Of a stretch of DNA of 64,000 nt, positions 1 through 64,000 are shown piece after piece. The stretch's first letter is position 1. Every line of letters begins with the position of its first letter. Source of the stretch: Pontederia crassipes. Its lineage: Eukaryota > Streptophyta > Magnoliopsida > Commelinales > Pontederiaceae. The DNA lies in assembly GCA_030549335.1 (NCBI GenBank), contig JAUKPH010000018.1, forward strand, positions 6,758,001-6,822,000. Reading direction: 5' to 3'. Below the pieces are notes generated by a model. The model saw only the letters and a list, made by a program, of their open reading frames with translations. It was not told the DNA's origin and did not search any database. Both the position numbers and the translations under genes were made by a program.

Positions 1-1200
1 AGATACTTATGACAACCTTTGGGCATCCTAAGAGGTGATAGATCTTTAGAACTTTAACTCTTTTTCAAACCGAAGTTGAACCGTTACAATCAAAGATAAC
101 GCTCTAAGGGATTAGAGTCTTAGAGTTAGGTTCAAAGCTATAAGTTATAGATACTTATGACAACCTTTGGGCGTCCTAAGAGGTGATAGATCTTTAGAAC
201 TTTAACTCTTTTTCAAACCGAAGTTGAACCGTTACAATAAAAGATAACGCTCTTAGGGATTAGAGTCTTAGACTTAGGTTCAAAGTTTTAAGTTATAGAT
301 ACTTATTACAACCTTTGGGTGTCCTAAGAGGTGATAGATCTTTAGAACTTTAACTCTATTTCAAACCGAAGTTGAACCGTTACAATCAAAGATAACGCTC
401 TAGGGGATTAGAGTCTTAGACTTAGGTTCAAAGCTATAAGTTATACATACTTATTACAACCTTTGGGTGTCCTAAGAGGTGATAGATCTTTAGAACATTA
501 ACTCTATTTCAAACCGAAGTTGAACCGTTACAATCAAAGATAACGCTCTTGGGGATTAGAGTCTTAGAGTTAGGTTCAAAGCTATAAGTTATAGATACTT
601 ATGACAACCTTTGGGTGTCCTAAGAGGTGATAGATCTTTAGAACTTTAACTCCATTTCAAACCGAAGTTGAACCGTAACAATCAAAGATAACGCTCTTGG
701 GGATTAGAGTCTTAGAGTAAGGTGCAAATCTATAAGTTATAGATACTTATTACAACCTTTGGGTGTCCTAAGAGGTGATAGATCTTTAGAACTTTAACTC
801 TATTTCAAACCGAAGTTGAACCGTTACAATCAAAGATAACGCTCTTGGGGATTAGAGTCTTTGAGTTAGGTTCAAAGCTATAAGTTATAGATACTTATTA
901 CAACCTTTGGGTGTCCTAAGAGGAGATAGATCTTTAGAACTTTAACTCCATTTCAAACCGAAGTTGAACCGTTACAATCAAATATAACGCTCTTAGGGAT
1001 TAGAGTCTTAGAGTTAGGTTCAAACCTATAAGTTATAGATACTTATGACAACCTTTGGGTGTCCAAAGAGGTGATAGATCTTTAGAACTTTAACTCTTTT
1101 TCAAACCGAAGTTGAACCGTTACAATCAAATATAACGCTCTTAGGGATTAGAGTCTTAGAGTTAGGTTCAAAGCTATAAGTTATAGATACTTATTACAAC
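1..1200. repeat. Eight-monomer segment duplicated at 5625-6828
   Basis: The variant order of this segment recurs 38 monomers later. The offset is 5624 bp (1 to 5625, 149 to 5773, 297 to 5921), then 5628 bp after a 4-bp AGAT gain in the second copy. The diagnostic GGTGCAAATC variant lies at 721 and 6349. The copies stop matching near 1200/6828, where the second carries the TAGTTCTTTAG variant and the first does not. Boundaries are read by eye. Confidence 0.8.
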
Positions 1201-2407
1201 CTTTGGGTGTCCTAAGAGGTGATAGATCTTTAGAACTTTAACTCTATTTCAAACCAAAGTTGAACCGTTACAATCAAAGATAACGCTCTTGGGGATTAGA
1301 GTCTTAGAGTTAGGTTCAAAGCTATAAGTTATAGATACTTATGACAACCTTTGGGTGTCCTAAGAGGTGATAGATCTTTAGAACTTTAACTCTATTTCAA
1401 ACCGAAGTTGAACCGTTACAATCAAAGATAACGCTCTTGGGGATTAGAGTCTTTGAGTTAGGTTCAAAGCTATAAGTTATAGATACTTATTACAACCTTT
1501 GGGTGAACTAAGAGGTGATAGATCTTTAGAACTTTAACTCTATTTCAAACCGAAGTTGAACCGTTACAATCAAAGATAACGCTCTTGGGGATTAGAGTCT
1601 TAGAGTTAGGTTCAAAGCTATAAGTTATAGAAACTTATTACAACCTTTGGGTGTCCTAGGAGGTGATAGATGTTTAGAACTTTAACTCTATTTCAAACCG
1701 AAGTTGAACCGTTACAATCAAAGATAACGCTCTTAGGGATTAGAGTCTTAGAGTTAGGTTCAAAGCTATAAGTTATAGATACTTATTACAACCTTTGGGT
1801 GTCTTAAGAGGTGATAGATCTTTAGAACTTTAACTCTATTTCAAACCGAAGTTGAACCGTTACAATCAAAGATAACGCTCTTAGGGATTAGAGTCTTAGA
1901 GTTAGGTTCAAAGCTATAAGTTATAGATACTTATTACAACCTTTGGGTGTCCTAAGAGGTGATAGATCTTTAGAACTTTAACTCTATTTCAAACCGAAGT
2001 TGAACCGTTACATTCAAAGATAACGCTCTTCGGGATTAGAGTCTTAGAGTTAGGTTCAAAGCTATAAGTTATAGACACTTATGACAACCTTTGGGTGTCC
2101 TAAGAGGTGATAGATCTTTAGAACTTTAACTCTTTTTCAATCCGAAGTTGAACCGTTACAATCAAAGATAACGCTCTTAGGGATTAGAGTCTTAGAGTTA
2201 GGTTCAAAGCTATAAGTTATAGATACTTATGACAACCTTTGGGTGTCCAAAGAGGTGATAGATCTTTAGAACTTTAACTCTTTTTCAAACCGAAGTTGAA
2301 CCGTTACAATCAAATATAACGCTCTTAGGGATTAGAGTCTTAGAGTTAGGTTCAAAGCTATAAGTTATAGATACTTATTACAACCTTTGGGTGTCCTAAG
2401 AGGTGAT

Positions 2408-4775
2408 AGTTCTTTAGAACTTTATCTCTATTTCAAACCAAAGTTGAACCGTTACAATCAAATATAACGCTCTTGGGGATTAGAGTCTTTGAGTTAGGTT
2501 CAAAGCTATAAGTTATAGATACTTATTACAACCTTTGGGTGTCCTAAGAGGAGATAGATCTTTAGAACTTTAACTCCATTTCAAACCGAAGTTGAACCGT
2601 TACAATCAAATATAACGCTCTTAGGGATTAGAGTCTTAGAGTTAGGTTCAAACCTATAAGTTATAGATACTTATGACAACCTTTGGGTGTCCAAAGAGGT
2701 GATAGATCTTTAGAACTTTAACTCTTTTTCAAACCGAAGTTGAATCGTTACAATCAAATATAACGCTCTTAGGGATTAGAGTCTTAGAGTTAGGTTCAAA
2801 GCTATAAGTTATAGATACTTATTACAACCTTTGGGTGTCCTAAGAGGTGATAGATCTTTAGAACTTTAACTCTATTTCAAACCAAAGTTGAACCGTTACA
2901 ATCAAAGATAACGCTCTTGGGGATTAGAGTCTTAGAGTTAGGTTCAAAGCTATAAGTTATAGATACTTATGACAACCTTTGGGTGTCCTAAGAGGTGATA
3001 GATCTTTAGAACTTTAATTCTATTTCAAACCGAAGTTGAACCGTTACAATCACAGATAACGCTCTTCGGGATTAGAGTCTTAGAGTTAGGTTCAAAGCTA
3101 TAAGTTATAGATACTTATTACAACCTTTGGGTGTCCTAAGAGGTGATAGATCTTTAGAACTTTAACTCTATTTCAAACCGAAGTTGAACCGTTACAATCA
3201 AAGATAACGCTCTTAGGGATTAGAGTCTTAGAGTTAGGTTCAAAGCTATAAGTTATAGATACTTATGACAACCTTTGGGTGTCCTAAGAGGTGATAGATC
3301 TTTAGAACTTTAATTCTATTTCAAACCGAAGTTGAACCGTTACAATCAAAGATAACGCTCTTGGGGATTAGAGTCTTAGAGTTAGGTTCAAAGCTATAAG
3401 TTATAAATACTTATTACAACCTTTGGGTGTCTTAAGAGGTGATAGATCTTTAGAACTTTAACTCTATTTCAAACCGAAGTTGAACCGTTACAATCAAAGA
3501 TAACGCTCTTGGGGATTAGAGTCTTTGAGTTAGGTTCAAAGCTATAAGTTATAGATACTTATTACAACCTTTGGGTGAACTAAGAGGTGATAGATCTTTA
3601 GAACTTTAACTCTATTTCAAACCGAAGTTGAACCGTTACAATCAAAGATAACGCTCTTGGGGATTAGAGTCTTAGAGTTAGGTTCAAAGCTATAAGTTAT
3701 AAATACTTATTACAACCTTTGGGTGTCTTAAGAGGTGATAGATCTTTAGAACTTTAACTCTATTTCAAACCGAAGTTGAACCGTTACAATCAAAGATAAC
3801 GCTCTTGGGGATTAGAGTCTTTGAGTTAGGTTCAAAGCTATAAGTTATAGATACTTATTACAACCTTTGGGTGAACTAAGAGGTGATAGATCTTTAGAAC
3901 TTTAACTCTATTTCAAACCGAAGTTGAACCGTTACAATCAAAGATAACTCTCTTGGGGATTAGAGTCTTAGAGTTACGTTCAAAGCTATAAGTTATAGAA
4001 ACTTATTACAACCTTTGGGTGTCCTAAGAGGTGATAGATCTTTAGAACTTTAACTCTATCTCAAACCGAAGTTGAACCGTTACAATCAAAGATAACGCTC
4101 TTAGGGATTAGAGTCTTAGAGTTAGGTTCAAAGCTATAAGTTATAGATACTTATTACAACCTTTGGGTGTCTTAAGAGGTGATAGATCTTTAGAACTTTA
4201 ACTCTATTTCAAACCGAAGTTGAACCGTTACAATCAAAGATAACGCTCTTAGGGATTAGAGTCTTAGAGTTAGGTTCAATGCTATAAGTTATAGATACTT
4301 ATTACAACCTTTGGGTGTCCTAAGAGGTGATAGATCTTTAGAACTTTAACTCTATTTCAAACCGAAGTTGAACCGTTACAATCAAAGATAACGCTCTTAG
4401 GGATTAGAGTCTTAGAGTTAGGTTCAAAGCTATAAGTTATAGATACTTATGACAACCTTTGGGTGTCCTAAGAGGTGATAGATCTTTAGAACTTTAACTC
4501 TTTTTCAAACCGAAGTTGAACCGTTACAATCAAAGATAACGCTCTTAGGGATTAGAGTCTTAGAGTTAGGTTCAAAGCTATAAGTTATAGATACTTATGA
4601 CAACCTTTGGGTGTCCAAAGAGGTGATAGATCTTTAGAACTTTAACTCTTTTTCAAACCGAAGTTGAACCGTTACAATCAAATATAACGCTCTTAGGGAT
4701 TAGAGTCTTAGAGTTAGGTTCAAAGCTATAAGTTATAGATACTTATTACAACCTTTGGGTGTCCTAAGAGGTGAT
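2408..4775. repeat. 16-monomer higher-order unit (2368 bp), copy 1
   Basis: The AGTTCTTTAG variant at 2408 returns at 4776, exactly 16 x 148 bp later. GTCTTAAG (1801 to 4169) and GTGAACTA (about 1501 to 3869) show the same spacing, so the 2368-bp shift already holds from about 1200. The CACAGATA/CTTCGGG variant lies 643 bp into the unit, at 3051. Confidence 0.8.
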
Positions 4776-5624
4776 AGTTCTTTAGAACTTTATCTCTATT
4801 TCAAACCAAAGTTGAACCGTTACAATCAAAGATAACGCTCTTGGGGATTAGAGTCTTTGAGTTAGGTTCAAAGCTATAAGTTATAGATACTTATTACAAC
4901 CTTTGGGTGTCCTAAGAGGAGATAGATCTTTAGAACTTTAACTCCATTTCAAACCGAAGTTGAACCGTTACAATCAAATATAACGCTCTTAGGGATTAGA
5001 GTCTTAGAGTTAAGTTCAAACCTATAAGTTATAGATACTTATGACAACCTTTGGGTGTCCAAAGAGGTGATAGATCTTTAGAACTTTAACTCTTTTTCAA
5101 ACCGAAGTTGAACCGTTACAATCAAATATAACGCTCTTAGGGATTAGAGTCTTAGAGTTAGGTTCAAAGCTATAAGTTATAGATACTTATTACAACCTTT
5201 GGGTGTCCTAAGAGGTGATAGTTCTTTAGAACTTTATCTCTATTTCAAACCAAAGTTGAACCGTTACAATCAAAGATAACGCTCTTGGGGATTAGAGTCT
5301 TTGAGTTAGGTTCAAAGCTATAAGTTATAGATACTTATTACAACCTTTGGGTGTCCTAAGAGGAGATAGATCTTTAGAACATTAACTCCATTTCAAACCG
5401 AAGTTGAACCGTTACAATCAAATATAACGCTCTTAGGGATTAGAGTCTTAGAGTTAGGTTCAAACCTATAAGTTATAGATACTTATTACAACCTTTGGGT
5501 GTCCTAAGAGGTGATAGATCTTTAGAACTTTAACTCTATTTCAAACCGAAGTTGAACCGTTACAATCAAAGATAACGCTCTAAGGGATTAGAGTCTTAGA
5601 GTTAGGTTCAAAGCTATAAGTTAT

Positions 5625-6828
5625 AGATACTTATGACAACCTTTGGGCGTCCTAAGAGGTGATAGATCTTTAGAACTTTAACTCTTTTTCAAACCGAAGT
5701 TGAACCGTTACAATCAAAGATAACGCTCTAAGGGATTAGAGTCTTAGAGTTAGGTTCAAAGCTATAAGTTATAGATACTTATGACAACCTTTGGGCGTCC
5801 TAAGAGGTGATAGATCTTTAGAACTTTAACTCTTTTTCAAACCGAAGTTGAACCGTTACAATCAAAGATAACGCTCTTAGGGATTAGAGTCTTAGACTTA
5901 GGTACAAAGCTATAAGTTATAGATAGATACTTATTACAACCTTTGGGTGTCCTAAGAGGTGATAGATCTTTAGAACTTTAACTCTATTTCAAACCGAAGT
6001 TGAACCGTTACAATCAAAGATAACGCTCTAGGGGATTAGAGTCTTAGACTTAGGTTCAAAGCTATAAGTTATACATACTTATTACAACCTTTGGGTGTCC
6101 TAAGAGGTGATAGATCTTTAGAACATTAACTCTATTTCAAACCGAAGTTGAACCGTTACAATCAAAGATAACGCTCTTGGGGATTAGAGTCTTAGAGTTA
6201 GGTTCAAAGCTATAAGTTATAGATACTTATGACAACCTTTGGGTGTCCTAAGAGGTGATAGATCTTTAGAACTTTAACTCCATTTCAAACCGAAGTTGAA
6301 CCGTAACAATCAAAGATAACGCTCTTGGGGATTAGAGTCTTAGAGTAAGGTGCAAATCTATAAGTTATAGATACTTATTACAACCTTTGGGTGTCCTAAG
6401 AGGTGATAGATCTTTAGAACTTTAACTCTATTTCAAACCGAAGTTGAACCGTTACAATCAAAGATAACGCTCTTGGGGATTAGAGTCTTTGAGTTAGGTT
6501 CAAAGCTATAAGTTATAGATACTTATTACAACCTTTGGGTGTCCTAAGAGGAGATAGATCTTTAGAACTTTAACTCCATTTCAAACCGAAGTTGAACCGT
6601 TACAATCAAATATAACGCTCTTAGGGATTAGAGTCTTAGAGTTAGGTTCAAACCTATAAGTTATAGATACTTATGACAACCTTTGGGTGTCCAAAGAGGT
6701 GATAGATCTTTAGAACTTTAACTCTTTTTCAAACCGAAGTTGAACCGTTACAATCAAATATAACGCTCTTAGGGATTAGAGTCTTAGAGTTAAGTTCAAA
6801 GCTATAAGTTATAGATACTTATTACAAC
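5625..6828. repeat. Second copy of the 1-1200 segment
   Basis: It matches 1-1200 in variant order. The join to the preceding partial 16-monomer unit is near 5490-5625. It carries a tetranucleotide duplication, AGATAGAT, at 5921-5928 where other monomers have a single AGAT, so that monomer is 152 bp long. Confidence 0.75.
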
Positions 6829-6851
6829 CTTTGGGTGTCCTAAGAGGTGAT

Positions 6852-9218
6852 AGTTCTTTAGAACTTTATCTCTATTTCAAACCAAAGTTGAACCGTTACA
6901 ATCAAAGATAACGCTCTTGGGATTAGAGTCTTTGAGTTAGGTTCAAAGCTATAAGTTATAGATACTTATTACAACCTTTGGGTGTCCTAAGAGGAGATAG
7001 ATCTTTAGAACTTTAACTCCATTTCAAACCGAAGTTGAACCGTTACAATCAAATATAACGCTCTTAGGGATTAGAGTCTTAGAGTTAGGTTCAAACCTAT
7101 AAGTTATAGATACTTATGACAACCTTTGGGTGTCCAAAGAGGTGATAGATCTTTAGAACTTTAACTCTTTTTCAAACCGAAGTTGAATCGTTACAATCAA
7201 ATATAACGCTCTTAGGGATTAGAGTCTTAGAGTTAGGTTCAAAGCTATAAGTTATAGATACTTATTACAACCTTTGGGTGTCCTAAGAGGTGATAGATCT
7301 TTAGAACTTTAACTCTATTTCAAACCAAAGTTGAACCGTTACAATCAAAGATAACGCTCTTGGGGATTAGAGTCTTAGAGTTAGGTTCAAAGCTATAAGT
7401 TATAGATACTTATGACAACCTTTGGGTGTCCTAAGAGGTGATAGATCTTTAGAACTTTAATTCTATTTCAAACCGAAGTTGAACCGTTACAATCACAGAT
7501 AACGCTCTTCGGGATTAGAGTCTTAGAGTTAGGTTCAAAGCTATAAGTTATAGATACTTATTACAACCTTTGGGTGTCCTAAGAGGTGATAGATCTTTAG
7601 AACTTTAACTCTATTTCAAACCGAAGTTGAACCGTTACAATCAAAGATAACGCTCTTAGGGATTAGAGTCTTAGAGTTAGGTTCAAAGCTATAAGTTATA
7701 GATACTTATGACAACCTTTGGGTGTCCTAAGAGGTGATAGATCTTTAGAACTTTAATTCTATTTCAAACCGAAGTTGAACCGTTACAATCAAAGATAACG
7801 CTCTTGGGGATTAGAGTCTTAGAGTTAGGTTCAAAGCTATAAGTTATAAATACTTATTACAACCTTTGGGTGTCTTAAGAGGTGATAGATCTTTAGAACT
7901 TTAACTCTATTTCAAACCGAAGTTGAACCGTTACAATCAAAGATAACGCTCTTGGGGATTAGAGTCTTTGAGTTAGGTTCAAAGCTATAAGTTATAGATA
8001 CTTATTACAACCTTTGGGTGAACTAAGAGGTGATAGATCTTTAGAACTTTAACTCTATTTCAAACCGAAGTTGAACCGTTACAATCAAAGATAACGCTCT
8101 TGGGGATTAGAGTCTTAGAGTTAGGTTCAAAGCTATAAGTTATAAATACTTATTACAACCTTTGGGTGTCTTAAGAGGTGATAGATCTTTAGAACTTTAA
8201 CTCTATTTCAAACCGAAGTTGAACCGTTACAATCAAAGATAACGCTCTTGGGGATTAGAGACTTTGAGTTAGGTTCAAAGCTATAAGTTATAGATACTTA
8301 TTACAACCTTTGGGTGAACTAAGAGGTGATAGATCTTTAGAACTTTAACTCTATTTCAAACCGAAGTTGAACCGTTACAATCAAAGATAACTCTCTTGGG
8401 GATTAGAGTCTTAGAGTTACGTTCAAAGCTATAAGTTATAGAAACTTATTACAACCTTTGGGTGTCCTAAGAGGTGATAGATCTTTAGAACTTTAACTCT
8501 ATTTCAAACCGAAGTTGAACCGTTACAATCAAAGATAACGCTCTTAGGGATTAGAGTCTTAGAGTTAGGTTCAAAGCTATAAGTTATAGATACTTATTAC
8601 AACCTTTGGGTGTCTTAAGAGGTGATAGATCTTTAGAACTTTAACTCTATTTCAAACCGAAGTTGAACCGTTACAATCAAAGATAACGCTCTTAGGGATT
8701 AGAGTCTTAGAGTTAGGTTCAATGCTATAAGTTATAGATACTTATTACAACCTTTGGGTGTCCTAAGAGGTGATAGATCTTTTGAACTTTAACTCTATTT
8801 CAAACCGAAGTTGAACCGTTACAATCAAAGATAACGCTCTTAGGGATTAGAGTCTTAGAGTTAGGTTCAAAGCTATAAGTTATAGATACTTATGACAACC
8901 TTTGGGTGTCCTAAGAGGTGATAGATCTTTAGAACTTTAACTCTTTTTCAAACCGAAGTTGAACCGTTACAATCAAAGATAACGCTCTTAGGGATTAGAG
9001 TCTTAGAGTTAGGTTCAAAGCTATAAGTTATAGATACTTATGACAACCTTTGGGTGTCCAAAGAGGTGATAGATCTTTAGAACTTTAACTCTTTTTCAAA
9101 CCGAAGTTGAACCGTTACAATCAAATATAACGCTCTTAGGGATTAGAGTCTTAGAGTTAGGTTCAAAGCTATAAGTTATAGATACTTATTACAACCTTTG
9201 GGTGTCCTAAGAGGTGAT
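6852..9218. repeat. 16-monomer higher-order unit, copy 2
   Basis: It starts at the AGTTCTTTAG marker (6852) and ends where the marker recurs (9219), a spacing of 2367 bp. The missing base is in a run of G near 6918. The CACAGATA/CTTCGGG marker lies 642 bp in (7494), as in the unit at 2408. Confidence 0.8.
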
Positions 9219-10900
9219 AGTTCTTTAGAACTTTATCTCTATTTCAAACCAAAGTTGAACCGTTACAATCAAAGATAACGCTCTTGGGGATTAGAGTCTT
9301 TGAGTTAGGTTCAAAGCTATAAGTTATAGATACTTATTACAACCTTTGGGTGTCCTAAGAGGAGATAGATCTTTAGAACTTTAACTCCATTTCAAACCGA
9401 AGTTGAACCGTTACAATCAAATATAACGCTCTTAGGGATTAGAGTCTTAGAGTTAGGTTCAAACCTATAAGTTATAGATACTTATGACAACCTTTGGGTG
9501 TCCAAAGAGGTGATAGATCTTTAGAACTTTAACTCTTTTTCAAACCGAAGTTGAATCGTTACAATCAAATATAACGCTCTTAGGGATTAGAGTCTTAGAG
9601 TTAGGTTCAAAGCTATAAGTTATAGATACTTATTACAACCTTTGGGTGTCCTAAGAGGTGATAGATCTTTAGAACTTTAACTCTATTTCAAACCAAAGTT
9701 GAACCGTTACAATCAAAGATAACGCTCTTGGGGATTAGAGTCTTAGAGTTAGGTTCAAAGCTATAAGTTATAGATACTTATGACAACCTTTGGGTGTCCT
9801 AAGAGGTGATAGATCTTTAGAACTTTAATTCTATTTCAAACCGAAGTTGAACCGTTACAATCACAGATAACGCTCTTCGGGATTAGAGTCTTAGAGTTAG
9901 GTTCAAAGCTATAAGTTATAGATACTTATTTCAACCTTTGGGTGTCCTAAGAGGTGATAGATCTTTAGAACTTTAACTCTATTTCAAACCGAAGTTGAAC
10001 CGTTACAATCAAAGATAACGCTCTTAGGGATTAGAGTCTTAGAGTTAGGTTCAAAGCTATAAGTTATAGATACTTATGACAACCTTTGGGTGTCCTAAGA
10101 GGTGATAGATCTTTAGAACTTTAATTCTATTTCAAACCGAAGTTGAACCGTTACAATCAAAGATAACGCTCTTGGGGATTAGAGTCTTAGAGTTAGGTTC
10201 AAAGCTATAAGTTATAAATACTTATTACAACCTTTGGGTGTCTTAAGAGGTGATAGATCTTTAGAACTTTAACTCTATTTCAAACCGAAGTTGAACCGTT
10301 ACAATCAAAGATAACGCTCTTGGGGATTAGAGTCTTTGAGTTAGGTTCAAAGCTATAAGTTATAGATACTTATTACAACCTTTGGGTGAACTAAGAGGTG
10401 ATAGATCTTTAGAACTTTAACTCTATTTCAAACCGAAGTTGAACCGTTACAATCAAAGATAACGCTCTTGGGGATTAGAGTCTTAGAGTTAGGTTCAAAG
10501 CTATAAGTTATAAATACTTATTACAACCTTTGGGTGTCTTAAGAGGTGATAGATCTTTAGAACTTTAACTCTATTTCAAACCGAAGTTGAACCGTTACAA
10601 TCAAAGATAACGCTCTTGGGGATTAGAGTCTTTGAGTTAGGTTCAAAGCTATAAGTTATAGATACTTATTACAACCTTTGGGTGAACTAAGAGGTGATAG
10701 ATCTTTAGAACTTTAACTCTATTTCAAACCGAAGTTGAACCGTTACAATCAAAGATAACTCTCTTGGGGATTAGAGTCTTAGAGTTACGTTCAAAGCTAT
10801 AAGTTATAGAAACTTATTACAACCTTTGGGTGTCCTAAGAGGTGATAGATCTTTAGAACTTTAACTCTATTTCAAACCGAAGTTGAACCGTTACAATCAA
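9219..10900. repeat. 16-monomer higher-order unit, partial copy 3
   Basis: Its markers lie at 9219 and 9862, exactly 2368 bp after 7494 for the latter. Collinearity with the preceding unit holds to about 10900. There CTTAGGG is replaced by CTTGGGG and the order of variants changes, so the third copy is incomplete. Confidence 0.7.
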
Positions 10901-11579
10901 AGATAACGCTCTTGGGGATTAGAGTCTTAGAGTTAGGTTCAAAGCTATAAGTTATAGAAACTTATTACAACCTTTGGGTGTCCTAAGAGGTGATAGATCT
11001 TTAGAACTTTAACTCTATTTCAAACCGAAGTTGAACCGTTACAATCAAAGATAACGCTCTTAGGGATTAGAGTCTTAGAGTTAGGTTCAAAGCTATAAGT
11101 TATAGATACTTATTACAACCTTTGGGTGTCCTAAGAGGTGATAGATCTTTAGAACTTTAACTCTATTTAAAACCGAAGTTGAACCGTTACAATCAAAGAT
11201 AACGCTCTTAGGGATTAGAGTCTTAGAGTTAGGTTCAAAGCTATAAGTTATAGATACTTATCACAACCTTTGGGTGTCCTATGAGGTGATAGATCTTTAG
11301 AACTTTAACTCTTTTTCAAACCGAAGTTGAACCGTTACAATCAAAGATAACGCTCTTAGGGATTAGAGTCTTAGAGTTAGGTTCAAAGCTATAAGTTATA
11401 GATACTTATTACAACCTTTGGGTGAACTAAGAGGTGATAGATCTTTAGAACTTTAACTCTATTTCAAACCGAAGTTGAACCGTTACAATCAAATATAACG
11501 CTCTTGGGGATTAGAGTCTTAGAGTTAGGTTCAAAGCTATAAGTTATAGAAACTTATTACAACCTTTGGGTGTCCTAAG

Positions 11580-13207
11580 AGGTGATAGATCTTTAGAACA
11601 TTAACTCTATTTCAAACCGAAGTTGAACCGTTACAATCAAAGATAACGCTCTTGGGGATTAGAGTCTTAGAGTTAGGTTCAAAGCTATAAGTTATAGATA
11701 CTTATGACGACCTTTGGGTGTCCTAAGAGGTGATAGATCTTTAGAACTTTAATTCTATTTCAAACCGAAGTTGAACCGTTACAATCAAAGATAACGCTCT
11801 TGGGGATTAGAGTCTTAGAGTTAGGTTCAAAGCTATAAGTTATAGATACTTATTACAACCTTTGGGTGTCTTAAGAGGTGATAGATCTTTAGAACTTTAA
11901 CTCTATTTCAAACCGAAGTTGAACCGTTACAATCAAAGATAACGCTCTTGGGGATTAGAGTCTTTGAGTTAGGTTCAAAGCTATAAGTTATAGATACTTA
12001 TTACAACCTTTGGGTGAACTAAGAGGTGATAGATCTTTAGAACTTTAACTCTATTTCAAACCGAAGTTGAACCGTTACAATCAAAGATAACGCTCTTGGG
12101 GATTAGAGTCTTAGAGTTAGGTTCAAAGCTATAAGTTATAGAAACTTATTACAACCTTTGGGTGTCCTAAGAGGTGATAGATCTTTAGAACTTTAACTCT
12201 ATTTCAAACCGAAGTTGAACCGTTACAATCAAAGATAACGCTCTTAGGGATTAGAGTCTTAGAGTTAGGTTCAAAGCTATAAGTTATAGATACTTATTAC
12301 AACCTTTGGGTGTCCTAAGAGGTGATAGATCTTTAGAACTTTAACTCTATTTCAAACCGAAGTTGAACCGTTACAATCAAAGATAACGCTCTAAGGGATT
12401 AGAGTCTTAGAGTTAGGTTCAAAGCTATAAGTTATAGATACTTATGACAACCTTTGGGTGTCCTAAGAGGTGATAGATCTTTAGAACTTTAACTCTTTTT
12501 CAAACCGAAGTTGAACCGTTACAATCAAAGATAACGCTCTAAGGGATTAGAGTCTTAGAGTTAGGTTCAAAGCTATAAGTTATAAATACTTATTACAACC
12601 TTTGGGTGTCCTAAGAGGTGATAGATCTTTAGAACTTTAACTCTATTGCAAACCGGAGTTGAACCGTTACAATCAAAGATAACGCGCTTGGGGATTAGAG
12701 TCTTAGAGTTAGGTTCAAAGCTATAAGTTATAAATACTTATTACAACCTTTGGGTGTCTTAAGAGGTGATAGATCTTTAGAACTTTAACTCTATTTCAAA
12801 CCGAAGTTGAACCGTTACAATCAAAGATAACGCTCTTAGGGATTAGAGTCTTAGAGTTAGGTTCAAAGCTATAAGTTATAGATACTTATGACAACCTTTG
12901 GGTGTCTTAAGAGGTGATAGATCTTTAGAACTTTAACTCTATTTCAAACCGAAGTTGAACCGTTACAATCAAAGATAACGCTCTTGGGGATTAGAGTCTT
13001 AGAGTTAGGTTCAAAGCTATAAGTTATAGAAACTTATTACAACCTTTGTGTGTCCTAAGAGGTGATAGATCTTTAGAACTTTAACTCTATTTCAAACCGA
13101 AGTTGAACCGTTACAATCAAAGATAACGCTCTTAGGGATTAGAGTCTTAGAGTTAGGTTCAAAGCTATAAGTTATAGATACTTATTACAACCTTTGGGTG
13201 TCCTAAG
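11580..13207. repeat. 11-monomer duplication (1628 bp), copy 1
   Basis: Shift of 1628 bp to the following block: GACGACC 11706 to 13334, GAACTAAG 12016 to 13644, CTAAGGG 12391 to 14019. Variant order is otherwise the same. Boundaries are approximate. Confidence 0.7.
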
Positions 13208-14220
13208 AGGTGATAGATCTTTAGAACATTAACTCTATTTCAAACCGAAGTTGAACCGTTACAATCAAAGATAACGCTCTTGGGGATTAGAGTCTTAGAG
13301 TTAGGTTCAAAGCTATAAGTTATAGATACTTATGACGACCTTTGGGTGTCCTAAGAGGTGATAGATCTTTAGAACATTAATTCTATTTCAAACCGAAGTT
13401 GAACCGTTACAATCAAAGATAACGCTCTTGGGGATTAGAGTCTTAGAGTTAGGTTCAAAGCTATAAGTTATAGATACTTATTACAACCTTTGGGTGTCTT
13501 AAGAGGTGATAGATCTTTAGAACTTTAACTCTATTTCAAACCGAAGTTGAACCGTTACAATCAAAGATAACGCTCTTGGGGATTAGAGTCTTTGAGTTAG
13601 GTTCAAAGCTATAAGTTATAGATACTTATTACAACCTTTGGGTGAACTAAGAGGTGATAGATCTTTAGAACTTTAACTCTATTTCAAACCGAAGTTGAAC
13701 CGTTACAATCAAAGATAACGCTCTTGGGGATTAGAGTCTTAGAGTTAGGTTCAAAGCTATAAGTTATAGAAACTTATTACAACCTTTGGGTGTCCTAAGA
13801 GGTGATAGATCTTTAGAACTTTAACTCTATTTCAAACCGAAGTTGAACCGTTACAATCAAAGATAACGCTCTTAGGGATTAGAGTCTTAGAGTTAGGTTC
13901 AAAGCTATAAGTTATAGATACTTATTACAACCTTTGGGTGTCCTAAGAGGTGATAGATCTTTAGAACTTTAACTCTATTTCAAACCGAAGTTGAACCGTT
14001 ACAATCAAAGATAACGCTCTAAGGGATTAGAGTCTTAGAGTTAGGTTCAAAGCTATAAGTTATAGATACTTATGACAACCTTTGGGCGTCCTAAGAGGTG
14101 ATAGATCTTTAGAACTTTAACTCTTTTTCAAACCGAAGTTGAACCGTTACAATCAAAGATAACGCTCTAAGGGATTAGAGTCTTAGAGTTAGGTTCAAAG
14201 CTATAAGTTATAAATACTTA
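13208..14220. repeat. 11-monomer duplication, copy 2 (partial)
   Basis: Second copy of 11580-13207 by the three markers given there. It runs into the next duplication pair near 14210, so the last monomers of the unit are replaced. Confidence 0.65.
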
Positions 14221-15539
14221 TTACAACCTTTGGGTGTCTTAAGAGGTGATAGATCTTTAGAACTTTAACTCTATTTCAAACCGAAGTTGAACCGTTACAA
14301 TCAAAGATAACGCTCTTAGGGATTAGAGTCTTAGAGTTAGGTTCAAAGCTATAAGTTATAGATACTTATGACAACCTTTGGGTGTCCTAAGAGGTGATAG
14401 ATCTTTAGAACTTTAATTCTATTTCAAACCGAAGTTGAACCGTTACAATCAAAGATAATGCTCTTGGGGATTAGAGTCTTAGAGTTAGGTTCAAAGCTAT
14501 AAGTTATAGATACTTATTACAACCTTTGGGTGTCTTAAGAGGTGATAGATCTTTAGAACTTTAACTCTATTTCAAACCGAAGTTGAACCGTTACAATCAA
14601 AGATAACGCTCTTGGGGATTAGAGTCTTAGAGTTAGGTTCAAAGCTATAAGTTATAGAAACTTATTACAACCTTTGTGTGTCCTAAGAGGTGATAGATCT
14701 TTAGAACTTTAACTCTATTTCAAACCGAAGTTGAACTGTTACAATCAAAGATAACGCTCTTGGGGATTGGAGTCTTTGAGTAAGGTGCAAAGCTATAAGT
14801 TATAGATACTTATTACAACCTTTGGGTGCCCTATGAGGTGTTAGATCTTTAGTACTTTAACTTATTTCAAACCGAAGTTGAACCGTTACAATCAAAGATA
14901 ACGCTCTTGGGGATTAGAGTCTTAGAGTAAGGTGCAAAGCTATAAGTTATAGATACTTATTACAACCTTTGGGTGTCCTAAGAGGTGATAGTTCTTTAGA
15001 ATTTTAACTCCATTTCAATCCGAAGTTGAACTATTATAATCAAAGATAACGCTCTTGGGATTAGAGTCTTAGAGTTGGGTTCAAAGCTATAAGTGATAGA
15101 TACTTATTACAACCTTTGGGTGTCCTAAGAGGTGATAGATCTTTAGAACTTTGACTCTATTTCAAACGGAAGTTGAATCGTTACAATCAAAGATAACGAT
15201 CTTGGGGATTAGAGTCTTAGAGTAAGGTGAAAAGCTATAAGTTATAGATACTTATTACAACCTTTGGGTGCCCTAAGAAGTGATAGATCTTTAGAACTTT
15301 AACTCTATTTCAAACCGAAGTTGAACCGTTACAATCAAAGATAACGCTCTTGGGGATTAGAGTCTTAGAGTTGGGTACAAAGCTATAAGTTATAGATACT
15401 TATTACAACCTTTGGGTGTCCTAAGAGGTGATAGATCTTTAGAACTTTAACTCTATTTCAAACCGGAGTTGAACCGTTACAATCAAAGATAACGCGCTTG
15501 GGGATTAGAGTCTTAGAGTTAGGTTCAAAGCTATAAGTT
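14210..15539. repeat. 9-monomer duplication (1330 bp), copy 1, with diverged monomers
   Basis: The markers ATAATGCTC (14455 to 15785) and TGGGGATTGG (14761 to 16091) recur 1330 bp apart, i.e. nine monomers minus 2 bp. The 2 bp are missing from the monomer near 14858, which reads AACTTATTTC instead of AACTCTATTTC. Several monomers here carry private changes (GTGCCCTATGAG, TTAGATCTTTAGTAC, GAGTAAGGTG). Confidence 0.7.
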
Positions 15540-16480
15540 ATAAATACTTATTACAACCTTTGGGTGTCTTAAGAGGTGATAGATCTTTAGAACTTTAACT
15601 CTATTTCAAACCGAAGTTGAACCGTTACAATCAAAGATAACGCTCTTAGGGATTAGAGTCTTAGAGTTAGGTTCAAAGCTATAAGTTATAGATACTTATG
15701 ACAACCTTTGGGTGTCCTAAGAGGTGATAGATCTTTAGAACTTTAATTCTATTTCAAACCGAAGTTGAACCGTTACAATCAAAGATAATGCTCTTGGGGA
15801 TTAGAGTCTTAGAGTTAGGTTCAAAGCTATAAGTTATAGATACTTATTACAACCTTTGGGTGTCTTAAGAGGTGATAGATCTTTAGAACTTTAACTCTAT
15901 TTCAAACCGAAGTTGAACCGTTACAATCAAAGATAACGCTCTTGGGGATTAGAGTCTTAGAGTTAGGTTCAAAGCTATAAGTTATAGATACTTATTACAA
16001 CCTTTGTGTGTCCTAAGAGGTGATAGATCTTTAGAACTTTAACTCTATTTCAAACCGAAGTTGAACTGTTACAATCAAAGATAACGCTCTTGGGGATTGG
16101 AGTCTTTGAGTAAGGTGCAAAGCTATAAGTTATAGATACTTATTACAACCTTTGGGTGCCCTATGAGGTGTTAGATCTTTAGTACTTTAACTTATTTCAA
16201 ACCGAAGTTGAACCGTTACAATCAAAGATAACGCTCTTGGGGATTAGAGTCTTAGAGTAAGGTGCAAAGCTATAAGTTATAGAAACTTATTACAACCTTT
16301 GGGTGTCCTAAGAGGTGATAGATCTTTAGAACATTAACTCTATTTCAAACCGAAGTTGAACTGTTATAATCAAAGATAACGCTCTTGGGATTAGAGTCTT
16401 ACAGTTGGGTTCAAAGCTATAAGTGATAGATACTTATTACAACCTTTGGGTGTCCTAAGAGGTGATAGATCTTTAGAACT
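15540..16480. repeat. 9-monomer duplication, copy 2, with diverged monomers
   Basis: Partner of 14210-15539 by the same private variants. Around 16380-16430 it carries further singletons (TCTTACAGTTGGG, AAGTGATAG). It joins ordinary monomers near 16480. Confidence 0.65.
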
Positions 16481-19400
16481 TTAATTCTATTTCAAACCGA
16501 AGTTGAACCGTTACAATCAAAGATAACGCTCTTGGGGATTAGAGTCTTAGAGTTAGGTTCAAAGCTATAAGTTATAAATACTTATTACAACCTTTGGGTG
16601 TCTTAAGAGGTGATAGATCTTTAGAACTTTAACTCTATTTCAAACCGAAGTTGAACCGTTACAATCAAAGATAACGCTCTTGGGGATTAGAGTCTTTGAG
16701 TTAGGTTCAAAGCTATAAGTTATAGATACTTATTACAACCTTTGGGTGTCCTAAGAGGTGATAGATCTTTAGAACTTTAACTCTTTTTCAAACCGAAGTT
16801 GAACCGTTACAATCAAAGATAACGCTCTTAGGGATTAGAGTCTTAGAGTTAGGTTCAAAGCTATAAGTTATAGATACTTATGACAACCTTTGGGTGTCCA
16901 AAGAGGTGATAGATCTTTAGAACTTTAACTCTTTTTCAAACCGAAGTTGAACCGTTACAATCAAATATAACGCCCTTAGGGATTAGAGTCTTAGAGTTAG
17001 GTTCAAAGCTATAAGTTATAGATACTTATTAAAACCTTTGGGTGTCCTAAGAGGTGATAGATCTTTAGAACTTTAACTCTATTTCAAACCAAAGTTGAAC
17101 CGTTACAATCAAAGATAACTCTCTTGGGGATTAGAGTCTTAGAGTTAGGTTCAAAGCTATAAGTTATAGATACTTATGACAACCTTTGGGTGTCCTAAGA
17201 GGTGATAGATCTTTAGAACTTTAATTCTATTTCAAACCGAAGTTGAACCGTTACAATCACAGATAACGCTCTTCGGGATTAGAGTCTTATTGTTAGGTTC
17301 AAAGCTATAAGTTATAGATACTTATTACAACCTTTGGGTGTCCTAAGAGGTGATAGATCTTTAGAACTTTAACTCTATTTCAAACCGAAGTTGAACCGTT
17401 ACAATCAAAGATAACGCTCTTAGGGATTAGAGTCTTAGAGTTAGGTTCAAAGCTATAAGTTATAGATACTTATGACAACCTTTGGGTGTCCTAAGAGGTG
17501 ATAGATCTTTAGAACTTTAATTCTATTTCAAACCGAAGTTGAACCGTTACAATCAAAGATAACGCTCTTGGGGATTAGAGTCTTAGAGTTAGGTTCAAAG
17601 CTATAAGTTATAGATACTTATGACAACCTTTGGGTGTCCTAAGAGGTGATAGATCTTTAGAACTTTAACTCTATTTCAAACCGAAGTTGAACCGTTACAA
17701 TCAAAGATAACGCTCTTAGGGATTAGAGTCTTAGAGTTAGGTTCAAAGCTATAAGTTATAGATACTTATTACAACCTTTGGGTGTCTTAAGAGGTGATAG
17801 ATCTTTAGAACTTTAACTCTTTTTCAAACCGAAGTTGAACCGTTACAATCAAACATAACGCTCTTAGGGATTAGAGTCTTAGAGTTAGGTTCAAAGCTAT
17901 AAGTTATAGATACTTATGACAACCTTTGGGCGTCCTAAGAGGTGATAGATCTTTAGAACTTTAACTCTTTTTCAAACCGAAGTTGAACCGTTACAATCAA
18001 AGATAACGCTCTTAGGGATTAGAGTCTTAGAGTTAGGTTCAAAGCTATAAGTTATAGATACTTATCACAACCTTTGGGTGTCCTAAGAGGTGATAGATCT
18101 TTAGAACTTTAACTCTTTATCAAACCGAAGTTGAACCGTTACAATCAAAGATAATGCTCTTAGGGATTAGAGTCTTAGAGTTAGGTTCAAAGCTATAAGT
18201 TATAGATACTTATGACAACCTTTGGGTGTCCTAAGAGGTGATAGATCTTTAGAACTTTAACTCTATTTCAAACCGAAGTTGAACCGTTACAATCAAAGAT
18301 AACGCTCTTAGGGATTAGAGTCTTAGAGTTAGGTTCAAAGCTATAAGTTATAGATACTTATTACAACCTTTGGGTGTCTTAAGAGGTGATAGATCTTTAG
18401 AACTTTAACTCTATTTCAAACCGAAGTTGAACCGTTACAATCAAAGATAACGCTCTTAGGGATTAGAGTCTTAGAGTTAGGTTCAAAGCTATAAGTTATA
18501 GATACTTATTACAACCTTTGGGCGTCCTAAGAGGTGATAGATCTTTAGAACTTTAACTCTATTTCAAACCGAAGTTGAACCGTTACAATCAAAGATAACG
18601 CTCTTAGGGATTAGAGTCTTAGAGTTAGATTCAAAGCTATAAGTTATAGACACTTATGACAACCTTTGGGTGTCCTAAGAGGTGATAGATCTTTAGAACT
18701 TGAACTCTTTTTCAAACCGAAGTTGAACCGTTACAATCAAACATAACGCTCTTAGGGATTAGAGTCTTAGAGTTAGGTTCAAAGCTATAAGTTATAGATA
18801 CTTATGACAACCTTTGGGCGTCCTAAGAGGTGATAGATCTTTAGAACTTTAACTCTTTTTCAAACCGAAGTTGAACCGTTACAATCAAAGATAACGCTCT
18901 TAGGGATTAGAGTCTTAGAGTTAGGTTCAAAGCTATAAGTTATAGATACTTATCACAACCTTTGGGTGTCCTAAGAGGTGATAGATCTTTAGAACTTTAA
19001 CTCTATTTCAAACCGAAGTTGAACCGTTACAATCAAAGATAACGCTCTTAGGGATTAGAGTCTTAGAGTTAGGTTCAAAGCTATAAGTTATAGATACTTA
19101 TGACAACCTTTGGGCGTCCTAAGAGGAGATAGATCTTTAGAACTTTAACTCTTTTTCAAACCGAAATTGAACCGTTACAATCAAAGATAACGCTCTTAGG
19201 GATTAGAGTCTTAGAGTTTGGTTCAAAGCTATAAGTTATAGATACTTATTACAACCTTTAGGTGTCCTAAGAGGTGATAGATCTTTAGAACTTTAACTCT
19301 TTTTCAAACCGAAGTTGGACTGTTACAATAAAAAATAACGCTCTTAGGGATTAGAGTCTTAGAGTTAGGTTCAAAGCTATAAGTTATAGATACTTATCAC

Positions 19401-20927
19401 AACCTTTGGGCGTCCTAAGAGGTGTTAGATCTTTAGAACTTTAACTATATTTCAAACCAAAGTTGAACCGTTACAATCAAAGATAACGCTCTTAGGGATT
19501 AGAGTCTTAGAGTTAGGTTCAAAGCTATAAGTTATAGATACTTATGACAACCTTTTGGGTGTCCTAAGAGGTGATAGATCTTTAGAACTTTAACTCTATT
19601 TCAAACCGAAGTTGAACCGTTACAATCAAAGATAACACTCTTAGGGATTAGAGTCTTAGAGTTAGGTTCAAAGCTATAAGTTATAGATACTTATGACAAC
19701 CTTTGGGTGTCCTAAGAGGTGATAGATCTTTAGAACTTTAACTCTTTTTCAAACCGAAGTTGAACCGTTACAATCAAAGATAACGCTCTTAGGGATTAGA
19801 GTCTTTGAGTTAGGTTCAAAGCTATAAGTTATAGATACTTATTACAACCTTTGGGTGAACTAAGAGGTGATAGATCTTTAGAACTTTAACTCTATTTCAA
19901 ACCGAAGTTGAACCGTTACAATCAAATATAACGCTCTTGGGGATTAGAGTCTTAGAGTTAGGTTCAAAGCTATAAGTTATAGAAACTTATTACAACCTTT
20001 GGGTGTCCTAAGAGGTGATAGATCTTTAGAACATTAACTCTATTTCAAACCGAAGTTGAACCGTTACAATCAAAGATAACGCTCTTGGGGATTAGAGTCT
20101 TAGAGTTAGGTTCAAAGCTATAAGTTATAGATACTTATGACGACCTTTGGGTGTCCTAAGAGGTGATAGATCTTTAGAACTTTAATTTTATTTCAAACCG
20201 AAGTTGAACCGTTACAATCAAAGATAACGATCTTGGGGATTAGAGTCTTAGAGTTAGGTTCAAAGCTATAAGTTATAGATACTTATTACAACCTTTGGGT
20301 GTCGTAAGAGGTGATAGATCTTTAGAACTTTAACTCTATTTCAAACCGAAGTTGAACCGTTACAATCAAAGATAACGCTCTTGGGGATTAGAGTCTTTGA
20401 GTTAGGTTCAAAGCTATAAGTTATAGATACTTATTACAACCTTTGGGTGAACTAAGAGGTGATAGATCTTTAGAACTTTAACTCTATTTCAAACCGAAGT
20501 TGAACCGTTACAATCAAAGATAACGCTCTTGGGGATTAGAGTCTTAGAGTTAGGTTCAAAGCTATAAGTTATAGAAACTTATTACAACCTTTGGGTGTCC
20601 TAAGAGGTGATAGATCTTTAGAACTTTAACTCTATTTCAAACCGAAGTTGAACCGTTACAATCAAAGATAACGCTCTTAGGGATTAGAGTCTTAGAGTTA
20701 GGTTCAAAGCTATAAGTTATAGATACTTATTACAACCTTTGGGTGTCTTAAGAGGTGATAGATCTTTAGAACTTTAACTCTATTTCAAACCGAAGTTGAA
20801 CCGTTACAATCAAAGATAACGCTCTTAGGGATTAGAGTCTTAGAGTTAGGTTCAAAGCTATAAGTTATAGATACTTATTACAACCTTTGGGTGTCCTAAG
20901 AGGTGATAGTTCTTTAGAACTTTATCT

Positions 20928-20932
20928 CTATT
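20928..20932. repeat. Target site duplication, left copy (CTATT)
   Basis: The 5 bp CTATT directly before the LTR terminus TG are repeated directly after the other LTR terminus CA (28075-28079). Five bases is the usual target duplication for Ty3/gypsy integrases. Removing the element plus one CTATT restores an ordinary monomer (CTATTTCAAACC). Confidence 0.97.
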
Positions 20933-21216
20933 TGATACGATGCTCAAGAACAATGCCTTGAGTGACCGGAACAATATATGATAATCAAAGAAACGAGATC
21001 AAACGAATTTTCAAGGCAGCGGAATATCAACCTCAAGATTACAATGAACCAAGCAATCGATATTATAAATAGATGGATTTAACCACAAGATAGCCAACCT
21101 TGTAATTAACAGCGGAAGTTCCCGAAGAACGGGTTGCAGGAGTTCCCTCACAGCAAAAGCAATTAAGCCATAATTTTCATAGATTCAAAGATCTCTAACA
21201 TAACAATGAGTAACAG

Positions 21217-21224
21217 TATTTATA
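21217..21224 (-). promoter_or_regulatory. TATA-like box, 3' LTR copy
   Basis: TATAAATA on the element strand (context GTCTATAAATACTG), the counterpart of the box at 27642-27649. In this LTR it lies downstream of the polyprotein stop. It could in principle start transcripts reading leftward into the satellite. That is possible but not shown. Confidence 0.5.
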
Positions 21225-21365
21225 GACCCTAGAAACAGAATTTGGGCTGAAAGAAAATACCCTAACTTAGCCCACAAGTAACCTAACTAATTTAACAAAA
21301 TAACAAACTCAATTTCTGTTACAATCCTCATCAACATATTCCATATTTAATTAATTCCGAAAATT

Positions 21366-21399
21366 CCAAATAAATATGGTTAAACCATGATTTATTTGG
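21366..21399. other. 34-bp near-perfect palindrome just after the gag-pol stop
   Basis: Outer arms CCAAATAAAT / ATTTATTTGG and inner arms ATGGTT / AACCAT give 16 paired positions, with a single-base centre and one unpaired G. On the element strand it begins 6 bases after the TAA stop, so the RNA could form a hairpin immediately 3' of the reading frame. The same palindrome is in the 5' LTR at 27791-27824. A role in RNA 3'-end handling or as a protein-binding dyad in U3 is only inference. Confidence 0.85.
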
Positions 21400-21405
21400 C
21401 CTGAG

Positions 21406-24400
21406 TTATGCTGACTCTTCATGCGGCCCAATTTGTAACACATTGAGAAGTTGGATCTGATTTGTAGTTGCATGCCCACTTTGTAAATGATTTTCTATTG
21501 TCTTCTGAAGTTGTTTTGCTCTTGATCTTGTGAGTGGGCGTGAGGATTCTTGATCAGTTTCTTTATCTCGAAGATCCACATCATTATCCTGATCATCATC
21601 GGACTTTTCTTGATCAGTTGCATTTATGGAAGCTTCCCGATTCATATCATTTCCCTCCTCTTCAAAAGGATTCGTCCTCGAATCTGTATAAAAATCAAAA
21701 GGAGACAAGTCAGTAACATTGAAAGTAGAACTCACTTGATACTTACCTTGCAAGTCAACTCTATATGCATTGTCATTAATTTTCTCGATGATCTTAAAAG
21801 GACCATCTCCACGTGGATGCAACTTTGACTTTCGTTCTCGTGGAAATCTCTCTTTTCTGAAATGTATCCAAACAAAATCTCCTGGTTGGAAAGTAATCTT
21901 CTTCCTCTTGATATTCGAGCGATTAGCAACTTGTTCATTCCTTTGAAGAATATGATCCCTAGTATCCTCATGAATCTTCTTAACCAATTCAGCTTTCCTT
22001 TTGCCATCTAAATTGGCAACTTCTTTCACTGGCAGTGGAATCAAATCTAAAGGAGTTAATGGATTAAAACCATAAACAACTTCAAAAGGAGTAAACTTGG
22101 TAGATGTATGCAATGTTCTATTATAAGCAAATTCAATTACAGGCAAGCATTCTTCCCACGATTTCAAATTTTTCTTTATCACAGCACGCAGTAAAGTACC
22201 AAGAGTTCGATTTACTACCTCGGTTTGCCCATCAGTTTGCGGGTGGCAAGTAGTAGAAAATAGCAATTTTGTACCCAACTTACCCCATAGAACACGCCAA
22301 AAGTGGCTCAGAAATTTGACATCCCTATCACTTACAATAGTTTTGGGAATGCCATGTAGGCGCACAACCTCTTTAAAGAATAAATCTGCAACATGAGTAG
22401 CATCGTTAGTTTTACGACAAGGAATAAAGTGTGCCATTTTTGAAAACCTGTCAACAACAACAAATATGGAGTCTTTTCCACTTCTAGACCGTGGCAAACC
22501 TAGAACAAAATCCATGGAAACATCAGTCCAAGGATGACTAGGAACTGGCAAAGGCATATATAATCCATGGGGTCTAACTTTAGATTTAGCCTTCCTGCAT
22601 GCTATGCAATTAGAACAATTTCGTTGCACATCTCTCTTCATGTGAGGCCAAAAGAAATGTTCTTTCAAAATTTCTAGAGTTTTCAAAACTCCAAAATGCC
22701 CCATCAATCCTCCCGCATGTGATTCTTTAACAAGCAATTCACGCAAAGAACAATGAGGAATACATAGCTTATTCTTGCGAAACAAATACCCTTCAAATCT
22801 GTAAAAATTTTCAAAACCAGATTTTTCACAAGCTTTAAACACAACAGGGAAATCAGGATCTTTCTCATACAAATCCTTCAAATATTCAAAACCCAGGAAT
22901 TTTGCATCAAGTAATGAGATAAGTGTATACCTTCGTGACAACGCATCAGCAACTATATTTTCCTTTCCATGTTTATATTTGATAACAAAAGGAAACATTT
23001 CAATGAATTCAACCCAGTGACCATGTCGTCGATTTAGCTTACCTTGTCCCTTCAAATGTTTTAAGGATTCATGGTCTGAATGAATGACAAATTCTTTAGA
23101 CCACAAATAGTGTTGCCAAGTCTCTAAAGCTCTCACCAATGCATAAAGCTCTTTGTCATATGTGGGATAGTTAAGAGCTGCGCCACTGAGTTTCTCGCTA
23201 AAATAAGCAATTGGTCTTCCTTCCTGCATTAGAACAGCACCAATACCAATTCCTGAAGCATCACATTCTATTTCAAAAGTTTTGGTAAAATCAGGTAAAA
23301 CAAGCAAAGGAGCTGAACTTAGCTTGTCTTTCAATGTATTGAAGGCGGTCTCCTGCTCTTCTGTCCATCGGAAGCCAACATTCTTTTTTATTACTTCAGT
23401 CAAAGGAGAAGCTAGAGTGCTAAAATTTGGTACAAATCTGCGATAGAAGCTAGCTAGACCATGAAAACTTCGCACATCCGTCACTGTTTTCGGTGTAGGC
23501 CATTCTTTGATTGCCTTGACTTTTTCTTCATCAACCTCTACACCTTTAGAGCTAACAACAAAGCCAAGAAAAAGTACTCTATCCATGCAGAAATCACACT
23601 TTTTCATGTTAGCATATAACTTTTCATGCCTTAAAGTCTCAAGCACAAGTCTTAAATGTTCAATATGATCAGTTAAGCACTTACTATAAATCAATATGTC
23701 ATCAAAATACACAACAACAAATTTGCCTATAAAAGCACGCAAGACATGATTCATCAATCTCATAAAAGTACTAGGTGCATTCGTGAGACCAAACGGCATA
23801 ACCAACCACTCGTATAAACCATGTTTTGTTTTAAAGGCAGTCTTCCATTCATCACCTTCTCTCATCCGGATTTGATGGTATCCACTTTTTAAATCAATCT
23901 TAGAAAATATAGAAGAACCATGCAACTCATCAAGCATATCATCTAATCGAGGAATAGGGTGTCGATATTTTACCGTAATCTTATTTACTGCACGACAATC
24001 AACACACATTCGCCAAGTCCCATCCTTCTTTGGCACTAGTAAAACAGGGACAGCACAAGGGCTCATGCTCTCACGAACAAGCCCTTTAGAAAGGAGTTCT
24101 TCCACCTGCTTTTGTAACTCTTTTGTTTCTTCAGAGTTGCTCCGGTAAGCTGGACGATTTGGAATTTGTGCGCCCGGAATGAAGTCAATCTGGTGTTCAA
24201 TTCCTCTAATTGGAGGTAAACCTGAAGGTATTTCATCGGGCAAGACATCTTGAAATTCCTGCAATAAAGAGATAACAACACTAGGTAGAGGAGTGTCAGC
24301 ATTAGACAAGTAGACCTCCTTGTATAATAACAAGATCATTGGCCTCATTGAGTTGTAAACTTCTTGATTTTCACTCACTCTAGCTACAGCACTCATTTTT

Positions 24401-26301
24401 TTATCTTTCCTGCTCTCTTGCTTCTCATCTCCTCTTACCCTGCCCACTTTTTCTTTTTCGTTGTTTGCACTCAGATTTTCAACTCTTCCTTTCTCTTCTT
24501 TCACCATGCTCACTTTTACATCATTACTTTTTCCACTCTGATTTTCAACTCTACTCTCACTCTCTTTTTGTGTTGGCTGAACTTGACTAACATTCTGAAG
24601 TTCCTTGTAATAAGTGGCCATGGACTTCTTTATTTGCAATTGCTCCTCAAACACTTGGTGTGGTAATAATGGTACCAATGTGCTATGTCGCTTGTCCTTG
24701 TGGAAACTATAGCGATTTGTGTGACCATCATGTGTGGCATGTCTATCAAACTGCCAAGGTCTCCCAAGTAAGATGTGGCATGCCTGCATAGGTACAACAT
24801 CGCACAACACCTCATCAGCATACTTCCCAATAGAAAATGATATCAATACCTGTTTTGTAACTTTGAGCTCTCCATTTTCATTTAACCATTGGAGCCTGTA
24901 AGGTTTTGGATGCTTCAAAGTAGGTAAACAAAGCTTGTCAACCATAAACTTACTTGCCACATTAACACAACTCCCACTATCAATGATCAGCCCACAAGTA
25001 CGATCTTGCACACGACAACGAGCATAAAAGATGTTCTCTCTTTGAAGTTCTTCAGTGTTTTCTTGGACATTTATATGTAATGTTCTCAGAATCACAAAAT
25101 TTTTCCCAACTTCTTCAATTTCTTCTCCACTTTCTTCTTCTGCACTCTCTTGTGATAAGTCTTCTTCAGATGCAATATCACCGTTGTCCATCATGATCAT
25201 AGCACGTTTATTTGGGCATTGCGAAGCAATATGACCTGAACCAAGACAACGAAAACATTTAATATCTCGAGTCCTTTGTGAACTATTAGAGGCAATACCT
25301 TTGTCCTTTGAGTTGGAATGTTCAGCCTTGTTTTTCTCCTCTAATTTTTGAGTTGGCTTATCAACTAACTTGGAATTTGCACGCCATTTTGATTTCCAAG
25401 CAGAATTTGAACTTTCAGATTTGCTATTTGGACGAATATCTTTCTTCAATTGCTTCTCAACCTTTATAGCCTTATGCAGAACTTCATCCAACTCCAAATA
25501 CTCTTGCAATTCCACAACTCTAGAAATCTCTCGATTCAGCCCGCATATGAATCTTGCAATTGTGTCTTCTCGATCCTCATTTATGTTGGCTCGGATGAGT
25601 GCCGTTTCCATCTCTTTATAGTACTCTTCAACAGTCTTTGATCCCTGTCTCATAGTCTGCAATTTCATACGTAAGTCACGATAATATGATGGAGGAACAA
25701 ATCTTCTCCTCAATATAATTTTCATGTCATCCCAATATTCAACTGGAGGCTCTCGATTTCTGCGCCTATTAATGGTTAATTGATTCCACCAAGTAATAGC
25801 ATAATCAGCAAAGGATACAACAGCAAGTTTAACCTTTTTCTCATCGGAGTAATTATGACAATCAAATATACTTTCCACCCTTTGTTCCCACTCAATATAG
25901 ACATCAGGATCGCTTTTACCTTGAAAGGTAGGGAGAGAGAGTTTGATTGAACCTGTGTTTCGATCAGTAACATCTCTATCTTGTTCCCTTTCTCGTCCAT
26001 TTCTTCTACCTCCAATCTGAACACGTCTATGCCTTCTCCCATGTCTATCAGAGGCTTCATCATCTTCCTCTTCCATCTCTTCATCATCAACAACATGGCG
26101 TCTTCGGCGATCTCTTCTTTGGTTTGGATGTATAACCTGTTGTAGTTGTGCAATTTGATCCTTCTGCACATCTACTTCATCGTGAAGTTCAGTAATCATG
26201 TTTCCAAGACGTTGAAAATGTTGCGTCATGACTTCCATCATCCTTGTAGGATCAATTTCTTCGTTTCTAGGATTAATCTCTTTGTCCTTTCCTGTTGACA
26301 T
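21406..26301 (-). CDS. gag-pol: Gag-Pol polyprotein of a CRM-like Ty3/gypsy retrotransposon
   Basis: One continuous frame of about 1631 residues encodes particle protein and enzymes. Order (approximate residues from the ATG at 26301): N-terminal coiled coil 19-58; arginine-rich and acidic stretch 60-110; Gag core with TWWNQL near 170; zinc knuckle CX2CX4HX4C at 349-362; aspartic protease motif DSGS at 441; Lys/Glu/Ser-rich linker about 574-648; reverse transcriptase with YFDD at 865-868; RNase H with acidic residues 1014, 1051, 1076 and 1119; integrase zinc domain (CX2C at 1232-1235); catalytic D1264, D1325 and E1361 (the D-35-E spacing); GPF module about 1498-1538. A canonical chromodomain is not obvious. 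The last 80 or so residues are encoded in the 3' LTR. I chose the ATG at 26301 because the open frame upstream to 26322 begins at TTG and has no ATG. Expression presumably yields one precursor cut by the protease. The element looks whole. Confidence 0.95.
21650..21663 (-). other. Polypurine tract (plus-strand primer) inside the reading frame
   Basis: On the element strand this reads GAAGAGGAGGGAAA and abuts the 3' LTR start, the required position for second-strand priming. It is also coding: it specifies the EEEGN portion of the polyprotein, so sequence here is constrained both for priming and for protein. Confidence 0.9.
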
Positions 26302-26995
26302 TGTAGGAAATTTCTGCAACAAAAGTTAGTAAAAACAATCTCACTACCTCACGTGGTGACACTCGTATTTTACCTCAACTCTATTTGGCTTTTCTCTCAA
26401 TTGTACTTACCACTCAGCCTTTTTCCTCTCTTGAACCCTCCAACAAGTTCTAGGAGAACTAATGCAAGTCAATACAAAGGCAATATGTGATTGAATCAAC
26501 CTGATTTATCAATATGATTGCAAGATCAAAAGAATACTTGAAGTTGATTTTAGAATAGAGATCAGAAAAAAAAAGATTGCCAAATAAGGATAGATGTGTA
26601 ATGAATTGATTTGGAATAGAAATCAGGAAAATGTTGTCAAATAAGGATAGGTATCAAAAAATTCAGAATTGGAATGAAATCAAATATCACCCTTCCTTGA
26701 GTCAAATTGTTCTATTCTCAATTTTTTTTGCACTTTTCTCCAGAAATAATCCTTCCTTTTTTTTTCTTCTCTCCTATTTCTTTTTTTTTTTTGGAATTTT
26801 TTTTTCAAAAATTTTTTTCTTCTCTTTTCTTGCACTTTCCTTTTCAGTCTTTTTTTCTATTCTCGGAATTTTTTTTCAGAAATTTTTTTTTTCCTACCTT
26901 CCCTTCTCCTTTCTTGCACTTTCCTTCTCGATCTTTTTTTGTTTTCAATTTTCGGATTTTTTTTGAAACAACAACAAAACTTGAGAATAAATAAG

Positions 26996-27226
26996 GATGA
27001 CGGCTAGGGTTTCAACAACAAATAAACAGATTTATTTTTGGATTTTTTTTTTCAAATCTGCACCAGATTTGACCAGATTTGAAGGATAGATGACGGCTAG
27101 GGTTTGAAGAACAAAAGAAAACAATTAAGGAAGACGGTTAGGATTTGAAAAACCAAACCAGAATTTTTATTTTTTTTTTCAAACTGCAACAGATTTTGAA
27201 GAATCCAAGGATGACGGCTAGGGTTG
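26996..27226 (-). repeat. Short dispersed direct repeats in the leader
   Basis: Four related copies of a GATGACGGCTAGGGTTT-like motif (plus-strand reading) at 26996, 27089, 27131 (variant AAGACGGTTAGGATTT) and 27210. Each is followed by an A-rich AACAACAAA or GAAGAACAAA tail. Spacing is irregular (about 93, 42 and 79 bp). They are probably remnants of leader slippage or duplication. A packaging role is possible but unsupported. Confidence 0.65.
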
Positions 27227-27343
27227 AAGAACAAACAAACTAGATTTTTTTTTTTTGCAGAATTTTGGTGTTTTTTTTCTAAAAACTGAAACAGGGGGAA
27301 ATAAGATAATGGAAGATAACTAGAAAACCGAATCGAAAACGCG

Positions 27344-27355
27344 GCTCTGATACCA
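27344..27355 (-). other. Primer-binding site for initiator tRNA-Met
   Basis: On the element strand TGGTATCAGAGC begins two bases after the 5' LTR end. It is complementary to the 3' end of plant initiator methionine tRNA (GCTCTGATACCA). Complementarity may continue a base or two to GCC. This is the usual minus-strand primer for plant Ty3/gypsy chromoviruses and confirms that the 5' LTR is the right-hand one. Confidence 0.93.
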
Positions 27356-27641
27356 ACTGATACGATGCTCAAGAACAATGCCTTGAGTGACCGGAACAAT
27401 ATATGATAATCAAAGAAACGAGATCAAACGAATTTTCAAGGCAGCGGAATATCAACCTCAAGATTACAATGAACCAAGCAATCGATATTATAAATAGATG
27501 GATTTAACCACAAGATAGCCAACCTTGTAATTAACAGCGGAAGTTCCCGAAGAACGGGTTGCAGGAGTTCCCTCACAGCAAAAGCAATTAAGCCATAATT
27601 TTCATAGATTCAAAGATCTCTAACATAACAATGAGTAACAG

Positions 27642-27649
27642 TATTTATA
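27642..27649 (-). promoter_or_regulatory. TATA-like box of the 5' LTR
   Basis: TATAAATA on the element strand, preceded by CTAGGGTC. It lies in the LTR interior about 425 bases after the LTR start, which fits a U3 promoter. It is the best core-promoter match I can see in the LTR. Transcript mapping is lacking. Confidence 0.65.
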
Positions 27650-27790
27650 GACCCTAGAAACAGAATTTGGGCTGAAAGAAAATACCCTAACTTAGCCCAC
27701 AAGTAACCTAACTAATTTAACAAAATAACAAACTCAATTTCTGTTACAATCCTCATCAACATATTCCATATTTAATTAATTCCGAAAATT

Positions 27791-27824
27791 CCAAATAAAT
27801 ATGGTTAAACCATGATTTATTTGG
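27791..27824. other. 34-bp palindrome, 5' LTR copy
   Basis: Identical to 21366-21399. In this LTR it lies in U3, about 140 bases upstream of the TATA-like box, so as DNA it could be a dyad binding site for a regulator as readily as an RNA hairpin. Confidence 0.8.
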
Positions 27825-28074
27825 CCTGAGTTATGCTGACTCTTCATGCGGCCCAATTTGTAACACATTGAGAAGTTGGATCTGATTTGTAGTTGCATGC
27901 CCACTTTGTAAATGATTTTCTATTGTCTTCTGAAGTTGTTTTGCTCTTGATCTTGTGAGTGGGCGTGAGGATTCTTGATCAGTTTCTTTATCTCGAAGAT
28001 CCACATCATTATCCTGATCATCATCGGACTTTTCTTGATCAGTTGCATTTATGGAAGCTTCCCGATTCATATCA

Positions 28075-28079
28075 CTATT
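28075..28079. repeat. Target site duplication, right copy (CTATT)
   Basis: Matches 20928-20932. The following TCAAACCAAAG continues the interrupted monomer. The same uninterrupted sequence is at 30887 (2812 bp on) and 34291. Confidence 0.97.
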
Positions 28080-30886
28080 TCAAACCAAAGTTGAACCGTT
28101 ACAATCAAAGATAACGCTCTTGGGGATTAGAGTCTTTGAGTTAGGTTCAAAGCTATAAGTTATAGATACTTATTACAACCTTTGGGTGTCCTAAGAGGAG
28201 ATAGATCTTTAGAACTTTAACTCCATCTCAAACCGAAGTTGAACCGTTACAATCAAATATAACGCTCTTAGGGATTAGAGTCTTAGAGTTAGGTTCAAAC
28301 CTATAAGTTATAGATACTTATGACAACCTTTGGGTGTCCAAAGAGGTGATAGATCTTTAGAACTTTAACTCTTTTTCAAACCGAAGTTGAACCGTTACAA
28401 TCAAATATAACGCCCTTAGGGATTAGAGTCTTAGAGTTAGGTTCAAAGCTATAAGTTATAGATACTTATTACAACCTTTGGGCGTCCTAAGAGGTGATAG
28501 ATCTTTAGAACTTTAACTCTATTTCAAACCAAAGTTGAACCGTTACAATCAAAGATAACTCTCTTGGGGATTAGAGTCTTAGAGTTAGGTTCAAAGCTAT
28601 AAGTTATAGATACTTATGACAACCTTTGGGTGTCCTAAGAGGTGATAGATCTTTAGAACTTTAATTCTATTTCAAACCGAAGTTGAACCGTTACAATCAC
28701 AGATAACGCTCTTCGGGATTAGAGTCTTAGAGTTTGGTTCAAAGCTATAAGTTATAGATACTTATTACAACCTTTGGGCGTCCTAAGAGGTGATAGATCT
28801 TTAGAACTTTAACTCTATTTCAAACCGAAGTTGAACCGTTACAATCAAAGATAACGCTCTTAGGGATTAGAGTCTTAGAGTTAGGTTCAAAGCTATAAGT
28901 TATAGATACTTATCACAACCTTTGGGTGTCCTAAGAGGTGATAGATCTTTAGAACTTTAACTCTATTTCAAACCGAAGTTGAACCGTTACAATCAAAGAT
29001 AACGCTCTTGGGGATTAGAGTCTTAGAGTTAGGTTCAAAGCTATAAGTTATAGATACTTATGACAACCTTTGGGTGTCCTAAGAGGTGATAGATCTTTAG
29101 AACATTAACTCTATTTCAAACCGAAGTTGAACCGTTACAATCAAAGATAACGCTCTTGGGGATTAGAGTCTTAGAGTTAGGTTCAAAGCTATAAGTTATA
29201 GATACTTATGACGACCTTTGGGTGTCCTAAGACGTGATAGATCTTTAGAACTTTAATTCTATTTCAAACCGAAGTTGAACCGTTACAATCAAAGATAACG
29301 CTCTTGGGGATTAGAGTCTTAGAGTTAGGTTCAAAGCTATAAGTTATAAATACTTATTACAACCTTTGGGTGTCTTAAGAGGTGATAGATCTTTAGAACT
29401 TTAACTCTATTTCAAACCGAAGTTGAACCGTTACAATCAAAGATAACGCTCTTGGGGATTAGAGTCTTTGAGTTAGGTTCAAAGCTATAAGTTATAGATA
29501 CTTATTACAACCTTTGGGTGTCCTAAGAGGTGATAGATCTTTAGAACTTTAACTCTTTTTCAAACCGAAGTTGAACCGTTACAATCAAAGATAACGCTCT
29601 TAGGGATTAGAGTCTTAGAGTTAGGTTCAAAGCTATAAGTTATAGATACTTATGACAACCTTTGGGTGTCCAAAGAGGTGATAGATCTTTAGAACTTTAA
29701 CTCTTTTTCAAACCGAAGTTGAACCGTTACAATCAAATATAACGCCCTTAGGGATTAGAGTCTTAGAGTTAGGTTCAAAGCTATAAGTTATAGATACTTA
29801 TTACAACCTTTGGGTGAACTAAGAGGTGATAGATCTTTAGAACTTTAACTCTATTTCAAACCGAAGTTGAACCGTTACAATCAAATATAACGCTCTTGGG
29901 GATTAGAGTCTTAGAGTTAGGTTCAAAGCTATAAGTTATAGAAACTTATTACAACCTTTGGGTGTCCTAAGAGGTGATAGATCTTTAGAACATTAACTCT
30001 ATTTCAAACCGAAGTTGAACCGTTACAATCAAAGATAACGCTCTTGGGGATTAGAGTCTTAGAGTTAGGTTCAAAGCTATAAGTTATAGATACTTATGAC
30101 GACCTTTGGGTGTCCTAAGAGGTGATAGATCTTTAGAACTTTAATTTTATTTCAAACCGAAGTTGAACCGTTACAATCAAAGATAACGATCTTGGGGATT
30201 AGAGTCTTAGAGTTAGGTTCAAAGCTATAAGTTATAGATACTTATTACAACCTTTGGGTGTCGTAAGAGGTGATAGATCTTTAGAACTTTAACTCTATTT
30301 CAAACCGAAGTTGAACCGTTACAATCAAAGATAACGCTCTTGGGGATTAGAGTCTTTGAGTTAGGTTCAAAGCTATAAGTTATAGATACTTATTACAACC
30401 TTTGGGTGAACTAAGAGGTGATAGATCTTTAGAACTTTAACTCTATTTCAAACCGAAGTTGAACCGTTACAATCAAAGATAACGCTCTTGGGGATTAGAG
30501 TCTTAGAGTTAGGTTCAAAGCTATAAGTTATAGAAACTTATTACAACCTTTGGGTGTCCTAAGAGGTGATAGATCTTTAGAACTTTAACTCTATTTCAAA
30601 CCGAAGTTGAACCGTTACAATCAAAGATAACGCTCTTAGGGATTAGAGTCTTAGAGTTAGGTTCAAAGCTATAAGTTATAGATACTTATTACAACCTTTG
30701 GGTGTCTTAAGAGGTGATAGATCTTTAGAACTTTAACTCTATTTCAAACCGAAGTTGAACCGTTACAATCAAAGATAACGCTCTTAGGGATTAGAGACTT
30801 AGAGTTAGGTTCAAAGCTATAAGTTATAGATACTTATTACAACCTTTGGGTGTCCTAAGAGGTGATAGTTCTTTAGAACTTTATCT
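28075..30886. repeat. 19-monomer higher-order unit (2812 bp) beside the insertion
   Basis: The insertion-site sequence at 28075 recurs at 30887, and CACAGATA/CTTCGGG at 28698 recurs at 31510, both 2812 bp. The part left of the element (about 19800-20932) matches about 29760-30886, so the element interrupts one copy of this unit at its edge. Confidence 0.8.
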
Positions 30887-33800
30887 CTATTTCAAACCAA
30901 AGTTGAACCGTTACAATCAAAGATAACGCTCTTGGGGATTAGAGTCTTTGAGTTAGGTTCAAAGCTATAAGTTATAGATACTTATTACAACCTTTGGGTG
31001 TCCTAAGAGGAGATAGATCTTTAGAACTTTAACTCCATCTCTAACCGAAGTTGAACCGTTACAATCAAATATAACGCTCTTAGGGATTAGAGTCTTAGAG
31101 TTAGGTTCAAACCTATAAGTTATAGATACTTATGACAACCTTTGGGTGTCCAAAGAGGTGATAGATCTTTAGAACTTTAACTCTTTTTCAAACCGAAGTT
31201 GAACCGTTACAATCAAATATAACGCCCTTAGGGATTAGAGTCTTAGAGTTAGGTTCAAAGCTATAAGTTATAGATACTTATTACAACCTTTGGGTGTTCT
31301 AAGAGGTGATAGATCTTTAGAACTTTAACTCTATTTCAAACCAAAGTTGAACCGTTACAATCAAAGATAACTCTCTTGGGGATTAGAGTCTTAGAGTTAG
31401 GTTCAAAGCTATAAGTTATAGATACTTATGACAACCTTTGGGTGTCCTAAGAGGTGATAGATCTTTAGAACTTTAATTCTATTTCAAACCGAAGTTGAAC
31501 CGTTACAATCACAGATAACGCTCTTCGGGATTAGAGTCTTAGAGTTTGGTTCAAAGCTATAAGTTATAGATACTTATTACAACCTTTGGGTGTCCTAAGA
31601 GGTGATAGATCTTTAGAACTTTAACTCTATTTCAAACCGAAGTTGAACCGTTACAATCAAAGATAACGCTCTTAGGGATTAGAGTCTTAGAGTTAGGTTC
31701 AAAGCTATAAGTTATAGATACTTATGACAACCTTTGGGTGTCCTAAGAGGTGATAGATCTTTAGAACTTTAATTCTATTTCAAACCGAAGTTGAACCGTT
31801 ACAATCAAAGATAACGCTCTTGGGGATTAGAGTCTTAGAGTTAGGTTCAAAGCTATAAGTTATAGATACTTATGACAACCTTTGGGTGTCCTAAGAGGTG
31901 ATAGATCTTTAGAACATTAACTCTATTTCAAACCGAAGTTGAACCGTTACAATCAAAGATAACGCTCTTGGGGATTAGAGTCTTAGAGTTAGGTTCAAAG
32001 CTATAAGTTATAGATACTTATGACGACCTTTGGGTGTCCTAAGACGTGATAGATCTTTAGAACTTTAATTCTATTTCAAACCGAAGTTGAACCGTTACAA
32101 TCAAAGATAACGCTCTTGGGGATTAGAGTCTTAGAGTTAGGTTCAAAGCTATAAGTTATAAATACTTATTACAACCTTTGGGTGTCTTAAGAGGTGATAG
32201 ATCTTTAGAACTTTAACTCTATTTCAAACCGAAGTTGAACCGTTACAATCAAAGATAACGCTCTTGGGGATTAGAGTCTTTGAGTTAGGTTCAAAGCTAT
32301 AAGTTATAGATACTTATTACAACCTTTGGGTGTCCTAAGAGGTGATAGATCTTTAGAACTTTAACTCTTTTTCAAACCGAAGTTGAACCGTTACAATCAA
32401 AGATAACGCTCTTAGGGATTAGAGTCTTAGAGTTAGGTTCAAAGCTATAAGTTATAGATACTTATGACAACCTTTGGGTGTCCAAAGAGGTGATAGATCT
32501 TTAGAACTTTAACTCTTTTTCAAACCGAAGTTGAACCGTTACAATCAAATATAACGCCCTTAGGGATTAGAGTCTTAGAGTTAGGTTCAAAGCTATAAGT
32601 TATAGATACTTATTACAACCTTTGGGTGTCCTAAGAGGTGATAGATCTTTAGAACTTTAACTCTATTTCAAACCAAAGTTGAACCGTTACAATCAAAGAT
32701 AACTCTCTTGGGGATTAGAGTCTTAGAGTTAGGTTCAAAGCTATAAGTTATAGATACTTATGACAACCTTTGGGTGTCCTAAGAGGTGATAGATCTTTAG
32801 AACTTTAATTCTATTTCAAACCGAAGTTGAACCGTTACAATCACAGATAACGCTCTTCGGGATTAGAGTCTTAGAGTTAGGTTCAAAGCTATAAGTTATA
32901 GATACTTATTACAACCTTTGGGTGTCCTAAGAGGTGATAGATCTTTAGAACTTTAACTCTATTTCAAACCGAAGTTGAACCGTTACAATCAAAGATAACG
33001 CTCTTAGGGATTAGAGTCTTAGAGTTAGGTTCAAAGCTATAAGTTATAGATACTTATGACAACCTTTGGGTGTCCAAAGAGGTGATAGATCTTTAGAACT
33101 TTAACTCTTTTTCAAACCGAAGTTGAACCGTTACAATCAAATATAACGCCCTTAGGGATTAGAGTCTTAGAGTTAGGTTCAAAGCTATAAGTTATAGATA
33201 CTTATTACAACCTTTGGGTGAACTAAGAGGTGATAGATCTTTAGAACTTTAACTCTATTTCAAACCGAAGTTGAACCGTTACAATCAAATATAACGCTCT
33301 TGGGGATTAGAGTCTTAGAGTTAGGTTCAAAGCTATAAGTTATAGAAACTTATTACAACCTTTGGGTGTCCTAAGAGGTGATAGATCTTTAGAACATTAA
33401 CTCTATTTCAAACCGAAGTTGAACCGTTACAATCAAAGATAACGCTCTTGGGGATTAGAGTCTTAGAGTTAGGTTCAAAGCTATAAGTTATAGATACTTA
33501 TGACGACCTTTGGGTGTCCTAAGAGGTGATAGATCTTTAGAACTTTAATTTTATTTCAAACCGAAGTTGAACCGTTACAATCAAAGATAACGATCTTGGG
33601 GATTAGAGTCTTAGAGTTAGGTTCAAAGCTATAAGTTATAGATACTTATTACAACCTTTGGGTGTCGTAAGAGGTGATAGATCTTTAGAACTTTAACTCT
33701 ATTTCAAACCGAAGTTGAACCGTTACAATCAAAGATAACGCTCTTGGGGATTAGAGTCTTTGAGTTAGGTTCAAAGCTATAAGTTATAGATACTTATTAC

Positions 33801-34290
33801 AACCTTTGGGTGAACTAAGAGGTGATAGATCTTTAGAACTTTAACTCTATTTCAAACCGAAGTTGAACCGTTACAATCAAAGATAACGCTCTTGGGGATT
33901 AGAGTCTTAGAGTTAGGTTCAAAGCTATAAGTTATAGAAACTTATTACAACCTTTGGGTGTCCTAAGAGGTGATAGATCTTTAGAACTTTAACTCTATTT
34001 CAAACCGAAGTTGAACCGTTACAATCAAAGATAACGCTCTTAGGGATTAGAGTCTTAGAGTTAGGTTCAAAGCTATAAGTTATAGATACTTATTACAACC
34101 TTTGGGTGTCTTAAGAGGTGATAGATCTTTAGAACTTTAACTCTATTTCAAACCGAAGTTGAACCGTTACAATCAAAGATAACGCTCTTAGGGATTAGAG
34201 ACTTAGAGTTAGGTTCAAAGCTATAAGTTATAGATACTTATTACAACCTTTGGGTGTCCTAAGAGGTGATAGTTCTTTAGAACTTTATCT
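30887..34290. repeat. 23-monomer higher-order unit (3404 bp), copy 1
   Basis: CTATTTCAAACC in the TTATCTCTATTT variant context recurs at 34291, and CACAGATA at 31510 and 32842 recurs at 34914 and 36246, all 3404 bp. It equals the 19-monomer unit plus four extra monomers (592 bp), inserted near 32570-33160. Its left edge is an empty copy of the retrotransposon target. Confidence 0.8.
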
Positions 34291-36600
34291 CTATTTCAAA
34301 CCAAAGTTGAACCGTTACAATCAAAGATAACGCTCTTGGGGATTAGAGTCTTTGAGTTAGGTTCAAAGCTATAAGTTATAGATACTTATTACAACCTTTG
34401 GGTGTCCTAAGAGGAGATAGATCTTTAGAACTTTAACTCCATCTCTAACCGAAGTTGAACCGTTACAATCAAATATAACGCTCTTAGGGATTAGAGTCTT
34501 AGAGTTAGGTTCAAACCTATAAGTTATAGATACTTATGACAACCTTTGGGTGTCCAAAGAGGTGATAGATCTTTAGAACTTTAACTCTTTTTCAAACCGA
34601 AGTTGAACCGTTACAATCAAATATAACGCCCTTAGGGATTAGAGTCTTAGAGTTAGGTTCAAAGCTATAAGTTATAGATGCTTATTACAACCTTTGGGTG
34701 TTCTAAGAGGTGATAGATCTTTAGAACTTTAACTCTATTTCAAACCAAAGTTGAACCGTTACAATCAAAGATAACTCTCTTGGGGATTAGAGTCTTAGAG
34801 TTAGGTTCAAAGCTATAAGTTATAGATACTTATGACAACCTTTGGGTGTCCTAAGAGGTGATAGATCTTTAGAACTTTAATTCTATTTCAAACCGAAGTT
34901 GAACCGTTACAATCACAGATAACGCTCTTCGGGATTAGAGTCTTAGAGTTTGGTTCAAAGCTATAAGTTATAGATACTTATTACAACCTTTGGGTGTCCT
35001 AAGAGGTGATAGATCTTTAGAACTTTAACTCTATTTCAAACCGAAGTTGAACCGTTACAATCAAAGATAACGCTCTTAGGGATTAGAGTCTTAGAGTTAG
35101 GTTCAAAGCTATAAGTTATAGATACTTATGACAACCTTTGGGTGTCCTAAGAGGTGATAGATCTTTAGAACTTTAATTCTATTTCAAACCGAAGTTGAAC
35201 CGTTACAATCAAAGATAACGCTCTTGGGGATTAGAGTCTTAGAGTTAGGTTCAAAGCTATAAGTTATAGATACTTATGACAACCTTTGGGTGTCCTAAGA
35301 GGTGATAGATCTTTAGAACATTAACTCTATTTCAAACCGAAGTTGAACCGTTACAATCAAAGATAACGCTCTTGGGGATTAGAGTCTTAGAGTTAGGTTC
35401 AAAGCTATAAGTTATAGATACTTATGACGACCTTTGGGTGTCCTAAGACGTGATAGATCTTTAGAACTTTAATTCTATTTCAAACCGAAGTTGAACCGTT
35501 ACAATCAAAGATAACGCTCTTGGGGATTAGAGTCTTAGAGTTAGGTTCAAAGCTATAAGTTATAAATACTTATTACAACCTTTGGGTGTCTTAAGAGGTG
35601 ATAGATCTTTAGAACTTTAACTCTATTTCAAACCGAAGTTGAACCGTTACAATCAAAGATAACGCTCTTGGGGATTAGAGTCTTTGAGTTAGGTTCAAAG
35701 CTATAAGTTATAGATACTTATTACAACCTTTGGGTGTCCTAAGAGGTGATAGATCTTTAGAACTTTAACTCTTTTTCAAACCGAAGTTGAACCGTTACAA
35801 TCAAAGATAACGCTCTTAGGGATTAGAGTCTTAGAGTTAGGTTCAAAGCTATAAGTTATAGATACTTATGACAACCTTTGGGTGTCCAAAGAGGTGATAG
35901 ATCTTTAGAACTTTAACTCTTTTTCAAACCGAAGTTGAACCGTTACAATCAAATATAACGCCCTTAGGGATTAGAGTCTTAGAGTTAGGTTCAAAGCTAT
36001 AAGTTATAGATACTTATTACAACCTTTGGGTGTCCTAAGAGGTGATAGATCTTTAGAACTTTAACTCTATTTCAAACCAAAGTTGAACCGTTACAATCAA
36101 AGATAACTCTCTTGGGGATTAGAGTCTTAGAGTTAGGTTCAAAGCTATAAGTTATAGATACTTATGACAACCTTTGGGTGTCCTAAGAGGTGATAGATCT
36201 TTAGAACTTTAATTCTATTTCAAACCGAAGTTGAACCGTTACAATCACAGATAACGCTCTTCGGGATTAGAGTCTTAGAGTTAGGTTCAAAGCTATAAGT
36301 TATAGATACTTATTACAACCTTTGGGTGTCCTAAGAGGTGATAGATCTTTAGAACTTTAACTCTATTTCAAACCGAAGTTGAACCGTTACAATCAAAGAT
36401 AACGCTCTTAGGGATTAGAGTCTTAGAGTTAGGTTCAAAGCTATAAGTTATAGATACTTATGACAACCTTTGGGTGTCCTAAGAGGTGATAGATCTTTAG
36501 AACTTTAATTCTATTTCAAACCGAAGTTGAACCGTTACAATCAAAGATAACGCTCTTGGGGATTAGAGTCTTAGAGTTAGGTTCAAAGCTATAAGTTATA
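34291..36600. repeat. 23-monomer unit, partial copy 2
   Basis: Collinear with 30887-33200 at 3404 bp. It departs near 36500-36600, before the last monomers of the unit. It is also the start of the larger block duplicated at 40944. Confidence 0.7.
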
Positions 36601-36659
36601 GATACTTATGACAACCTTTGGGTGTCCTAAGAGGTGATAGATCTTTAGAACTTTAACTC

Positions 36660-38420
36660 TATTTCAAACCGAAGTTGAACCGTTACAATCAAAGATAACG
36701 CTCTTAGGGATTAGAGTCTTAGAGTTAGGTTCAAAGCTATAAGTTATAGATACTTATTACAACCTTTGGGTGTCTTAAGAGGTGATAGATCTTTAGAACT
36801 TTAACTCTATTTCAAACCGAAGTTGAACCGTTACAATCAAAGATAACGCTCTTAGGGATTAGAGTCTTAGAGTTAGGTTCAAAGCTATAAGTTATAGATA
36901 CTTATGACAACCTTTGGGTGTCCTAAGAGGTGATAGATCTTTAGAACTTTAATTCTATTTCAAACCGAAGTTGAACCGTTACAATCACAGATAACGCTCT
37001 TCGGGATTAGAGTCTTAGAGTTAGGTTCAAAGCTATAAGTTATAGATACTTATTACAACCTTTGGGTGTCCTAAGAGTTGATAGATCTTTAGAACTTTAA
37101 CTCTATTTCAAACCGAAGTTGAACCGTTAGAATCAAAGATAACGCTCTTAGGGATTAGAGTCTTAGAGTTAGGTTCAAAGCTATAAGTTATAGATACTTA
37201 TGACAACCTTTGGGTGTCCTAAGAGGTGATAGATCTTTAGAACTTTAATTCTATTTCAAACCGAAGTTGAACCGTTACAATCAAAGATAACGCTCTTGGG
37301 GATTAGAGTCTTAGAGTTAGGTTCAAAGCTATAAGTTATAGATACTTATTACAACCTTTGGGTGTCTTAAGAGGTGATAGATCTTTAGAACTTTAACTCT
37401 ATTTCAAACCGAAGTTGAACCGTTACAATCAAAGATAACGCTCTTGGGGATTAGAGTCTTAGAGTTAGGTTCAAAGCTATAAGTTATAGAAACTTATTAC
37501 AACCTTTGTGTGTCCTGAGAGGTGATAGATCTTTAGAACTTTAACTCTATTTCAAACCGAAGTTGAACCGTTACAATCAAAGATAACGCTCTTAGGGATT
37601 AGAGTCTTAGAGTTAGGTTCAAAGCTATAAGTTATAGATACTTATTACAACCTTTGGGTGTCCTAAGAGGTGATAGATCTTTAGAACTTTAATTCTATTT
37701 CAAACCGAAGTTGAACCGTTACAATCAAAGATAACGCTCTTGGGGATTAGAGTCTTAGAGTTAGGTTCAAAGCTATAAGTTATAGATACTTATGACAACC
37801 TTTGGGTGTCCTAAGAGGTGATAGATCTTTAGAACTTTAACTCCATTTCAAACCGAAGTTGAACCGTAACAATCAAAGATAACGCTCTTGGGGATTAGAG
37901 CAAATCTATAAGTTATAGATACTTATTACAACCTTTGGGTGTCCTAAGAGGTGATAGATCTTTAGAACTTTAACTCTATTTCAAACCGAAGTTGAACCGT
38001 TACAATCAAAGATAACGCTCTTGGGGATTAGAGTCTTTGAGTTAGGTTCAAAGCTATAAGTTATAGATACTTATTACAACCTTTGGGTGTCCTAAGAGGA
38101 GATAGATCTTTAGAACTTTAACTCCATTTCAAACCGAAGTTGAACCGTTACAATCAAATATAACGCTCTTAGGGATTAGAGTCTTAGAGTTAGGTTCAAA
38201 CCTATAAGTTATAGATACTTATTACAACCTTTGGGTGTCCTAAGAGGTGATAGATCTTTAGAACTTTAACTCTATTTCAAACCGAAGTTGAACCGTTACA
38301 ATCAAAGATAACGCTCTAAGGGATTAGAGTCTTAGAGTTAGGTTCAAAGCTATAAGTTATAGATACTTATGACAACCTTTGAGCGTCCTAAGAGGTGATA
38401 GATCTTTAGAACTTTAACTC
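36660..38420. repeat. 12-monomer duplication (1761 bp), copy 1
   Basis: Markers 36986, 37901 and 38381 recur at 38747, 39662 and 40142, all 1761 bp on (12 x 148 minus the 15-bp deletion carried by one monomer). The match ends at 38420/40181, where CTCTATTT meets CTCTTTTT. Confidence 0.85.
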
Positions 38421-40181
38421 TATTTCAAACCGAAGTTGAACCGTTACAATCAAAGATAACGCTCTTAGGGATTAGAGTCTTAGAGTTAGGTTCAAAGCTA
38501 TAAGTTATAGATACTTATTACAACCTTTGGGTGTCTTAAGAGGTGATAGATCTTTAGAACTTTAACTCTATTTCAAACCGAAGTTGAACCGTTACAATCA
38601 AAGATAACGCTCTTAGGGATTAGAGTCTTAGAGTTAGGTTCAAAGCTATAAGTTATAGATACTTATGACAACCTTTGGGTGTCCTAAGAGGTGATAGATC
38701 TTTAGAACTTTAATTCTATTTCAAACCGAAGTTGAACCGTTACAATCACAGATAACGCTCTTCGGGATTAGAGTCTTAGAGTTAGGTTCAAAGCTATAAG
38801 TTATAGATACTTATTACAACCTTTGGGTGTCCTAAGAGTTGATAGATCTTTAGAACTTTAACTCTATTTCAAACCGAAGTTGAACCGTTAGAATCAAAGA
38901 TAACGCTCTTAGGGATTAGAGTCTTAGAGTTAGGTTCAAAGCTATAAGTTATAGATACTTATGACAACCTTTGGGTGTCCTAAGAGGTGATAGATCTTTA
39001 GAACTTTAATTCTATTTCAAACCGAAGTTGAACCGTTACAATCAAAGATAACGCTCTTGGGGATTAGAGTCTTAGAGTTAGGTTCAAAGCTATAAGTTAT
39101 AGATACTTATTACAACCTTTGGGTGTCTTAAGAGGTGATAGATCTTTAGAACTTTAACTCTATTTCAAACCGAAGTTGAACCGTTACAATCAAAGATAAC
39201 GCTCTTGGGGATTAGAGTCTTAGAGTTAGGTTCAAAGCTATAAGTTATAGAAACTTATTACAACCTTTGTGTGTCCTGAGAGGTGATAGATCTTTAGAAC
39301 TTTAACTCTATTTCAAACCGAAGTTGAACCGTTACAATCAAAGATAACGCTCTTAGGGATTAGAGTCTTAGAGTTAGGTTCAAAGCTATAAGTTATAGAT
39401 ACTTATTACAACCTTTGGGTGTCCTAAGAGGTGATAGATCTTTAGAACTTTAATTCTATTTCAAACCGAAGTTGAACCGTTACAATCAAAGATAACGCTC
39501 TTGGGGATTAGAGTCTTAGAGTTAGGTTCAAAGCTATAAGTTATAGATACTTATGACAACCTTTGGGTGTCCTAAGAGGTGATAGATCTTTAGAACTTTA
39601 ACTCCATTTCAAACCGAAGTTGAACCGTAACAATCAAAGATAACGCTCTTGGGGATTAGAGCAAATCTATAAGTTATAGATACTTATTACAACCTTTGGG
39701 TGTCCTAAGAGGTGATAGATCTTTAGAACTTTAACTCTATTTCAAACCGAAGTTGAACCGTTACAATCAAAGATAACGCTCTTGGGGATTAGAGTCTTTG
39801 AGTTAGGTTCAAAGCTATAAGTTATAGATACTTATTACAACCTTTGGGTGTCCTAAGAGGAGATAGATCTTTAGAACTTTAACTCCATTTCAAACCGAAG
39901 TTGAACCGTTACAATCAAATATAACGCTCTTAGGGATTAGAGTCTTAGAGTTAGGTTCAAACCTATAAGTTATAGATACTTATTACAACCTTTGGGTGTC
40001 CTAAGAGGTGATAGATCTTTAGAACTTTAACTCTATTTCAAACCGAAGTTGAACCGTTACAATCAAAGATAACGCTCTAAGGGATTAGAGTCTTAGAGTT
40101 AGGTTCAAAGCTATAAGTTATAGATACTTATGACAACCTTTGAGCGTCCTAAGAGGTGATAGATCTTTAGAACTTTAACTC
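38421..40181. repeat. 12-monomer duplication (1761 bp), copy 2
   Basis: Tandem partner of 36660-38420. The shared rarities GAGTTGATAG, CCGTTAGAATC and TGTGTGTCCTGAG occur in both copies, so the duplication is young. Confidence 0.85.
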
Positions 40182-40943
40182 TTTTTCAAACCGAAGTTGA
40201 ACCGTTACAATCAAAGATAACGCTCTTAGAGATTAGAGTCTTAGAGTTAGGTTCAAAGCTATAAGTTATAGATACTTATCACAACCTTTGGGTGTCCTAA
40301 GAGGAGATAGATCTTTAGAACTTTAACTCTTTTTCAAACCGAAGTTGAACCGTTACAATCAAATATAACGCTCTTAGGGATTAGAGTCTTAGAGTTATGT
40401 TCAAAGCTATAAGTTATAGATACTTATGACAACCTTTGGGCGTCCTAAGAGGTGATAGATCTTTAGAACTTTAACTCTTTTTCAAACCGAAGTTGAACCG
40501 TTACAATCAAAGATAACGCTCTTAGGGATTAGAGTCTTAGAGTTAGGTTCAAAGCTATAAGTTATAGATACTTATCACAACCTTTGGGTGTCCTAAGAGG
40601 TGATAGATCTTTAGAACTTTAACTCTTTATCAAACCGAAGTTGAACCGTTACAATCAAAGATAACGCTCTTAGGGATTAGAGTCTTAGAGTTAGGTTCAA
40701 AGCTATAAGTTATAGATACTTATGACAACCTTTGGGTGTCCTAAGAGGAGATAGATCTTTAGAACTTTAACTCTATTGCAAACCGAAATTGAACCGTTAC
40801 AATCAAAGATAACGCTCTTAGGGATTAGAGTCTTAGAGTTTGGTTCAAAGCTATAAGTTATAGATACTTATTACAACATTTAGGTGTCCTAAGAGGTGAT
40901 AGATCTTTAGAACGTTAACTCTATTTCAAACCGAAGTTGGACT

Positions 40944-43900
40944 GTTACAATCAAAGATAACGCTCTTGGGGATTAGAGTCTTTGAGTTAGGTTCAAAGCT
41001 ATAAGTTATAGATACTTATTACAACCTTTGGGTGTCCTAAGAGGAGATAGATCTTTAGAACTTTAACTCCATCTCTAACCGAAGTTGAACCGTTACAATC
41101 AAATATAACGCTCTTAGGGATTAGAGTCTTAGAGTTAGGTTCAAACCTATAAGTTATAGATACTTATGACAACCTTTGGGTGTCCAAAGAGGTGATAGAT
41201 CTTTAGAACTTTAACTCTTTTTCAAACCGAAGTTGAACCGTTACAATCAAATATAACGCCCTTAGGGATTAGAGTCTTAGAGTTAGGTTCAAAGCTATAA
41301 GTTATAGATACTTATTACAACCTTTGGGTGTTCTAAGAGGTGATAGATCTTTAGAACTTTAACTCTATTTCAAACCAAAGTTGAACCGTTACAATCAAAG
41401 ATAACTCTCTTGGGGATTAGAGTCTTAGAGTTAGGTTCAAAGCTATAAGTTATAGATACTTATGACAACCTTTGGGTGTCCTAAGAGGTGATAGATCTTT
41501 AGAACTTTAATTCTATTTCAAACCGAAGTTGAACCGTTACAATCACAGATAACGCTCTTCGGGATTAGAGTCTTAGAGTTTGGTTCAAAGCTATAAGTTA
41601 TAGATACTTATTACAACCTTTGGGTGTCCTAAGAGGTGATAGATCTTTAGAACTTTAACTCTATTTCAAACCGAAGTTGAACCGTTACAATCAAAGATAA
41701 CGCTCTTAGGGATTAGAGTCTTAGAGTTAGGTTCAAAGCTATAAGTTATAGATACTTATGACAACCTTTGGGTGTCCTAAGAGGTGATAGATCTTTAGAA
41801 CTTTAATTCTATTTCAAACCGAAGTTGAACCGTTACAATCAAAGATAACGCTCTTGGGGATTAGAGTCTTAGAGTTAGGTTCAAAGCTATAAGTTATAGA
41901 TACTTATGACAACCTTTGGGTGTCCTAAGAGGTGATAGATCTTTAGAACATTAACTCTATTTCAAACCGAAGTTGAACCGTTACAATCAAAGATAACGCT
42001 CTTGGGGATTAGAGTCTTAGAGTTAGGTTCAAAGCTATAAGTTATAGATACTTATGACGACCTTTGGGTGTCCTAAGACGTGATAGATCTTTAGAACTTT
42101 AATTCTATTTCAAACCGAAGTTGAACCGTTACAATCAAAGATAACGCTCTTGGGGATTAGAGTCTTAGAGTTAGGTTCAAAGCTATAAGTTATAAATACT
42201 TATTACAACCTTTGGGTGTCTTAAGAGGTGATAGATCTTTAGAACTTTAACTCTATTTCAAACCGAAGTTGAACCGTTACAATCAAAGATAACGCTCTTG
42301 GGGATTAGAGTCTTTGAGTTAGGTTCAAAGCTATAAGTTATAGATACTTATTACAACCTTTGGGTGTCCTAAGAGGTGATAGATCTTTAGAACTTTAACT
42401 CTTTTTCAAACCGAAGTTGAACCGTTACAATCAAAGATAACGCTCTTAGGGATTAGAGTCTTAGAGTTAGGTTCAAAGCTATAAGTTATAGATACTTATG
42501 ACAACCTTTGGGTGTCCAAAGAGGTGATAGATCTTTAGAACTTTAACTCTTTTTCAAACCGAAGTTGAACCGTTACAATCAAATATAACGCCCTTAGGGA
42601 TTAGAGTCTTAGAGTTAGGTTCAAAGCTATAAGTTATAGATACTTATTACAACCTTTGGGTGTCCTAAGAGGTGATAGATCTTTAGAACTTTAACTCTAT
42701 TTCAAACCAAAGTTGAACCGTTACAATCAAAGATAACTCTCTTGGGGATTAGAGTCTTAGAGTTAGGTTCAAAGCTATAAGTTATAGATACTTATGACAA
42801 CCTTTGGGTGTCCTAAGAGGTGATAGATCTTTAGAACTTTAATTCTATTTCAAACCGAAGTTGAACCGTTACAATCACAGATAACGCTCTTCGGGATTAG
42901 AGTCTTAGAGTTAGGTTCAAAGCTATAAGTTATAGATACTTATTACAACCTTTGGGTGTCCTAAGAGGTGATAGATCTTTAGAACTTTAACTCTATTTCA
43001 AACCGAAGTTGAACCGTTACAATCAAAGATAACGCTCTTAGGGATTAGAGTCTTAGAGTTAGGTTCAAAGCTATAAGTTATAGATACTTATGACAACCTT
43101 TGGGTGTCCTAAGAGGTGATAGATCTTTAGAACTTTAATTCTATTTCAAACCGAAGTTGAACCGTTACAATCAAAGATAACGCTCTTGGGGATTAGAGTC
43201 TTAGAGTTAGGTTCAAAGCTATAAGTTATAGATACTTATGACAACCTTTGGGTGTCCTAAGAGGTGATAGATCTTTAGAACTTTAACTCTATTTCAAACC
43301 GAAGTTGAACCGTTACAATCAAAGATAACGCTCTTAGGGATTAGAGTCTTAGAGTTAGGTTCAAAGCTATAAGTTATAGATACTTATTACAACCTTTGGG
43401 TGTCTTAAGAGGTGATAGATCTTTAGAACTTTAACTCTATTTCAAACCGAAGTTGAACCGTTACAATCAAAGATAACGCTCTTAGGGATTAGAGTCTTAG
43501 AGTTAGGTTCAAAGCTATAAGTTATAGATACTTATGACAACCTTTGGGTGTCCTAAGAGGTGATAGATCTTTAGAACTTTAATTCTATTTCAAACCGAAG
43601 TTGAACCGTTACAATCACAGATAACGCTCTTCGGGATTAGAGTCTTAGAGTTAGGTTCAAAGCTATAAGTTATAGATACTTATTACAACCTTTGGGTGTC
43701 CTAAGAGTTGATAGATCTTTAGAACTTTAACTCTATTTCAAACCGAAGTTGAACCGTTAGAATCAAAGATAACGCTCTTAGGGATTAGAGTCTTAGAGTT
43801 AGGTTCAAAGCTATAAGTTATAGATACTTATGACAACCTTTGGGTGTCCTAAGAGGTGATAGATCTTTAGAACTTTAATTCTATTTCAAACCGAAGTTGA

Positions 43901-45812
43901 ACCGTTACAATCAAAGATAACGCTCTTGGGGATTAGAGTCTTAGAGTTAGGTTCAAAGCTATAAGTTATAGATACTTATTACAACCTTTGGGTGTCTTAA
44001 GAGGTGATAGATCTTTAGAACTTTAACTCTATTTCAAACCGAAGTTGAACCGTTACAATCAAAGATAACGCTCTTGGGGATTAGAGTCTTAGAGTTAGGT
44101 TCAAAGCTATAAGTTATAGAAACTTATTACAACCTTTGTGTGTCCTGAGAGGTGATAGATCTTTAGAACTTTAACTCTATTTCAAACCGAAGTTGAACCG
44201 TTACAATCAAAGATAACGCTCTTAGGGATTAGAGTCTTAGAGTTAGGTTCAAAGCTATAAGTTATAGATACTTATTACAACCTTTGGGTGTCCTAAGAGG
44301 TGATAGATCTTTAGAACTTTAATTCTATTTCAAACCGAAGTTGAACCGTTACAATCAAAGATAACGCTCTTGGGGATTAGAGTCTTAGAGTTAGGTTCAA
44401 AGCTATAAGTTATAGATACTTATGACAACCTTTGGGTGTCCTAAGAGGTGATAGATCTTTAGAACTTTAACTCCATTTCAAACCGAAGTTGAACCGTAAC
44501 AATCAAAGATAACGCTCTTGGGGATTAGAGCAAATCTATAAGTTATAGATACTTATTACAACCTTTGGGTGTCCTAAGAGGTGATAGATCTTTAGAACTT
44601 TAACTCTATTTCAAACCGAAGTTGAACCGTTACAATCAAAGATAACGCTCTTGGGGATTAGAGTCTTTGAGTTAGGTTCAAAGCTATAAGTTATAGATAC
44701 TTATTACAACCTTTGGGTGTCCTAAGAGGAGATAGATCTTTAGAACTTTAACTCCATTTCAAACCGAAGTTGAACCGTTACAATCAAATATAACGCTCTT
44801 AGGGATTAGAGTCTTAGAGTTAGGTTCAAACCTATAAGTTATAGATACTTATTACAACCTTTGGGTGTCCTAAGAGGTGATAGATCTTTAGAACTTTAAC
44901 TCTATTTCAAACCGAAGTTGAACCGTTACAATCAAAGATAACGCTCTAAGGGATTAGAGTCTTAGAGTTAGGTTCAAAGCTATAAGTTATAGATACTTAT
45001 GACAACCTTTGAGCGTCCTAAGAGGTGATAGATCTTTAGAACTTTAACTCTTTTTCAAACCGAAGTTGAACCGTTACAATCAAAGATAACGCTCTTAGAG
45101 ATTAGAGTCTTAGAGTTAGGTTCAAAGCTATAAGTTATAGATACTTATCACAACCTTTGGGTGTCCTAAGAGGAGATAGATCTTTAGAACTTTAACTCTT
45201 TTTCAAACCGAAGTTGAACCGTTACAATCAAATATAACGCTCTTAGGGATTAGAGTCTTAGAGTTATGTTCAAAGCTATAAGTTATAGATACTTATGACA
45301 ACCTTTGGGCGTCCTAAGAGGTGATAGATCTTTAGAACTTTAACTCTTTTTCAAACCGAAGTTGAACCGTTACAATCAAAGATAACGCTCTTAGGGATTA
45401 GAGTCTTAGAGTTAGGTTCAAAGCTATAAGTTATAGATACTTATCACAACCTTTGGGTGTCCTAAGAGGTGATAGATCTTTAGAACTTTAACTCTTTATC
45501 AAACCGAAGTTGAACCGTTACAATCAAAGATAACGCTCTTAGGGATTAGAGTCTTAGAGTTAGGTTCAAAGCTATAAGTTATAGATACTTATGACAACCT
45601 TTGGGTGTCCTAAGAGGAGATAGATCTTTAGAACTTTAACTCTATTGCAAACCGAAATTGAACCGTTACAATCAAAGATAACGCTCTTAGGGATTAGAGT
45701 CTTAGAGTTTGGTTCAAAGCTATAAGTTATAGATACTTATTACAACATTTAGGTGTCCTAAGAGGTGATAGATCTTTAGAACGTTAACTCTATTTCAAAC
45801 CGAAGTTGGACT
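40944..45812. repeat. Large higher-order block (4869 bp), copy 2
   Basis: Second copy of 34314-40943 without the internal 1761-bp duplication. Both ends carry GAAGTTGGACTGTTAC (40942 and 45811). Rare variants (GAGCGTCC, CTTAGAGATTAG, GAGTTATGTTC, ACATTTAGGTG, GAACGTTAAC) keep their order. Confidence 0.8.
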
Positions 45813-47290
45813 GTTACAATCAAAGATAACGCTCTTAGGGATTAGAGTCTTAGAGTTAGGTTCAAAGCTATAAGTTATAGAGACTTATTACAACCTTTGG
45901 GTGTCCTAAGAGGTGATAGATCTTTAGAACTTTAACTATATTTCAAACCAAAGTTGAACCGTTACAATCAAAGATAACGCTCTTAGGGATTAGAGTCTTA
46001 GAGTTAGGTTCAAATCTATAAGTTATAGATACTTATGACAACCTTTTGGGTGTCCTAAGAGGTGATAGATCTTTAGAACTTTAACTCTATTTCAAACCGA
46101 AGTTGAACCGTACAATCAAAGATAACGCTCTTAGGGATTAGAGTCTTAGAGTTAGGTTCAAAGCTATAAGTTATAGATACTTATCACAACCTTTGGGTGT
46201 CCTAAGAGGTGATAGATCTTTAGAACTTTAACTCTTTTTCAAACCGAAGTTGAACCGTTACAATCAAAGATAACGCTCTTAGGGATTAGAGTCTTTGAGT
46301 TAGGTTCAAAGCTATAAGTTATAGATACTTATTACAACCTTTGGGTGAACTAAGAGGTGATAGATCTTTAGAACTTTAACTCTATTTCAAACCGAAGTTG
46401 AACCGTTACAATCAAATATAACGCTCTTGGGGATTAGAGTCTTAGAGTTAGGTTCAAAGCTATAAGTTATAGAAACTTATTACAACCTTTGGGTGTCCTA
46501 AGAGGTGATAGATCTTTAGAACATTAACTCTATTTCAAACCGAAGTTGAACCGTTACAATCAAAGATAACGCTCTTGGGGATTAGAGTCTTAGAGTTAGG
46601 TTCAAAGCTATAAGTTATAGATACTTATGACGACCTTTGGGTGTCCTAAGAGGTGATAGATCTTTAGAACTTTAATTCTATTTCAAACCGAAGTTGAACC
46701 GTTACAATCAAAGATAACGCTCTTGGGGATTAGAGTCTTAGAGTTAGGTTCAAAGCTATAAGTTATAGATACTTATTACAACCTTTGGGTGCCCTAAGCG
46801 GTGATAAATCTTTAGAACTTTAACTCTATTTCAAACCAAAGTTGAACCGTTACAATCAAAGATAACGCTCTTGGGGATTAGAGTCTTAGAGTGAGGTTCA
46901 AAGCTATAAGTTATAGATACTTATTACAACCTTTGGGTGTCCTAAGAGGTGATAGATCTTTAGAACTTTAACTCTATTTCAATCCGAAGTTGAACCGTTA
47001 CAATCAAAGATAACGCTCTTGGGGATTAGAGTCTTAGAGTTAGGTTTAAAGCTATAAGTTATAGATACTTATTACAACCTTTGGGTGTCCTAAGAGGTGA
47101 TAGATCTTTAGAACTTTAACTCTATTTCAATCCGAAGTTGAACCGTTACAATCAAAGATAACGCTCTTGGGGATTAGAGACTTAGAGTTGGGTTCAAAGC
47201 TATAAGTTATAGATACTTATTACAACCTTTGGGTGTCCTAAGAGGTGATAGATCTTTAGAACTTTAACTCTATTTCAAACCGAAGTTGAA
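45455..47290. repeat. Segment duplicated at 49880-51715 (shift 4425 bp), copy 1
   Basis: GTGCCCTAAGCGG (46791 to 51216), GGTTTAAAG (47043 to 51468) and a one-base deletion AACCGTACAATC (46111 to 50536) all recur 4425 bp on. Sharing a private deletion shows direct copying. Confidence 0.8.
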
Positions 47291-48059
47291 CCGTTACAAT
47301 CAAAGATAACGCTCTTAGGGATTAGAGTCTTAGAGTTAGGTTCAAAGCTATAAGTTATAGATACTTATTACAACCTTTGGGTGTCCTAAGAGGTGATAGA
47401 TCTTTAGAACTTTAATTCTATTTCAAACCGAAGTTGAACCGTTACAATCAAAGATAACGCTCTTGGGGATTAGAGTCTTAGAGTTAGGTTCAAAGCTATA
47501 AGTTATAGATACTTATGACAACCTTTGGGTGTCCTAAGAGGTGATAGATCTTTAGAACTTTAACTCCATTTCAAACCGAAGTTGAACCGTAACAATCAAA
47601 GATAACGCTCTTGGGGATTAGAGCAAATCTATAAGTTATAGATACTTATTACAACCTTTGGGTGTCCTAAGAGGTGATAGATCTTTAGAACTTTAACTCT
47701 ATTTCAAACCGAAGTTGAACCGTTACAATCAAAGATAACGCTCTTGGGGATTAGAGTCTTTGAGTTAGGTTCAAAGCTATAAGTTATAGATACTTATTAC
47801 AACCTTTGGGTGTCCTAAGAGGAGATAGATCTTTAGAACTTTAACTCCATTTCAAACCGAAGTTGAACCGTTACAATCAAATATAACGCTCTTAGGGATT
47901 AGAGTCTTAGAGTTAGGTTCAAACCTATAAGTTATAGATACTTATTACAACCTTTGGGTGTCCTAAGAGGTGATAGATCTTTAGAACTTTAACTCTATTT
48001 CAAACCGAAGTTGAACCGTTACAATCAAAGATAACGCTCTAAGGGATTAGAGTCTTAGA

Positions 48060-49680
48060 GTTAGGTTCAAAGCTATAAGTTATAGATACTTATGACAACC
48101 TTTGAGCGTCCTAAGAGGTGATAGATCTTTAGAACTTTAACTCTTTTTCAAACCGAAGTTGAACCGTTACAATCAAAGATAACGCTCTTAGAGATTAGAG
48201 TCTTAGAGTTAGGTTCAAAGCTATAAGTTATAGATACTTATCACAACCTTTGGGTGTCCTAAGAGGAGATAGATCTTTAGAACTTTAACTCTTTTTCAAA
48301 CCGAAGTTGAACCGTTACAATCAAATATAACGCTCTTAGGGATTAGAGTCTTAGAGTTATGTTCAAAGCTATAAGTTATAGATACTTATGACAACCTTTG
48401 GGCGTCCTAAGAGGTGATAGATCTTTAGAACTTTAACTCTTTTTCAAACCGAAGTTGAACCGTTACAATCAAAGATAACGCTCTTAGGGATTAGAGTCTT
48501 AGAGTTAGGTTCAAAGCTATAAGTTATAGATACTTATTACAACCTTTGGGTGAACTAAGAGGTGATAGATCTTTAGAACTTTAACTCTATTTCAAACCGA
48601 AGTTGAACCGTTACAATCAAATATAACGCTCTTAGGGATTAGAGTCTTAGAGTTAGGTTCAAACCTATAAGTTATAGATACTTATGACAACCTTTGAGCG
48701 TCCTAAGAGGTGATAGATCTTTAGAACTTTAACTCTTTTTCAAACCGAAGTTGAACCGTTACAATCAAAGATAACGCTCTTAGAGATTAGAGTCTTAGAG
48801 TTAGGTTCAAAGCTATAAGTTATAGATACTTATCACAACCTTTGGGTGTCCTAAGAGGAGATAGATCTTTAGAACTTTAACTCTTTTTCAAACCGAAGTT
48901 GAACCGTTACAATCAAATATAACGCTCTTAGGGATTAGAGTCTTAGAGTTATGTTCAAAGCTATAAGTTATAGATACTTATGACAACCTTTGGGCGTCCT
49001 AAGAGGTGATAGATCTTTAGAACTTTAACTCTTTTTCAAACCGAAGTTGAACCGTTACAATCAAATATAACGCTCTTAGGGATTAGAGTCTTAGAGTTAG
49101 GTTCAAACCTATAAGTTATAGATACTTATTACAACCTTTGGGTGTCCTAAGAGGTGATAGATCTTTAGAACTTTAACTCTATTTCAAACCGAAGTTGAAC
49201 CGTTACAATCAAAGATAACGCTCTAAGGGATTAGAGTCTTAGAGTTAGGTTCAAAGCTATAAGTTATAGATACTTATGACAACCTTTGAGCGTCCTAAGA
49301 GGTGATAGATCTTTAGAACTTTAACTCTTTTTCAAACCGAAGTTGAACCGTTACAATCAAAGATAACGCTCTTAGAGATTAGAGTCTTAGAGTTAGGTTC
49401 AAAGCTATAAGTTATAGATACTTATCACAACCTTTGGGTGTCCTAAGAGGAGATAGATCTTTAGAACTTTAACTCTTTTTCAAACCGAAGTTGAACCGTT
49501 ACAATCAAATATAACGCTCTTAGGGATTAGAGTCTTAGAGTTATGTTCAAAGCTATAAGTTATAGATACTTATGACAACCTTTGGGCGTCCTAAGAGGTG
49601 ATAGATCTTTAGAACTTTAACTCTTTTTCAAACCGAAGTTGAACCGTTACAATCAAAGATAACGCTCTTGGGGATTAGAG
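48060..49680. repeat. Four-monomer module (592 bp) present three times
   Basis: The ordered variants GAGCGTCC, CTTAGAGATTAG with AGGAGATAG, GAGTTATGTTC and GGGCGTCC recur with GAGCGTCC at 48104, 48696 and 49288, exactly 4 x 148 bp apart. The fourth monomer differs between copies (GAACTAAG type once, CTAAGGG type once). Elsewhere in the array the same trio occurs only singly, e.g. near 45011, 52973 and 57251. Confidence 0.85.
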
Positions 49681-49879
49681 TCTTAGAGTTAGGTTTAAAG
49701 CTATAAGTTATAGATACTTATTACAACCTTTGGGTGTCCTAAGAGGTGATAGATCTTTAGAACTTTAACTCTATTTCAATCCGAAGTTGAACCGTTACAA
49801 TCAAAGATAACGCTCTTGGGGATTAGAGACTTAGAGTTGGGTTCAAAGCTATAAGTTATAGATACTTATTACAACCTTT

Positions 49880-51715
49880 GGGTGTCCTAAGAGGTGATAG
49901 ATCTTTAGAACTTTAACTCTTTATCAAACCGAAGTTGAACCGTTACAATCAAAGATAACGCTCTTAGGGATTAGAGTCTTAGAGTTAGGTTCAAAGCTAT
50001 AAGTTATAGATACTTATGACAACCTTTGGGTGTCCTAAGAGGAGATAGATCTTTAGAACTTTAACTCTATTGCAAACCGAAATTGAACCGTTACAATCAA
50101 AGATAACGCTCTTAGGGATTAGAGTCTTAGAGTTTGGTTCAAAGCTATAAGTTATAGATACTTATTACAACATTTAGGTGTCCTAAGAGGTGATAGATCT
50201 TTAGAACGTTAACTCTATTTCAAACCGAAGTTGGACTGTTACAATCAAAGATAACGCTCTTAGGGATTAGAGTCTTAGAGTTAGGTTCAAAGCTATAAGT
50301 TATAGAGACTTATTACAACCTTTGGGTGTCCTAAGAGGTGATAGATCTTTAGAACTTTAACTATATTTCAAACCAAAGTTGAACCGTTACAATCAAAGAT
50401 AACGCTCTTAGGGATTAGAGTCTTAGAGTTAGGTTCAAATCTATAAGTTATAGATACTTATGACAACCTTTTGGGTGTCCTAAGAGGTGATAGATCTTTA
50501 GAACTTTAACTCTATTTCAAACCGAAGTTGAACCGTACAATCAAAGATAACGCTCTTAGGGATTAGAGTCTTAGAGTTAGGTTCAAAGCTATAAGTTATA
50601 GATACTTATCACAACCTTTGGGTGTCCTAAGAGGTGATAGATCTTTAGAACTTTAACTCTTTTTCAAACCGAAGTTGAACCGTTACAATCAAAGATAACG
50701 CTCTTAGGGATTAGAGTCTTTGAGTTAGGTTCAAAGCTATAAGTTATAGATACTTATTACAACCTTTGGGTGAACTAAGAGGTGATAGATCTTTAGAACT
50801 TTAACTCTATTTCAAACCGAAGTTGAACCGTTACAATCAAATATAACGCTCTTGGGGATTAGAGTCTTAGAGTTAGGTTCAAAGCTATAAGTTATAGAAA
50901 CTTATTACAACCTTTGGGTGTCCTAAGAGGTGATAGATCTTTAGAACATTAACTCTATTTCAAACCGAAGTTGAACCGTTACAATCAAAGATAACGCTCT
51001 TGGGGATTAGAGTCTTAGAGTTAGGTTCAAAGCTATAAGTTATAGATACTTATGACGACCTTTGGGTGTCCTAAGAGGTGATAGATCTTTAGAACTTTAA
51101 TTCTATTTCAAACCGAAGTTGAACCGTTACAATCAAAGATAACGCTCTTGGGGATTAGAGTCTTAGAGTTAGGTTCAAAGCTATAAGTTATAGATACTTA
51201 TTACAACCTTTGGGTGCCCTAAGCGGTGATAAATCTTTAGAACTTTAACTCTATTTCAAACCAAAGTTGAACCGTTACAATCAAAGATAACGCTCTTGGG
51301 GATTAGAGTCTTAGAGTGAGGTTCAAAGCTATAAGTTATAGATACTTATTACAACCTTTGGGTGTCCTAAGAGGTGATAGATCTTTAGAACTTTAACTCT
51401 ATTTCAATCCGAAGTTGAACCGTTACAATCAAAGATAACGCTCTTGGGGATTAGAGTCTTAGAGTTAGGTTTAAAGCTATAAGTTATAGATACTTATTAC
51501 AACCTTTGGGTGTCCTAAGAGGTGATAGATCTTTAGAACTTTAACTCTATTTCAATCCGAAGTTGAACCGTTACAATCAAAGATAACGCTCTTGGGGATT
51601 AGAGACTTAGAGTTGGGTTCAAAGCTATAAGTTATAGATACTTATTACAACCTTTGGGTGTCCTAAGAGGTGATAGATCTTTAGAACTTTAACTCTATTT
51701 CAAACCGAAGTTGAA
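49880..51715. repeat. Segment duplicated from 45455-47290, copy 2
   Basis: Same markers at +4425. The right end is set by CCGTTAGAATC at about 51717, where the first copy has CCGTTACAATC. From there the sequence follows the 43.7-kb type instead, so this is a junction between two source segments. Confidence 0.75.
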
Positions 51716-51782
51716 CCGTTAGAATCAAAGATAACGCTCTTAGGGATTAGAGTCTTAGAGTTAGGTTCAAAGCTATAAGTTA

Positions 51783-54700
51783 TAGATACTTATGACAACC
51801 TTTGGGTGTCCTAAGAGGTGATAGATCTTTAGAACTTTAATTCTATTTCAAACCGAAGTTGAACCGTTACAATCAAAGATAACGCTCTTGGGGATTAGAG
51901 TCTTAGAGTTAGGTTCAAAGCTATAAGTTATAGATACTTATTACAACCTTTGGGTGTCTTAAGAGGTGATAGATCTTTAGAACTTTAACTCTATTTCAAA
52001 CCGAAGTTGAACCGTTACAATCAAAGATAACGCTCTTGGGGATTAGAGTCTTAGAGTTAGGTTCAAAGCTATAAGTTATAGAAACTTATTACAACCTTTG
52101 TGTGTCCTGAGAGGTGATAGATCTTTAGAACTTTAACTCTATTTCAAACCGAAGTTGAACCGTTACAATCAAAGATAACGCTCTTAGGGATTAGAGTCTT
52201 AGAGTTAGGTTCAAAGCTATAAGTTATAGATACTTATTACAACCTTTGGGTGTCCTAAGAGGTGATAGATCTTTAGAACTTTAATTCTATTTCAAACCGA
52301 AGTTGAACCGTTACAATCAAAGATAACGCTCTTGGGGATTAGAGTCTTAGAGTTAGGTTCAAAGCTATAAGTTATAGATACTTATGACAACCTTTGGGTG
52401 TCCTAAGAGGTGATAGATCTTTAGAACTTTAACTCCATTTCAAACCGAAGTTGAACCGTAACAATCAAAGATAACGCTCTTGGGGATTAGAGCAAATCTA
52501 TAAGTTATAGATACTTATTACAACCTTTGGGTGTCCTAAGAGGTGATAGATCTTTAGAACTTTAACTCTATTTCAAACCGAAGTTGAACCGTTACAATCA
52601 AAGATAACGCTCTTGGGGATTAGAGTCTTTGAGTTAGGTTCAAAGCTATAAGTTATAGATACTTATTACAACCTTTGGGTGTCCTAAGAGGAGATAGATC
52701 TTTAGAACTTTAACTCCATTTCAAACCGAAGTTGAACCGTTACAATCAAATATAACGCTCTTAGGGATTAGAGTCTTAGAGTTAGGTTCAAACCTATAAG
52801 TTATAGATACTTATTACAACCTTTGGGTGTCCTAAGAGGTGATAGATCTTTAGAACTTTAACTCTATTTCAAACCGAAGTTGAACCGTTACAATCAAAGA
52901 TAACGCTCTAAGGGATTAGAGTCTTAGAGTTAGGTTCAAAGCTATAAGTTATAGATACTTATGACAACCTTTGAGCGTCCTAAGAGGTGATAGATCTTTA
53001 GAACTTTAACTCTTTTTCAAACCGAAGTTGAACCGTTACAATCAAAGATAACGCTCTTAGAGATTAGAGTCTTAGAGTTAGGTTCAAAGCTATAAGTTAT
53101 AGATACTTATCACAACCTTTGGGTGTCCTAAGAGGAGATAGATCTTTAGAACTTTAACTCTTTTTCAAACCGAAGTTGAACCGTTACAATCAAATATAAC
53201 GCTCTTAGGGATTAGAGTCTTAGAGTTATGTTCAAAGCTATAAGTTATAGATACTTATGACAACCTTTGGGCGTCCTAAGAGGTGATAGATCTTTAGAAC
53301 TTTAACTCTTTTTCAAACCGAAGTTGAACCGTTACAATCAAAGATAACGCTCTTAGGGATTAGAGTCTTAGAGTTAGGTTCAAAGCTATAAGTTATAGAT
53401 ACTTATCACAACCTTTGGGTGTCCTAAGAGGTGATAGATCTTTAGAACTTTAACTCTTTATCAAACCGAAGTTGAACCGTTACAATCAAAGATAACGCTC
53501 TTAGGGATTAGAGTCTTAGAGTTAGGTTCAAAGCTATAAGTTATAGATACTTATGACAACCTTTGGGTGTCCTAAGAGGAGATAGATCTTTAGAACTTTA
53601 ACTCTATTGCAAACCGAAATTGAACCGTTACAATCAAAGATAACGCTCTTAGGGATTAGAGTCTTAGAGTTTGGTTCAAAGCTATAAGTTATAGATACTT
53701 ATTACAACATTTAGGTGTCCTAAGAGGTGATAGATCTTTAGAACGTTAACTCTATTTCAAACCGAAGTTGGACTGTTACAATCAAAGATAACGCTCTTAG
53801 GGATTAGAGTCTTAGAGTTAGGTTCAAAGCTATAAGTTATAGAGACTTATTACAACCTTTGGGTGTCCTAAGAGGTGATAGATCTTTAGAACTTTAACTA
53901 TATTTCAAACCAAAGTTGAACCGTTACAATCAAAGATAACGCTCTTAGGGATTAGAGTCTTAGAGTTAGGTTCAAATCTATAAGTTATAGATACTTATGA
54001 CAACCTTTTGGGTGTCCTAAGAGGTGATAGATCTTTAGAACTTTAACTCTATTTCAAACCGAAGTTGAACCGTTACAATCAAAGATAACGCTCTTAGGGA
54101 TTAGAGTCTTAGAGTTAGGTTCAAAGCTATAAGTTATAGATACTTATCACAACCTTTGGGTGTCCTAAGAGGTGATAGATCTTTAGAACTTTAACTCTTT
54201 TTCAAACCGAAGTTGAACCGTTACAATCAAAGATAACGCTCTTAGGGATTAGAGTCTTTGAGTTAGGTTCAAAGCTATAAGTTATAGATACTTATTACAA
54301 CCTTTGGGTGAACTAAGAGGTGATAGATCTTTAGAACTTTAACTCTATTTCAAACCAAAGTTGAACCGTTACAATCAAATATAACGCTCTTGGGGATTAG
54401 AGTCTTAGAGTTAGGTTCAAAGCTATAAGTTATAGAAACTTATTACAACCTTTGGGTGTCCTAAGAGGTGATAGATCTTTAGAACATTAACTCTATTTCA
54501 AACCGAAGTTGAACCGTTACAATCAAAGATAACGCTCTTGGGGATTAGAGTCTTAGAGTTAGGTTCAAAGCTATAAGTTATAGATACTTATGACGACCTT
54601 TGGGTGTCCTAAGAGGTGATAGATCTTTAGAACTTTAATTCTATTTCAAACCGAAGTTGAACCGTTACAATCAAAGATAACGCTCTTGGGGATTAGAGTC

Positions 54701-56060
54701 TTAGAGTTAGGTTCAAAGCTATAAGTTATAGATACTTATTACAACCTTTGGGTGTCTTAAGAGGTGATAGATCTTTAGAACTTTAACTCTATTTCAAACC
54801 GAAGTTGAACCGTTACAATCAAAGATAACGCTCTTGGGGATTAGAGTCTTTGAGTTAGGTTCAAAGCTATAAGTTATAGATACTTATTACAACCTTTGGG
54901 TGAACTAAGAGGTGATAGATCTTTAGAACTTTAACTCTATTTCAAACCGAAGTTGAACCGTTACAATCAAAGATAACGCTCTTGGGGATTAGAGTCTTAG
55001 AGTTAGGTTCAAAGCTATAAGTTATAGAAACTTATTACAACCTTTGGGTGTCCTAAGAGGTGATAGATCTTTTGAACTTTAACTCTATTTCAAACCGAAG
55101 TTGAACCGTTACAATCAAAGATAACGCTCTTAGGGATTAGAGTCTTAGAGTTAGGTTCAAAGCTATAAGTTATAGATACTTATTACAACCTTTGGGTGTC
55201 CTAAGAGGTGATAGATCTTTAGAACTTTAACTCTATTTCAAACCGAAGTTGAACCGTTACAATCAAAGATAACGCTCTAAGGGATTAGAGTCTTAGAGTT
55301 AGGTTTAAAGCTATAAGTTATAGATACTTATGACAACCTTTGGGCGTCCTAAGAGGTGATAGATCTTTAGAACTTTAACTCTTTTTCAAACCGAAGTTGA
55401 ACCGTTACAATCAAAGATAACGCTCTAAGGGATTAGAGTCTTAGAGTTAGGTTCAAAGCTATAAGTTATAAATACTTATTACAACCTTTGGGTGTCTTAA
55501 GAGGTGATAGATCTTTAGAACTTTAACTCTATTTGAAACCGAAGTTGAACCGTTACAATCAAAGATAACGCTCTTAGGGATTAGAGTCTTAGAGTTAGGT
55601 TCAAAGCTATAAGTTATAGATACTTATGACAACCTTTGGGTGTCCTAAGAGGTGATAGATCTTTAGAACTTTAATTCTATTTCAAACCGAAGTTGAACCG
55701 TTACAATCAAAGATAACGCCCTTGGGGATTAGAGTCTTAGAGTTAGGTTCAAAGCTATAAGTTATAGATACTTATTACAACCTTTGGGTGTCTTAAGAGG
55801 TGATAGATCTTTAGAACTTTAACTCTATTTCAAACCGAAGTTGAACCGTTACAATCAAAGATAACGCTCTTGGGGATTAGAGTCTTAGAGTTAGGTTCAA
55901 AGCTATAAGTTATAGAAACTTATTACAACCTTTGTGTGTCCTAAGAGGTGATAGATCTTTAGAACTTTAACTCTATTTCAAACCGAAGTTGAACCGTTAC
56001 AATCAAAGATAACGCTCTTAGGGATTAGAGTCTTAGAGTTAGGTTCAAAGCTATAAGTTA
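51783..56060. repeat. 29-monomer tandem duplication (4278 bp), copy 1
   Basis: Markers 52493 (133-bp monomer), 52973 (GAGCGTCC) and 55302 (GGTTTAAAG) recur at 56771, 57251 and 59580, all +4278. The odd length is 29 x 148 minus the 15-bp deletion plus one T in CCTTTTGGG near 54006. Confidence 0.85.
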
Positions 56061-59000
56061 TAGATACTTATGACAACCTTTGGGTGTCCTAAGAGGTGAT
56101 AGATCTTTAGAACTTTAATTCTATTTCAAACCGAAGTTGAACCGTTACAATCAAAGATAACGCTCTTGGGGATTAGAGTCTTAGAGTTAGGTTCAAAGCT
56201 ATAAGTTATAGATACTTATTACAACCTTTGGGTGTCTTAAGAGGTGATAGATCTTTAGAACTTTAACTCTATTTCAAACCGAAGTTGAACCGTTACAATC
56301 AAAGATAACGCTCTTGGGGATTAGAGTCTTAGAGTTAGGTTCAAAGCTATAAGTTATAGAAACTTATTACAACCTTTGTGTGTCCTGAGAGGTGATAGAT
56401 CTTTAGAACTTTAACTCTATTTCAAACCGAAGTTGAACCGTTACAATCAAAGATAACGCTCTTAGGGATTAGAGTCTTAGAGTTAGGTTCAAAGCTATAA
56501 GTTATAGATACTTATTACAACCTTTGGGTGTCCTAAGAGGTGATAGATCTTTAGAACTTTAATTCTATTTCAAACCGAAGTTGAACCGTTACAATCAAAG
56601 ATAACGCTCTTGGGGATTAGAGTCTTAGAGTTAGGTTCAAAGCTATAAGTTATAGATACTTATGACAACCTTTGGGTGTCCTAAGAGGTGATAGATCTTT
56701 AGAACTTTAACTCCATTTCAAACCGAAGTTGAACCGTAACAATCAAAGATAACGCTCTTGGGGATTAGAGCAAATCTATAAGTTATAGATACTTATTACA
56801 ACCTTTGGGTGTCCTAAGAGGTGATAGATCTTTAGAACTTTAACTCTATTTCAAACCGAAGTTGAACCGTTACAATCAAAGATAACGCTCTTGGGGATTA
56901 GAGTCTTTGAGTTAGGTTCAAAGCTATAAGTTATAGATACTTATTACAACCTTTGGGTGTCCTAAGAGGAGATAGATCTTTAGAACTTTAACTCCATTTC
57001 AAACCGAAGTTGAACCGTTACAATCAAATATAACGCTCTTAGGGATTAGAGTCTTAGAGTTAGGTTCAAACCTATAAGTTATAGATACTTATTACAACCT
57101 TTGGGTGTCCTAAGAGGTGATAGATCTTTAGAACTTTAACTCTATTTCAAACCGAAGTTGAACCGTTACAATCAAAGATAACGCTCTAAGGGATTAGAGT
57201 CTTAGAGTTAGGTTCAAAGCTATAAGTTATAGATACTTATGACAACCTTTGAGCGTCCTAAGAGGTGATAGATCTTTAGAACTTTAACTCTTTTTCAAAC
57301 CGAAGTTGAACCGTTACAATCAAAGATAACGCTCTTAGAGATTAGAGTCTTAGAGTTAGGTTCAAAGCTATAAGTTATAGATACTTATCACAACCTTTGG
57401 GTGTCCTAAGAGGAGATAGATCTTTAGAACTTTAACTCTTTTTCAAACCGAAGTTGAACCGTTACAATCAAATATAACGCTCTTAGGGATTAGAGTCTTA
57501 GAGTTATGTTCAAAGCTATAAGTTATAGATACTTATGACAACCTTTGGGCGTCCTAAGAGGTGATAGATCTTTAGAACTTTAACTCTTTTTCAAACCGAA
57601 GTTGAACCGTTACAATCAAAGATAACGCTCTTAGGGATTAGAGTCTTAGAGTTAGGTTCAAAGCTATAAGTTATAGATACTTATCACAACCTTTGGGTGT
57701 CCTAAGAGGTGATAGATCTTTAGAACTTTAACTCTTTATCAAACCGAAGTTGAACCGTTACAATCAAAGATAACGCTCTTAGGGATTAGAGTCTTAGAGT
57801 TAGGTTCAAAGCTATAAGTTATAGATACTTATGACAACCTTTGGGTGTCCTAAGAGGAGATAGATCTTTAGAACTTTAACTCTATTGCAAACCGAAATTG
57901 AACCGTTACAATCAAAGATAACGCTCTTAGGGATTAGAGTCTTAGAGTTTGGTTCAAAGCTATAAGTTATAGATACTTATTACAACATTTAGGTGTCCTA
58001 AGAGGTGATAGATCTTTAGAACGTTAACTCTATTTCAAACCGAAGTTGGACTGTTACAATCAAAGATAACGCTCTTAGGGATTAGAGTCTTAGAGTTAGG
58101 TTCAAAGCTATAAGTTATAGAGACTTATTACAACCTTTGGGTGTCCTAAGAGGTGATAGATCTTTAGAACTTTAACTATATTTCAAACCAAAGTTGAACC
58201 GTTACAATCAAAGATAACGCTCTTAGGGATTAGAGTCTTAGAGTTAGGTTCAAATCTATAAGTTATAGATACTTATGACAACCTTTTGGGTGTCCTAAGA
58301 GGTGATAGATCTTTAGAACTTTAACTCTATTTCAAACCGAAGTTGAACCGTTACAATCAAAGATAACGCTCTTAGGGATTAGAGTCTTAGAGTTAGGTTC
58401 AAAGCTATAAGTTATAGATACTTATCACAACCTTTGGGTGTCCTAAGAGGTGATAGATCTTTAGAACTTTAACTCTTTTTCAAACCGAAGTTGAACCGTT
58501 ACAATCAAAGATAACGCTCTTAGGGATTAGAGTCTTTGAGTTAGGTTCAAAGCTATAAGTTATAGATACTTATTACAACCTTTGGGTGAACTAAGAGGTG
58601 ATAGATCTTTAGAACTTTAACTCTATTTCAAACCGAAGTTGAACCGTTACAATCAAATATAACGCTCTTGGGGATTAGAGTCTTAGAGTTAGGTTCAAAG
58701 CTATAAGTTATAGAAACTTATTACAACCTTTGGGTGTCCTAAGAGGTGATAGATCTTTAGAACATTAACTCTATTTCAAACCGAAGTTGAACCGTTACAA
58801 TCAAAGATAACGCTCTTGGGGATTAGAGTCTTAGAGTTAGGTTCAAAGCTATAAGTTATAGATACTTATGACGACCTTTGGGTGTCCTAAGAGGTGATAG
58901 ATCTTTAGAACTTTAATTCTATTTCAAACCGAAGTTGAACCGTTACAATCAAAGATAACGCTCTTGGGGATTAGAGTCTTAGAGTTAGGTTCAAAGCTAT

Positions 59001-60338
59001 AAGTTATAGATACTTATTACAACCTTTGGGTGTCTTAAGAGGTGATAGATCTTTAGAACTTTAACTCTATTTCAAACCGAAGTTGAACCGTTACAATCAA
59101 AGATAACGCTCTTGGGGATTAGAGTCTTTGAGTTAGGTTCAAAGCTATAAGTTATAGATACTTATTACAACCTTTGGGTGAACTAAGAGGTGATAGATCT
59201 TTAGAACTTTAACTCTATTTCAAACCGAAGTTGAACCGTTACAATCAAAGATAACGCTCTTGGGGATTAGAGTCTTAGAGTTAGGTTCAAAGCTATAAGT
59301 TATAGAAACTTATTACAACCTTTGGGTGTCCTAAGAGGTGATAGATCTTTAGAACTTTAACTCTATTTCAAACCGAAGTTGAACCGTTACAATCAAAGAT
59401 AACGCTCTTAGGGATTAGAGTCTTAGAGTTAGGTTCAAAGCTATAAGTTATAGATACTTATTACAACCTTTGGGTGTCCTAAGAGGTGATAGATCTTTAG
59501 AACTTTAACTCTATTTCAAACCGAAGTTGAACCGTTACAATCAAAGATAACGCTCTAAGGGATTAGAGTCTTAGAGTTAGGTTTAAAGCTATAAGTTATA
59601 GATACTTATGACAACCTTTGGGCGTCCTAAGAGGTGATAGATCTTTAGAACTTTAACTCTTTTTCAAACCGAAGTTGAACCGTTACAATCAAAGATAACG
59701 CTCTAAGGGATTAGAGTCTTAGAGTTAGGTTCAAAGCTATAAGTTATAAATACTTATTACAACCTTTGGGTGTCTTAAGAGGTGATAGATCTTTAGAACT
59801 TTAACTCTATTTGAAACCGAAGTTGAACCGTTACAATCAAAGATAACGCTCTTAGGGATTAGAGTCTTAGAGTTAGGTTCAAAGCTATAAGTTATAGATA
59901 CTTATGACAACCTTTGGGTGTCCTAAGAGGTGATAGATCTTTAGAACTTTAATTCTATTTCAAACCGAAGTTGAACCGTTACAATCAAAGATAACGCCCT
60001 TGGGGATTAGAGTCTTAGAGTTAGGTTCAAAGCTATAAGTTATAGATACTTATTACAACCTTTGGGTGTCTTAAGAGGTGATAGATCTTTAGAACTTTAA
60101 CTCTATTTCAAACCGAAGTTGAACCGTTACAATCAAAGATAACGCTCTTGGGGATTAGAGTCTTAGAGTTAGGTTCAAAGCTATAAGTTATAGAAACTTA
60201 TTACAACCTTTGTGTGTCCTAAGAGGTGATAGATCTTTAGAACTTTAACTCTATTTCAAACCGAAGTTGAACCGTTACAATCAAAGATAACGCTCTTAGG
60301 GATTAGAGTCTTAGAGTTAGGTTCAAAGCTATAAGTTA
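56061..60338. repeat. 29-monomer tandem duplication (4278 bp), copy 2
   Basis: Near-identical tandem partner of the preceding unit. Rare shared variants include CTATTTGAAACC and ACGCCCTTGGGG. Few differences are visible, e.g. TTTTGAAC near 55072 only in the first. Confidence 0.85.
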
Positions 60339-60639
60339 TAGATACTTATTACAACCTTTGGGTGTCCTAAGAGGTGATAGATCTTTAGAACTTTAACTCT
60401 ATTTCAAACCGAAGTTGAACCGTTACAATCAAAGATAACGCTCTTGGGGATTAGAGTCTTTGAGTTAGGTTCAAAGCTATAAGTTAAAGATACTTATTAC
60501 AACCTTTGGGTGAACTAAGAGGTGATAGATCTTTAGAACTTTAACTCTATTTCAAACCGAAGTTGAACCGTTACAATCAAATATAACGCTCTTGGGGATT
60601 AGAGTCTTAGAGTTAGGTTCAAAGCTATAAGTTATAGAT

Positions 60640-62267
60640 ACTTATTACAACCTTTGGGTGTCCTAAGAGGTGATAGATCTTTAGAACTTTAACTCTATTT
60701 CAAACCAAAGTTGAACCGTTACAATCAAAGATAACGCTCTTGGGGATTAGAGTCTTAGAGTTAGGTTCAAAGCTATAAGTTATAGATACTTATGACAACC
60801 TTTGGGTGTCCTAAGAGGTGATAGATCTTTAGAACTTTAATTCTATTTCAAACCGAAGTTGAACCGTTACAATCACAGATAACGCTCTTCGGGATTAGAG
60901 TCTTAGAGTTAGGTTCAAAGCTATAAGTTATAGATACTTATTACAACCTTTGGGTGTCCTAAGAGGTGATAGATCTTTAGAACTTTAACTCTATTTCAAA
61001 CCGAAGTTGAACCGTTAGAATCAAAGATAACGCTCTTAGGGATTAGAGTCTTAGAGTTAGGTTCAAAGCTATAAGTTATAGATACTTATGACAACCTTTG
61101 GGTGTCCTAAGAGGTGATAGATCTTTAGAACTTTAATTCTATTTCAAACCGAAGTTGAACCGTTACAATCAAAGATAACGCTCTTGGGGATTAGAGTCTT
61201 AGAGTTAGGTTCAAAGCTATAAGTTATAGATACTTATTACAACCTTTGGGTGTCTTAAGAGGTGATAGATCTTTAGAACTTTAACTCTATTTCAAACCGA
61301 AGTTGAACCGTTACAATCAAAGATAACGCTCTTGGGGATTAGAGTCTTAGAGTTAGGTTCAAAGCTATAAGTTATAGAAACTTATTACAACCTTTGTGTG
61401 TCCTAAGAGGTGATAGATCTTTAGAACTTTAACTCTATTTCAAACCGAAGTTGAACCGTTACAATCAAAGATAACGCTCTTAGGGATTAGAGTCTTAGAG
61501 TTAGGTTCAAAGCTATAAGTTATAGATACTTATTACAACCTTTGGGTGTCCTAAGAGGTGATAGATCTTTAGAACTTTAACTCTATTTCAAACCGAAGTT
61601 GAACCGTTACAATCAAAGATAACGCTCTTGGGGATTAGAGTCTTAGAGTTAGGTTCAAAGCTATAAGTTATAGATACTTATGACGACCTTTGGGTGTCCT
61701 AAGAGGTGATAGATCTTTAGAACTTTAATTCTATTTCAAACCGAAGTTGAACCGTTACAATCAAAGATAACGCTCTTGGGGATTAGAGTCTTAGAGTTAG
61801 GTTCAAAGCTATAAGTTATAAATACTTATTACAACCTTTGGGTGTCTTAAGAGGTGATAGATCTTTAGAACTTTAACTCTATTTCAAACCGAAGTTGAAC
61901 CGTTACAATCAAAGATAACGCTCTTGGGGATTAGAGTCTTTGAGTTAGGTTCAAAGCTATAAGTTATAGATACTTATTACAACCTTTGGGTGTCCTAAGA
62001 GGTGATAGATCTTTAGAACTTTAACTCTTTTTCAAACCGAAGTTGAACCGTTACAATCAAAGATAACGCTCCTAGGGATTAGAGTCTTAGAGTTAGGTTC
62101 AAAGCTATAAGTTATAGATACTTATGACAACCTTTGGGTGTCCAAAGAGGTGATAGATCTTTAGAACTTTAACTCTTTTTCAAACCGAAGTTGAACCGTT
62201 ACAATCAAATATAACGCCCTTAGGGATTAGAGTCTTAGAGTTAGGTTCAAAGCTATAAGTTATAGAT
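60640..62267. repeat. 11-monomer duplication (1628 bp) at the window end, copy 1
   Basis: CACAGATA (60874 to 62502), GACGACC (61682 to 63310) and CCTAGGG (62071 to 63699) recur 1628 bp apart. Confidence 0.8.
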
Positions 62268-63895
62268 ACTTATTACAACCTTTGGGTGTCCTAAGAGGTG
62301 ATAGATCTTTAGAACTTTAACTCTATTTCAAACCAAAGTTGAACCGTTACAATCAAAGATAACTCTCTTGGGGATTAGAGTCTTAGAGTTAGGTTCAAAG
62401 CTATAAGTTATAGATACTTATGACAACCTTTGGGTGTCCTAAGAGGTGATAGATCTTTAGAACTTTAGTTCTATTTCAAACCGAAGTTGAACCGTTACAA
62501 TCACAGATAACGCTCTTCGGGATTAGAGTCTTAGAGTTAGGTTCAAAGCTATAAGTTATAGATACTTATTACAACCTTTGGGTGTCCTAAGAGGTGATAG
62601 ATCTTTAGAACTTTAACTCTATTTCAAACCGAAGTTGAACCGTTACAATCAAAGATAACGCTCTTAGGGATTAGAGTCTTAGAGTTAGGTTCAAAGCTAT
62701 AAGTTATAGATACTTATGACAACCTTTGGGTGTCCTAAGAGGTGATAGATCTTTAGAACTTTAATTCTATTTCAAACCGAAGTTGAACCGTTACAATCAA
62801 AGATAACGCTCTTGGGGATTAGAGTCTTAGAGTTAGGTTCAAAGCTATAAGTTATAGATACTTATTACAACCTTTGGGTGTCTTAAGAGGTGATAGATCT
62901 TTAGAACTTTAACTCTATTTCAAACCGAAGTTGAACCGTTACAATCAAAGATAACGCTCTTGGGGATTAGAGTCTTAGAGTTAGGTTCAAAGCTATAAGT
63001 TATAGAAACTTATTACAACCTTTGTGTGTCCTAAGAGGTGATAGATCTTTAGAACTTTAACTCTATTTCAAACCGAAGTTGAACCGTTACAATCAAAGAT
63101 AACGCTCTTAGGGATTAGAGTCTTAGAGTTAGGTTCAAAGCTATAAGTTATAGATACTTATTACAACCTTTGGGTGTCCTAAGAGGTGATAGATCTTTAG
63201 AACTTTAACTCTATTTCAAACCGAAGTTGAACCGTTACAATCAAAGATAACGCTCTTGGGGATTAGAGTCTTAGAGTTAGGTTCAAAGCTATAAGTTATA
63301 GATACTTATGACGACCTTTGGGTGTCCTAAGAGGTGATAGATCTTTAGAACTTTAATTCTATTTCAAACCGAAGTTGAACCGTTACAATCAAAGATAACG
63401 CTCTTGGGGATTAGAGTCTTAGAGTTAGGTTCAAAGCTATAAGTTATAAATACTTATTACAACCTTTGGGTGTCTTAAGAGGTGATAGATCTTTAGAACT
63501 TTAACTCTATTTCAAACCGAAGTTGAACCGTTACAATCAAAGATAACGCTCTTGGGGATTAGAGTCTTTGAGTTAGGTTCAAAGCTATAAGTTATAGATA
63601 CTTATTACAACCTTTGGGTGTCCTAAGAGGTGATAGATCTTTAGAACTTTAACTCTTTTTCAAACCGAAGTTGAACCGTTACAATCAAAGATAACGCTCC
63701 TAGGGATTAGAGTCTTAGAGTTAGGTTCAAAGCTATAAGTTATAGATACTTATGACAACCTTTGGGTGTCCAAAGAGGTGATAGATCTTTAGAACTTTAA
63801 CTCTTTTTCAAACCGAAGTTGAACCGTTACAATCAAATATAACGCCCTTAGGGATTAGAGTCTTAGAGTTAGGTTCAAAGCTATAAGTTATAGAT
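62268..63895. repeat. 11-monomer duplication (1628 bp), copy 2
   Basis: Tandem partner of the preceding unit. The remaining bases to 64000 begin what looks like a third copy (CCAAAG then AACTCTCTTGGG, as at about 62335-62375), cut by the window edge. Confidence 0.75.
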
Positions 63896-64000
63896 ACTTA
63901 TTACAACCTTTGGGTGTCCTAAGAGGTGATAGATCTTTAGAACTTTAACTCTATTTCAAACCAAAGTTGAACCGTTACAATCAAAGATAACTCTCTTGGG

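Follow-up and report, generated by a model that had tools for sequence, protein, structure and literature searches.

The portion of Neumann et al. 2011 (PMC3059260) available here describes the CRM clade of retrotransposons by a 5-bp target duplication, LTRs of 299-1225 bp, a total length of about 5.1-10.2 kb and LTR termini that are mostly TGATG...CATCA. The same portion links a CR motif and an extended reading frame to CRM group A; an A-rich stretch in the 5' leader is described in some, though not all, group A elements. In the relevant part of PMC11302176, the CR motif is a helix that begins with TRARAR/K. In hop, according to the part of PMC12371157 drawn on here, the youngest CRM copies (0-1 Ma) lie in CENH3 domains.

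Here, we analyzed a window of 64,000 nt, the whole stretch of DNA under study, from Pontederia crassipes (contig JAUKPH010000018.1, positions 6,758,001-6,822,000, forward strand). It harbors an element that is real and young, a further member of this well-known centromere-homing type of retrotransposon. Taken as a whole, it is very probably a recent, structurally complete Ty3 copy of the group A CRM type, probably steered by its CR-like motif into a satellite from which older copies may be lost by turnover.

The element and its satellite array

The window (1..64000, plus strand) is a single tandem array of a 148-bp satellite, interrupted by a Ty3 element of 7142 bp on the minus strand (20933-28074; 20928-28079 with both target duplications). 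Monomers are spaced by precisely 148 bp in 364 of 383 cases and, judged at sample points, the array begins at about 5.5-5.7 Mb on the contig and ends at about 7.3-7.5 Mb. One 22-mer of the satellite has 133,548 exact matches, amounting to about 20 Mb of the 1.13 Gb. The size of the array and this abundance suggest that it is centromeric. The array resumes in exact register beyond the element, as the sequence-only reading had proposed, with both junctions falling at phase 61 of the monomer. No regular period of higher order was detected in the window; nearly identical blocks, 1.5-4.7 kb long, recur with spacings of about 11, 12, 16, 19, 23, 29, 30, 33, 42, 45 monomers and more. Because these spacings are irregular, we regard the blocks as segmental duplications and not as units of one higher-order repeat, and the term "sister higher-order units" of that reading does not fit.

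Pairwise comparison of the LTRs bore out their reported identity, which stops precisely at the LTR boundaries, and the CTATT duplication is perfect as described (Table 1). The gag-pol frame, whose first ATG is codon 8, encodes gag, a zinc knuckle, a protease-like DSGS (the motif from which alone the protease was assigned), an RT with YFDD, RNase H, an integrase with H2C2 and core, and an SH3-like end. The order gag, protease, RT, RNase H and integrase between two LTRs is that of a Ty3 LTR retrotransposon. Pfam searches (E 0.001) recovered gag, RT, RNase H, H2C2, core and SH3, and among solved structures the RT-RNase H region is closest to 4ol8 (328 bits) and the Ty3-G Gag-Pol 7q5b (327 bits). 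A primer binding site complementary to tRNA-Met characterizes the CRM clade; the one here, we assume, is of the initiator-Met type. TRF reported imperfect 71/84-bp repeats within the A-rich stretch of the 5' leader.

Table 1. Features of the element, its flanks and the related empty sites (window coordinates)
Feature	Position	Strand	Evidence
Left flank common to both empty relatives, 1126 bp	19807..20932	+	1 mismatch
Target-site duplication CTATT, left copy	20928..20932	+	sequence
3' LTR, 717 bp, TGATA...TATCA	20933..21649	-	0 mismatches vs 27358-28074
gag-pol, single frame, 1638 codons from TTG	21406..26322	-	ORF and domain search
CR-like motif TRSRAK, coded within 3' LTR	21514..21531	-	motif definition from the relevant part of PMC11302176; predicted helix
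Polypurine tract GAAGAGGAGGGAAA, coding, abuts 3' LTR	21650..21663	-	sequence
A-rich stretch of 5' leader	26707..26957	-	39 to 68% A per 100-base window
Primer binding site TGGTATCAGAGC, 2 bases inward of 5' LTR	27344..27355	-	sequence
5' LTR, 717 bp	27358..28074	-	LTR comparison
Target-site duplication CTATT, right copy	28075..28079	+	sequence
Right flank common to both empty relatives, 1737 bp	28080..29816	+	6 mismatches vs first, 7 vs second
Empty site 1, single CTATT, within related block 29766-32628	30887..30891	+	
Empty site 2, single CTATT, within related block 33170-36032	34291..34295	+	

Family copies inside and outside the satellite

We collected further copies by similarity to the window LTR, scoring 40 of 1646 candidates, a procedure that favors young relatives both inside and outside the array. 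Perfect matches to the LTR start numbered 31, with 25 in 12 satellite-bordered loci and 6 in 3 loci elsewhere (C10, C16 and C18:10.59 Mb). With 12 of the 15 perfect-start loci bordered by the 148-bp satellite, the group accumulates in the main satellite arrays, as expected of a centromeric retrotransposon. A copy at C8:33.68 Mb with 2 LTR mismatches is likewise outside the satellite and, together with these three, indicates that any targeting, if real, is not strict.

LTR dating retained 22 of 24 loci. Removed were C14, an in-array copy with its 3' LTR cut after about 433 bases, and C1:5.60, which was rejected as a single element, being a lone LTR plus the 5' LTR of another element (56 mismatches); the pairs C5:3.75, C22:3.31 and C8:25.41 were left out of dating. 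The LTRs of the 11 dated in-array loci differ by 0, 0, 0, 0, 1, 2, 0, 0, 0, 2 and 0 mismatches (divergence < 0.3%), whereas those of the 11 dated outside loci differ by 1, 2, 2, 13, 45, 42, 53, 11, 48, 35 and 18 (up to about 7%). The difference is significant (Mann-Whitney p = 2.3e-4) among the 10 versus 10 loci with outer duplications identical or one base apart, a set that omits the in-array 5.804 Mb and the outside C18:10.59 Mb copies, both lacking a matching duplication; a first test that included C1:5.60 with its 56 mismatches gave p = 1.2e-4. The sequence-only reading had offered the single insertion as a relative clock for local array turnover. That holds in part for the order of insertion (see below), and the family, with 0-2 LTR mismatches inside versus 1-53 outside, is the better clock. 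In this genome, it also allows the survival time of a retrotransposon within a satellite array to be estimated.

Instead of rapid loss from the array, the age contrast could stem from a recent shift of target or a recent burst, an explanation that we consider a serious competitor though somewhat the less probable one. Consistent with it, every in-array copy found is of a single young subfamily whose LTR start is perfect, and no LTR starts with 1-2 mismatches were seen beside satellite on the sides read. None of 50 further LTR starts adjoins satellite, which is effectively 0 of about 24 host flanks, as the side read lies within the element for 25 of them and one more (L083) looks internal too. 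On the other hand, the array contains copies damaged by exchange, namely the truncated C14 copy and a chimeric one at 5.804 Mb, and einkorn copies show a like contrast between inside and outside over about 4 million years in the part of PMC11302176 used here. The copies at 5.804 and 5.789 Mb have the 5' flank and the LTR up to base 469 in common and differ beyond that point. The chimera could be traced to exchange within its LTR with the 5.789 Mb neighbor, 14 kb away, pointing to homology between two inserted LTRs as one route of array exchange.

As to where the copies land within the monomer, 4 of the 12 in-array insertions lie at phases 125-128, spread over four contigs and both orientations. 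Four insertions within 4 bases have p = 0.02, or 0.06 once the choice of window width is allowed for, and the 12 insertions show no phase clustering by the Rayleigh test (p = 0.19). A preference of the subfamily for this one spot, as if a phased centromeric nucleosome set integration, seems unlikely.

Empty relatives and the order of events

Satellite arrays have few landmarks, and a datable element with adjacent empty relatives therefore helps in ordering local events. The joined 2-kb flanks of the element match 29892-31891 with 7 mismatches and 33296-35295 with 8, the next best stretch in the window having 41. Both relatives carry the insertion context uninterrupted, as previously noted. Between the two empty units there are 2 mismatches in 3606 bp, against 7 in 2863 in the comparison with the insertion unit (0.24% divergence from an empty-site relative). 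The insertion must accordingly be later than the split of its unit from the ancestor of both empty units, barring a later restoration of the empty site. The empty units were themselves duplicated after that split, and this may have happened before or after the insertion; under a flat prior, the chance that the insertion is the younger event falls a little short of even. The earlier proposal that the element inserted after its related units were amplified is thus not shown by these data, which place the insertion after the split. That the element has not been copied since fits the data, with its 5' flank common to 0 of 10 and its 3' flank to 0 of 9 other in-array copies fetched.

Restoration would have the empty sites regained after insertion, through gene conversion or unequal exchange with an element-free template. 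Sequence exchange is frequent in satellite arrays and the window is pieced together from blocks that are nearly identical, yet each empty block has its single CTATT, keeps register throughout 2.86 kb and bears no LTR remnant, and one conversion before they parted, or two, would be required, leaving this scenario quite improbable. Slightly less probable still is an element older than it appears, whose LTRs are kept identical by gene conversion between them. Although exchange within LTRs does seem to happen in the array, as the 5.804 and 5.789 Mb copies suggest, the LTRs are identical in 8 of the 11 dated in-array copies, and among those dated outside the mismatches reach 53; the 3' ends of pol (1000 bp) differ by merely 0-4 positions among 11 in-array copies; and the empty-site relative, at its low divergence, limits the age independently of the LTRs.

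Group A traits and described centromeric elements

The gag-pol frame enters the 3' LTR for 80 codons, as in group A, and the leader reaches 68% A in 100 bases, another trait of that group. Within the extension, TRSRAK matches TRARAR/K at 5 of 6 residues and opens a predicted helix (fragment residues 120-135; local pLDDT in the 70s, mean 52, single-sequence model), which hints at a CR motif of the group A kind. Pfam detected no chromodomain (type II being the mark of group C) at E 0.001 or, with the threshold relaxed to 5, in the C-terminal piece, in a search run without a positive control. LTR identity and these published traits lend support, at the sequence level, to the earlier description of a very young, CRM-like element. 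That another Ty3 lineage (CRM group B or C, Tekay or Athila) sits in the array by chance is the least probable reading, for although other lineages are also present in centromeric regions according to the portion of PMC3059260 at hand, the frame extension, the CR-like motif, the A-rich leader and the undetected chromodomain speak against it, the first two being those that this source ties to group A.

We favor, then, a group A origin, in which the window element would be a recently integrated, complete copy of a young CRM-type subfamily. The integrase end with its CR-like motif probably steers new copies to CENH3 chromatin, by analogy with described elements, and here this would mean the 148-bp satellite arrays. 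The cDNA entered a single monomer and duplicated 5 bp on insertion, and the nearest relatives of this stretch within the window are still empty. Exchange within the array may then turn the region over, with elements being duplicated, made chimeric or truncated, and lost; such turnover would explain why dated inside copies are young and older ones persist outside.

Set against the parts of the published accounts used here, the element resembles CRM group A (PMC3059260) in its duplication, LTR and total size, all within the ranges quoted at the outset, in a single ORF that extends into the 3' LTR, with a polypurine tract preceding that LTR, and in its A-rich leader, CR-type C terminus and satellite location. 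It differs in its LTR termini (TGATA/TATCA rather than TGATG/CATCA, one C8 relative beginning TGATG) and in the single residue by which TRSRAK departs from the motif of PMC11302176. RLG_Cereba of einkorn wheat (PMC11302176) likewise has a CR domain after a poorly conserved spacer; its younger copies lie within the functional centromere and older ones mostly outside, a contrast that in our family is relative to the satellite, and einkorn centromeres lack tandem arrays, unlike the long array here. In hop (Humulus lupulus, PMC12371157), the likeness is in the youngest copies being inside, whereas its centromeres are mainly CRM plus an LTR-embedded 284-bp repeat instead of a 148-bp satellite. In maize centromere 10 (PMC4806543), CR insertions in CentC arrays and array duplications were dated in parallel, and chimeras with mismatched target duplications, partial elements and inverted arrays are described; the present chimera differs in being traceable to LTR exchange with a near neighbor. 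The published centromeres of wheat, hop and maize, as far as these sources describe them, follow the same pattern as the family studied here.

The element and its satellite setting

The whole window is a single tandem array of a 148-bp monomer, with a spacing of exactly 148 in 364 of 383 cases and a mean identity to the consensus of 97.6% for these 364. One 22-base monomer word has 133,548 exact matches genome-wide, which makes this repeat a major satellite (~20 Mb). Of 20 sampled points of 3 kb on C18 (the window's contig), those at 5.70, 5.90, 6.10, 6.30, 6.50, 6.90, 7.10 and 7.30 Mb were fully satellite, and the remaining 12 (≤5.50 or ≥7.50 Mb) were not. The satellite strand switches between 6.303 and 6.500 Mb; hence, the array contains either a large inversion or two head-to-head arrays. 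Near-identical blocks recur at irregular lags, so that "higher-order units", as the sequence-only reading termed them, is too regular a name.

Within the array lies an LTR retrotransposon of 7142 bp, flanked on both sides by CTATT. Its two 717-bp LTRs are identical (0 mismatches), the match ending exactly at the LTR edges. The sole closed ORF of at least 150 aa in the window (1638 codons) codes for gag, RT, RNase H, integrase zinc-binding and core domains and an SH3-like end, and displays a protease-like DSGS motif, the RT YFDD, a zinc knuckle and D-D35-E spacing. The closest solved structures to its RT–RNase H are 4ol8 (328 bits) and the Ty3-G Gag-Pol 7q5b (327 bits). The leader features imperfect A-rich tandem repeats (71/84 bp). 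Among three family copies compared, the leaders differ at 37–72 alignment columns in 1400 bp, and the final 1500 bp upstream of the 3' LTR at far fewer (1–3).

Coordinates of the element, its empty relatives and other family loci (C, contigs of this genome; L, LTR-start matches)
Feature	Sequence	Position	Matches
Element, minus strand	window	20933-28074	
LTR pair	window	20933-21649; 27358-28074	
ORF, minus strand	window	21406-26322	
Leader tandem repeats	window	26779-26940	
Empty sites, single CTATT	window	30887-30891; 34291-34295	
Stretches matching the joined flanks	window	29892-31891; 33296-35295	
Copies at 5.789 and 5.804 Mb, 14.2 kb apart	C18	5789472-5810854	L015, L016, L022, L026, L079, L080
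Truncated in-array copy	C14	40380851-40387662	L037, L041
Rearranged copy	C9	48142684-48150225	L028, L027
Lone LTR, then another family element's 5' LTR ~6.9 kb on	C1	5.60 Mb	L044, L045
Identical pair of LTR-start variants, spacing 5098 bp on both	C2; C24	44507385/44512483; 3045586/3040488	
Perfect-start loci at satellite (12)	C18 five, C22 two, C34 two, C9, C13, C14 one each		
Perfect-start loci not at satellite (3)	C10, C16, C18	C18: 10.59 Mb	

Order of insertion and array duplication

The joined flanks of the element match the two empty stretches with 7 and 8 mismatches, respectively, and the third-best place in the window with 41. The very young insertion beside empty relatives, as noted in the sequence-only reading, is real and accurately placed. 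The insertion unit differs from the first empty unit at 7 sites over a shared block of 2863 bp, and the empty units from each other at two in 3606 bp. At four of the seven sites, the base most common in the array is found in the insertion unit, and a rarer base is common to both empty units; two sites show the opposite distribution, and at one neither side carries the majority base. This pattern implies that the empty pair had a common stem after parting from the insertion unit, and that its own duplication came later than that split.

Accordingly, the proposal that the element inserted after the units were amplified holds for the first split, provided that the empty sites are not a later restoration. 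It was too strong for the later duplication: that the insertion is younger than this event too is a possibility we rate a little short of even. With the rate of 1.3e-8 used in PMC11302176, the split dates to ~94 kyr (38–194), the duplication to ~21 kyr (3–77) and the identical LTRs permit 0–198 kyr, all orders of magnitude only because the rate was derived for grass intergenic DNA.

The family across the genome

A 30-base LTR-start pattern (≤2 mismatches) gave 100 matches in the genome, 31 of them perfect and representing 15 loci, 12 of which adjoin the satellite. Satellite was absent on the side read of 50 further LTR starts, about half of these sides being host DNA. A search by LTR similarity, with 40 of 1646 candidates scored, gives a lower bound on copies. 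The C2/C24 pair is probably a duplicated segment or haplotig. Among 11 in-array copies, a 5' flank is common to a single pair, to which the window copy does not belong, and among 10 no two have a 3' flank in common; by these flanks, the window copy seems not to have arisen from another by array duplication.

For LTR dating, 22 of 24 loci were kept, leaving out the truncated C14 copy and the C1 locus, which is not one element. LTR mismatches in the 11 loci inside the satellite (0,0,0,0,1,2,0,0,0,2,0) contrast with those in the 11 outside (1,2,2,13,45,42,53,11,48,35,18; p = 2.3e-4 for 10 vs 10, omitting two kept loci without matching duplication).

Several relatives are rearranged. The 5.789 and 5.804 Mb copies share a right flank with 0 mismatches in 1500 bp and 12 over 7071 bp (10 in the final 515), the flanks parting after ~6.6–6.9 kb. 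Their 5' LTRs are identical over the first 469 bases and differ beyond; the target duplications match only in the 5.789 Mb copy. On the simplest reading, the 5.804 Mb copy is probably chimeric, a within-LTR exchange between two elements having copied one flank. Such elements with mismatched duplications, which this copy resembles, are described for maize (PMC4806543); an assembly error may also have produced the pattern. In the C14 copy, the 3' LTR ends after ~433 bases directly against satellite, probably cut by array recombination. In the C9 copy, the 3' LTR is followed by 14 additional bases of primer-site sequence and by 384 bases of LTR in inverted orientation. The matching CTTAC duplication at its outer ends implies that both integrated ends are LTR starts; the structure suggests a cDNA that had been rearranged by self-integration and nonetheless integrated.

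Integration, proposed turnover and likeness to known CRM elements

The element integrated recently with a 5-bp duplication, and young copies of its family lie mostly, but not exclusively, in satellite. Going by published work, the CR domain would steer integration, possibly via CENH3, a contact that is an unproven structural model in PMC11302176, and array exchange would remove old copies from the satellite. A strong rival to such loss is a recent burst or changed target, which accounts for the age contrast equally well. Monomer phases 125–128 hold four of 12 in-array insertions, on four contigs (corrected p 0.06), a possibly new hint of a preferred position that is not established.

An inside/outside age contrast is published for einkorn (PMC11302176) and young elements in CENH3 domains for hop (PMC12371157). 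As described in PMC3059260, CRM group A elements have a CR motif, a frame entering the 3' LTR, a PPT ahead of that LTR and, in a number of elements, an A-rich leader. Here, the frame extends 80 codons into the LTR, the leader reaches 68% A in places, and the C-terminal motif is TRSRAK, at which a single-sequence model predicts a helix (120-135; local confidence in the 70s, mean 52). A search run without a positive control detected no chromodomain. These structural traits, on which the name rests, point to CRM group A and bear out the earlier "CRM-like" label, although the LTR ends depart slightly from the commonest CRM ends and TRSRAK differs from the TRARAR/K stated in PMC11302176.
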